Assembly (NCBI GenBank): GCA_037833965.1
Contig: AP031351.1
Location: forward strand, 1,934,501 to 1,998,500
DNA from: Marchantia polymorpha subsp. ruderalis
Lineage: Eukaryota > Streptophyta > Marchantiopsida > Marchantiales > Marchantiaceae
Direction: 5' to 3'
DNA: 64,000 nucleotides
Positions 1-64,000 of this stretch are shown piece by piece (positions within the stretch are counted from its first letter, which is position 1; every line of letters begins with the position of its first letter). The notes under the pieces are model-generated. The model searched no databases. It saw only the letters and a list, made by a program, of their open reading frames with translations, and was not told the origin of the DNA. The translations under genes were made by a program, and so were the position numbers.

Positions 1-900
1 CCAGACCTCGATCGAGTTGGACATATCGATTTGATGATTGCGGCATGGCCATGTCAGGGGCACACACGCGCTGGGCATGGAGCAGGGTTACATGACCCGA
101 GATCTCAGATGTTTTGGGAGATGCTACGAGTGTTACGTCATCTCCAGGAGCAGCAGACACGTTCTCCCGCATACATTCTAGAGAACGTACCATTGTTGGG
201 TGACACTCGGGCCCAGTTGATGGCGAGTGTCCATGAGGTCAGTGCATGGATTGGATCAGCAGTGTTGTTGGATGCTGCGAGGGTTGGTTCACGTGCTCAT
301 CGTGCACGTTTATGGTGGATCAACCTTGTACCACGAGAGATGTTGCGTCATGCGTATGATTCTGTGCATCATGATCCTACCCTCACCGTTGACAGGATCT
401 TGGATGTATCTCGATACTCTCAGGTGGTGAGAGTGGCGGATAGGTCATCCATGGCATTGGTGAACCACGTAGGTCAGCCTCGGATGGCTTTGCCTACGTT
501 GGTCAGTTATCCGGCATCACATGCATATCGTGATGGGGGACCTGGACTACTGTGGGACAGTACCCTACATCAGTTGGTGGAGCCCAACGCTGATGAGAGA
601 GAGCGTGCGATGGGGTTTCTTACAGGTGTGACCGCGGATTCTTCAGTTTCAGAGTCATCGCGTCGTCATGTTTTGGGTCAGGCTATGGACCTGAACTGCT
701 TGACGTGGATTATGAGCTTGGGTTTGGCCGAGCAACGCCGTTTGCGCGCAGATTTGGTAGTTGTTACACCACTTATTAGCTCATTGCCTACCGGGACGGT
801 AGTGGCAATGGCTGGGGGCGACTTGCAAGATATTTGTCATCCTTGGAGTTCATGGGACGTGACGAGAGGACTTGCGAGAGTAGACGCCCATGCAGTTTGA
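1..900 (+). pseudogene. Cytosine-5 DNA methyltransferase, C-terminal part (copy A)
   Basis: The frame is open from the first base and stops with TGA at 898-900. It begins just before catalytic motif IV, Pro-Cys-Gln with the catalytic Cys at 52-54, followed by motif VI Glu-Asn-Val at 181-189, an AHRAR-type motif VIII at 295-309, and a C-terminal Arg-Glu-Arg-x-Met-Gly...Gly-Gln-Ala motif IX-X region. The translation is identical to that of 8847-9746. The SAM-binding motif I lies outside the window or is absent, so this copy is partial as seen. Upstream sequence would show whether a second full gag-protease-methyltransferase unit precedes it. Confidence 0.85.
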
Positions 901-2995
901 GATGTTGGTCACGGGGAGGTTGCTACGAAGGAGGGTACGGAGAACCCTTCTTTGGAGGAGGTGTCATAGCAACCAGTGACAGTATCGCCTTCCTCTTGTG
1001 GGTCCATGGAGGAGGAGTGGGAGCCATCGATTGGTTCTCAGACCACCGGAGGAGAGAGGCGACGGTTGACACAATTCCTACGTGACTATATGAGTTGTTT
1101 GTGATAGTTGTGATACCTTTGTGTGTGGACACGCTCGTTCCTTGTGTATGTATGTGTGAGTTGTGAGTAGAGCATGTCAACAATGTATGATGTATGGCGA
1201 TACTGAGTCGCACGACAAACACGATATCACTCTTGTTTTTTTTTCATTGTCCGCTATCAAATTGATAAAATTTGTGCTTATCAAGATCAAAATAACAATG
1301 CAATGATTGATTATGATTCTATTGCTCATGTGCTACCACATGAACTTTTCAAGTTATATATAGCAGATTTTATAAGAAAGAATCTACAACATGTTTTTGA
1401 TTGAAACATTCCTATTCATAAGAGCAGATTGATTTTATAGATAATGAACGAAAAGTTGTAATCCAGTAGTTAAGTGCATTGTCAATTCACTTTCCAGCAG
1501 TTCAAGTTTCAAGTATGTTTGGTCTTCATTTGATGCTCAAGATCCAAATTTAATGGAATATTGTGGTGTAATTGCAATGTTTTTTCCTAAATTCAATGCG
1601 GAAGAGTATGACTTTTAAATTTTGTGTTGGAAAAAAGATGTGTTTCGCAAAAGATCATCAAACTTTGGATTAAAATGAGTCATGCAAGCATAATTATTTT
1701 TTTCATAGAACAATTTGAGCATCGATAAATGCTAAGTAAACAATTTGTATTGAAAATTGACTAAATTTTGTTTGGAGTGTACTAAATTAGCCTAAATTTA
1801 ATATTTTTTAGGATATATAAATTAAATTAAACTAAATTGATTTTTTCAGTAGACAAAATTAACCTAACCTAATTTTTGTTAGTAAACTATTGTAAACTAA
1901 ATTGAAATTTTGTAGAAGATTAAATTAACTTAAATTAATTTTATTGAGTAGAATAAATTAAACTAAATTGAGTTTTTGGAGGATATTAAATTGATCAAAA
2001 TTTTTTTTTTGAGTAAACTAAATTAAGCATATTTAGATATATTAATCAAATGATTATTATAACTATTCTTGATTATGAGTGATAACTCCTATGTTGTTTA
2101 AATTGCGAAAAAACATTATTCTTTACATTTTCAAGGTTGTGTTATTATCAGATATAATAACATACATTGATATGTTAGTAATCGACTAAATACATTATAT
2201 ATGTGTTATTGATTTAGATTGTATTAGATTAATGTTGTAACAATTATGATGTATATCTGGAGCATATGATTATTCATGCTCATGATATAATCAAGTTTCA
2301 GAAGATATTCGAATTGAGTAATTTGTGCAAAGTTGATTTTTTTATTCATCTTTATGTGAACTTAATGAAATAAAATTTTTTAAAATATCAATCTTTCATC
2401 ACATAGAGTTTATAAAGTAGACATCCTTTTATTATTGTTTACTATTTTAATTTTTGTATATGTAAAGAATAATCATATAAAATTTTCCGGAAGGGAAGGG
2501 CGCATCTTGTACCTAGGCTTGGCTACTCCGCAACTTAAGGCTTGTGGGGCCTCAATTCGAACCCCATGGTCCAAGGGACACGAGACTATACGATTCAGTG
2601 ATCTATAGAATGCGGGAAGACTATTATAACTGATTATAATAGGAAATGTATATATGATATAAATAAAAGAAATTATAATCGCAAAAGTGATTATATGGAT
2701 AACTGCATATATCTAGATATTTCATATTTAAATTTATGAAGATAATTTCTTGGACTCACAGTTGCATCTAGATAATTCTTATTCCACGAAATATATAAAG
2801 TTTGCATGATACTTTTCGTGTCACGTATTATTGCCATTGCTTTTATCCCGCTTTTTCTTGCTCGTATGTTATCATTTTCAAACTGAATTATCTCCTCTTC
2901 TTTACAAGCCAGATTATGGTGTTAGATTGATCTTTGGACCGGTGGTCGCTCTTTACAAAGTACTTCGAGATACAACATACCACTGAAGCTCATGC

Positions 2996-3069
2996 GTCCG
3001 CATCGTCCTTATAGAACATTACATTTTAGACTGTCCGCATCGTCCTTATAGAACATTACATTTTAGACT
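2996..3069. repeat. Perfect 37-bp tandem duplication (x2)
   Basis: Two adjacent identical 37-bp units, 2996-3032 and 3033-3069, containing the core CATCGTCCTTATAGAACATT. The same pair appears at 11842-11915, so the duplication predates the copying of the large block. Confidence 0.9.
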
Positions 3070-3109
3070 ATCCCCTTTTACGCTAAATGATGTTCTTTGC
3101 TCAAAGAAG

Positions 3110-3852
3110 TTTACCCAACGTGGTCCATTGGATCATTTGGTCGATAACATAGAGCAGCAACAATCATATGAAGACAGTAAGTTCACCATTCCTGTCAGCA
3201 GTGATACATGCCCATGCAGATGTTGAAGCATTTTGAGAACTACGACTACAGGGAATATGTGATCACAAAGGGCGCTTCTCTTTCCATAAGATTGCAATGT
3301 AGTAGTGGTGTAGTTCTCAACACGTTTTGCGAGGAGACTACTTAAAAATAAGATTAAAATCAACTTAAAATCACGGTATAAAATGGTGTGCTTGGCAATA
3401 TAAAAACTGTTGCTAGAAAACTACCTACATGGAAGAAGATTCGATCAGTTGCCCAAGTTTCCTACCAGCATCATCTTCCCGATACAGCAATCATATGGAG
3501 ACAGTAATGTCACCATCCCTGTCCGGAGTGATACATGCCCATGCAGATGGTGAAGCAATTTAAGAAGTATGACCACGGATTGTGTCATCACAAAGGGCAC
3601 CGCTCTTCCCGTAAGATTGCAGCGAAGGTGATGTCGTATACAACGCATTTCGCGTACAGACTACCTTTAAATAAGATCAAAATGAATTGAATTGAATTTA
3701 TAATCAGGATATCAAAACGTATGTTTAGCAAGAGGTAGAGCCGGTGCTAGTAAGGTACATACATGGAAGAGGTTTTCATCAGTTGCCCAAATTTCCTATC
3801 AGCATCATCTTCGAGACACAGCAACAGCAAGAACCAGAATGTGACTGATTCA
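3110..3852. repeat. Diverged 320-334 bp tandem repeats in the element tail
   Basis: Sub-units share AATCATATG(A/G)AGACAGTAA (near 3168 and 3489, 320 bp apart) and GGAAGA(A/G)G...CAGTTGCCCAA (near 3431 and 3765, 334 bp apart), giving two full units and a third partial one. Tandem sub-repeats are common in long LTRs. Short minus-strand frames inside them (3133-3363, 3445-3648) resemble each other only because the DNA is repeated. The same array sits at 11956-12698. Confidence 0.75.
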
Positions 3853-3971
3853 GTATATTTGCATTATACTCGGGTGATTGCAACACATCCTTCTAGTACA
3901 TGATTGGAAGCCAAGTGGAAAGCTGGATCGGAGTAGAATTATGACTGATGGTGTATGATATGTGCAATGGA

Positions 3972-4079
3972 ATGCGACTGCTAACAGCGGCTGTGACTGA
4001 GTTCGTGAACGGCCTCTCACCGGAACAGGTCGGATTCACAAAAGGAAAAACCGTGAATTCTGTTTCAGACTATCGATAA
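3972..4079 (+). pseudogene. LINE reverse transcriptase fragment
   Basis: A 35-codon frame contains LSPEQVGFTKGKTVNSV, which matches the conserved 'P-x-Q-x-G-F-x-x-G-(R/K)' block in the N-terminal part of non-LTR (LINE) reverse transcriptases. It ends in a stop, and the sequence on both sides is not open in this frame. It lies just after the first long repeat and upstream of gag. It is debris of an unrelated non-LTR element and does not supply the missing reverse transcriptase of the gag-methyltransferase unit. Confidence 0.55.
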
Positions 4080-4245
4080 GCGTATCACACAAATCTATAT
4101 TGGCACTTCACTCGGGTGTGTGAGATAATCATCGTGGTTATCCATAGACTCTGATCTTTACTCAAATTGAGTTGAGATGCTAAGTTGAGATGTTCGTGAT
4201 TTCATGGACATTATGTCTACTTGAGTGACCACCAAGTTCATGTTT

Positions 4246-4460
4246 TGAGGGCGGTCCACAAACAACGGTTGATCCGTTCATTGAAATCTTTCTGGACAAG
4301 ATAAGTAGACTTCTGTTAGAGGCCGAGCTGATCAACCATGGGTGACTTCAATGTGGACTTGGACTTAGCGGGTATTCAGTGCTGTATTATGGTGTGGGAC
4401 AACAGTCATCGTCGTCGGACTAATCTTGGGAATCTTGTACGGTCTCGTTGGTAAAGTCAA
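4246..4460 (+). pseudogene. Possible LINE endonuclease (EEP) fragment
   Basis: One frame reads FIEIFLDKISRLLLEAELIN and, after a frameshift near 4340, the next reads GDFNVDLDLAG. Together they resemble the stretch leading to the catalytic Gly-Asp-Phe-Asn motif of LINE endonuclease/exonuclease/phosphatase domains. The order here (reverse transcriptase fragment first, endonuclease second) is the reverse of an intact LINE, so the two fragments come from rearranged or separate insertions. Short and broken; moderate support only. Confidence 0.4.
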
Positions 4461-4586
4461 CTTCACCGTTCGAAGACTGAATTCCAACACTGTCGTTTTT
4501 ACAACCGACTTCAGTTAGCTGACAGCAACCAACTAGATGGTGCTCTGACAACCTTCGAGGTCATATTTGGTTGCGCTATTCATTGA

Positions 4587-4616
4587 AGCTATTAATACAG
4601 TACTGTATTAATAGCT
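4587..4616. repeat. Perfect 30-bp palindrome
   Basis: AGCTATTAATACAGT is followed directly by its reverse complement with no spacer. AT-rich and non-coding. One of several such palindromes in the window. Confidence 0.9.
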
Positions 4617-5770
4617 GTATTTACAGTACAGTATTTAACTACAATGCTTTATGGTTAGTTATAGTGGTAGAGAGTTTAATTAGCAATAGTAGCATCGTGG
4701 CTCTTTACAAACTGAAGTTGTAGGGAGGTTTGTGAAATAGTCAGACATAATTGTCTTTGATGAGCTGGCAAGTGGATGGATCGAACCGCCGGTCGAGCCC
4801 TCAGAGATCGGGAGTCAATGTGAGTTGACAAGAGAGACAAAAAGGAAGTAAGGAAGAAGAGAAAAATCTGGTGGTTTTATAATGCGTCTGTTTTTAGTAG
4901 GTTATTTTTTTAGGCCTTTGTGGGTAGTAGTGATAGAAGAAATCAATTTGCTACAGTGGGAGAGAAGTACAATTGTCATCGATATTATCATCCTTTGTAT
5001 ACGGAAGTTAGTAAGTGTGCACATGTTTGATCACTAAGAAGAAGGAAGAAGGAAGAAGAAGAAAAGAAGAAAAGAAAAAAAGAAAAAAGAAAAAATCGAA
5101 GAGAAAAGAGAGAAAAAAAAGAGAAAGTATTTTTCTGGAGAGATTGAGAATTGGCACTCGGTCTCATTTATTATGATTTTTCAGTTGTGAAAATAATGGT
5201 TTTATCATTATTACTTTTGTCTATGTGGAACAGTTAGGGTAGATAGGTTTTTCCTATTTGTTATATTCCTTGCCCCTGGTTGAAGCGTGAAGTGGAGGTA
5301 TGAGGTGAAGTACGGGACAGCTCTGTGTGGATATCATCTTTGCGACGGGATGAACGGGATGGCGTTGCAGGCGCTGGAGACGGAAGGTGGTAGGGGGCGA
5401 TGGAGTTCGACTCGGGGTCGCGATGCGAGGCGATGTCATGTGTGTTCTGCTGTTATGTGCTGTGTTTCATTTCGGCTGGAGAGTCGTTGCTAGCTGTTTG
5501 CTTGTGTTTGGATACTCTCCCGTCTGGCTTCTTGATGCGCGCCCATGTCTGGGTTGACGTTGATTTCCGGAGTAGTTTTACTCCAGTGTGCTGTCGATAG
5601 TGCGGCTGGATTTGATCACCGGCGCCTATCTTTGTTTCTCTCATGGTGAGATTGTAGTGATGACCAGTGGACCATGAGAGTCTCCTTGCGGTGATGACAG
5701 GTTAGATTGCCCATACCCATAGTCAGTAGGGCTAGAGCAGGTTAGTGCAGGGACGAGGGCAGGTGGAGTT

Positions 5771-7465
5771 GTGGCAGAGGTGCCGGTTGGTGAGTCAGTC
5801 ATCACGGAGGAGTTTGGTAGTTCCGTTGAGGACCGTGGAGGATTTACGCGGAGTGGGTTGAGGTATCGGCTACCTCATCCTAGCGCATCAGTGGTTGTAG
5901 AGGCGCGAGGTGTGGCAGATAGCGGATCTTTGGTGGTGATATCATCTAGGATCCCACACTCGTGGACTGGGAACATGGACGGTATGTACGGAGCCATGAA
6001 GGGACCACGGCGGTACTCTGGGGCAGTGGGCACCATTGAGTTGGATGATTTCATCCAGGAGTTTGACACGTGATGCGATATGCAGTTCTTGCGTAACCCC
6101 ACGTTGTTTACACCCTTCTTTGCATGGAAGGGGTTGTTTCAGCATCTAGAGGGGCCTCCCATGGATGACTACCATGAGTTTGGGAGAGAGTATGCTGTGG
6201 AGATTGACGCATGGAGGCGTCATTGGTCTCCAAACTATATGTCGATCACCCAGGGTGATGTTGGTACCAGTGTAGGTGCGAGTGGTAGCATCACCGATGG
6301 TACTAGTGGAGCAGGTACCACCGGCGGTGCTGTTGGCGTTGCCAGCACGAGTGGAGAGACTATTGGCGTACCTTTGTTCAGCCCCATTCCTGAGTTCTTC
6401 AAGAGGTTGAGGAAGAACTATCAGGGGGTGAGGACGGAGAAGTTGAGGAGTCTCTAGGAGTTGGAGCGGAAGACTGGTGAGAGTCTTCGGGAGGCATACA
6501 CGCGTATGCGGCGGTTGATCTCAATTACTCACGGTGTAACTTAGGCACAGGCGGTCCAGTATTTGTACAGGATACTGGACAGAGAGCTACGGCGGAGGGT
6601 TCGGGATGCTACTCTCTTGAGCGATGCGTCACCGACATTGGCCTATGTGTTTGCTCTTTCTGAGAAGATTGAGCTTAACATAGTGGAGGAGAGAGTGGTG
6701 ACTTCTTCATTCGCTAGAGACGCAGCCACTACCTCTCGGGTCCCGCAGAGCACGGCACCGTCTAGACCCTTTGATGGTGGTAGTGGTGGGGATCGCAGAG
6801 TGCAAACAAGACACCAGACGGCCGCTAGAGACACAGGGGCACGTGCACCAGTGCCGTCGTTTGCTGGCCAGCAGCAGGGACCAGCATGTTGGACATGTGG
6901 AGGGGATCATCTGCGGAGAGATTGTCCCCAGGAGGCCGGAGGTCGGAGTGCACAGGCCAGACCCCAGTCAGCACAGGTGGTGTGTGACCACTATGGTCGA
7001 GCAGGTCATACTCGAGATCGATGTTTTGATCTTCATCTAGAGTTGACAGGTGGTGGTAGAGGTCGTGGTGGTGATGCTTCTCGAGGCCGAGGTGGCCGTG
7101 CTGGTAGAGGTGGTCGAGGTGCCGGTGTAGTTGGACGTCCTGTAGCGAGTGCTACTTCATCCACAGAGAGCGCGATGGCTGCTCAGATTGAGCAGTTGGA
7201 GCAGAGGCTTGCTGCTATGGCGAGTTCTGGGGCGAGCACTTCCACTTCTTACGAGGAAGAGGATTTCCCTTATCTAGCGAGTGCAGCACAGGTGGAGGCA
7301 TTGGTTGTAATGACTAGAGGTGCAGCTCGAGCTCCAGAGCCACGCGGTGCGACAGGGGAGTTGGATCCTCAGAGGGGTGAGGGTGGGCGTCAGGCCAGAC
7401 TTCCCCAGTCGTTTTTTGTTGTCAGAGGTGGGCAGTACTTCATCCATGAGACCTGTACCACCTAG
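5771..7465 (+). pseudogene. gag: Retrotransposon gag-like polyprotein (three stops)
   Basis: A single frame of about 560 codons is interrupted by stops at 6071-6073 (TGA), 6455-6457 (TAG) and 6542-6544 (TAG). The middle part, with ELERKTGESLREAYTRMRRL and the downstream DRELRRRVRDA, has the pattern of the retrotransposon gag capsid domain. A perfect CCHC zinc knuckle follows (CWTCGGDHLRRDC, about 6887-6925), then a second knuckle with Tyr in place of its second Cys (CDHYGRAGHTRDRC), an Arg-Gly-rich stretch typical of nucleic-acid binding, and a short coiled coil (QIEQLEQRLAAM). No ATG start is assured: the frame is open upstream of 5771, where the first candidate start is GTG. In life, Gag would form the particle and bind RNA. 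Confidence 0.7.
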
Positions 7466-8231
7466 TGACCTTAGTGGGAGGACTGAGACATCTACGTCAC
7501 GTGGGGTGGACACGGACACACCATCTACTGCAGTGACGCGGATGGCTAGCTCATTGATGAGATTTCCACTATTTTCAGCTACAGAGGTGATAGATTCTGG
7601 GATCGACTTGGCTCGGGTTTTTTGTGCAGCAGCCACGTTGTGTGAACGTGAGAGTATCACTGCTACGAGTGCCGAGATAGGCGAGACTATTGATGAGGAG
7701 CTATCCTCTACGACTCCATCAGGCGATGAGTCGACATGGCAGGCGGCAGCGGCACGGATGGAGTCCTTGCCAGCCCGACCAGCCATTGATCGGGAGAGGA
7801 TTGTCTCTGGTGTGTGTATGATGGACAACCGGAGCGGTGTATTTCGCTTAGTGAGTGCTACAGGGCAGGTGTATGTCCCAGCCAGAGTGTTGCTGGATTC
7901 TGGTGCACAGCCTTTGATGTTGGGCAAGATTGCCTGCATTAGTTTGGAAGTTCGGAGGTCCGAGTTGGAGCCTTGTCCGTTCCAGATTCAAACATCACTC
8001 GGTGGCACCAGCGACAGGTCGTACAGGATGACCAGAGAGCGCATATCAATGCAGTTGAGGCATGGTCATGCTCAGGATAGCTCGCAGTTTGGAGTTCGAG
8101 CGGTGGTGACATCAGCAGAGTCATATGATGTGCTTGTTGGTGGAGCGGTGTTATACCCGATGGGATTTCGGATGGATTATTGAACGGAGACGGCAGCTTA
8201 TCGCCCTGGTTGGGAGTCCGGTGATGGACGT
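7466..8231 (+). pseudogene. Retropepsin-like aspartic protease region
   Basis: This frame is shifted +1 relative to gag; the overlap is about 7320-7465 and the likely shift site is a run of six T at 7412-7417. VPARVLLDSGAQPLMLGK (about 7880-7930) carries the catalytic Asp-Ser-Gly-Ala of retroviral-type proteases. YDVLVGGAVLYPMGF near the end fits the C-terminal 'DVLLG' strand. A stop at 8181-8183 (TGA, one transition from TGG) breaks the frame, which otherwise continues in phase into the methyltransferase. The expected role is polyprotein cleavage. Confidence 0.65.
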
Positions 8232-9746
8232 ATGAGTGAGCTGCATGTGAGGTTCATTTCTCGAGATCTTGGATCTTCTCCTTCAGTTTTAGCCTCTATT
8301 GCGGGTTTCAGTGGAGTGCTCACATGCCTTGATGACTTGTTGGAGGGGAACAGATCAGCCGAGGATACTCCAGTCTATGAGGAGGTGGAGGAGATGGTGA
8401 GTCTTGCAGCGGCAGTGTCATCATCTTTGGATGTTCCACTTTGGGATTCTTGCCACGCATTACAGCAGGAGGCTGATAGGTTGGTGAAGAAGGCTTGGAG
8501 TGAGGCCTCTTTACCAGCAGAGGCAGAGCGAGTCTTAGGTGGTCGGCTAGTATGTGGTCTTAGCACCCTATCACCATTAGTTACTACACCTATCGTATGG
8601 GAGTATTCCCCGGAGGGTGTTTGTTTGCTGGCCCTTTTTGGAGGGATCAGCACGGGTTTGGCTGAAGTGTTGTAGTCAGGTATTCTTGTACGTAGATACT
8701 TGTACGTGGAGAAGGACAAGACTGCACGTCGGGTTTCTTCACGACATGTTACACAGTTGATGCAGCGTTTTCCTTTGTTGTTGCCGCGATCAGCTGTTCG
8801 AGGATACCAGAAGGCGTTGCCTTCAGCCATTTCATTGCTAAGGGGGCCAGACCTCGATCGAGTTGGACATATCGATTTGATGATTGCGGCATGGCCATGT
8901 CAGGGGCACACACGCGCTGGGCATGGAGCAGGGTTACATGACCCGAGATCTCAGATGTTTTGGGAGATGCTACGAGTGTTACGTCATCTCCAGGAGCAGC
9001 AGACACGTTCTCCCGCATACATTCTAGAGAACGTACCATTGTTGGGTGACACTCGGGCCCAGTTGATGGCGAGTGTCCATGAGGTCAGTGCATGGATTGG
9101 ATCAGCAGTGTTGTTGGATGCTGCGAGGGTTGGTTCACGTGCTCATCGTGCACGTTTATGGTGGATCAACCTTGTACCACGAGAGATGTTGCGTCATGCG
9201 TATGATTCTGTGCATCATGATCCTACCCTCACCGTTGACAGGATCTTGGATGTATCTCGATACTCTCAGGTGGTGAGAGTGGCGGATAGGTCATCCATGG
9301 CATTGGTGAACCACGTAGGTCAGCCTCGGATGGCTTTGCCTACGTTGGTCAGTTATCCGGCATCACATGCATATCGTGATGGGGGACCTGGACTACTGTG
9401 GGACAGTACCCTACATCAGTTGGTGGAGCCCAACGCTGATGAGAGAGAGCGTGCGATGGGGTTTCTTACAGGTGTGACCGCGGATTCTTCAGTTTCAGAG
9501 TCATCGCGTCGTCATGTTTTGGGTCAGGCTATGGACCTGAACTGCTTGACGTGGATTATGAGCTTGGGTTTGGCCGAGCAACGCCGTTTGCGCGCAGATT
9601 TGGTAGTTGTTACACCACTTATTAGCTCATTGCCTACCGGGACGGTAGTGGCAATGGCTGGGGGCGACTTGCAAGATATTTGTCATCCTTGGAGTTCATG
9701 GGACGTGACGAGAGGACTTGCGAGAGTAGACGCCCATGCAGTTTGA
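8232..9746 (+). pseudogene. Retroelement-borne cytosine-5 DNA methyltransferase (DNMT3/DRM-like)
   Basis: An in-frame reading of about 505 codons is broken by one TAG at 8673-8675. The order matches a C5-methyltransferase domain: SAM-binding motif I LFGGISTGLAEVL (about 8634-8672), the following acidic 'RRYLYVEKD' motif II, motif IV IDLMIAAWPCQGHTRAG with the catalytic Cys at 8898-8900, motif VI YILENV (9027-9035), motif VIII AHRARLWW (9141-9161), and terminal motifs IX-X (ERERAMGF...VLGQA). The unpermuted order, the form of motif I and the AHRAR motif favour DNMT3/DRM-like over DNMT1/CMT-like enzymes. An approximately 130-residue unrecognised stretch joins it to the protease. All listed catalytic motifs are present, so the stop at motif I is the only obvious defect in this domain. 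It could methylate DNA if read through or repaired. The target is unknown. Confidence 0.85.
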
Positions 9747-12700
9747 GATGTTGGTCACGGGGAGGTTGCTACGAAGGAGGGTACGGAGAACCCTTCTTTG
9801 GAGGAGGTGTCATAGCAACCAGTGACAGTATCGCCTTCCTCTTGTGGGTCCATGGAGGAGGAGTGGGAGCCATCGATTGGTTCTCAGACCACCGGAGGAG
9901 AGAGGCGACGGTTGACACAATTCCTACGTGACTATATGAGTTGTTTGTGATAGTTGTGATACCTTTGTGTGTGGACACGCTCGTTCCTTGTGTATGTATG
10001 TGTGAGTTGTGAGTAGAGCATGTCAACAATGTATGATGTATGGCGATACTGAGTCGCACGACAAACACGATATCACTCTTGTTTTTTTTTCATTGTCCGC
10101 TATCAAATTGATAAAATTTGTGCTTATCAAGATCAAAATAACAATGCAATGATTGATTATGATTCTATTGCTCATGTGCTACCACATGAACTTTTCAAGT
10201 TATATATAGCAGATTTTATAAGAAAGAATCTACAACATGTTTTTGATTGAAACATTCCTATTCATAAGAGCAGATTGATTTTATAGATAATGAACGAAAA
10301 GTTGTAATCCAGTAGTTAAGTGCATTGTCAATTCACTTTCCAGCAGTTCAAGTTTCAAGTATGTTTGGTCTTCATTTGATGCTCAAGATCCAAATTTAAT
10401 GGAATATTGTGGTGTAATTGCAATGTTTTTTCCTAAATTCAATGCGGAAGAGTATGACTTTTAAATTTTGTGTTGGAAAAAAGATGTGTTTCGCAAAAGA
10501 TCATCAAACTTTGGATTAAAATGAGTCATGCAAGCATAATTATTTTTTTCATAGAACAATTTGAGCATCGATAAATGCTAAGTAAACAATTTGTATTGAA
10601 AATTGACTAAATTTTGTTTGGAGTGTACTAAATTAGCCTAAATTTAATATTTTTTAGGATATATAAATTAAATTAAACTAAATTGATTTTTTCAGTAGAC
10701 AAAATTAACCTAACCTAATTTTTGTTAGTAAACTATTGTAAACTAAATTGAAATTTTGTAGAAGATTAAATTAACTTAAATTAATTTTATTGAGTAGAAT
10801 AAATTAAACTAAATTGAGTTTTTGGAGGATATTAAATTGATCAAAATTTTTTTTTTGAGTAAACTAAATTAAGCATATTTAGATATATTAATCAAATGAT
10901 TATTATAACTATTCTTGATTATGAGTGATAACTCCTATGTTGTTTAAATTGCGAAAAAACATTATTCTTTACATTTTCAAGGTTGTGTTATTATCAGATA
11001 TAATAACATACATTGATATGTTAGTAATCGACTAAATACATTATATATGTGTTATTGATTTAGATTGTATTAGATTAATGTTGTAACAATTATGATGTAT
11101 ATCTGGAGCATATGATTATTCATGCTCATGATATAATCAAGTTTCAGAAGATATTCGAATTGAGTAATTTGTGCAAAGTTGATTTTTTTATTCATCTTTA
11201 TGTGAACTTAATGAAATAAAATTTTTTAAAATATCAATCTTTCATCACATAGAGTTTATAAAGTAGACATCCTTTTATTATTGTTTACTATTTTAATTTT
11301 TGTATATGTAAAGAATAATCATATAAAATTTTCCGGAAGGGAAGGGCGCATCTTGTACCTAGGCTTGGCTACTCCGCAACTTAAGGCTTGTGGGGCCTCA
11401 ATTCGAACCCCATGGTCCAAGGGACACGAGACTATACGATTCAGTGATCTATAGAATGCGGGAAGACTATTATAACTGATTATAATAGGAAATGTATATA
11501 TGATATAAATAAAAGAAATTATAATCGCAAAAGTGATTATATGGATAACTGCATATATCTAGATATTTCATATTTAAATTTATGAAGATAATTTCTTGGA
11601 CTCACAGTTGCATCTAGATAATTCTTATTCCACGAAATATATAAAGTTTGCATGATACTTTTCGTGTCACGTATTATTGCCATTGCTTTTATCCCGCTTT
11701 TTCTTGCTCGTATGTTATCATTTTCAAACTGAATTATCTCCTCTTCTTTACAAGCCAGATTATGGTGTTAGATTGATCTTTGGACCGGTGGTCGCTCTTT
11801 ACAAAGTACTTCGAGATACAACATACCACTGAAGCTCATGCGTCCGCATCGTCCTTATAGAACATTACATTTTAGACTGTCCGCATCGTCCTTATAGAAC
11901 ATTACATTTTAGACTATCCCCTTTTACGCTAAATGATGTTCTTTGCTCAAAGAAGTTTACCCAACGTGGTCCATTGGATCATTTGGTCGATAACATAGAG
12001 CAGCAACAATCATATGAAGACAGTAAGTTCACCATTCCTGTCAGCAGTGATACATGCCCATGCAGATGTTGAAGCATTTTGAGAACTACGACTACAGGGA
12101 ATATGTGATCACAAAGGGCGCTTCTCTTTCCATAAGATTGCAATGTAGTAGTGGTGTAGTTCTCAACACGTTTTGCGAGGAGACTACTTAAAAATAAGAT
12201 TAAAATCAACTTAAAATCACGGTATAAAATGGTGTGCTTGGCAATATAAAAACTGTTGCTAGAAAACTACCTACATGGAAGAAGATTCGATCAGTTGCCC
12301 AAGTTTCCTACCAGCATCATCTTCCCGATACAGCAATCATATGGAGACAGTAATGTCACCATCCCTGTCCGGAGTGATACATGCCCATGCAGATGGTGAA
12401 GCAATTTAAGAAGTATGACCACGGATTGTGTCATCACAAAGGGCACCGCTCTTCCCGTAAGATTGCAGCGAAGGTGATGTCGTATACAACGCATTTCGCG
12501 TACAGACTACCTTTAAATAAGATCAAAATGAATTGAATTGAATTTATAATCAGGATATCAAAACGTATGTTTAGCAAGAGGTAGAGCCGGTGCTAGTAAG
12601 GTACATACATGGAAGAGGTTTTCATCAGTTGCCCAAATTTCCTATCAGCATCATCTTCGAGACACAGCAACAGCAAGAACCAGAATGTGACTGATTCAGT
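8847..12700 (+). repeat. Long direct repeat, copy B
   Basis: Second copy of the block at 1-3854. Here its left part is continuous with the upstream gag-protease-methyltransferase frame, so this copy shows the full context. It ends 110 bp before the stop codon of the convergently oriented ENT gene, so the ENT 3' UTR probably runs into it. The apparent identity of the copies implies a recent duplication or insertion, gene conversion, or an assembly artefact. Confidence 0.95.
9747..12700. other. Non-coding tail of the repeat, copy B
   Basis: Same content as 901-3854: an AT-rich stretch, the tRNA-like patch (about 11346-11431), the 37-bp tandem pair (11842-11915) and the 320-334 bp sub-repeats (about 11956-12698). 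A terminator or polyadenylation region for the retroelement would be expected here; none was identified. Confidence 0.6.
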
Positions 12701-12810
12701 GCATTTGCTCAATTACGACCTGATTTCGAAAAGGGTAATCACCGCGACGTGCATAAGATGCACAATGTCACGTGTATTTGCGATTAAAAACTGCCTAACC
12801 ACAGAACAGT

Positions 12811-14879
12811 CTAGACAATCCACACAAAGCTAACCACGGATCCAATGGCCAGTCCTGTAATAAGAGCGATAGTCATAACCATCCCTGCCGTCTCTGCTGC
12901 AGCGTATGGGACTGCTTTAGGGGCGACGATGAGAAGACAAGACGAGAAGTAACCATTTGTCAGTCCGAACAGAGAGGTCAGCGTGAACACGGGTATCTCC
13001 GTGCGGAAGGACTTGGGTCCATGCAGGCACACATAATACAATGGGAAGAAGATCAACCTCCCGAATGTTCCGCCGACGATGGACGTGTTCGAGTCCAGAA
13101 TGTACACAGCCGTGGCACTTTTGCCCACGAGGTCGAATACATTAAACGCACCAATGAGCAAAATTGGGTACCAATCTCCCAAGGCGAGTGAGTGCACATC
13201 TTCGGCTAAAAATCCCGGGAAGATGGAGAGCGTTACGACGTACATGAGCACCATCGCAGTAACAAGCCAGCGAATGTGTGAGAGCACAAACAAGGCGGTG
13301 TCGTTGTTCAGGCCGAAGGTTACTGCTGAAGATGGTTTGGGCAGCAGTGCCCTAGCTTCCTCGGGAGCCAAGTCGGACTTCGAGTGCACTTCGAACGCAA
13401 AGGTCTGGTCTGCCATTGCCGCAATTTTCACGTTCCGGTAGTAAATCAAGATGGGCAATTTGTGGGCTAAGTTGTAGGCTACTATGCAGAAGGCAAGGAA
13501 GCACCCGCTGACGACGAAGTAGAGATTGGCACTCATTCTCAGCCCATCTATTGTTGCTGGAAAGGCCGCCTTCGTCACGATCCGCAGTGCAGAAACCAGG
13601 ACACCTGTGACATCACGAATGCACATTTGGTCTGCTTCAGAGCGAGTTGACCTCACGATGTGAACATAAACGAAGCCAGGAGATGAATGAGGATAACGCC
13701 CTCTTCATTCCTTCAGATGAAATAAACAAGAGCGTGCGGACTTTGATTGGTGAAAGCTGAATAAAATATGAAAGTGAGAATTGTTATGGGTTGTAATGAT
13801 ATCGAAAGTTCAGACAGAACACGCGTGAGGGCCAGTGACGAAATAAGGGAGAGCGGGAGAGAAACATTTACCAGTGTCTAATTTCTGATACAATTCGACA
13901 TCATTTTCTTAACGGACAGATAATGACTGACGCAAACGAAACTGTCAGCACTGATGTGTTCAAAACGGGAAACAATTATCGAAAATGTTGACTGGTTAAA
14001 AAGGAATCAAACCGCACAGTGGTCAAAATTGAGCTACAAACGCCTTGTCCTAGAGTGCACTAAGTCGCAACCAGGAACTCAGAACATGATGAGACGATGA
14101 ATAATATACAACAGCCCTTTGGTGGCTCACAATCCTTTCTGAAGTAAAGGAAGTGAACTCTTGGGAAGATTTGGGGAGAAGGCATTCGGTCAGGAGAACA
14201 AAGGGAAAAGGGAATCACAAAGATTGAAAAAATGAAGACTGCAGAGGCTTGACGTTAGAGAACCATGCTTTGAAACACGGGGCAAGAGATGCACGCATAT
14301 GAACAGCTTGGAATCAATCAAAAGGGCGTTAGAGAGAATCGAAATAAACGGGCAGAGGACACAAAGTTTACTGCAAGCTGCCGTTCCGGCAACAAAAGCT
14401 TGCATGTACCGCTCTGGCAGTTCACCCGCTGCTCCTATGACGCTTCCTTGTACTAAAGCATCAGCCACTCCTGTCAATGCAAGCGACGCTACTGTCGCGT
14501 AATGTGTGAACGTGCTACCAGCGTCCTTGATGAAAAGGGTATCCATTAAAGGTACAAGTACCACCGCAAGCAAGTAAAGAGCAAGGCCGCCATTCACCCG
14601 AAACGAGGTTGTGTAATGTTGGCCGTTCAGAGTTAGATACAGCAGCACGATGAGGCAGGGAAACATGTAAACGACGGCAAACACCCTGTCGATGTGAGTT
14701 CCAGGATAGAGGTAATCGAAATAGTCCACGGCTGAAATGTACGCGTTCCATGGCAATAATACGGCTGCTCCCAGGGAGAAAAACACGAGGTAAGCCAAAT
14801 TTCCGACATCGGCTGGAGGAGTCTCGCCGTTCAGAGGAACGCTTTCCAAACTTTGCGAGGCTTTAGTCACCCAACCCAT
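12811..14879 (-). CDS. Equilibrative nucleoside transporter (ENT family)
   Basis: Two exons, 14372-14879 and 12811-13604, joined across a 767-bp intron in consistent phase, give 433 residues, the usual plant ENT length. ENT proteins move nucleosides, in plants often with protons, across the plasma membrane or tonoplast through 11 helices. The hallmarks are PWNAYISAVDYF at residues 43-54 in helix 1 and FGLTNGYFSSCLLIVAPKAV near the C terminus. A long hydrophilic loop containing EEARALLPKPSS separates helices 6 and 7. The start is the ATG at 14879, since the upstream in-frame codon is only TTG. The gene converges on the retroelement: its stop is 110 bp from the end of the long repeat, so its 3' UTR probably overlaps transposon sequence. 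Confidence 0.95.
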
Positions 14880-14899
14880 CTTCGCTACCTCTCGATTCA

Positions 14900-17800
14900 A
14901 AATTCCCTACGCCCTATGGGCTTCTTAGTACTTGTCGGCCAAGATCCCGCTAGATCAACACCTTGTTCCTGTGGCACTGAGTATCATCGATCTTTGCTCT
15001 TCGCCTTTGACAGCGCAATCGACATCAGAGCGTGAAAACCTCAACAACTGAGTGTCAAAACACTGCCCTCGAAATCCGCGGCGTGATGGTTTTCATCAGC
15101 GAGTCACGCAGAACATGTTAATCAGGCCGTCATTCTCACGGGGATAACAATGATGTCAAGCCGGCTTGGGGAAACGATTCGGAGGAAGGCTGCTCAGAGG
15201 AGGGCTTTGTCGTCAGAAAAGGCAAACGAATGTCTTTGTTAAAACCCCAGGAAACACTCAGCGGACCTTCCAGCTGTTCCGAAGAGCCGTCAATAATTCT
15301 CTGCACTCCAAGAAAACAGTGAACAATTGCCGCAAACTGACATTCCGACGTTGGCTCTTGGAGTGACAGTCTACGGACTTCATGTGCTCGACAATAGAGA
15401 CGCAACTGCTCCTAGGACCGACCCTGCCCGATCTTCCCAGCCAATGGTGTGCAACCGCATCGCCGTAAAGAACAATTAAGCGACTGAAGAAAGTGGGCCA
15501 ATCGGTACGAGCAGATCGCAATGTTTTGTCCTAAGCTAATAAGTACAGTACTGAACACCCACTTGCTCGAGTTCCATCATCCGAATCTAGTCCCTAATTA
15601 AGAACCCCTGCATAGATAGATAGCCCATCTCCACTGGCCAGCGTTCCTCGAGGACTAGAGTCATGTCCTCCAATTTCCCTGCTTGCTTCCAAAAGTCCCC
15701 TCTGGACCACACTCTCCTTTCACCACGATTCTCCGCCTCGCTACAACAAGTGCCACGCCAATTTCACCGAATCCACCGCCAGTCAGGTCCTCTAATTTCC
15801 CTCTTTCTTCCGAAAGCCCCCTCCTTTCACCGCCATCCTGCACCCCACCCCGCCACAAGCAATGCTACACCAATTTCACCGAGTCCACCACCACCGCGTC
15901 GTGAATTCGGGATCGCCTGCATCATTTCCCTGCCTCCAAATTTCCATTAAGAGCGCAGTGGCAGGACACACGATTCATTGTGTGGTCGGTGGCCTCTAGA
16001 TTCCCACTGGGTCCCCAGATCCGGGAGGGGCAGGAGAGCAGCAGAATCTTGTCGGCTGACCTGCGGCCACGCTCCCACGCGAGGGCTCGAGCTCGTCGTC
16101 TTACGGGGAAGACGTTGAGCACGAAGCAAACCCAAATGCCAATCGTTAAATCGTTCGGAGAGAGTTAAATCCCCCAACGGGTGGACTAAAGAATCCCCAC
16201 GACGATGAACAAACTTTACAAAATAATACAATCGCAATGGTAGATAATCTTTCACCCACCTCGACATATCACAATTATTTTGCGAATTACCTACATGATA
16301 TCTAAAATACAATGGAACAGTGCAACTTACACAAGTTGGTGTGGTAAATCTCACATGCTCTTTCATGAACATATAAATCTATCTTGGCATGATTCAACAA
16401 TGGAAAGATATGATAATAACTTTGCTTATATAGATCTTGGCTATTACTATGCTCATTGTATATAAATAATTTGGATATTTTAATATTCTAATAATGTGTC
16501 ATGTCTATGATTTATAATCATCATCTTTGAACAATAACTTGGAAACGCTTTAAAAAAGAAAAAATCCACACATATTATAAACCATTGAAATTTATATCGA
16601 CACTCATAATCTACTTGCATGTTAACTATACCCATCCAGAACGTAATTGCAAACACCACATCACATGCATATAGATATCTAATGACATGAATAGCTAAAC
16701 TATATAATTCAAATAAAATCATGTGAATATTTGTCAAGAAAGTACTCTGATAGTCAATTGAGTTTTTTTTTTAATGTTTCATCATGTGACAATCACATAT
16801 GTCAACTATCAGAACATTCGCTACCAATTTTTTCAATTCATCGCCTAATTTTTATGTTACATGAACATGCTCTTTCTTTTTAAACAATGTGTCTTCTAGA
16901 CGACCTAATTATTCTTATGGTCTCTGGTATATTATTGAGTTGAAACTTGACTTGGAAGTAAGTCACCGAAGTAATATTTGTCTGCATTAAAACATGATCA
17001 AATTTGAGGTAGACTGTCATTTCTTTCATTGGTAGCAAGCCAACTCGGTTGAACGTCAAGGAGATTGAAGAGTTCATAAGGGATTCGTCTATCATATTTG
17101 CTAACATTCCTTGTAAGTTTGGTATGTTCTTATAAATCATCAATTAGCAAGTAGGAGAAGAGATGGATGTATTTGTTTGTCCTCGATCTCCTTGAGCTTC
17201 AGAGCAAAACATCATATTTCATGGTTTGTAAATCCCAAGCTGTGTATGTTACTTTGAATCTTTTGACCAATTTATTCGCTACAATGATGAAAATCCACAT
17301 ATAATCAGAAAGATTGGATTTTAACACAATATAAGTTCTCTTGAAATATAAATAAAGCACTATTTATCTGGTTTCCAACAAGACTGTTAAATTTAGTCCT
17401 TGAACTGTTGTCATCAGAATGGTTGGAAAGCACTAAGGTATACAAGGTGTTGGTTACCATACAATATATCTCTCCTTGTCTTGAGTTTTTACAAACTGAT
17501 ATAAGGTGTTGGCCTTATGTGTATGATTCTTAGCTTGAAAATCTGGTACATTGATGCTTAGATAAAAGAGTGACAAAAATATTTTAGTGACCACAAGCCA
17601 GTTAATTAGTTTTCCCAATCATGCTCAGGTGCCACGTGTATTTCATTTTCTCTCCCAATTGCATATTATAACACAAACACCTTCGCCACAAACAAACTAC
17701 TGCCGAAATAAACCTTTCCGTAATATCGCCCTAGCTAAAACCCGTGTATCAAATCTCATGATATATGCATTTTCCAAGGAATGTTCAGAGCCGCTGGTAT

Positions 17801-19060
17801 GTCTTAATGTTCCACACCATAATATTTCTAATTTAGCTATAAAATATGTGGCTATCAACTTACGAGTTTAGTCCAATTCTTCCCCATTATCTATTCAGCC
17901 CCGGATCAGGATGGTTCATCTATTTATCTTTTCCGTCCTCTTCTCTGCGTGTATGTCCTTGTGTTTCTTCCAGCTCTATTTCTGCGTATTTTTAAATTAT
18001 TATGTTCTTTGTGTTTTGGCATTGGATTTATATTACAATGCCAAGGGTTAAATACACCATTCAGAAGGGTAAGGAGTGTGTACAGCATGAGAGTGTAAGG
18101 ATGTTGGTGGTGACCTCGTAAAGAAAAATGAGTGGACCAAAAACCTTACTGTGTATTTGTTACAAAATGGGTACTGAATCAAAGGTTGACAGTTCATTGA
18201 CAAGTTCATTCATATTGATTATTCATCTATATTTCTTTAAAAAAACAGATCGTTTAATGCTATCAATTATGAATGTTTACACTACTTAACACCTCTTCTC
18301 AAGATACTTCTTTGTTTTAATTAGATAAATTTTTTTATTAACTTGTTAAAAAATCCAAATTGATCAAAATCATGACTGAATAGTTAAAAAAAATAGTTTC
18401 AGCAGATTATCTTTTCCGAAATTAAAAAGTGGAATAAAAACTTGATAACTAACAATATATTGTGAATTTTTTTGAAAATAGTTCATTCATTCAACAAAAT
18501 TCAAACGTGAAGTGGATATCTTCTCTTTGCACAATTCCCGTCGAGGCCTGCCAACTCGAGAACCCATGCCTAGCTGGCACCTTCGATCGCTCGAAGAGCA
18601 GCCTCAGCACAGACAGAGAGAGAAGGAGAGATGGAACCACAACAGCAAATGTGCTGATGTGATACGAGCGACTGTCAGGAGGATGGATTTTGACGCAGCA
18701 TTGTGAATTCTTTCGTCTGCTTCTGCTCATTGGTGTCCGTCAAATCGATATTCGTCTTGAATTCTCTGAATTCGCTAGGGGTGATCTTCAGCCGAAAGGG
18801 AGGAATTCAGGGATTGTGTTTCGATGAACTGTGACAATTCATCTTCTCATTCAGCAACTTTGGTTCGCCGATTCTAGGGACATTGTTAGCATCGTACCAT
18901 GTTTCTAGCAGTACGGGAAAGCGCATTCATGGTCAAAGAATCGCCAAAGCGGACGTTGTCTTTCATTTTTGTGGTCGTAATTCTCGGGTCATTGCGGTGT
19001 CTGCACACCTAGGGTTGTATATTATCCGCTCTTGGTTTAAATAGGCAGTTATTCGCAAAC
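14900..19060. other. Intergenic region between ENT and PEX10
   Basis: No gene recognised. 14900-16150 is of mixed composition and should contain the ENT promoter and 5' UTR. 16200-18480 is AT-rich and featureless to me. The last 550 bp before 19061 would hold the PEX10 promoter; a weak TATA-like GTATATTA lies at about 19016. Small frames on both strands have no recognisable domain. Confidence 0.5.
15665..15905. repeat. Two diverged ~122-bp tandem units
   Basis: GTCCTC(C/T)AATTTCCCT starts at 15665 and again at 15787, and both units end with AATTTCACCGA(A/G)TCCACC. They are C-rich, so the plus-strand frames through them are rich in Pro and Ser. The sequence is non-coding as far as I can tell. 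Confidence 0.75.
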
Positions 19061-22000
19061 ATGTCTCGGGAGGAAGCATCGGCAGATGTTGAACGAGGAA
19101 TTACTCCCAGTGATACTACTAGCCAACGCAGCGAGGATGTAATTGTGCAATTTGCAGCTGCCGCTCAACCCGAGATGATGCGAGCCGCTGAGAAAGATGA
19201 GCATTATGTGGGACAAGTTTGCGAGGCGTGTTATGATGCTTTTCGGCATACTTTTGGTACGGCGTTTGACTTCTTTCGCTTTTCCTATTTTTGAAATCAA
19301 TTGCATTTCTGTTTCCATCTTGTTACTCTGAAATCTGGATGCTTGAAGCTGGACTATCCTCTTCTGACCCCGTAGGCCTTGTTTTGAGCTTGAGCTTGAA
19401 TCCTCATGTACCATGATTTGTCAGCTTTTTGTTCATGGTTTTATATATTTGAATCAATTCACTGCATAGATCCCATTACGAAATTCAGAAAACAGATGTT
19501 TGTCTGGTCGTGAACACCCTTCTACTCGCTGAGCTTGGCTTCCTGTTGGCAGGAACAAGGCTGGCCGTTGCGTACCAGAATGAGGTGAATGACTTGAATT
19601 TGTATCTTGTTTCTCAGTTTGAGCATTCATCTGGTTGGAGAAAATCTGGCATAATTTGTTTCTTGATATGATACATTCAAATATCTGTAATCTTCGTCTG
19701 TTACCTTGCTTTTAGATTTGAACTTATCTTCACATTCATAATTTACAGCTGGATTATCCAACTTTGAACCTCTGAAGGACTTATTTGTGTTGCCTTGGGC
19801 CTTTTACCTTGGTAGGTTGCAGCTGTGGTCAATGTTTCTTAGGATTCTTGTTGCCCCATAAGTTCTGTCGACTCTGCTACCTAGTACCCCTTCCATTTGA
19901 GTGGACAGAACGCATCTCGAAGTCTGGGATCCTGATCTGTTGTACATTCTCTCATCAGTGGAAGCAGCAGACTAAATTGTTCCTTGAAATCGTACATGAT
20001 CTACATCGATCTTTTACGGTTAGGCTCGATAGACGATAAGTAATACGTGAAGCGCGAATAGACAGCACATTTGCAGTTTTGATAATCTTTTACTGCGCTG
20101 TCACGGCTAACAAGAAATGAGAAGTGGTCCTTCTTTTTAGATGAAGTTAGCTGGACGAGTACTCTACTACCTCTTGACCACGGGGTCTGGTCTTCAAACT
20201 CTTGGAGAAGAATATTGTGATATCGTCCAGGTAATCAAGTTTAAGATCAACCCAATTAACGATGTGGCTCAATACTTAATTTCTCTTATATATTCAACAC
20301 CCGCTAAACTTTGGGTATGTCACATTTGACACGGATGATATCTACCTACAGGTCGCAGGTGTTCCTGGTCTTCCTGCCACACCGGCCAGAAGAACTTTGC
20401 TAGTGTTTTATCAGACTGTTCTACCGTATCTTGCAGAACGGCTAAGGTATATGTTGATATGTTTTAGAAACTTATGTTACTTTTTTTGTTTACTTACTTG
20501 ATGTAGAGCATATCATTGACTTTGATCAGCTTATTGATTAAGTTGATATGTGCTGGAAGGGCAGCTACCCATCCTTTGGTTTACTTACTTACTTCGTACA
20601 GAGCGTATCTGTGACTTCGGTTAGCTACGATTGAGTTGATATATCTTGGGAACTTGATTAAAAGGAACGAATTGTTTTTAACATTTTTTGCTTTGTCAGT
20701 GTTTTCTGTCAGGTTTTTTGCTGTTTTTCTCCAACAGCTCCTCTGGGGGCCTCTTCTTTTCAGATTTAACCATTGTCAGACAAAAGGAGTTGCATTCTTT
20801 GGTTTACCTACTTGATTTAGGAAGTATTTTCTCGTTGGATTAACTGAGTGATATATGTCATTGCAAACATAGTTCAAGGGCGGCAGCACAAGGAATGGCG
20901 TTAGGAGCTGAGGATGAACCGAATGATATGGATATCGTGTCTCAAATTTCTAGCGAGGAAGAGAGTGCCGATAGAGAAGCAAGCGGTTCTGAGAGGCTGG
21001 CGTCCTCAAACCTAAGAAGAAACGCCCTAGAGGTGAACTCTAGAAGTAGAATGTCTTTGACAGGAGGATTGCGTCAGGCCTGGATGACAGCTTTAAGGCG
21101 TTGGGCAATGGTATTTTTTCTTCTCATCACAATTTCCAAATTTTTTTTGTATCGGACTTTCTTGTTACCTTTGTCAATTTATTCATAAGGTTTCGACGTT
21201 GGTCATTTTGCTTTATGGAGTTGCATGAGTTCTTCAGGATTTAGGAAAAGCTTACTCGCTCATTTTACCAATTTTTTGGTTGTTATGTAGAGCAGATACT
21301 TCCGTCAGTCCGTGAAGCCTTGATGCTGTTTGTGCGCACACACCTCATGCTATTTTATTTTGAAGGTCTGTCAGAATCTTCTTTCTGCTACAATCTTTTG
21401 CTGCATTTCTTTTCGTCTTGTAAATCTCATCAAGGTCTTCAAGGCAGTCAGGTTGTATACCAATGCAGGTACAGTTAACTAGTGTCTCTGTAAGCAGGAT
21501 ATGTGATGTTAACTCAAACTGCTTGCTTTACAACTATGATAGGTATATATTATCATATGGGTAAGCGTGCAGCAGGAATTCGTTACATTTTCACCGGCAG
21601 ACCGACCCAGCAGAGGCCGAGGTACGACTTGATGACACTTACTGATAATTACTTGGTAAATATGACCTTAAGACAATAGCCCTGTACTGACAAGACTCAT
21701 AGTAATTCTAAGGATTATTAGAATGTGCTCATTTGTTGTGACTGTTGACGACTTACGTTTAACAAGTAAATTTTTTTAAGCTACTCGTTCTGTTTGCTGG
21801 CAGGTACCATATGTTGGGGTTGTTTCTCTTTATCCAGCTAAGTTTTGTTTGCGGTGACTGGTTGACACGCACGGTTTTTCCCTCCATTGCTTCCTCAATG
21901 CGATCACGGGCAGCCTATTCGTCTGTATCTCCTGCTGGTAGGTGTTAGCGGATTTACCCATGCACCATGATCGAAATGCTTCTCAGCAGAACGATACCTC

Positions 22001-22687
22001 TGCTATTGATTTTACTCAGTAAATTCATGTGTGCTCTAGCTTTGCTTATCATCATATTGTATGTTTCGTATCAGACTCTCGAGGGATAGCTGTTATCGAT
22101 GAAGATGGTGGAAAATTAGATGACAAGGGCACTAATAGGCAGTCAAGTCGTTGGGCAGATGCGGAGGTATGCTTCTCCTCTCATCATTCGGGGCTATAGA
22201 ACTATTCAGTATAGTAAACTCAATTTTTACCTTCGTTGACTAGATGTCTATTGTACAAGATTTGTATTTGAAATGTAGTTGAGGTTTAATGATACGTCAA
22301 GATATATCCATTTGCTGTATTGCATTAAATTTTGAAATGGCTAGTATGATCTAATTGTAAATCTCAACTTCTTATTTGACATTCCAGGCCCCTGGATCAA
22401 GTAAATGTCCTCTTTGTTTGAGTGCTCGTCAACATCCAACTGCGACGCCATGCGGGCATGTCTTTTGCTGGTAAAGATCAAAACTTATTTTGACATTGTT
22501 ACCATTGATCTGCACCCATCTACTGTAAGATTTCAGATTCTGTTATCTCACAATTTACTCTTATGTATTCCCCTTGGTAACCAGGAACTGCGTGGCAGAG
22601 TGGTGCAATGAAAAACCGGAATGTCCTCTATGTCGAGCTCCCGTAACACACCCAGAACTGGTGTGCGTGTACCACGCGGACTTTTGA
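19061..22687 (+). CDS. PEX10: Peroxisome biogenesis factor 10, RING E3 ubiquitin ligase
   Basis: Eleven exons (19061-19256, 19553-19584, 20141-20230, 20352-20446, 20873-21110, 21296-21365, 21543-21621, 21804-21937, 22075-22166, 22388-22470, 22585-22687) join in phase to 403 residues. The N-terminal region ([48 protein letters not shown]) is the conserved PEX2-PEX10-PEX12 membrane domain. The C terminus is a C3HC4 RING with Cys349, Cys352, Cys364, His366, Cys369, Cys372, Cys383 and Cys386. In the peroxisomal membrane the PEX2/10/12 complex ubiquitinates the import receptor PEX5 for recycling. A Glu/Ser-rich linker (about 150-190) separates two parts of the membrane domain. Exon 2 is only 32 nt. 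Exon limits are inferred from phase and family conservation. Confidence 0.95.
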
Positions 22688-25600
22688 CGTATATGGACAA
22701 AATTGGTTAACTTCACGCATCCAAATAGATTAGCGAAGAGATGAAAGCAGAAGCATGAATTGAGGAAAATTTATTTTAGACTAAAGATCAGTGAACTGAG
22801 GTATGGATTTGACAAACCACGTAGGTTGAGCATCAGCTTGTATATCATGTTACATTCAAGTTATACGTGTTTGGGAAAGCAGGCATTTAATCAGGATAGT
22901 TAGAAAGACTTGACGCCTCTAGATGGGTTTGGCCTACTATGTATCGGACTGCAAAAAATCCTCAGTTGATGACTTTGCAGTCTGGTTGCCTGCTTGATCG
23001 TAACCGAGGGCACTGAGGCCATCAATAGCTATCACACGGCTTTCGAGTGTTGCGCTTATGTTTTACATCATTTTCATATTTAAATGAGTCCAGCATCCCC
23101 GCATGCAACACATGCGTCATGACTCGCAGAGAAAAATTGACTTTCTTTTAACCGATCTCGAAATAGTTATGAGCACATGAAGCTCCAACACAAGTAGAGC
23201 CCTTTGCCCCTTCTTAAAGCTCATTAGCAAACAACATTACGATTGAATCAGTGTAAAGCATGGTCCTCGAGTGGTATAATATGCGCAATCAAAGCTCTCT
23301 ACCAGCAGCACCTCAAATTGACTGTCTTTGAAGTAAAATAACATCCAGAACTCTTTGAATTCACCTGAGCAGCACAGCAGGTTAAGGTTCAATGCGAGGA
23401 AGACTCCACCATAATCGACAAAACGCCATGCACCTGTCTTGTGCTTGCTATAAAGTGCATTTAGAACGATGCCAGTCGCTTAGCTCTTTTAGCAACTAGT
23501 CGCACATCAATACTTAAGACAACTATGAATCCTGCTACTCTGAATACTCTTATGTGCAACAATGTAAGTTGGAATTTTCATATATAAAAATCCATGATAA
23601 GATTGCTCTCAGAATCTTGAGCAACCAAGATTGAGTTTTTTCAGAAGTCAAATTACTTAAATGACACCTTTCATTCTTCTGTTTTACAAGCAAGAAACAT
23701 GTGAGCAAACAACCTAATCGAAACAAATAAAAGGAATAATAGTACATCTCCGACAAAGTCAAAGACAAAGAAATATTTTTCAATTTTTTAAATTAACAAG
23801 AACATCAAAAGTCATTAGTTCAGTTAGTCATAAAAATCAACCATTTTCAATTTTATAGATCAATGTAAATTTTTTTATTCAATTTACAAAAAATGTCATT
23901 TGTATTCAAAATTGGTTACATGTATACAACAATTTTATGTGTGCTTTGATTTTAGTCCACACATTAATCAAATAGATATATTGAAGCTTAAATAATAGAA
24001 AAATATGTATAATTTCATTATTTATCTAGATTTTTTAATGCACTTGAGATAAAAATCTAAACATTTTGACTCATTCTTAAATTACAATGTTAGAAGATTC
24101 ACATGAGTTGTTTAAAATGAGTCACACAAGAGTGAAAAAAATGATGAAAGATCTACATAGGGCGTAATTTTGATCAATATTGCAAGATGATGTCACCAAG
24201 CTATGGGTATCAATGACAAATGATCCAGTGTTCATACTCATTAATATGTGTTTATAAAATCATACAATATATTTCCACAACACTATCATCAAATTCTAAG
24301 TTATATATTTCATTTACAACTCCATGTAATGTCCATAATGATGTGATTATATGTGTTGCTCCATGTTGGTAGATAATCAACATGTCGATTTACATGTTGA
24401 TTTTGTGGTACTAGTTTTGTTTATTAAAGTGTGATGCACTTGTGCGCATAGTTGGTAATCGTTGGAATCATCTAAAGGATTTGATGAAGAAATGATTTCA
24501 TATATTATACATTTGCATGTCATTAAAACAAAACTAGAAATCAAGAGTCAACAAATATACAACAATCTTTACCAACACCAAGCATGTCATATACTAATGA
24601 TTTTGATAATGTTTGAAGTTTAAACTATTTGATGTGATAAATTTAGGCAGCGGCTTAGTTTAGCCTAATTATCCCCCACCCTCATCCTTCATCTTCCTCG
24701 TCGTAAAAAATGGAAAACCAAGGCAAAGCAACAAAAGGCAGGCGAGCGGGGAAGCACTTCACAGAAGTTAAGTAGCACGTTCAAGCAGGCAGCGAGCGAC
24801 AATTGAGACGTAAGAAGATCAAGCCTTGTCTCTCGTTCCCGCCTCTCTCTCCCTCTATTTCTCTCTTGTGGACTCATACTCCAACTAGAATTGGAGTCAC
24901 AAAGAATTTGCTCCAGGCATGCCCATCATTCAACATTCAAAGGCATGTTCCATGCCCAAAATCATCTAAAAATTCAAAAACTCAAACAATCTGTCATAAA
25001 AATAGATATGAATATACGTTTATACAAGTTAATGTTTAAAAAATACAATAAAAAAATTAATAATGTAAAGGTGACATAGATCAAGGAGGAAAAACCGTTG
25101 TTTCACTTAAGAAGCACAACTTATTTGTTCTTTCACCAAGTTAAGCCTACAAAAACTATAATATGATAAAAATGATATTCTATAAATAAAAAATGCTATG
25201 ATTTTTTTGAAAAAATTTAAACCGAAATTAGTTTTATGTGATTTCCAATATTGGGTATTTTTAATATTTCAATAAGATTTAAAAAACAATATCTTCATTA
25301 TGATAATATTTCATGTTTTTATGAAAATATGAACTTGAACATTGATGCTATCTTTGCAAAAGTCAGGCTCACATAGTTAACGTGATCATTGTTTTATGTG
25401 AGAAGAAACAATGGGGATTTGGAGTTTTGCATAGATTTTATTCACATATAATTTCTCGTAAAATATTTCAAAATAATTCACAAAGCATTAAACAGTATGA
25501 AATATTTGCATGAGTTTTTTAAGAAGAATTTTTATAGGATCATAATTACTACAATTTTATTGATAAATGTATTTTGATTAGTTTGTTTTAAATAAATAAG

Positions 25601-27017
25601 AGATGTTAAGTTATATTACGAATATAAATTCAGTGGATATGTGTGTGAGAATCTACATGATTAGCGTTATATTCAGCTGATCGGCTCATTTAAATATTAT
25701 AAATTTAAATGATCTCATGATGAAAAAAGTTAATGTTTTAACATAAAAAATGAAATAGAAAATTCTTTGACTACAAATTATAATTTCAACTTAATAATTT
25801 TGGTTTTGACTATAACTATTCAGATGTAAACATTGTTCATCTTGATAATAAGTTTTGTGTTATGTCAATTGATGTATACATGTATGCTAGCTTATTCTGT
25901 ATTCACTACAACTCAAGTAACTTAAGTTGATAATAACGTTTGAAAATATAGTCACATGTAAACGTACATGTTATAAATGTTATATAGTTTTCATATAAGG
26001 TTTGATAAACAATGAAAACAAATGAATAAAATCAAGCTTTCTATCCTAGTATATTTATGCTTTTGTAAAGCTTCTAGTCACTCACAAGCAAGAATAAGTT
26101 TAAAGACTTAACTTACATATAATGAACATCTAAATTTGGAACATTCTTCTTTAGCAAGTATTCAAGCTTGTTTATCTTGTATGAATTTTGTGTAAATTTT
26201 TTTGTTGGCTCCCATCATTTACTTATCTACGACTTCAACGTTTTCCGAAGTTGATGCAAACATCTACAATTTCATTGTTCGTTTGAGAGGATGGGAATGT
26301 TAGAATTGCATCATATCTTCATATGACCTGTTGACAGTAGAGGAAATAGCTATACATGGTAGACCATATGAAGAAGGCATTGGTATGCCTTGTAGTCAAT
26401 CAGAATTAGAGCATATAAGTAATTGTTTTGTATCTAACGTCGATAGGCCTTGTGGCAACTAGGATTAGATCATATTGTTACTTGGTTTGAACATATTTTG
26501 TCTGTCATATATGTAACGGTTACCAACCATACAGAGCAAAACCATTTGATTACACATCCTCACGTATGGACTCCAATAATAGGTGATGCCAAAAGTTCAA
26601 TTTCGGAAGTCATAATTTTTTTAGCATTTGAGCTATGTAGAAGTATCAACTTGAATAATCGACCCTACTTGACTTGGCTTGAACGGGATATCTGATATGT
26701 TGGTGTTTTAGAAAGAAAGAAAGAAATATACCCCTATATTTAGAAATTGATTCTTACGTCGTGATATTTTTCCAGGCCTATTATGCTCGTAGGCGTTACT
26801 TCCTTGTGGGCTTGGAGGGTTTTCTGTCGTTTTATATATTTTCCCGGTCCCGAGGTTTGCCACGAGAACTGAACGCTGTTTTGTTGTTAGTGAGACTCTG
26901 CTGCTCCGGGAAACCCTAAACCCACATCAGTACATAGATTCACTATTTAGCTCCTCCAGCCTGCCCCCTCGAAGGAGAATAACACTCCCGCACACGGTTG
27001 TTTGGAATGAGTCTGCG
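22688..27017. other. Intergenic region between PEX10 and RRF
   Basis: The first few hundred bases should be PEX10 3' UTR. 23.5-26.6 kb is strongly AT-rich with only short random frames; no element could be named. The last 300 bp before 27018 is less AT-rich and includes a telo-box. Confidence 0.5.
26911..26920 (+). promoter_or_regulatory. Telo-box (AAACCCTAAA)
   Basis: An AAACCCTAAACCC sequence begins at 26911, 107 bp upstream of the start codon of the ribosome recycling factor gene. Telo-boxes near transcription starts are a known feature of plant genes for the translation machinery, which suits this gene. Position relative to the transcript start is not known. Confidence 0.55.
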
Positions 27018-29824
27018 ATGGCCGCCATCACTCTTCGACGTGTAGCTTGCGAATCGGCCCGTGCTAGATTTGCCTCTTCCTTGGCCCTGCGCACTACTTT
27101 CTCCCACATCTCAGATGAATCTTGTGTGGACAGGGCGATACAGAATTTAGAGGAGCACTTGAGCCGGGGTCGAGATTTCGACGATAGTCTGGCGAAATGG
27201 AAGTTTGCTGGGTTCCGGTCGCCCCGGAGGCCTCTCGGCTCTGAGCGAGCCTGGACTGCATCCGGATCGACGGCAAGTGCGTGTGTCGGACTAGTTCAGT
27301 CAAGATCCTTTGCCGCGAAGGCGAAGAAGCCAAAGAGCAGTAAGTGTTACTTTCATGTAGTATTCACGATGACGATAGGGATGTGAAGTTTGTCACGCGT
27401 CGCCTATTTCCGGTTGTGACTTATACCCAGCAGGGTGGTGTGGTTGAAAGATTTAGAACTCGACTTGCCTCCCTGGTCTGCTTATCCCTGCGCAAATCCA
27501 AGACGATGAAGACAGTATGAAAGGTCTCGTTCGACTGATTAGCCTGACAGGCTATGCTGACCATCTCAAAAAGATCACCACCCATAATCTGATGTCATGG
27601 ATTCGACGCAGGGCTTTACTGTCCAGATCTAGATACTTTCATATTTAAACATAGATCTCGCCTCACCATACACAGTTTAAACTTTGAAGCTTCGTGGACG
27701 ATGACGACAACTTGAAAGGTCTCGTTCGACTGATAGGCCATATCGGCCATGTTGACCATTCAAAAAAGATCACCACCCATAATCTGATGTCCTGGATTCT
27801 TGAAGTTTCAATACGTTCTCATATTGTGATGCTAAATTAATGCGTAGATACTATCAGCTCTAGAAGCCTTTCGATGTCAATTAGCTGTTCACGTTGTAGG
27901 ATTATCGTCGTCATTTTCACGCAGAGGACTGTGAAGAATTTCCATTAAGGTCTCGTTCGCCTGAATGGCCCGACAAAGCCAATTTTTGTTGACGCCACTT
28001 AATCTGAGTCCTCTCACAACTGTTAATCTTTTAGTGGAGTGAGGAAGTAATGCTACGCTGCGATGTCGGCGAGCCTTGTCACAGCCCGTCTTGACCACCG
28101 GCTCGCCAGTTGCTAGCACCTCTTCACCGAGGATGAGCACAATTCTTGATGCTGAAAACTGGCTTCCTACATGAATTAGGCGTTTAGCTAGCAACTCTGC
28201 CAGGTTTCATTTGTGCTAGCATTGCACAATGAGAAGTATGATGAGTTGTACAAAGCACAACCTATCTGCTGCTTTCATGCCGATGCATTTCACGTCACTG
28301 AGCATCCAATTTACTACCCTGTGCAGAAGCTGAAGATACCGTCGAAGTCGCAGATGTCTCAGACACAGCCAAAGAGAGTGCGCTGAAGATGATGGATACG
28401 GCACTAGACGTCCTTGCCAGGGAGCTCTCGAAACTGCGCACTGGCAGGGTCTCGCCGGGCATGCTAGACCACATTACAGTAGAAGCCCATGGCGTGCGGA
28501 CCCCTCTCAGTCACATTGCCGCAGTCTCCGTAGCTGGACTTCAAACTCTGAACGTCCTTCCGTATGATCCGTCCGTGAGTTCCCTACCTGATCATCTCAG
28601 TGTCTTTAAAGTGAATTAGAGGCCCACACTGATCTATGGAGCCTTTCTTATGTTATTTTCCTGTCTTTTCGCACGGTTTTCTGGGGCACTGTTTTGAATC
28701 CGTGATGTCTTCCAGATGTTGAAGGAGGTGGAGAAGGCGTTATTAATGTCGCCACTCGGGTTGAATCCATTGGTGGAGGGTTCTACCCTCACCGTTCCTC
28801 TTCCAAGGTATGCAATGTCCTTTTAATGTATGACAAAATGGAAAGTCAGATTAAGAACCAGCAAATCTTCCATCCTCATTGTGTCTTTGTATGCTTCGAG
28901 GCCATGCTTTGCTAACAATAAGACTGCCTTCCAAGTGAGCGAGAGGGACTCTTTGTCTCTCCTGACTCGCCTGGTACCGAGACCATATCTTTTGGTCTAG
29001 AAAGGAAGGCCTACAATTTCCACGAAATACTCCGTTAGACTACAGTCTAACGGAGTAGCGTTGAAACACACCTGTCCTCATCGCATCAGTTCATGTGCGA
29101 TGAGGTTAACTGGTGCGAACAGGATCGAATCATCTATGCTGTTAAGTAATGAAGTCTAGTAAATACCTGTCATAGTCATTCGTAGGAGGCTTACCCTGGA
29201 ATGTAGCATATGTAAAAGTCGGCCTTCATAGAGTCAGACGTATGGTGGTAGGACAAGAAATGCTCTTGAATGATCCAGTCTTTCCGTGTGCTCAGGGGCC
29301 TCTGACATGCTTGTGGTTGCTGGATGGCGCATGATGATGAATTATCTACGCGGTTAAGCGCAGGTTAACCAAGGAGCACTGTGAGGTGAGTCGGGTCTCA
29401 TGACTGGAAGTGACGGGATTTGGATATTCACTTGCCTGGACTATTGTGCTGAGTTGAATGGAAAATTGACTGTGTCATCGTGTATTGCAGTCTATGTGCA
29501 AACTTGCAGCGAAGGCGGGTGAGAACGCCAAGCTCAGCATAAGAAGAGCAAGAAAGGAGGTAAGCAGATGATTTGCTTTACTGAACATGCCCGAACGTGC
29601 TGTCATTTCATTTTTGGAGTATCTACTACAACGAGAACTCACGACTTGTACCATTCACTTAACATATTTGAACTGTCTACCAGGCCCTAGATCAGGCGAA
29701 AGCCGCTGGATTGTCAAAAGACGATACAAAGAGATTTGAGAAGGAAATTGAGGAGTTGACGAAGAAAAGCGTAAAAGCTATAGACGATCTGTGCAAGAAG
29801 AAAGAGAAAGATATAAGAGCATAG
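27018..29824 (+). CDS. RRF: Organellar ribosome recycling factor, mitochondrial type
   Basis: Six exons (27018-27339, 28327-28574, 28716-28807, 29364-29385, 29491-29559, 29684-29824) join in phase to 297 residues. After termination, RRF with EF-G splits the bacterial-type ribosome so that it can be reused. The RRF domain starts near residue 125. ELSKLRTGRVSPGMLDHI (about residues 140-158) is the conserved RTGR core, then VLPYDPS and SPLGLNP. SIRRARKEA and the C-terminal KEIEELTKK helix complete the three-helix bundle. About 100 extra N-terminal residues, rich in Arg and Ser, look like an organelle presequence, and domain details resemble plant mitochondrial more than chloroplast RRF. The 22-nt exon 4 was found by phase and by the conserved LTKEH sequence. 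Intron 1 is about 1 kb and carries repeats. Confidence 0.92.
27500..27975. repeat. Repeats inside RRF intron 1
   Basis: Two units of about 100 bp (27500-27605 and 27696-27799) share AAGGTCTCGTTCGACTGAT and AAGATCACCACCCATAATCT. A third partial unit with AAGGTCTCGTTCGCCTGA is at 27947-27975. They sit wholly within the intron and contain no coding frame. Confidence 0.8.
29028..29057. repeat. 14-bp perfect hairpin in RRF intron 3
   Basis: TACTCCGTTAGACT and its exact reverse complement are separated by only two bases. A second hairpin follows at 29076-29105 with 10-bp arms (CCTCATCGCA) and a 10-base loop. Both lie within the intron between exons 3 and 4. Confidence 0.85.
29076..29105. repeat. 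10-bp hairpin in RRF intron 3
   Basis: CCTCATCGCA, a 10-base loop, then TGCGATGAGG. It lies 18 bp after the 14-bp hairpin in the same intron. Confidence 0.75.
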
Positions 29825-30612
29825 ACAGAATATATCAATTCCCAATACACACTTGTGCAACTCTTGAAGTCAATCATCATTGATGAGAAAGAGCATAGAT
29901 GAAGAAGAGAGGCAATTCAGTTCAGTGAATTGAGGTAGGCAGGCTTTCACAAGTAGCCATCCTCCTGCCTGCGTGCCTCCCTCTAAGAGTATAGGACGTA
30001 GGTCAGCACCAGCATGCTCGCTCGCTTGCTGAGGAAGCAGCAGCAGATGAATGAGCCGCCCGAGCTCCGGCCCATCACGCAGGTGAGGTGAGGGAAAAAG
30101 AAGGAAGGAAAAATATGTAATCAGTGAAATAAAAGACAATTTTTGTCAACCGTTAAACCCATGTCTAAATCCAGCTGTGACAACGCCCGTACGCTATAAA
30201 AGGAAAGGAAAAGGAAATATCATTCAGTTTCCACCATACTATTCCTAATGTTTGAATAAGTTTCCCGTAAGAGGAGGGAAGAAGTAACCAATAGATAATT
30301 AAATACATAAGGGAAAAAATTAAATATATCGAAAATGCAGTCGAAACCGGTAGTATTAAAGTAAAAGAAAATAACTAAATAAAAAATTGAACTTAAATAT
30401 CCTGTTCTAGCATGTAGATAAGAACCAGAATTGAGGTATGCTAAAAAGCGACAATTTCAAGATAAATAAATTAAATAATGTCCGCAGCGAAAACAAATCA
30501 ATATCCTAATTATGACACATGTCCAATAATACTCGATACTAAAAACTGGGGAAACATAAATACAGACATTATCTGGAATATACAGAAAAAGTAAGTATCG
30601 TAACTAGGTAGC

Positions 30613-30860
30613 TGGTGAAAATCAAAACTCGATATCTGAATATCATACTTTGTACAGCAGGCATCCTGGAACAAAACAAGGGTTACATTTTGGGAAGTAG
30701 GTTAGAGCGTGTTAACTACTATGATAGATAGATAGATATGACGAAAATCATAAGTCAATATCTGAATTTTTCACTTTGTGCAGCATGCATCTCTGAACAA
30801 AGCAAGGATGTCAATTCTGAAAGTGTGTTCGAGGGTGTTAACGACTATGATAGATATAAA
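30613..30860. repeat. Two diverged ~121-bp tandem units
   Basis: Both units contain (G/C)A(T/A)ATCTGAAT, CACTTTGT/ACTTTGTACAGCA-like sequence, ACAAA(A/G)CAAGG and GTTAAC(T/G)ACTATGATAGATA, about 121 bp apart. Non-coding. Confidence 0.65.
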
Positions 30861-31653
30861 CATATGATGAGACGCAGAGACCCCAGATTCTGAATGTTGA
30901 TAGATAGAAGTTGATATAGTTTCTATTTTGAGATTTCAAATCGATTTTGAATCCGGAAACTTAATGATAAGTTTAACTCAACATGGATATTCAACTTAAG
31001 AGAATAACTAAAAACTAATTTAGACTCAATCCATTAACATGACAAGAAATATATTTTCAGTAAGTCTAAAATCATGTCATATGAAACTATATATACAATT
31101 ATGTCATGTTTACTACTTTGCCGCAAGTAAACAATATCTTTGATAGTTCAAAAAGAAATATGTACGATTTTTGAAATGATAGACTATATTTAAGAGAGTT
31201 ACAAATCACGTTTTTTAGCATTTCTTATAAAAAGTTCTTCAAAAGCAAAATTCTTGGATTTTTTTTTATTTCAATTGGATGTATTTTTCTCCTTCCCCAC
31301 ACAATTATCATGATATATGATATATATCTTAATGAAATCTAGTAGTATCAATTTCTGTATTATATTGATCTAACTTGATAACTTGGATAGATTAGATATC
31401 AATTTTTTGACTTAATATCTTGAGTTGATGAAAATCTATGTAGATTTAGAATGTAACATGTAGAGTCAATCTTTAAAGATTACATTGTAAATCATTTTAT
31501 ACAACATGTAATCACAACTTTAGATCTAAACATAGTTGATGAGATTTTTATCAAAGCAATAAACACAAGTGCTAAGTTTTAACAAGTTCATGTTTAATGC
31601 ATGAGATTTGACTTTAGCTAATTGATCATGATACCTTCTAGCAAGTCATAATC

Positions 31654-31902
31654 TTAAAGATCAATTTCTTGAGTCATATTTAATAACAAAGTATCAGCAT
31701 ATTTGATCTTCAAACAAAATTCATTGACATGATCATTTTTGCCACATTTTGAATAGATCACCATCTTACTCTCCTGAGATTTATTACTAGATGTAAATTC
31801 TACGTTTAGATCTAAACACTTATCATACTTGTGATTTTGTGAATGTGACGTACGTGGAATCACATTTAGTGTCGTACCAAAATGAAGAAATGACAACTTC
31901 AA
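31654..31902 (-). pseudogene. Possible copia-type gag zinc-knuckle fragment
   Basis: A minus-strand frame of 82 codons contains YSKCGKNDHVNEFCLKIK, like the copia gag knuckle 'C-x2-C-G-K-x-G-H-x4-C' but with the first Cys replaced by Tyr and Gly by Asp. A Ser- and Lys-rich stretch lies just before it. There are no neighbouring integrase or reverse transcriptase frames. Could be chance in AT-rich DNA. Confidence 0.3.
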
Positions 31903-33411
31903 ATTCTAATATATGTGATTATACAACTTTGTTATAAATGAATTGTTTGCCTATCACAATAAAACAATACATGTGATAGTGACGGATAAAATGCAAGAAA
32001 TGCACTTAGAAGATGGAAAATTTTAGTTTTGTGAAAATTAATTATCAAAATTTTGAAGATTAATAACAAAATCAACGAATGTATCGATGTGATCTTGAAT
32101 TGTTGTGCATGAATTTTTCAACTTGAAGCTCATCAACTTCAAGGAAAGATACAAGCTATGTGTAAGTTTTTTGTAATGAAATCGTAACTACAAAATAAAA
32201 TAAAATACATTTGTCATAATTATTTATTTACTTCAAAATCATAGTTTGCAAATGAAGCATGACAATACTCACATCTTGTTGGAATTTTTTCGAATCACTG
32301 ATGTAGTTGGACAATTTTGTCCTCAATGTCTTTTCAAGATTCATGTTCCACAATTTGTACTTCACGAGTATTTTTTAAAATAGATTTTCACAACATCCGT
32401 TGTATTTGACTATATTATATTTTGCTCCCTCAATTTAGAAGCTATCATACTGTTATGTTGAATATTTAAAGCTATAACCATAAAGTAAACAATTTTTTAT
32501 TTTTTTTTATTGACACTTTTCAGACTATATTTCATCACTCTTTGCTCATTTCATATTTCAAACTTTTCACTTCCACTTTGCATGAAAGTGTTCGGAATAT
32601 ACCATGTTTCAACAACAGAAATGTAGATCTTTTCTGTAGTATGAAACTTCAAGCAAAGGATATAATGTTAGTGGAATGTTATATTGAAAGGATAATTTTA
32701 TCCAGGTGATATAATCAACGATCAATAATACTTCTTCCGCGCTTTCATGTGTCAAAATGAAAGTTCTTGTGTTTTCTTCCTCTCCGTATTCTTCAACCAA
32801 GACGTGTGATATCTGTTGTCCACCTTCCGTTCTCCCTTTCTGAGCTCTGTCTATTTACATGCTAAATTTCTTGCTGCATGTCGTTGACTTTCGTCACTCC
32901 CCTCCTCTAAACTGCAAAGGACGGTGCCGGCTTTTCTGTTTATGGACAAGTTGGCGTTGAAAGTTGTCCAATAGTAGTCTGCAGCATCAAATCAAGGGAA
33001 TGACCTTGTGATTTATTTTAGTGAGATTTTTTTCAGAGGAAGTGCCAGTGCGGTCTTTGTTTACCTTGTAATGAAGGATAATTTGTGAAGTGTACAACAT
33101 CGCACGAGAGTTTTTCTACAGAAATAATTACATCATAAACAGTATACTGTTCAAGTATGTGGACATCACAACGAAATTGAGTTCCAAGCCTGTGGATGAA
33201 ATCTATTCCGAGGAAATGAGCTACGATGAGCAGGTGGAACACTTTCGTCTATTCCTGGCGAAACTAGAGACCAAAAAGATACTCGTGGTCTTCTTTTTCA
33301 GGAGGAACCTTTGCAATTGAGAGCGCCTTGTCGAGAATCTTCGACAGAAATGTGCTGACTGATTATCAAACGGGTGCAGGAAATGATCGTGTCAATGAAC
33401 CACAAGCGATA

Positions 33412-34146
33412 CAGAGTTAAACCTCCCAATAGTGACATATATTGGTACTTAGGTTTTCCGTCACTATTGCGAGTTGTCACTCACAAGAGTAAAGTTCGTA
33501 TAACCTCCTAATAGTAACATACATTGGTGTTAACATTAGATATCATTGTTGAGAGGTGCATAATTTTAATATAACCTCCTAATAGTAACATACATAGGTT
33601 TTGGTGTTAGATGTCACTATTGGGAGATGTCAATTATATAAAAAAAAGTTCATAGATTTTTTATCGTGCAGTGCATCAACCCTAAGACTTTATATAAATG
33701 TGTTGTTTGGTTTCAAAATGGCCTTCATTTGCACATCTGTATTCTTAACATGGACATTATAATTATATTTAAATTTAGATTAATACACACAAATCTGAGT
33801 GAAACAATTAATGATAATATGTGTAGCAAATTAGGGATTTAGGGTTAAACCCTAAACCCTTACTTAAATCCAGAAAATGTGAATTGTTGAGATATAACTT
33901 TAAATATACTTATGCCATATTTTTTTAGTCTCATAACTATGTATTGTGATAATGATAGGAATTTTTACTCTGAAATTACATTTGAAATTGTCACTATTGT
34001 ATAGTATCATGTCACTAATGGGAATAGTGACGTACCGTTCTTATTGAGCAGATTTACAAGTTAGAAACTAATGGATCTGGGATTTTACGTCACTAACGAG
34101 AGGATGTCACTCATAAGAGGTGACACTATTGGGAGGTTTAACTCTG
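33412..34146 (+). mobile_element. 735-bp TA-flanked MITE, copy 1
   Basis: Terminal inverted repeats begin CAGAGTTAAACCTCCCAATA and are perfect for more than 20 bp, flanked by TA on both sides, as expected for Tc1/mariner-type insertion. There is no transposase frame, so it is non-autonomous. Near the left end, the AACCTCC(C/T)AATAGT(G/A)ACATA motif recurs three times. The middle holds an inverted telomere-like motif (TTTAGGGTTAAACCCTAAA, about 33840-33860). A second copy of the same length lies at 47915-48649 in the opposite orientation. The intact ends suggest this is the younger or better preserved copy. Confidence 0.85.
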
Positions 34147-36714
34147 TATCCGAAGTAACCCACACCATATGGCAATTGATTCGAGGCGATTTGATGAACA
34201 CAAGCCAAAAATTAGAGTTCACGCAATCGGATTTTTTTATTTTAGAAATCAGGTAACAAAGTGCGTCCAAGAAAAAGAAGCCCGAGGTGTAGGCAGAGAG
34301 CCTGCGGATTGAGGTATAGAGTCAACGATTTGTGATCAAAGATGCCTATGGGCGGGACCGCAGATGCATATATCTCATACGTTGTCCAAGACATCTATCT
34401 TGTGCACGGCGTTGTGCAGCTCATTGTACTCTGTTTGCAAACTCAAACTCTTATTCATTCCACGAGCGTTACATCTATCATTTTACTTTGATATCACTTG
34501 TCACGCGATACCTGTAGAGACAGTCAGTAAAGTTACTTTCCTAGTATTGTACGAGAACCTTTAGAATGTTCAAGGCGATGAGACCTTGCTCGCCACCTTA
34601 AGTAGTTAGTAAACACTAGGAGCCAAAAATCCGATGTCTTCAATACACCGTCAGCGATAGCGCGTAACCATGGTTGTCACCCACAAGGATTACACCAAAC
34701 AATACTACTATCATGAACTATGTTACTAAAAAAACCTAGCTAGCTATGTTTTGGACTGAATTAAACCACCTTATGGATTTCAATATGTCATATAAACTGT
34801 ATTTTTTTAATGGCAACAAAAATACGTATTGTTCATTAAAAGTAAATTATCATAATAAATACATATGATATCAAGAAAAAATTGATGCTAAAATGATTAA
34901 CTTTTACCATTTTTCATTTTTGACATACCAAATTTTATATAAAAGTATTATTAAGTTTGTGATGTTAAAGTTTTAGATTTATTTTTTACATGTGATTTAT
35001 CTAGAAAACATCATCAACTAAAATTTTTTGGCGCTACATGCAAGACTTCCTAACATAAGATATGTAAAGAGTTGACTAATTTGAACATTATCTTCTACTA
35101 TTGCTTTAAATTTCAAATCTTTTTAACAAGTGATAAACATAACTAAATTCATGATGAAAGCGAATTTTTTTCAAGGAGAAATTTACTTATTATTTAATCT
35201 TGTATTGAGTAGTGATTCAATTAAATGATAGTGTTTAGAGTCATTGTAAAAGAAAATTGTACACTTTCTGATCAAGAAGAAAATTAGAGATACATTCTCA
35301 GTGGAGACTAACATTGTGTTTTATTGTTTTTATCGTTTTGTGTAGACTATTTGAGACATTGTCATAGAAAACTGTGTTCCAAATTCAACATGAAATAGTG
35401 AGAGAGACTAACGTACAAGGAAAGAAAACGTTTTATTCTATTTTAATTGAGTTTGTGTCATACATACTATAGATTCATCAAGACTTATTAAACCACTTGA
35501 AAATTTTTTCATGATAGATACTTTTCATAACATCATGATGATAGTGACTTTATTATTAGATTCATTATTATTTATCAAAACCTATTCATCTGTTTAATGA
35601 TTTTCAATATTAAATAATTTTTATAGCATCATTATGATATCGATTTTATCATTAAGTATACACACAATCGTCCTGCGTCACCCCTGGTTTATAGTCTTAC
35701 GAGTTCGGATCGTTATGATTTTTAAATGATCTTTTTTGTTAATCATCGATTAGTCTACAATATTCATAAACAGCCGACATTCCCTTCTACTCAAAAGCAA
35801 AACATAAATTACAATTGTACGAGAAAAGGAAGGACACATACAGCCGTTATCAACTGGGTTTATAATGAGAACCTATTCCGTGACGGAATAAAGGCGAATG
35901 ATCCGTCAGAAGAAATTTGCACCGACGTCGAAGATCGACGGTCGGGATGCGATCTGAGACGTGCCCATATTGGACGCATCTGCATTTGGCAAAATGGAGA
36001 ATCGAGACTGCGCCGCCGACTGCAGAATTCAGACGATGGAGATCGAGATCGGAGAGCACGGGATGCGCCATCGATGGGGACTCGTGGTTCAAACATCCAT
36101 GCAGCGAAGAGAATGCGAAGTGGACTCACTCGGAAGGTGATGAATCCCTCTGGCTCGAGCTCCTCGGAGCTGTTTCCAGCCCCGAGAGAAGTCTCGAAGT
36201 GCAGGCAAATTTTTATGAGATCGGTGCGAGGAGGTGCAGTGTGGATCTTCACGAAGCTCAGCTCAGTGCAGTCCTCGGATCTGTGAGAATCCAGATCGAG
36301 CTCAATCCGTTCCAATAAGGTGAATAATAATGCGCAGAGTCAATCAGAGGAAGTGGTGACCAGAAGATATTTCAGCGTCTGCATTGCATGTGGAGATCAT
36401 CTGCCTTCTCGAGGCGGTCAACAACAGCTTGAGAACAAAATCGCCGCTATGAGACGAATACGGGTAATTTTACTACATCGATCGTGTCAAAATCTTTCTC
36501 ATCTGTCTAGCTTGACAACATGAGTAACGGAGCGGGCTCAGTACAGTCCCGTGCGAATTCTAGATAATCTCACCTACTGGAACGATAATTTTACACTTGT
36601 GCACATTGAGATGCACCTTCGGACTGTGAACACTATGTACAAACCCTGAACAGACGACTACGGACATGTACACATGTAACGAGGATCGAACTATTTGGAC
36701 CGACCATGATGGTC

Positions 36715-38251
36715 TCAATTTGAGCCTGGGATGTTGCCCGTCTTGGTCGGGTACAAGGCGGCCATTGCAATGCCACACATTCCCTCAGGTGCCTGGACGT
36801 TGCGCTGCAATCGAATGTAGCCACTTTCACCCCAGCTCTCCCCCCATGAGTTCTTCACGAGCCAGTACTCTTGCCCTTGGTCCGTTCCGTAGCCCACAAC
36901 GAGAACACCGTGGTCTAGTTCTGTGCCACAGGTGGTGTTGTAGATTCCCTGCATATACACAATTTTGCGATGTGTTATTTGTCTAGAAACTTGGCTGTGA
37001 GTTAGAAGTCTGGCTGCACAACGCCGCTGGAAAGTAGATGAGAACGAGAGGCTTTGACAGGTTTCATCGGGTTGAGGATGTTACGCTTTCGTATAGTAGA
37101 AAATCCTCGGAGCTTGCATGAATGGACACGCTGACGGGTTGATGTGCCACTGCCTTTTGTAGGTCTTTCTCGCTGTTGATTGTTACCTGCTCGTAAGCAT
37201 TTATTGATGCAGCAACTCTCGTCTCCTTCACAATAGAGAAAAGCCGATTGGCACGTATTAGATACATGTTATCTGTCACTCCAGGGAGCCTTCAAAATTC
37301 GACAAAAGTTTGTGAACGATGGCTGCAAGGCACTTGTGCATGATGAATGTCAGAATGAGCTCGAGGGTGCACCTTGTGACTGTTGCAGAAGTCCTCGGCA
37401 GCAATGTAAGGGTAGTCCATATCAGTATCCACACCTCCATTTTGCACTATATACTCAAACCCGTAGTCCATGAAACCTCCTGCGCAGCCATAAGTATTCA
37501 AAGTGACATCACAGTCCACCAGTTCTTGTTCTGAGAGAGAAATCAGATTGCCTGTTTTGATCTGGTTCAAGCTTTCGACAGCTCCGATGGTCGAGAACGC
37601 CCAGCAGCTCCCTGCAAAACAGGATCCGTGGTCAATTCATCTCTCGACGCAAGACTAGAAACCGGCCCAGGACCTCCGATCGAGGAATAATCTGGTAGAA
37701 CGAACAGTTTCATGTCACTTTCAAACCATTAGCAAATCATGGCCCAAACAGGCAGCCACAGAAGTCGAACGAGAGTGCGTGCAGATCTTACCACATTGAC
37801 CTTGGGATTTAACACCTGTTACTGCTCCTTCCTTCCTCCAATCTACCTCCGTAGGCAAAGAGTCTACATGTCCATACGTGAAGGTCGGTGCCTGACTAGT
37901 TCTCACATTTTGTCGAAATTTGTTCTTTAGATAAATCGACCTGAACTCGTCTGGAGTAAGATCGGCGAATGTCGTCAATCCCAGTTTGTACGACGAAGGC
38001 TGGCTGTTATGCTCATCAATGCGCCTCAGATTCGCTTTGAAAATTGAGAACCGGGTACTCATCTCGGCGGACTGAGTGTAGGTCTTGGACTGTTTGAGCA
38101 TCCAATCGTCGAACATAATGCGTATGGATTTCTCAGAGCGAGCTTCCTCGACTTCTTCCGCTTCAGTGAGCTGTCGACTGGCAGCTACACGATTGAAGCT
38201 TCTGGAGAGAATCACGAGCAAAAACACGGACGGCAGAACGCTTCGTGCCAT
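36715..38251 (-). CDS. Papain-family (C1A) cysteine protease precursor
   Basis: Four exons (37792-38251, 37373-37611, 37085-37225, 36715-36948) join in phase to 357 residues. A hydrophobic signal peptide covers about residues 1-25. The I29 prodomain carries a perfect ERFNIN pattern (Glu63, Arg67, Phe71, Asn74, Ile78, Asn82). The mature enzyme probably starts near residue 131 (LPTEVDWR). Active-site residues are Gln150, Cys156 in QCGSCWAFS, His293 in [11 protein letters not shown] and Asn313 in KNSWG. The GCAGG and CGTELDHG sequences give the usual disulfide Cys. There is no C-terminal granulin domain and no ER-retention signal, so it resembles SAG12- or short RD21-type vacuolar or secreted proteases. 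The start is the ATG at 38251. Confidence 0.95.
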
Positions 38252-41200
38252 CACGAGTTCTTCCTTCGCGGAATAGGAGTCGTGACACTCAGCTGCAACC
38301 CTCTCGGGGCCTCAAGAGCGCGATTTGAACACTGGTAAGACTTTTCAGCCTATTATATCTGAAATCTCTGCTAAGTCCACAGCAGTCGGAGCGGAGGAAG
38401 GCGGAAACCCTTGGGGCTGGTCTCTGATGAATAAAGAAATCCGCCAGGCCTAATACAAAACTATTACTTTAATATGGCACTCTGATCGAATCAGGGTTAA
38501 AAGCATTTTTTCAGCACGCGTGTCTTCTCTAATACCAGATGATGATTGTGGATGATCATTGACACAGTGACACGACCATACGATGGGTGATAATTGGCTA
38601 CCGACATAGCAAGCCTCTGAGCAACTTTCAATTCTGAGAGCTAATTCTGTTCCTTGATGTTAATCTTAATCCACAGTAATCATGTGTCAGGCCCAGAAGA
38701 GTACAAATGACTCGTCCACGAATTGCCTGACCAGAGACTCACTCTGTCACAAGTCTAGCGGTGATAGTTGTCTACTTACGCGAATCATGTACACTCTCAG
38801 GCTTACTTAATAATCTACACAACAGCAAACAACTTGCAGCAGACGCCGACGACGACAGCGAAAGCCTTGCAGCTGACGCCGACGCCGTCAGATGGGAGAG
38901 ATAGCGTGGCCGGAACATCATCTCCTTACGTCCCTTCTGGAAGGTTTCATGGATACATACACAGACGATACCAGAGGCCTCGTATGAGCAAGTGTCCACT
39001 GCCTTGAACACCAAACCATGTATCTGGGTCACATTGCAGTACAGGCAAGGGACATCCACTGAGAGAGACAGCAGCTTCCACTGAGCAGCTCTGTCTCCAA
39101 AGCTTCCCACTCTAGTCCTCACAGGTCAGGAGGTCGTTAACTATGGGATTTGACGGTTCTGCCGATGAACCCAGAGAATCCCACGAGAATCAACTTGTCT
39201 GCTCAGCTCAGAGATCCCCAGCTCCTTCTTCGTTGTCGGCAAACACTGTTTTGATATTCTGAATCTCCGTGTCAGCCAGCAGTCGATCAGGATCGATTCT
39301 GGATGCATCACCACCACTAGTACTGACTTATGCTCCTAATGACATTGCTGGATTAGCCATGTGTTAGCTTGCTGCGATCCCCCCACTACCCCACTTCATC
39401 TTGGTGTTACTGCGATGGCAAGTAACACTCAGATACGATTCTACATATTGAGTCCCCACACTTGAATCCAAACCAATTATCAATCTGATGCATCCAGAGT
39501 GATTAGTGTAGATCAACAATCCGGCACTCAAATGTGTGCCAATAATTGAGACTGTGATCACTGGCAAGATGTGTAATTTGACAAGGGTTTTAGCAGTTCG
39601 TGGCTCAGACTTGAGAATAAGTTGGCCTATGGCTGCCTGACCCTACTTACAACTTAAAATATCTATTCCATCGGATGCAAGGTAGCCATCCAGTAAATTT
39701 ATGTAAATCTGATTTTCTGAATCTCTTTCCGATAAATTTGTTTTCAAATTTAATCTCTCTACTTCCTCTTCATTTTCAGCTGCTACAGCTAAAATATTGC
39801 GACATACCTTGTTATTAAAGATAAAACTTCATGGTGATAAATGGCTAGTTTTGGTTGTATCCTTCACCACCAACCTAGCTCACGTATTCTATTCTCTCAT
39901 GTGAGTCCTCTTATCACCTTGCAGATCAAATTTCACTCAATAATGCCTCTTTCATATGGGGGGTGATTCATTTCCAAAGTGTGATCCTTTTTGAACAGAT
40001 TTTCGTTCTTATTGTCTAGATCGTTTCAATTTTTGCGTATGTTCATGTGTCGCCTCAGCATATGAAGAAAGATCATTTCGTGATTAATTCATTCTGAATT
40101 GAGACGTGAGTAACCTACCCAACAAGACTCAATCTCAACATTTTTTTTATCAATGATATTCTAAGATTCATCTCTTTTGAAGTCACCGGTTTGAACAATT
40201 TTTTTAGAGTTTTCATGTTATAGCATACTCCGAATGTAGACATGCGTTATTCAAATTAAAAAAATCATTCAAATTTGACAGCAGATTAATCTTCTTCATC
40301 AGAAACCATTTCAATTCCAACTTGAGCTGAATATTAACACTTAAATGAGGTATCCTGAATGACATCTATTGGGAAAATGGATACACTCCCATCATCATCA
40401 TCACATGTTAATTAACTACGGTTGCAGCAGCAGATATAGCAACTATAGTAGATATTGTCATGTTATTTCTTACATTCACACGATCCCAAGTATTCTCTTT
40501 ATCAAACAACATATAGTTACCACTATATATTTGTTATCAGGTGTATATAATGAAACACATTGAACTTTCTTATTAAATTATGAAGATGAATCCGATGGGG
40601 CTTCGTTTTAAGCCTCTTTTATTTTCTTTGCCTCTCTCCATAAGCACACACCGTCAAGAATATTAGATTTAATATCCTATCTTACCATGTAGTATTATCT
40701 TAAGCTAGATTGATGTTTTAATATTTTGTGTCACAATCTCATGAATGGTTTATTTATAAAATGTATCGTAATAGAGTTATGTACCAAAGAATTTGCCAAG
40801 ATCAATTTTTTCCAAAGGAAGCTAGTAATCTACCTATGAAAACAACGAATCAATTTAGACATCTTCAATTACTTTGTAAATCATCATATAGAAGTTCCAT
40901 CAACATTGGAATATAGTCAATTACAAGCTCATTAAATTTACAAGAAGACACACACAACTGAACGACTTAAAAAAGTAGTTCATTATTTAGTGATGACGAT
41001 CTCCTCCGTACAAGCTACGTATCACGTGGCCAACCCATTGCGCTTTTCAACGAGCTATTGGGCAGATTCAACCACATACAAAAGGATATGTCTCTTTTCA
41101 AGCAGCAGATCTGTCGTGGAAAAATTTACAACAATTCAGCAGCACATTCTTCTTTTTCCATCATGACAATTCATGTGCAGTCCATATATAAATATAAATT

Positions 41201-43152
41201 AGTAAATCAAAGAAAAAAACATTTGCTATCCTAGTCCGAACTAATTCGTGATGAACTTTTACGGATTTGCTGCGCTGCAACAATACCATCTATGTTGAGC
41301 TGGTTTTCCAAATAATTTAGTTTACTCCCATTTGTAAGTTATCTGCGTAATTAAGTTCGCGTGTATTCATGGGAATTCTTTGGCGAATAGTGTGCAAGAG
41401 ATTTTTTTAAATTGCTCTTTCAGGCGCATCAAAGTATATCTAGGATTGTCTATCGTCTCTCGCAACTCCTCCAATCATCTCATCTCAATCGTACATACGT
41501 CCTCCTCCACATACATCACATCAATTAGCTCGTCACAAATCATACTTAGATTGTTCTAATTTTCCTTCTCTCTGCGGAATATCTTCCCTGATGCCATCAA
41601 CTGTCGCATGGCATAAATTTGATCTTGCTTGTCTAATGCCTAAGCATATAGCACCATATATTGTATGTAAGCATTTCTTTGGTGGCTCCCATATCGTTGA
41701 CCTCCATCAATACGTTCCGTTTTACATGTTTCTTCAACATATGCATCTTATCAAAGGCGTTAGCTCATTGAAGATCCAGAATCTTCAGATTTTTGAACTT
41801 GACATGCGTTAGTTGATGAAGCTATTATTAGAGATATCACTAGCAGGGCATGATGTTCCAGTTGATTTTTTTAATTTTTTTTTCATATCTTGTTACCACT
41901 ACCCTTATTCTCCTGTGCGCCATTAGCAATATTAATAAGAGGAGTATCTTGATATCAGTTCCATATCCGACTTAAGATAAATTCAAAGTGCAGTTAATGT
42001 TCTAATCTTCATTTTTTAATCTTTGCAATTTAAGATTAAAAAATTCATCAATTATTTTATTGGGGGATTTGAACTATCAATAATATTACAATGTTTTGTT
42101 ACAAAATCTTAATTGAAAGTATATGATTACACTATGAGTATTTCATTTAATTTTAAAGCAACAAGAATAATGAATTATAATCGAAACATATATCATGAAT
42201 AAATTTAAGTATGAATGTAAGTTTTCAAATCTTCAAACCAAATTCGTTGAAATCTCACATTATAATAAGTGATAAAGGAATGAAGTAAAGACAAGTGATA
42301 GCAGATTCTAACAAACAGTTGTGAGGATTGAGATTCATGACAAAAATGATCTTTAACTAATACTTTTTACTTCTCGTGAAACATAAGCAAGTTTTTAAAA
42401 TGTCATGTCAAGTAATAGCAAATCCATACATATATCTGCAAGATGTAATTTAAAATTAAATTTGTAACAACACCTATACTGTGTTGAAGATGTGGTTTAC
42501 AACAAAATCACAAAATATTATACACTACAACCCCTTAACTCACATATTTATGTATGTGTCTCTTTATATATACATTTTTTACTAGGTTACGATAGTAGAT
42601 TCTTATAAATTTCATCACTTGTACGATTCTATTTCGATTCATATTCAGAATTTTTCAATACGTGTTTAATTGTAACCATATACATAGCTCGTAAGAAATA
42701 TTTGCTCTATTTTGTAAATACATTAGATACAATGCGTATCAATCACATGACAGGAAATTGCGTTAGGCGAGAAATGATTCCAAGCAAATGAAGCAAGGTC
42801 CTTTTGGTGATATAACTGTACATGCCACTAAATTACAACAATTAAAGAAGTAAAGTAGACAATGGTATGTGATAATGAAATAAATAAGTAATTAGATATA
42901 TATATAATAAAATATTGATATATTGATAAATAGATATATTGCGTTAACCATGCTGATTGATTACTGCGTCATACCACTGACGTAGTTACTAGAGAAGGTA
43001 CTTCTCAGTGACCACGGACGCTCTCGCGGTCTGGACAAAGGGGCCGAGACGCAGGGAGTGGAGAGGAGTGTGCGAAGTGGAATTGCTCGTCGAGCTTCGG
43101 AGCAAAATTTCGTGTCGTGGCTTGCGCCCGGAGACAGCAGAGGCGCATCAAA
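38252..43152. other. Intergenic region between the protease and EMC3
   Basis: 38.25-39.6 kb is of mixed composition and should hold the protease promoter and 5' UTR. 39.7-42.95 kb is AT-rich with no recognisable gene. The last 190 bp are GC-richer and probably form the EMC3 5' UTR. Short frames have no recognised domain. Confidence 0.5.
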
Positions 43153-45479
43153 ATGTCGAACGATCTGATGCTCGATACGCAGATCCGGGACTGGGTTCTT
43201 GTCCCGCTCTCGGTGGTGATGGTTTTGATTGGTGTTCTGCGCCATTTCGTCACTAAACTTCTGCGATCGTCCCAAAATCCTGATATTAAGGCAGTGAAAG
43301 AAGGGTAATTTTCTCTTCTCCGTAGATGCCGTGCGTTCTGATATCAAGTGGGATGGATCGGTCGCCTTTTCGATGAAAAAATTCTTCGCATTGGACGCAT
43401 CCTTAAGTACCGTTTGTTCCTAGAACGATGGAATTTATCAAATTACTCTGTTTCGCAGAATTAGGGTTACCCCACACTCTATACCCTCAGGGCTTTCTGT
43501 GTAATTTAATTCGGAATTTACTTACAGTTGCGGCCATGCGCTGAAGGTGCAATTGAAATGAAGCTCACAGTAGAGCTGAAAGGAAACTAGATAGTGAAGT
43601 TGAGTCGATTATGCAAGTCATCTTCAGAATTAATGACAAGGGCTACAGGTTTTTCCACTAACGTGCAGGGATTTTCTTCGATTATAATCTTTTCTTTCTC
43701 CGATAGAGATGATGAGCATCTGATGAGATCTAGAGCTTTTAATACATCAAAATTGAGTTTTGTCTTTTAGAAGGACTTCAAGAACTTGTCATGTCCATGG
43801 GTGAATTTGGTGAAGCTGATCATACATTCCTCAAATTGTTTGCAGGCAAGTTGTGTTAAGAGCGAGGTACTTGCGAGCCGCAGCAAACCTTATCCCTGCT
43901 AAGTCATTCCGTGCTAGGAAAGTATACTATAACAATGAGGTGGGTAATCGTCTTACTATCTTAAGATTTATCTGATGAATGTGAAGAATACTGAAACTAC
44001 GATGAAATCTCATTTCGTCGTCGGTGATGGATGCAGGAAAATGGTTTGTTGTTCGTACCTAAAGGACAAGGTAACAATATGCAGGCTCAAATGTTCACAG
44101 ATCCCAATATGGCCATGGACATGATGAAGAAGAATCTCTCGATGATCATTCCCCAGGTAATGATGCAAGTGTGCTTGAAGAGTTTGTGATAATGCAGAAG
44201 GCCGGATGTTACATCTGTATTTGTCGGTTTAATTTTGAGAGTCGGACCTCTTCGCGGCCTTTGAAAAAACATGGGTAATCAAGCATTGGTTCGAATGAAC
44301 CTGATTTTCTCACTCATTCTTCACGGTGTATAGCCTATGGTATTATGTGTGATTTACTTTTACTCGAATGAATTTTGCAGACCTTAACTTTTGCCTGGGT
44401 CAATTTCTTTTTCTCCGGTTTTGTAGCAGGTATGCAAAACATCACTTGGGTGCATTCAAGCTTTTGTATCTTCTTTGTGATCTTTGCATTAATCAGAGAC
44501 TCTACACTTCATCACCTCAGTTTACCGAGATAGTTTGTGATGGTTATACTTGTCTTTCGAGCTGTGTGTTTGGAGGAGTGAGAAACCAGTTTCGTATCTC
44601 CACCTTTCTGCGATTGTTCTTACTCACACTGACATGTAATCATATGTGCAGCCAAGATTCCTTTCCCCTTGACTCAACGGTTCAGGGCTATGCTACAAAA
44701 CGGAATAGATCTGAGTTCTGTGGATGTGAGCTACGTCAGCAGTCGGTCTTGGTAATTTTATGTATGCTCTTTGTGTATCGTTTTCAAATAGCTACAGCTC
44801 TTCGAAAGGAGCTCTTTGTTAGGATCTGCTTTCGCCCGTACATCCAGTTCAAGCATTGTATACCTTATCAGTACCACTCCAGTTTCCAGTCGAAGAGCGG
44901 GCTCTAATTATGGTCTTACTTTGTCTTGCAGGTACTTCTTGAATCTCTTTGGCTTGAGAGGCCTTTTCAGCTTAATACTTGGTGAAGAGAATGGTGGGTC
45001 TTCTCGCATTATGGACACAAGAAAGTCAATTTGTATCGTATGCCGCTTAGTTTGGTTCAAATAATGCCGGTTGATTTGCTTACTCTAACTCCACATTATC
45101 GTTTACCTTACAGCCACAGATGACGCTCAAAAGTTGATGCAGACACAAATGGCAATGCAAATGGGAGGGTTTGGTGCAGACCCAGCCAAGGTATCGTGTG
45201 CCCTGAGTTATATTTGGTTAAGGTCTTTTCAGCACGGAAAGAATGAGCGTATGTACTGTGACATGAGCTCGGTATTTGAAGTATCGCGCCGTTACTATCT
45301 CTAAGCAGGCTTCTCATTCCTGACGTACGCTTTTTTTCGATTTTGTGAACTTCCAGACTCTTGGTGCAGAGAAGGATGGTCTTGATCTCGTACAGCATGA
45401 GTGGGCTTTGAACAAAGTCGAGAAAAGAGCTGAAGCTGTCCTGAAGCAACTGCTTGATACTCCCAACTTCAACATATGA
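43153..45479 (+). CDS. EMC3: ER membrane protein complex subunit 3
   Basis: Eight exons (43153-43304, 43846-43939, 44037-44156, 44381-44429, 44652-44751, 44932-44993, 45114-45190, 45357-45479) join in phase to 258 residues, close to the family's usual length. EMC3 is the Oxa1/YidC-related core of the ER membrane complex, which inserts tail-anchored and polytopic proteins into the ER membrane. Visible marks are helix 1 ([20 protein letters not shown]), the cytosolic [18 protein letters not shown] loop, the Met-rich [19 protein letters not shown] segment, helix 2 ([16 protein letters not shown]), [38 protein letters not shown] and a C-terminal coiled stretch. No defects seen. Confidence 0.96.
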
Positions 45480-45849
45480 TTACATTCTCTTCGCTCCTTT
45501 CATTGCTCCAGTTGGTTCTTTTTTTTTAATCTACACTGGTCTTTCTCGGACCAATTAAGTCTCTTCTGCCAATAGATTGTTCAGGCCACCTTTGCCTTGA
45601 GTATCACGTTTTTTTCGGAGTTTGGTGCTCGAGATTCCAGGGCTAGTCTGTAGAACCGGCTGTTTTTTTGAGCAGTTTTCAAGGCATGAACTAACATGCA
45701 CAAACTTCAGACGAAACATCCGCTGTAAAATATCATTGACTTCACACCACATGGGAATGTTTAGCTGTCCAACGATCCCTTTGTGGGTTGTGGTGAGGGT
45801 TAGTTAGGGAATGTGAAGATGAACTTCCTGGCGAAGAATTTTGAGTTTC

Positions 45850-45855
45850 AATAAA
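45850..45855 (+). terminator. Possible polyadenylation signal of EMC3
   Basis: AATAAA 371 bp after the EMC3 stop codon. Plant polyadenylation signals are loose, so this is only a candidate. Confidence 0.3.
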
Positions 45856-47914
45856 GTTTAATAGGTTGATCATATGAATATTTAGGATGGTGGATGCTGC
45901 TGAAACAGGGGCAGTTTCGATGCATAGGAGGACTGTCATTGTGAATTCACCATGTTTCGGACAGTCAAGTGAACTCCAGAGTTCAAATTCTGGAGTAGGC
46001 TCATTGTGTCCGGAAACATCGATGCAGGGAAGTGGATCTGACAAGCTTTCCTGCAGAAAATTAGGGACTGAATACGTCTATTATGCTCTTATGAAGGCCC
46101 TGACTCCTGATTGTATAAAGTGAGAGACTAGAAGTGAAGAGGTTCATTTTACTTCATGTCTTATTGTCATCTCAATATCAAGACTGTATTACAATCGGGA
46201 TGGAGATTTTAGGGTCCTGCATTCGTGACACGAGGAAGCCCTGTAATCTAGTTTGTTTTAGGATGAATTAGAGAATTTCGTTGCTAGCAATTTACACAAT
46301 TTTTTCCAACCTAAAACTTTATCTCGAATAATTAAAATCTTATTAAAATTTTGAAATTGAAATTTCCGAAGATAAATGTCTTATTTCATTAAGCATGAAA
46401 TTCTTATTGAGCTGTGGAGAAAGAAAGTTTCCAATGAAATAATTTTTTTTTTACGTGAGTGGATGTTTTCCTAAGTACCCACACCAGTAGTATTTTCCTG
46501 CAATATTTATGAGAGTCACTGCATTCACAAGCAAAAGCAGTGAGCAGTTTATTCTCCTTCCAGTTTTCCAAAAGTTCCGGAAAAACCTAAGAACCATGCC
46601 GTAAAGGTGACTTTACAAATGACATATTGACAAATGTACATGCCATGAGGCACCATTTATGGATCTCATAGACTACTTGAAACTCCTGAGCACTCTCTCT
46701 TCAAACATCAAGGTATACCTTTTGCGGGTTTGGGAGTAAATGTTTACGACAAGTGATCCAGTACACATGTTTTCTCAGGGATCTGAAAGAAAATCACGCA
46801 GTAATCCTCTTGCGACTTTACTAGTACTAAGTGTTGCTAGACAAATGGGTCAGTCTCAATCAAGACTACTTATAGCCTAGATGTCAAAAATGGGGAGTCG
46901 TGCGTGCTTGGAGGGATGGAGGGACGACGAGAGGATATTTCGAGCATGCAGGGAAGCATTTCTAGCACACATCTGATCTGTGTGCAGCAGCGTATGTCGT
47001 GGCCGGGAACAAATTTCACTTACGTAATTGCCTAATAAAAATAGCCTAAGTCTGCTTCTCCTTTCATCTTGTTCTCCTTTCTGCTGCCCTCGAAGGATGC
47101 GCAAACATTCTCACACCAGATCGATGTTCACAGTAACTGCACAGGTTGGCTAGAAATCGCCGACTGACGACCGAATCGGTCAAACACGCACAGTCTGAGA
47201 AATCACGTCACCATACTCTTCCCGATACGTTTCATTGCACTGCCATCGGTCGAGCTCTGGTCGTCCGGTAACGATGACGATGACGATGTCCATCCGGGAC
47301 GCAAGCCCAAGCCGATGACAAGACGGAGTAACGTTCCCAGCTCCCCCCGTGTGCATGTGTGGGATGACGCGTTGGGTGGCACGTGGTCTCATGGTCGAGT
47401 CTAGCAGCGCGGGTTCGGACAACCGTTGCCTGACGGACCGATAGCGAGTCCTCAACTTTAGTGATCGTCCAACTATCCCCTTGATACTTCTGATTTAACA
47501 AATGTATGACTATGTAAAATTCCATATGTGTGCCAACAATCTTAGCTGATGATCGTATTATTTATTATTCACTCTTTCATCTACGTGATGATGCGTAATC
47601 ATTGTTATTTGATATAAATAGTCTGAATATCACTTGGGTTCTGGGATATAATTATTATCACGATACTATAGGGACCTAGTCTTTGGTCTCTCCTTTATTT
47701 TGCTACTTCTAAAGGCTCTGTGGGCTTTTCTCATCCTTTTATGTATTCCTTTGGCTACCCTAGTCAGCTTTCACTAGAGAAGTGTTGTAAAGATAATTTG
47801 TTGCAATCTCGTCTCATGCTAATCCACTAAACCATATGCGTTAGTAGGTTTCTTAACCCACATGGCTAATCCAAGGTCAAACAAACAGGAGATCAGGTTC
47901 TTATAACACGTATA

Positions 47915-48649
47915 AAGAGTTTAATCTCCAATAGTGTCATTTCTTATGAGTGATATACTCTCATTAGTGACTTAAAGTCCTATACCCATTAGTTTCTAAT
48001 TTGTAAATCTGTTCAATAAGAATGTTACGTCACTATTCCCCATAATGACATGATACTATACAGTAGTGACAGTTTCAAATGTAATTTGAAAGTAAAAATT
48101 TATATCATTATCACAATACATAGTTATGAGACCAAAAAAATGTGGCATAAGTTGATTTAAAGGTATATCTCAACAATTCACACTTTCTGGATTTAAGTAA
48201 GGGTTTAGGGTTTAACCCTAAAACCATGATTTGCTACATATATTATCTTTAATTGTTTCACTCAGATTTGTATGTATTAATCTAAATTTAAATGTAGTTA
48301 TAATGTCCATGTTAACAATACAGATTTGCAAATGAAAGCCATTTTGAAACCAAACAACACATTTATAGTAAGTCTTAGGATTGATAAAATGCACGATAAG
48401 AAATCTATGAATTTTTTTTATATATAATTGACAACTCCCAATAGTGACATCTAACCCCAACACCAATGTATGTTACTATTAGGAGTTTATATTAAAATTA
48501 TGCACCTCCCAACAATGACATCCAATGTTAACACCAATGTATGTTACTAAAAGGAGATTATACGCATTTTACTCTTATGAGTGACACCTCGCAATAGTGA
48601 CGTAAAACCTAAGTACCAATATATGTCACTATGGGGAGGTTTACCTCTG
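47915..48649 (-). mobile_element. 735-bp TA-flanked MITE, copy 2
   Basis: The reverse complement aligns along its whole length with 33412-34146, including the subterminal repeats and the telomere-like centre; I judge identity around 90% by eye. The ends are decayed (AAGAGTTTAATCTCC against CAGAGTTAAACCTCC) and the flanking dinucleotides are TA and CA. Equal length with scattered substitutions points to independent insertions of one family. Confidence 0.85.
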
Positions 48650-51600
48650 CAATCATCTAAGAAACTGTCTGCTCACATAATTGCATCCCGTGTGGATCTT
48701 CATGTCAGAATCTTCAGAGGGATGGTATAGAAAACTAAGGGGTGACAAAACACTATCTTACAAGGAAGGAAGGGGCAATCCATTTTTGTTGTTATTGGTA
48801 AAATCCATATTAGCTAAATCACGCGAAGTGATAAACTGAGGATGCTAATGTTAATGTAAAATATTTGAACTAAATGAATTCATGTTCCATGTGCTGGAAC
48901 TCAACTAAAATATCCACTATGCACAACCCAAAACGCGCACACAAATACGTACACATAGATCTCTTTAGTTTATGTTTATTGGATAGATCCTTATCGTGTT
49001 ACCAATTATTATTCATAAGAGAAGGTACCCCTTTTTCATTGTGTTTCTCTTGGATTTATTTACGATACTATATACTAATTTACTTGCAGATATATATGGA
49101 GTCTTCCGGTACTTTTGGTTACTTTATCAAGTACTCTCCTAGTATTTGGGCTTCTAGGTGACATGATCATGCTCAGCCACTCGGATCTGAAGAAAAAGAA
49201 CACGAAGTAACTTTGTTAGTACCATTTCACGTGATAAGTCACCAGCACCGCCTGCAAAAATTCGAAAAACAGAGCCGATAATATACCTGGCGGAGATGAA
49301 TCCAGGTCTTGCTTCCAGTTCAATACTCGCACATAGATCGATTTATCCTTATCTCTCGGTGGATAATGATGTCTAGTTCCAAACCTTATGGTTGCTCTGT
49401 TCTTTGGACCTTAGCAAACCGAAACCGAATTCCCAATCTCATGCCCATCCACAGCAGTACACCCGTTTCCCCCAAGGCTACCAGAATACAAATGATTATG
49501 CCGATCGAAATAAGAAATCTGGGCACAATGCCTATTTTTTTTGGGGATGTGATATACGTACCTTTATAGTCCTACTTGATTCTCTTCGACAAAGAAACAG
49601 TATGTCAGCAAAATCGCCATCCAATGAACCACCTTTTAATGAAGACCGTATCCCTTAATATAGCCATTACGACGTTTGAAAGTGTTTGCAGATCATGAGA
49701 GTGGACCTGAGGGAGGGACGAAGTGTTCGATTTGTAGATAACAGTGCCTTTTTAAATGTCCGAGGAACTGAAGAACTCCATGTGCTCGCTCCTGGAAGGT
49801 ACAGATCCAAAGTCTTTGGAGCACTTCAACTGAGTCCGTGCAGGAAGAATTGTGCCAGAGTTATTTATTACACTTTTTCGAGCTCCCATGTCCGGGAACG
49901 CTTGGGCACGAAGTCACCGTACGTGTCAACGAGAGCTAATTTTTGCTAAGATGAGCAACACGCAGTAGGTGCAAATCCTGTCCCTCGCTGCTTGCAAATT
50001 ACAACTGAGGTTTCAACCATGGCTCAATATTCGCGCAAATGAGTCTAGGAATCTCGACTGTGACAATCTCTCGAGCTCACGGTTTGCTGCTCCGGAGCAT
50101 TTGTGTTATGCCGATGAAATTAGAGGAATCGAGTCTGATTTTATTGCGAGGTTTCCTGCATGCATCGAACCTCACCCGCCTCCTACGTCGCAGGGGCGAT
50201 AGGAAGGATTCTAGTCATCGATCCTTCGAGACCATCCGCGGCTTAAGCTTATTATGCCTATGGCAGCTCTTGAGAATGCTCTGGGCTCCAAGGGGCGCTG
50301 TTCGTGAGACTCGTGACGAGGCCCAACAGGATTTGTGTCCGGATTGCATAATGGTATTTTATCTCATATGATGAATGGCACGCACGCATGCAAGGGCTAC
50401 CATGTCGAACGCGCTATGGACACTCGTTAGATTGCTCTTGGCTTTTGCTGCAGATTCCTCCTTTTACGGTATGCAGTCGTGAGCTCAACCTTATCCAACC
50501 GCCTTCATCGTGCTCTCGAATATACCCTCCAACAACACCAGAGCAAAGCGTGTATTTACTGCTGGCCCACGAGACGAGAAAAGCCTTAAGATTAATATTT
50601 TGGACTCTGCAAGGACGGCAGCAGATGAGTATACAGTCTAATCACGAAATATTCCAAAGACAAGAAGCGACGAGAGGTCAAAGGGAGTCATCCAAATATT
50701 GACTAACGACCGGATTAGCTCCGAAACCAAAGCGTTAGATACGAGCACGTATTGTGGGATCGAGCCAATTGCTGCAAGGAAGTAAGCAAGGACACGGGAT
50801 TGGCAAAGCCTCCCACCGTGGCATTCGAGGAGTCAGAGGACGGACGACCCACAAGCGACCGACCGGGAGTATCCGAGGCCAGCAGCTCTTGATAATACTA
50901 CTGGCACAGAAAGGTTACGATCATCAGGATTCAGGAACACCTTCAGGTTTGGCTGAGATCCTCGCCCTCGAGAGCCTAATAGGCCCGAGGGCTTTAGGCC
51001 TCTCGATGTTGGCTAGAGAGAGACTCCTCTTCCTCCTGTTCCCCTCTGGCGAAACTTCAACAAAGCGTCCTGGAGAAGGTGGAGCCTACGGCCAGAAGTG
51101 ATTCGGGAGAGAAAGCAAAGCAAAAAGAGGCTTTCAGAATCGACGAACTGACGAGATGCTCGGGATCGAACCAACCACATCGTTGCTGGAGTGACAGGTT
51201 CTTGCAGCTCGGAGCAGATCCGACCTCCACAAGTGGCAAGTGACATCTGGAGGAGTTGTAGAAGCCCACTCACAGCAGTCATCCTACTTACTAGAAGTGA
51301 AATCATGGCCTCCTCAGGTCTTCGACATGAAAATCTGCTCAGCACCCCAGCAGAGCTAGCTCCGAGTCCGAATTCCATCATGATTCCCAATCTGGACACA
51401 AACTCTAGCTTACAAGTTGTCTCTCATAATCTCATGAGGACAGAGGAAGACTTCCTTTCCGGACCTGAGCGATGTAGAAACAGAGATGCCCTGTCCTGTG
51501 ATCAGAAGCAGAGATGGTGGACTAGAGGCTAAAGCTATCTATATTCACAATCGGTAGGCTTCGAAGACACAATCATGATCCCAGAGCTTTCGCTGCTCGG

Positions 51601-52635
51601 TCGCTCGTGGTCGTTCGGACAACCATGAATTGGTGCAAGATATTTTCGCAAGGTGGAATTCGTCAGATCCATGATGAACGATGGACGCATTCGAAAAGTG
51701 AGACATCGAAGCTCGTTCTTCTTCACAGACATCATTCAGCCCTCGACTGCGCTCATGCAGAAGAACCGACCGACCGCATGTCCTCGGAGCTCTCAAATTC
51801 CACCCTCGGTGCACACGGGCCGCATGTAGATCGATCGATCGAATCGAACTTTCCGTGTCCTCCTGTCGTGCTCCGTCGTAGAGGAAGGAAGGGTGTCTGC
51901 CTGACCAGCCCAGCCATTGTGCGCCTGGGCTCGAGAATTTCTGTTGGGAACATCTGAACGTCTGTCCGTCTCCCTGCGGTGGGGCACACGCCTCAGTCCC
52001 GTCCCAAGAGGGCGCAACGGACGTTCCCTTCCCTCCCCTCCCCTCCGCAGCCCGAACCTCGTCCCTCGTCCCTCGTCCCCTCTCCCTCGTCCCGCTGAGA
52101 TATTTGGCAGGATTGGGGGAGAGCCGTTGTCCGCCTCGGGCGGTGGGCCAGGCTCGGAGACGTTCCGCTCGGCCGGATCCCCCACCCCCCAGCCCTGCCC
52201 TGCCGGGCGGCCGGGGGTGGGTCTAGTCGTTAAAGAGCATGGAGTGGCAGGTCAACGGGAGGAGCATCTCGTCGTCGTCGTTGTGTGTCTCGGCCTGATG
52301 CATGTTTTTCTCGGGCCGGGTACGCGCTCACCATGGCGGCAGCAGCAGCAGCAGCGGCGGAGAGCGGACACAGGAGGCACAGGGCCCCGAGGCAATAAAG
52401 CGCATCGGGCATTTAATGCGCTCATAGACAGCGGCAGGTTCACTACGCTCGTCGTCCCTAGAGGTCGGTGGATCAAATCACAAATGCGTCCATCACTCGC
52501 TGCTTCGAAGACGAAATCGACCAGTGACATTGCACAGGCTCGGATTGCATAGCAGAGCAGAGGAGAGCATAGGACAGCAGTCGCCCTCCCTTACGAATCT
52601 CTCGTAACTTCTGTGTACTGGAGCAGCAGCAGACT

Positions 52636-52663
52636 GGAGCCCAACGCAACTGCGTTGGGCTCC
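52636..52663. repeat. 13-bp perfect inverted repeat, 2-base loop
   Basis: GGAGCCCAACGCA, two bases, then TGCGTTGGGCTCC. GC-rich and non-coding. Confidence 0.85.
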
Positions 52664-53699
52664 TGGGCTCTGGAGTGTTCGGAACAATGGACGACGCTTG
52701 CGGCGCACTCTATGACCTCGTCTGCTCGACTGTGGTAGCGCCATACCCAGACTACCTGCCTCTCTGTCTGTCTGTGTGACTGACTGACCGACCTGTGGGA
52801 CCTGGCAGGGTCTGAGTGTGGATGGTACGCTCATTCATGTCATCGTTTCTTCACTTGGCCACAGCATTGCCAAGGTCCCACATGTGGATGGATCCGCCAT
52901 GCCTCGGCTCGGCTAACCTCGGGGAGAACCTAAGCCCATTGTTTGGAGTGAAGATGCTGTCTACATTCTTGCATACATCATTAGTCAGTAGTCAGTCACC
53001 GTCGCCGACTTGCGGTTTCAAGGGCATGTGAAACCAGCAGTCAGGCAGGCGCAGAGAGAGAGAGCTGCCATATGATTCTTGCAAGCTTCTTACGAGGCAG
53101 TGATCGACTGTGTCTGAAAGAGGAAACTGAGAAGATGTTTGAATCTTTGGTTTCGAGATTATGAGGGCCGGGTGAGTAATTCGCTAGCAGGACGAAATTG
53201 TCCGCAGCAGCAGGAGGAGGGAGGGAGGGAGGGAAGGAAGAAAATCAATTAATCAATCAATGAGAGCCAAGCGCAGCGAAGAGAGCACGCTCGTCGTTGT
53301 ACACGTCCAAAAAAACACTTCTCAATTAAAATCGTCGTTCGTACATACAGCGAGAGGTCCGCAGGGGAAGTGTGGAGTTAATCTTCTCCACTGTCGCTAG
53401 CTAACGGATTTTTTTCTACTCTGTACAGAAAGTTACAATGATTTCTTGCTTCCCGTTCCATGAAATCGAATCTATCACAGGCGCATTCCTATGTATCGAT
53501 AGTCGTCGTCGTCGTCGTGCCGTCGGATGCGCCCTGCTGATGAGAGCGACCGTGAGTCAGTGAGTGCGCGAGAGTGAAGATAAGATATCGCAATGGTCGA
53601 TGTAAGACTCGCCATACTCTTGCTGCTGCTTTTATGTATAAGGAGAACCTAATCGTACACCGTAGGAAGGAATTTGGTCGATGGATCGGGTCACATCGA

Positions 53700-56195
53700 T
53701 CACGCCATGTACACGGGCAACGCGCAATGCGGCGGGGACGAGCTCTGAGCGAAGAGAAGCGGCTCCTCGCAGTATTCGCATTGCGGGTCCAGTAATTTCA
53801 CCACCTGCCCACATACACAGACACAGAACATAAGATCTCGTGTCGATCAGCGGAGCTCGGACCGGCCCTGCGATTAATGATTCCAAAAGCCTCGTGAATT
53901 CATTCATTCATCATCTCGTGGGAGGTATCCATGGAAGCCTTGTGTCTACGAGGCTGCGGGACGCGGACAAGGCAAATCATTGAGAGTGCCTGCGGTGAGA
54001 TCCGTGTCAGCGAGGGCCATTAAGGTTCGTGGAGTGGAGTGGTGGCCTCGCTCAATCAACGAGAGGCGACGGGTCAATCATGCACTGCCGACAGAACTCC
54101 GAGCCGAGCGAGTGAACTCACTCGTTCGTTCGCTCGCTCGATCGCACACCCACGTCAAAATTGACGTGGGTGCGTGGACCGAGTAATTTCATCCCCCATT
54201 ATTACGTCGCAATCTCGTCATGATGGTCTGCAGATTGTGCGTGCGCGCATGCGCAGGGCTTCTACCACATGGCATGGCATGGCGTGGACAGGAATCCCGA
54301 GATGGAGATTCCAACGAAATCCTCGAGGATGTGAAACATTCACGCGACTCTATAATGCAAATGCATCGACTCTGTTCTGTTGTTAGTGCGCCTCCTTGTT
54401 AATTGCGCCTCGATTCGCCTCGTATGCCCCAACTCCACGACACTTAGTGCATTTGCTGAGCGAGCGAGAACTTCAATCACAAGAGATCGATCGAGAAATC
54501 GAGAGAGAGAGAAAGAGAGCGCCCCTTACCCTGTCCATGGAAGGCCGCTCGTCGGGCGAGATTTCGATGCACAGGAAAGCCGTGTACATCATCCGCTTAA
54601 ATTGATGAGGGTTGATGTCCGTCAACCGCGGGTCCACCAGCTTATGCATCTCTCGCTTCCTCTGCAGCAATCTTGCCTGCATCGCCCCATCACCATCGTC
54701 AGGACGCAGGGATTCTTAGTACATGTGCCCCGCCTCGCCTCTCCTCTCCTATTCTCTCCTCTCCTCTCCAATCCTCGTATGCGATTGTGGGGCGGCAGTA
54801 TAAACGAAGGGAATCGGGACGAATGCTTACCCACTGGACGAGACTTTGCTGCGACTCCGGGTATCTCCTGTCGATGGGCTTCCTTCCGGAGATCAGCTCG
54901 AGCAGCACCACGCCGAACGAGAACACGTCCGTCTTCTCGTCGAAGTTGCCGTACATGAAACACTCGGGCGCCATGTACCTGCCGATCGATCGAGACACAC
55001 ACACACACACACACCACAGAAGCTCACAATCGATTCATTCACACAATTCCATGTTTCCACGAGGTATTCGGAGAGGGTATGAGCGGAACAATCGATCGGA
55101 ATTCGCCATTCATTCAATCGTTTGTTGGGTCAGACAGACAGACAACATACCCGAATGTGCCCGCCACGCTGGTCGTCATACTGGCATCCGCACTTCCATC
55201 CGAGCACCATCGTGCGAGCCCGAAATCCGACACCTGCGCAAGCAGCGAGAATGCACTTCGAGCTCACGCGCCCGCACTCATGGAGAAAGCAAAACTTATT
55301 GATACTAGCAAAAGTCTCGTGATCGTGAAGGTTCGGAGGGTTTGGGTCGACAGACCCTCGTAGTACCTGAGCTTCGAAATTCTCGCGCAGGAGAATGTTC
55401 TGGCTCTTGACGTCGCGGTGGATGATGGGTCGCGGTTTGAACTGGTGAAGGTAGGCCAACCCGCTGGCAGCGCCGACTGCAGCATTCTGCCTTTGCGCCC
55501 AGCTCAGAACGGAACGCGAAGAGTCGCCTGAGAAATTGCACGAGGCGAGCGACTGATGATCGTCAGTCCATGGATCAATTTGATTGATGGATGGTGGGTC
55601 TCAGAGCTCGAGATTCCATTTGCACGAGATACACATTAGATTTGCAATTCGATGGCAGATGTGCGTGCGTGTGTGCTCGGCATGAGGGTAGGGGAGGGAA
55701 AACGAACCGTAGAGATTTTGTTCGAGATTTCCTCGAGCGAGGTACTCGTACACGAGCGAGCGCCGGGTGCCCTCGGCGCAGAAGCCCACCAGAGTCACGA
55801 GGTTCGGATGATGGTGCGTGCAGATGAGCATCATGATCTCCATCATGAACTCCTTCTCTCCCACGCACGTCCTGTCCTCCAGCCGTTTCACAGCGGCCCA
55901 GCTACCATCCCGCAATCGCGCCTTGTACACGCTGCTCGCCATCCCCGTTCCCACGAGGTTCTCTGTTCCCCATTCCCCATTCCCATTGCGTAGTGAGCAA
56001 CAATCCCCCGATCCCACAATTCCCCAATCCCATCCCTCTCCGCGAGCACAAACAATCAATCTCGAACCAAATTCCTTCCCGAGCTCCGATCTCGCTCGTT
56101 CCTCGTTGATTTCGAGAAATCGGAGCTCCCCTCGACGATGGCGCACGGAGAATTCCTCGGATTGAGCAGCCACGAGGTTGGAAAATGTGAAACAT

Positions 56196-56266
<71 letters not shown>

Positions 56267-58428
56267 ACCAGGGGAGAAGTCGTCGGTCGCTTCTTGGAGC
56301 TCTTGGTAGGCGAATCTGCGAATGGAGGGCATCTGCTCCTCGAGGTCGTGCTGAAGAGAGAGGAGGCCGGACTCGGAGAGCTCGTACTTGAGCTCGGAGC
56401 AAGTGCGGGCCAGGAGAGGGGGAGAGATGGTGCGGGGGGCCACCTCGGGCTCGGCCGCAGCGTCCGCATCCTCTTCCGACACGGCTTCGAGGGGCCCGCT
56501 CTTGCAGCACTCGCTGCCGAGATGGAACTGCGGGGCGACGAGCTCGGGCTCGGGCTCGGGGGACGAGCCGTCGAGCGAGCCCGAGACCGAGACGGACGAG
56601 GACGAGGACGAGCGATCGCTGCGCAGGCACGCGGCGTCGGCCAGAAACTGATCGAGATGCGCTCGGGCCTTGTCGGGCCGCAGCTGCAGCTTGGCGAAGC
56701 GGTCCAGGACGCTGTTGGGCGAGCCATTGCTCGAGAAGCTGCTGCTGCTGGGATCGGAGCTCCTGTCGGACACCATGGAGCTGGCTCGGCTGAAGGATGC
56801 GGAAGCGGCGGCGATAGCGATGGCCGGGGGAGAGTCCGCTCCGTCTGCCGCTGCGAATTTCTCGTACAGCGAGCTGCACACGCTGCTGCTGCTGCTGCTT
56901 CTTCTGCCCGGCTCGTCGTGGAATTCCTCGTCCGACATGCGCTCCGTTCCCTGCAGCAGCTCGCTCAAAGAGCCTCTCTCCGACTCCAGCAGCACTCGCA
57001 AAGACTGCCGCATGTCCGCTGTCCAATCCAATTCCACCCACGCATCAGATTCGCACTCCATACCTACTCGACCGAAACCATGCGACCCTCGACACCCTTT
57101 CTTCATCACCCCTTCCACACCCCACCCCATCCCACCCCACCCAAAGTCCCTCCCCCGTACCTTTGGCAGTTCCCGGCCTGCACACCATCATCTTGCCTTT
57201 GCGCACGACGACGACGTTGCAGTAGGACGACAGGCTCTTCACGCACAGCCTGCCCAGCTCGGTCATGCGCCTGCACCCGTGCACCAAAACGCACATCAGA
57301 TTTCCCGTTCCTTCATGCTCGTCGTCCAATTCGACTCTCATCAAATTGGACCGAATTGAACTGAAATACACTGAGCTGAATTTTACTGGATTGGATTAGA
57401 TGGAATTGCGTTGAATCGAATTGAGGTGGGGCGGAGGGGAATTGGGTTGAATTGATTTCAGAGCATGCAGAAAGGGGCTGGGTCGGTGACTCACTTGGGC
57501 GACAAAGGCATCTGCGATTCGCACTTCCCGAGGACGACCATCGTCGCCTTCATTTGTCGAGCTTCGGTCACAATGGCCGTGCCCACATTGTCGCCCTCCA
57601 CGACTTCGACCGTCACAGTGACCTGCGGGTGAGCAATATTCCACACGGTTGCTTGTTCTGTGAGCATCAAGACTCGAAATTCTCTCAGAAGCTCACGCAT
57701 GCAAGCCACGGGCGAGAAAGGAGCAATGCATGCACGTCGGGATGGCCTGCGCGATAACCGACCTTGGCTGGCACCGTCGAGTGGAGGCGAGAAGACAAGA
57801 CCAGCGCGCTCAGAGTGTCGAGAAGCTCCTCCTTCACGGCGTCACAATGCTCCGCTGCTTCTGCAAAAGCCCATGTCAGTTCTCGACTGTAATCCTCTCT
57901 CTCTCAGTGACTCCGAAACGACACACCCCGGACACGACATGCGAATTGAGTGCAGGGCCCAGCTAATTGTGTCCCGAACGAAGGCTTGAGGATTGAGGCG
58001 CAGGGAGATTCCTGTCGAGGGACGCGCATGCTGTAGAGGAATTGCGACGAGACACGGAAGGCTTCGGAAGGCCCGACAGTGGGAGATGCTGCTGAGTCTA
58101 GAGCTATAGAATCGGGGCTCGATCTGCGAGCGAGTGTGGTGGTGGGGGCGGGGAGTGAACCTGCTGATGTTTGCGCAGCTGCCCACGGCTCCGTGACGTG
58201 CATGACGGTCAATGTGTCGCCAGTGCGAGCCGCTTCGGTGAGAGCCCAGCGGATCAGCTCTCCGCTCTGCTCTGTCATTTTCACGGCGACCAGAATGCGC
58301 TGGTGGCCCTCTTGCAAGGCCGCGACGGGGCACTTGGGCATCGACGGGCGCCGGAAGAGTCTGCTGGGACTCATCATCTCCTTGCCTCGAAACAGTCGAC
58401 TCGGAGTCGTCACCAATTCTCTCCCCAT
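53700..58428 (-). CDS. USP-domain receptor-like cytoplasmic kinase (RLCK-VI type)
   Basis: Eleven exons (58161-58428, 57763-57860, 57495-57622, 57161-57270, 56269-57018, 55708-55962, 55367-55527, 55151-55233, 54831-54978, 54530-54676, 53700-53804) join in phase to 750 residues. Residues about 43-200 form a universal stress protein-like fold ([20 protein letters not shown], then [29 protein letters not shown]). A Ser/Glu-rich linker fills 202-440. The kinase has the loop GTGMASSV (456-463), Lys477, HRD (573-575), DFG (593-595) and APE (621-623), so it looks active. There is no signal peptide or transmembrane helix, so it is cytoplasmic. RLCK-VI proteins act downstream of receptors or ROP GTPases, but the role here is unknown. 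The last exon was found by phase: it follows MDR with VVKLL and ends ALPVYMA. Confidence 0.93.
54147..54172. repeat. 12-bp perfect inverted repeat, 2-base loop, in the last RLCK intron
   Basis: CACCCACGTCAA, two A, then TTGACGTGGGTG, within the intron between exons 10 and 11 of the kinase. The arms contain an ACGT core of the kind bound by bZIP factors, but within a hairpin this may be coincidence. Confidence 0.85.
56199..56264. repeat. (AG)33 microsatellite at an RLCK splice donor
   Basis: An uninterrupted 66-bp AG run on the plus strand, CT on the transcribed strand. It starts four bases after the GTAA of the intron 5 donor of the kinase gene, so the 5' part of this 306-bp intron is a pure CT tract. 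Confidence 0.95.
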
Positions 58429-61400
58429 GTCGCTCGTCCTCCGTGAACCACCACTGCGTCAGATCGCTGCAGCAATCCGAACGCTCGCGCTCGGGTCTCG
58501 GCCGGAGCTCAGCGGGGACGCACCTCTGATGTCGAAATTGGAATCGACCAGCAGCTTCAGTAACATGATTCGCAATTACTCTACGCTTCTCCGAACCCCG
58601 CGATGATTTTCCTCTCGTCTCCAACGACCTGTGATACGAACTACCGCCACTTCCCGAAGCCTTTCCAAGCTCACGACACCCCGAGTCTACTACATTCACA
58701 ACCACGGGCATCCGCCCCCTGCAAAGAGCAATTTCTCACGGCGCGCGACTGCTCCGCTTCTTCCTCTTCTTCCTCTCGTTCGCTCCGATCTGTGTCCCCG
58801 ATGTCGATCAGGCGCACTCGCAGCAGAGCACGTGGACTCCCGAAGCCAATGTACGCTGCTTCAGCTCGCACTGCTCGTCCGAGCTCGGACAGGGAGGCAG
58901 GGAGGCAGGGAGGGAGCGAGGAAAGGTTGGCTCGTGGTGGGATTCGTTACGAGGCAGACAAGATGCACCTGCCAAAGGAGACGATGGGCGACAGTGTGGT
59001 CCAGAGCAGTGAAGTCTCAGAGTCCGAGGCCTCGTCGTTCGCTTCGCTCTATCTCTCTCAGCCCCATTCACTTTCGGGTTCGGGTACTGGTTCGATATTC
59101 TCTCCTTCTCTCTCTCTCCTTCTCTCTCGACGGACGGTTTAGAGAATCTCTAGGGCTCAGCGCTAGCGACGACGGGGGATCGACTGGGGCGGGGCAGTCA
59201 GTACTGGCGGAGTACTGGAGAGAAGGAAGACACAGTACAGTCGCTCGTCGGTACACTTCAAGTATCAACTCTCAACATCGTCGAAACGAATTTGCGTGAT
59301 TCACTGTCAGTCCACAATCCTTCCTCGAGGCCCCGAGGTGCTGTTCTCATTAACTCGCTCGCGATCGCTCTCCACCCTCTCGATCTGTCCCCGTCTGACG
59401 CACTCTGTGTCCGAACTCGGTGGCCACCTCTGCAGCTGCTGCTGAGCTGAGCTGAGCTGAGCTACTACTACTACCCTGGCCACTCTAGACGACACTACAC
59501 TTACTACTACGACACTCTCCCCCTGCCCCCGGGGGACCGGGGGGAGGGGGAAATGTGATCGGAGGCAGCCAATCAAGGACCTCTCGAAATCGAGACGTTC
59601 CCCCGCCGTTTAGCACGTGGACTGGACGGGCGGCATCCCAAGTTGCCGCACCCGTTGTTCCGGTCCCCGTCCACGTGGAGGACCTTTTCCCCGGACACCT
59701 GGGGCCTCAGAGTCTCGAGTCCACCCCTCAACCCCCCGCCCCCCCGGGGAGCGCAGTCGCGATATGCTCCGTGCCGTCGGTGTTGCGCAGGACGGCCGTC
59801 GTCGCTCGTTCGTTATCTCGTAGCCGCCGATAGGCTTTTGTCGCCAGGGCAGTTACCCTTCCGCCACACTTCCCTCCGCGATAGATAAAAAGGCAGGGAA
59901 TCCAATAAGCCCCTCTTTACTGCGGTCCGTGTGCGCGTGTCGGACCGCCGCGCATATCCTCCGGTCGCGACGTTCCTGCCTCACGGACGACGAGAGAGTG
60001 AGAGAGAGATCGAGAGCCCGAGAGACCGACCACCGTACGGCCCACCACTGCCACCTTTCTGACTCAGCTGTTACGACGACGACGACATCGCGAAGCCCTT
60101 TCGGCGCGACGCCGGCGGGGCCCGCGACGGGACGCCGACCAATGGTACGAGCCCGTGAGAATGGGGGTCGCCAACGGACACACACCGGCGAGGGTGCTGA
60201 TTCACCGGAAGTTCTGATTGCTTGGACGCTAGCGACCCCACGACAGCCGAACTCCTCCTCCACCTCCTTGTCCACCTCAGCATCGGAAGTCTTCGCTCTC
60301 TCGGGAGGTCACGGCCCGCCCTCGCCACATCGACGTCGCAGAAGTGCGCAGACGCCGCGTCGATCTCGCGTGCCAGCGGTACGCGACAGAGTCGCGGCCG
60401 GAAGCCGAAGCCCCGCCGGCCCAAGGACTCATCGGGCCCGTTCTGTAATCAAGCGGAAATTAGCACGACGGGCGACGACGGACTCCGTAACTCCGTGACC
60501 CCGTGTCGATCCCGTCCGTCCACGGTGTGCGGCGAACGGCTACATCTGCTCCGGCTCCTGCACGATCGAGTCACGTCGCCCCATCAGCTCGCTGAGTGTG
60601 ATTCCAAGTTGCCGGTTACCGGTCTCTCCTCCGAAGGCCAGAACGACTCACTGACCGACTGACTGACTGACTGACTGGACGTCCCGCTGACAGGTGCCGG
60701 CACGCGACCGGGAGAAAAGGGAGGCGAGGCCGGCCTGTACCGTACCCGGGCCGTAGACATGAGCGACCTCTGTCGAGAGCATCCGAGGACCGATCCGAGG
60801 TGGCGGCCGGTTCGTCCGTTTACCCCCTCCGATTGCTCGCTCGCATGTATCGGTCGCTGGACTCCGCGCAATGGCACGACAACTCAGCGTTGAAAGTCCC
60901 GTCCCGTGCAAGCACGAGGTCTCTCTCTCTCCCTCTCTCTCTCTCGGATGCGCCACAGCGTCGTGTGTAGGCAGACCCTGGTCTCGGCTGGATTCCTCGG
61001 GCCCTCGGTGACCACCATGGTGGGTCAGATCGCCGGCGGCGGGTCCAGACGACTTTACGATGCTGGCCTCTTCCTCCGCTTCGCCTCTCTCATTTCCTCT
61101 CGTCTCAGCTTCGATGGACTTCAATCGGCGCATTCGTGAATTTGGAATTACTTGGGGAAAATTGGGTGGATTGAAATACGTCAATCCGGTGAGATGAAGG
61201 AACCCCAAAGACAGTTCGGGTCCGTCGACTGACCCGACGTCTTTGCATCAGGTCACGGGCTCTCGTGCTCGCTCTCTCCCGAATCTCCGAGAATATGTCA
61301 ATCTTCCTTCCACTTGGCTGTAAGACGGCGGCCCTCGTTCCGATTCTGCGTGTTGTTGCTGTTGCTGTTGTTGCGTGGCTGAGAGGCCATGAGATATCGT

Positions 61401-61541
61401 TATCCCCTTCTGGAGAAATGTAAAGCATCGGTTCATTTATATCATAGACGCGCATCGACGTCACTCGCTGCACGGTTTCTTCAGCAGTCGACACAATTTC
61501 GGTCTATTATTTTCCAGAAAAACCCCCCCAGGGCGAATCGG

Positions 61542-61604
61542 ATAAATATAAGCTGGCGATCCCGTCCTTTTTGCCATACAACTCGGGGCATAGCTTATAT
61601 TTAT
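61542..61604. repeat. 13-bp inverted repeat of TATA-like arms
   Basis: ATAAATATAAGCT at 61542-61554 and its exact reverse complement at 61592-61604, with 37 bases between. Each arm resembles a TATA box, in opposite orientations. Confidence 0.7.
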
Positions 61605-61653
61605 AAATTGGCGTGAGTGACCGGGAAGTACACATCACCGAGGCTGCGAAGAC

Positions 61654-61677
61654 TGCGATGGTGTGCACACCATCGCA
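61654..61677. repeat. Perfect 24-bp palindrome
   Basis: TGCGATGGTGTG followed directly by its reverse complement, no spacer. Non-coding. Confidence 0.9.
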
Positions 61678-62611
61678 AGGGAGAAGGGTAAAAGAGGTTG
61701 CTGTAAGCCCAGAACCCTAAACCCGTTCACCGTCCGATTGCCCCATGTCCTCCAGGTCTGATTCTCAGGCCATGTACTGTACGATGAGCTTCACATGTCG
61801 TTGAGATTTCGACGTTGAAGAGTCAGTAAGTCAGTACTGTCTGTCTGTCTGTCTGACTGTCAGTCAGTTCAGGAGCAGGTGCAGGTGCCATGAGTCAGTG
61901 AATGACTGCGGTTGATTGAGCATTCGAGTGAAGTCAAAGCTCACAGTGTGATCTGACAGGAGGGCAACTCACAAACCGATATAACTTCACATACGAACTG
62001 CTAGATTGGCAGTGCTCTGCTCTGCTCAGCTCAGCTCAGCTCATCCCTACGGAGCCGAATATCGGTGGGACTCGTCGCTTCTCAGTGAAGCTCTTGTGCC
62101 CGTACCGTCCCTACCTCGGAGTCCGTCCCACCGGCAGCAGCAGCACCGGTCCCGATTATTCAATTCACTCTCGAAGCTGCTCACGAATACGAAGTTATCA
62201 TGTCTTGCTTCGAGTGTGGAATGAAGGTGCATGACACGAAGATAAGGTTGAGGTTTAGATGGATATTAAAGCAGGGAGGCAAGAACGTCAGTCTCCGAGG
62301 CATGTACGTCTTCCTCTCATTGGAAGCGTGGATTCAAGCCTAACACTAGGTCGTACAGATTCACAAGATTGTGATCATGTTTGTCACCTTGCGGGTGATG
62401 TTGAACCTCGGCATTAATAGGGATAGCGCATTGTGCAAAGCTTTCTTCCTCCCCCTCCCTGCCTCCCTCCCTCTCCCACCCCACCACCCTGCGTTCATCC
62501 ATCTCGACGAGCGTGCTTATGATGCTTCTCGATGCTGGGCATCAACCCCTTTTCGCGAGACCAAGTGGTTAGCATCTAGTCTCCATGGGTAACATATACT
62601 CTCACACTCCA

Positions 62612-62645
<34 letters not shown>

Positions 62646-62859
62646 CATCCATTAAAATGAATGGAAAATGAGGGACGGAAATGCTTTCTAAGAGGCAGCA
62701 GATATATTTCAGTCCAGATTAGAGTGATCGTCTATAAAGAGATTAATCATGTCAGCGGTAGGATACATGACGCACTACTTGCAGGTGTCCAATATCCCAC
62801 AAGCGAACAAATTGCGACTCGTCTCCTTTGTATTCTTAAATTTGTAGCAGTCATTAGAA

Positions 62860-63010
62860 GCACCTTAATTGAGGCTCCTCCAGTTGTTAGGCCCTCCTGC
62901 AGTTCTCAAGTACACTCATCCACATTCTCATTTTATTGAAGGAAAAAATCATATCTTTTTCCTTTGTGAGGAATAATGGCAGACGCTTGTGGGTAGGGAT
63001 TGGGATCAGG
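62860..63010 (+). pseudogene. Possible LINE C-terminal zinc-ribbon fragment
   Basis: HFIEGKNHIFFLCEE (about 62920-62973), a stop, then after a frameshift GRRLWVGIGI. This resembles the 'E-x2-x-HIFF-x-C-x3-R-x-LW' stretch of the reverse-transcriptase-associated zinc-binding region near the end of plant LINEs. Surrounding frames (62661-63300) are open but shift frame repeatedly. Weak, but independent of the LINE pieces near 4 kb. Confidence 0.3.
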
Positions 63011-64000
63011 TAAACCTTCCAAACCTCAACCTCTGCAAACAATCTTGGATTCACAATGGACAGGAAAGGCCTGACAGCAGAAAAAGCATTGACATTGGCA
63101 TGAGGGTTGTTATGTTGACGACCCTCTACATCGAGAGAGAGATCTTAATCCACTCTTGGTCCTGTCTATGGTTCCCAGTGATGGAAAGAAGATTGAATGC
63201 TTTTTCAGCTCGGCAGACAATTCAAGCGTCCGGTATCCAGTTGGAAAAGTTGGAGATTCCTTGGTCCACAAATCGACGGATTCCTGCGTCACTCTGAACT
63301 GATTGAGCTCCCAAGTTCTCGACTTTGTTACCCATCCACGGACAGATTCCATTTTACTTACTTTGATTACAAAACGAAATGCCATTGCAGCCTGAACAGA
63401 TTCTTCAATGTGCTTCCAAGCTCCCCGGCGAGGTCACCTCCAAGATTCTCACACCTCGAGGGAGACAAAGCAGAAAGACCCCATCGCCATCGTGCCTTCG
63501 CATTTACTGCGTCTGCCTACGGAAGCTGAAATTAATATGTATCTAAAACCGTATGCACATCATGCCAAATGTACAGAGCTCGAATACACCCGCTAAACCG
63601 TATCTGATGCGCCATCCCTCCCTCCCTCCCTCCCACCCTCCCACCAGAACCCACAAAGACTCTAGCAAAGCACTTGTCAGGCTTTTGCGTTTGTTGTTTG
63701 TGGATCGATGGACGAGGCACACCACACCCTTGCCCACGAAGCCATGTCCAGTGTCCAGCAGTTGTAAGCTTTCGGAACCGACGTGAGGAGCCGAGGGCAG
63801 AGCTATTCCGGGAAGCCATTTGCACAGAGAATCATGAATTTTGGACTGGCCCGTGTACGAGGCCTGTCAGCCTACGGATGTGGATCTGGATCTGAGCATG
63901 AGGACGTGAGTCCGTGAGCGCCTCCAGAGTTCCAGGCGAGCTGTACATCGGTCGAGACTGCCGGTGCAATGGAGATCTATCTCTCTGCTCCAGCACCGTG

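What the first reader, a model, noticed from the sequence alone, without database searches (positions are those of the whole stretch)
5771..9746. A cytosine DNA methyltransferase fused into a gag-protease retroelement in a land plant
Seen: gag with CCHC knuckles, a retropepsin motif and a full-order C5-methyltransferase domain (motifs I, II, IV, VI, VIII, IX-X) run in one direction, with protease and methyltransferase in the same frame. Established: retrotransposon capture of DNA methyltransferases has been reported from charophyte algae and dinoflagellates. Inference: this is a land-plant member of such an element, perhaps able to set or copy methylation on its own DNA, to hide from or to manage host silencing. 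I am not aware of one described in this setting.
Basis: partly seen in the sequence, partly recalled or inferred. Interest (0 to 1): 0.92.

Follow-up and report, generated by a model that had tools for sequence, protein, structure and literature searches.

The report
Liverwort retrotransposons carrying a DNA methyltransferase
The stretch is a broken copy of a jumping gene, abundant in this liverwort and also seen in other liverworts, peat moss and green algae, that carries its own DNA-methylating enzyme of the kind hosts use to silence such elements, so a model land plant could be used to ask why a parasite carries its host's weapon.

Summary
In detail: gag (CCHC), retropepsin and a DNMT3-type cytosine methyltransferase (MTase) lie in order at 5723-9746. 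This copy is dead (six in-frame stops, a frame change, most of ORF2 deleted) and is the right half of a recent 8.8-kb tandem duplication; the element's 5' end lies just upstream of the window. It is not a one-off chimera. The same genome (241 Mb, 9 contigs, Marchantia-like) holds 213 sites with the exact end motif, and 24 of 123 scored MTase matches lie in open frames of 1351-1365 aa.

Copies with an open ORF1 read gag-PR-MTase, then UAG in the leaky UAG-CARYYA context (11 of 11), then RT-RNaseH-integrase-PHD finger. They have DIRS-like split repeats (A-ORFs-B-A-B) but 4-bp target duplications (13 of 15 exact). The MTase is under purifying selection (omega 0.13), folds like DNMT3, and forms one clade with MTases of Calypogeia and chlorophyte elements, outside host DNMT3/DRM.

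The closest known element is KnitGypsy-Dnmt3 of the alga Klebsormidium. New here: land-plant hosts, MTase on the Gag side of a leaky stop, the PHD reader, and evidence on integration. Activity and purpose are untested. New variant of a known kind.

The parts
3855..12700 (.). right-hand unit of an 8846-bp tandem duplication; the left unit runs from upstream of the window to 3854
   Evidence: 1-3854 = 8847-12700 at 100%; L009 5014-10000 = window 3860-8846 at 99.92%
1..1217 (+). left duplicate copy: C-terminal part of the MTase, start of ORF2, B repeat; its A repeat lies upstream of the window at G000 C2:1928539
3855..5722 (+). 5' leader of the element (3' part only in this duplicate); homology to copy K begins at 5265, the rest is copy-specific
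5723..7465 (+). gag remnant with two CCHC-type knuckles (second one damaged); stops at 6071, 6455, 6542
7314..8183 (+). retropepsin-like protease region, motif LLDSGAQ at 7890-7910; stop at 8181
8184..9746 (+). linker and DNMT3-like C5 methyltransferase, motifs I-X in conventional order; stops at 8673 and 9744
9813..9821 (+). UAG-CAA-CCA, the leaky-stop context between ORF1 and ORF2
9816..9946 (+). first ~44 codons of ORF2; the rest (RT, RNase H, integrase, PHD) is deleted in this copy
9952..10063 (+). B repeat (3' end of the element, ends CACGACA)
10064..10067 (+). 4-bp target duplication AACA (3' side; the 5' side AACA precedes the A repeat at L009 4039)

Best explanation
It is a decayed, tandemly duplicated copy of a land-plant Ty3/Gypsy-type retrotransposon that encodes a DNMT3-like cytosine methyltransferase. 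SHOWN by sequence: relatives in the same genome encode gag-protease-MTase in one frame, then UAG in the CARYYA readthrough context, then RT-RNase H-DDE integrase-PHD finger. They are bounded by split repeats A1-ORFs-B1-A2-B2 (or A-ORFs-B) and 4-bp target duplications. The MTase keeps its catalytic motifs under purifying selection. INFERRED: leaky termination makes MTase at Gag-like abundance and RT/integrase as a minority product, so MTase is carried in the Gag particle. There it meets the new cDNA and methylates it, probably at CG as shown for the Symbiodinium DIRS enzymes. cDNA is carried as a permuted or circular form whose B|A junction (CACGACA-NN-TGTCATG) is cut by the DDE integrase after CA and inserted with a 4-bp stagger. 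The PHD finger may steer integration to a histone mark. What methylation buys the element (passing as self, protection of the cDNA, controlled dormancy in chromatin) is open; I rate marking the cDNA before integration as most likely.
For: MTase family, gag/protease/RT linkage and copy number. Domain order (Pfam PHD checked in copy B). UAG-CARYYA in 11 of 11 copies (motif described in PMC5382211, passages). Copy B ORF2 best solved-structure match Ty3 Gag-Pol, E 3.6e-88. 4-bp target duplications exact in 13 of 15 elements examined. Split repeats. dN/dS between two subfamilies, MTase 0.128, PR 0.169, gag 0.185. AlphaFold model of relative P0002, pLDDT 85; all 50 listed Foldseek PDB matches are DNMT3A, 3B or 3C structures or their complexes. 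Retro-DNMT activity precedent: section 10 of PMC5890265.
Against: No activity, expression or methylation data were available here. In the published yeast test the nearest known enzyme, KnitGypsy-Dnmt3, showed no activity (called inconclusive by its authors). The MTase sits in different polyprotein places in different lineages, so a fixed position in the particle is not essential. C-to-T excess in the dead copy is modest (61 of 123 private changes; CG 14/414, CHG 14/408, CHH 33/1541), so methylation of the element is not proven by its decay. Whether the clade is nested in DNMT3 is unresolved.
Confidence: 0.75

Rival explanations
1. One-off chimera: a degraded gag-protease element fused by chance to a host DRM/DNMT3 retrocopy.
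For: The window copy alone has no RT, integrase or second repeat, and the MTase is closest in kind to DNMT3.
Against: 213 sites with the exact PPT-B end motif; 24 of 123 scored PF00145 matches in 1351-1365-aa open frames; PR-MTase or gag-PR-MTase in Marchantia, Calypogeia and Sphagnum proteins; element MTases form one clade apart from host DNMT3a and DRMa.
Confidence: 0.01
2. The MTase is kept for RNA or nucleic-acid binding, or for methylating its own RNA, not for DNA methylation.
For: de Mendoza et al. raise RNA methylation for the LINE enzyme and got no DNA methylation from KnitGypsy-Dnmt3.
Against: Motifs I, IV, VI and VIII are intact in the 10 full ORF1 copies checked; fold and sequence nearest DNMT3A/3B rather than DNMT2; two SymbioDIRS enzymes, also Dnmt3-type, methylate CG in yeast.
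Confidence: 0.15
3. The MTase acts in trans on the host genome (raising silencing so that the element limits its own damage), rather than on its own cDNA.
For: de Mendoza et al. discuss lowered transposition as a benefit. The MTase stands on the Gag side of a leaky stop, so more of it than of RT is expected.
Against: No nuclear-localisation test; young insertions (A1 = A2 in 6 of 15) suggest that transposition is not shut down.
Confidence: 0.2
4. The A-ORFs-B form (no second A-B) is a deletion product of B1 x B2 recombination rather than a second kind of insertion, and the split repeats need no circular intermediate.
For: B1 and B2 are near-identical direct repeats ~415 bp apart; recombination would leave the same ends and target duplication.
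Against: The form is common: 39 of 93 PPT-B sites on C1-C4 lack an exact B|A junction downstream (mutated junctions count as missing). It carries exact target duplications in the three checked (#12, copy A, window); in #12 the 3' GCTG could also be a remnant of the junction.
Confidence: 0.45

Closest known systems
KnitGypsy-Dnmt3, Klebsormidium nitens (de Mendoza et al. 2018, PMC5890265; abstract, sections 6, 9, 10, 11 and passages read; figures and supplements not seen)
   Same: Gypsy domain composition, Dnmt3-related MTase with unrearranged motifs, DIRS-like arrangement of repeats, purifying selection on the MTase, intronless and multi-copy
   Different: Land-plant (liverwort/moss) hosts; MTase in ORF1 with Gag-PR upstream of a UAG-CARYYA stop, whereas the paper places it in the Pol polyprotein ORF; C-terminal PHD finger (the word PHD does not occur in the paper's main text); 4-bp target duplications documented here
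Chlorophyte DNMT-Gypsy-PHD polyproteins (Haematococcus lacustris, Monoraphidium neglectum, Chromochloris zofingiensis by its locus tag as recalled, metagenomes; database proteins)
   Same: Same MTase clade, Gypsy RT-RNaseH-integrase, PHD finger at the C-terminus
   Different: MTase between RNase H and integrase in one long ORF (Pfam order in P0145, P0146, P0154; by eye in P0205, P0251, P0260); their MTases form a separate sub-clade (97.9/99)
SymbioDIRS-Dnmt3, Symbiodinium (same paper)
   Same: Dnmt3-type MTase inside a retrotransposon; A-coding-B-A-B repeats; shown to methylate CG in yeast
   Different: Tyrosine recombinase and DIRS-type element instead of Ty3-like RT and DDE integrase
Host DNMT3-like and DRM-like loci of the same genome (L001, L071; L002, L070)
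   Same: Same superfamily, PCQ/PCN and ENV motifs
   Different: DNMT3-like L001 reads as split by an intron (inferred); DRM-like L002 and L070 have the rearranged motif order; L001 and L002 fall outside the element clade

Membership tests
Ty3/Gypsy LTR retrotransposons | order protease-RT-RNase H-integrase with DDE (rve) integrase | tested here: met
   best PDB match of copy B ORF2 is Ty3 Gag-Pol. RT/IN are deleted in the window copy itself
Ty3/Gypsy LTR retrotransposons | complete LTR at both ends of the insertion | tested here: not met
   split repeats A1-ORFs-B1-A2-B2 or A-ORFs-B
Ty3/Gypsy LTR retrotransposons | short fixed-length target duplication made by a DDE integrase | tested here: met
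   4 bp, exact in 13 of 15; one with 1 mismatch (#10), one not testable (#11)
Ty3/Gypsy LTR retrotransposons | tRNA primer-binding site (TGG...) after the 5' repeat | tested here: inconclusive
   no TGG start seen after A by eye; a 12-13-nt complement to a hairpin arm inside A in 9 of 13 scored copies suggests self-priming; host tRNAs were not compared
DIRS-like elements | tyrosine recombinase, no target duplication | tested here: not met
   rve/H2C2 integrase and 4-bp duplications
DIRS-like elements | split direct repeats A-ORFs-B-A-B | tested here: met
KnitGypsy-Dnmt3-type elements | DNMT3-related, unrearranged MTase inside a Gypsy polyprotein with DIRS-like repeats | tested here: met
KnitGypsy-Dnmt3-type elements | MTase monophyletic with the K. 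nitens element enzymes | not tested
   no row named Klebsormidium was among those listed
DNMT3 family | closest sequence and fold match DNMT3A/3B, motifs I-X in conventional order | tested here: met
   PDB E 6e-12 against M.HaeIII 3.5e-4; all 50 listed Foldseek matches are DNMT3; order
DNMT3 family | nested inside eukaryotic DNMT3 in a rooted tree | tested here: inconclusive
   element clade separate from references 99.9/100; position relative to DNMT3 and Dcm weakly supported 62/72
DRM | rearranged motif order (VI-X before I-IV) | tested here: not met

The most novel reading that the evidence does not exclude
A retrotransposon lineage of the green plants that carries both a writer (DNMT3-type MTase, delivered with Gag) and a reader (PHD finger on the integrase). 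It integrates circular, pre-methylated cDNA through a Ty3-type DDE integrase cutting a palindromic B|A repeat junction, combining DIRS-style circular replication with retroviral-style integration, and it marks its DNA before insertion.
Probability: 0.35. Interest if true: 0.85.

Novelty: new variant of a known kind. Interest (0 to 1): 0.74.

Why it matters
Retrotransposons that carry the enzyme class used to silence them are a standing puzzle, known in print (as far as my searches reach) from one charophyte and dinoflagellates. Relatives of this element sit in Marchantia polymorpha, a genetically tractable land plant with published methylomes. So the question whether a retro-borne DNMT marks its own cDNA can be asked directly. 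The many MTase-encoding element copies may also be mistaken for host DNMT genes in bryophyte gene counts, and DIRS-like repeats with a DDE integrase point to an unusual replication cycle.

Tried and rejected
LTR reading of the 3.85-kb direct repeat inside the window: rejected; it is part of an 8846-bp tandem duplication that includes host flank. One-off chimera: rejected. Captured host gene in the leader: leaders are copy-specific mosaics; K's recurs in other places at 99% and in fragments; where the pieces come from was not worked out. Adaptor contamination of the nucleoside-transporter exon: none of the four adaptor strings tried is in the window. Single against double capture of the MTase: the RT tree had only two non-MTase Gypsy rows, both from this host, and cannot decide. 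tRNA scan of the window: none, with bacterial settings. Paper searches pairing PHD, DIRS and Gypsy gave 13 papers, of which I saw passages of one, and 0 papers; no such element was described in what I saw.
Full report
WHAT IS THERE. In the window, frame 5723-7465 is a gag remnant and frame 7314-9746 holds a retropepsin motif followed by a C5 methyltransferase with motifs in conventional order (motif names recalled). Pfam DNA_methylase matches 8676-9746 at E 2.3e-9; gag and protease pieces have no match over a cut-off. Their identity rests on motifs and relatives: the related metagenome protein P0142 matches Asp_protease_2 at 2.2e-5 just upstream of its MTase. The copy is dead: stops at 6071, 6455, 6542, 8181, 8673 and 9744, a frame change between gag and PR, a damaged second knuckle, and a deletion that removes ORF2 from about codon 44 to the B repeat.

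DUPLICATION. Window 1-3854 equals 8847-12700 at 100%, and window 3860-8846 equals the preceding contig at 99.92%. So the element sits in an 8846-bp tandem duplication that also copied host flank. The original left copy has its A repeat at G000 C2:1928539 (L009 4039), preceded by AACA. The B repeat ends at window 1217 (left) and 10063 (right), both followed by AACA. The window's right-hand copy therefore lacks its own A repeat. Such high identity means a very recent duplication or an assembly duplication; I cannot tell which.

THE GENOME. The window is C2:1934501-1998500 of a 241-Mb, nine-contig genome. The best element relative is from Marchantia polymorpha (94% over the MTase region, P0122). 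I infer a Marchantia-type liverwort; the species was not determined and no host gene was searched against named proteins. PF00145 gave 123 scored matches of 290 first-look candidates; 24 of the 123 lie in open frames of 1351-1365 aa, of which I read ten in full and one in part. Four of the 123 are host loci by reading: DNMT3-like L001 and L071, DRM-like L002 and L070; I did not check each of the others. The exact PPT-B end motif occurs 213 times (reversed-pattern control 0) and the B|A junction 220 times (control 2).

ANATOMY. Copies A, B, C, E, H (type 1) and K, M, N, O, P, Q (K-type, to which the window belongs; copy K is 95% identical to it) were read. ORF1 is gag-PR-MTase. The next codon is TAG in 11 of 11, and the following six bases fit CARYYA in 11 of 11 (CAACCA in ten, CAACTA in K). 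This is the type I leaky stop of tobamoviruses (PMC5382211, passages seen). In copy B, ORF2 carries RVT_1, RNase H, H2C2, rve and a PHD finger (E 2.2e-11); other copies show the same C-terminal ORF end by eye. ORF2 is open end to end in 6 of the 11; the other five are damaged. Copy B ORF2's best solved-structure match is Ty3 Gag-Pol, E 3.6e-88. Among the 10 copies with ORF1 in one stretch, motifs I, IV, VI, VIII and the protease motif are intact in 10, both knuckles in 9 (P lacks one), and LGQAMDLN is exact in 9 (not N).

ENDS AND INTEGRATION. Elements begin TGTCATG and end CACGACA. Many read A1(~293)-ORFs-AGGGGGGCG-B1(~119)-GC-A2-B2. Of 13 elements examined, eleven have exact 4-bp target duplications, #10 has one mismatch, and #11 was not testable because my code ran into A2. 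Copy A (TCTT) and the window element (AACA) add two exact ones: 13 of 15 in all. Copy A, #12 and the window element end after one B; in #12 the duplicated GCTG equals the first four bases of the junction, so it is the weakest of the three. On contigs C1-C4, 54 of 93 PPT-B sites have the exact B|A junction 105-130 bp on and 39 do not (mutated junctions count as missing). Both forms can be had from a circle with one or two repeats opened at the B|A junction; B1 x B2 recombination is the rival for the shorter form. Because the junction is near-palindromic with a 2-nt spacer after CA on either strand, it suits retroviral-type 3' processing; this is inference. A1 and A2 are identical in 6 of 15 elements; eight differ by 1-6 substitutions and one (O) by 17 gapped bases. 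So some insertions are young.

A POSSIBLE SELF-PRIMER. Just after A lies ACTCGAAGAACT(G), complementary over 12-13 nt to a hairpin arm inside A in 9 of 13 scored copies (shuffled maxima 10-11). Of the other four, O has 11 (shuffled maximum 12), C 7, the window copy 6, and #3 a different 24-nt match; seven sequences were too short to score. No TGG start of a tRNA site is seen there by eye. This recalls self-priming elements; untested.

THE MTASE. Against solved structures, relative P0002 scores DNMT3A 6e-12, DNMT3B 1.4e-9, a plant 'DNA methyltransferase' 4onj (a DRM as recalled) 1.2e-8, DRM2 1.6e-4, M.HaeIII 3.5e-4. Its AlphaFold model (pLDDT 85, 23 sequences) has DNMT3A, 3B or 3C structures or complexes in all 50 listed Foldseek rows. 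I built a tree of 27 element MTases (hand-picked from 161 near-full domains of 277 proteins) with host DNMT3a, host DRMa, DNMT3A/3B segments and E. coli Dcm. The element enzymes form one clade (99.9/100). They split into a group with the gag-PR-MTase elements (96.6/97) and a group with the RT-RNaseH-MTase elements (97.9/99). Domain order was checked for only part of the rows, the window copy itself was not a row, and no named Sphagnum row was included. Whether the clade is nested in DNMT3 is unresolved (62/72). Between five type 1 and five K-type copies, NG86 omega is 0.128 for the MTase, 0.169 for PR and 0.185 for gag. These copies were chosen for long ORFs, which favours low dN on terminal branches, but mean dS between the types is 0.30-0.59, so most of the constraint is older.

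DISTRIBUTION. (42 of 42 rows) adds Sphagnum fallax (P0143). (120 of 232 rows listed) names Monoraphidium and Haematococcus, and a Chrzof locus tag (Chromochloris, recalled). The order there is RT-RNaseH-MTase-integrase-PHD by Pfam in three metagenome proteins (P0145, P0146, P0154) and by eye in P0205 (RNase H on), P0251 and P0260. No vascular plant is named in the rows seen. Length limits, shared-word limits and unnamed rows mean absence is not shown.

WHAT IS KNOWN. de Mendoza et al. 2018 (PMC5890265; abstract, sections 6, 9, 10, 11 and passages; figures and supplements not seen) describe KnitGypsy-Dnmt3 with Dnmt3 in the Pol ORF of a Gypsy element and DIRS-like repeats, and show CG methylation in yeast by SymbioDIRS enzymes but none by KnitGypsy. 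A 2025 DNMT survey (PMC12344493, passages) repeats streptophytes and dinoflagellates and names LTR Copia and DIRS. Marchantia papers (PMC5784723, PMC9516144, passages) speak of host enzymes only in the passages seen. Passages of PMC6453930, PMC10538959 and PMC12633428 add nothing on this. Ginger transposons show that a PHD finger occurs next to a Gypsy-type integrase elsewhere (PMC2836005, passages). Eight searches of open-licence PMC on this question (one search was on the stop motif) turned up no description of a land-plant DNMT-bearing retrotransposon in the listings and passages I saw; subscription papers and supplements were not covered. UniRef already labels some of these proteins DNA (cytosine-5-)-methyltransferase.

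MECHANISM, WITH WHAT IS SHOWN AND WHAT IS NOT. Shown by sequence: architecture, leaky-stop context, integration signature, conservation. Inferred: Gag-level dose of MTase, packaging, methylation of cDNA before integration, PHD steering, circular intermediate. The decayed window copy has 123 private changes against 24-59 in five K-type copies with open ORF1, 61 of them C>T or G>A, spread over CG (14/414), CHG (14/408) and CHH (33/1541). The open copies show a like share of such changes (20 of 59 to 29 of 48). That fits methylated copies but does not prove it; CpG o/e is 0.72-0.74 in the elements and 0.79 in window 20000-50000.

VERDICT. Observation confirmed; interpretation supported; new variant of a known kind. 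The strongest new points are land-plant hosts with many open copies, MTase on the Gag side of a conserved leaky stop, writer plus reader in one element, and DIRS-like repeats with DDE-type target duplications.

Noticed in passing
window 3855-12700 and upstream: 8846-bp tandem duplication at 99.9-100% identity carrying the element and host flank; recent event or assembly duplication.
   Followed up: partly
leaders of copies in L010-L020, L048-L060; L009 4270-6400: The 1.5-2.5 kb between A1 and the conserved leader near gag is non-homologous between many copies and mosaic; K's leader recurs at 99% in three other places and in fragments elsewhere.
   Followed up: partly
L014 292-620, L020, L051: Hairpin in the A repeat whose arm is complementary to the sequence just after A: a possible self-primer.
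   Followed up: partly
P0077 (Mp_7g09570): Annotated Marchantia 'PHD-type' gene model that reads as a fragmentary element: PR, partial MTase, integrase, PHD; such models may inflate host gene counts.
   Followed up: no
L001, L071 against PMC5784723: Two DNMT3-like host loci in this genome, while the Marchantia paper's list of five enzymes (passage) names MET, CMT and DRM only.
   Followed up: no
P0046, P0163, P0271: Element proteins filed under bacterial MAG names (Obscuribacterales, Spirochaetia, Minisyncoccia), probably eukaryotic contigs in bins.
   Followed up: no
window 33412-34152 and 47909-48649: 740-bp inverted repeat pair at 90% identity.
   Followed up: no
window 12811-14906 minus; 37721-38311 minus; 55130-58735 minus: Host genes: nucleoside transporter (Pfam E 5.5e-48 for 12811-13704); by eye a papain-like protease and a receptor-like kinase with a USP-like part.
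   Followed up: no
P0145; PF01585 also listed for P0178, P0200, P0212, P0223, P0229, P0237: P0145 carries a G-patch domain between MTase and integrase; six other algal-type polyproteins list the domain (positions not checked).
   Followed up: no
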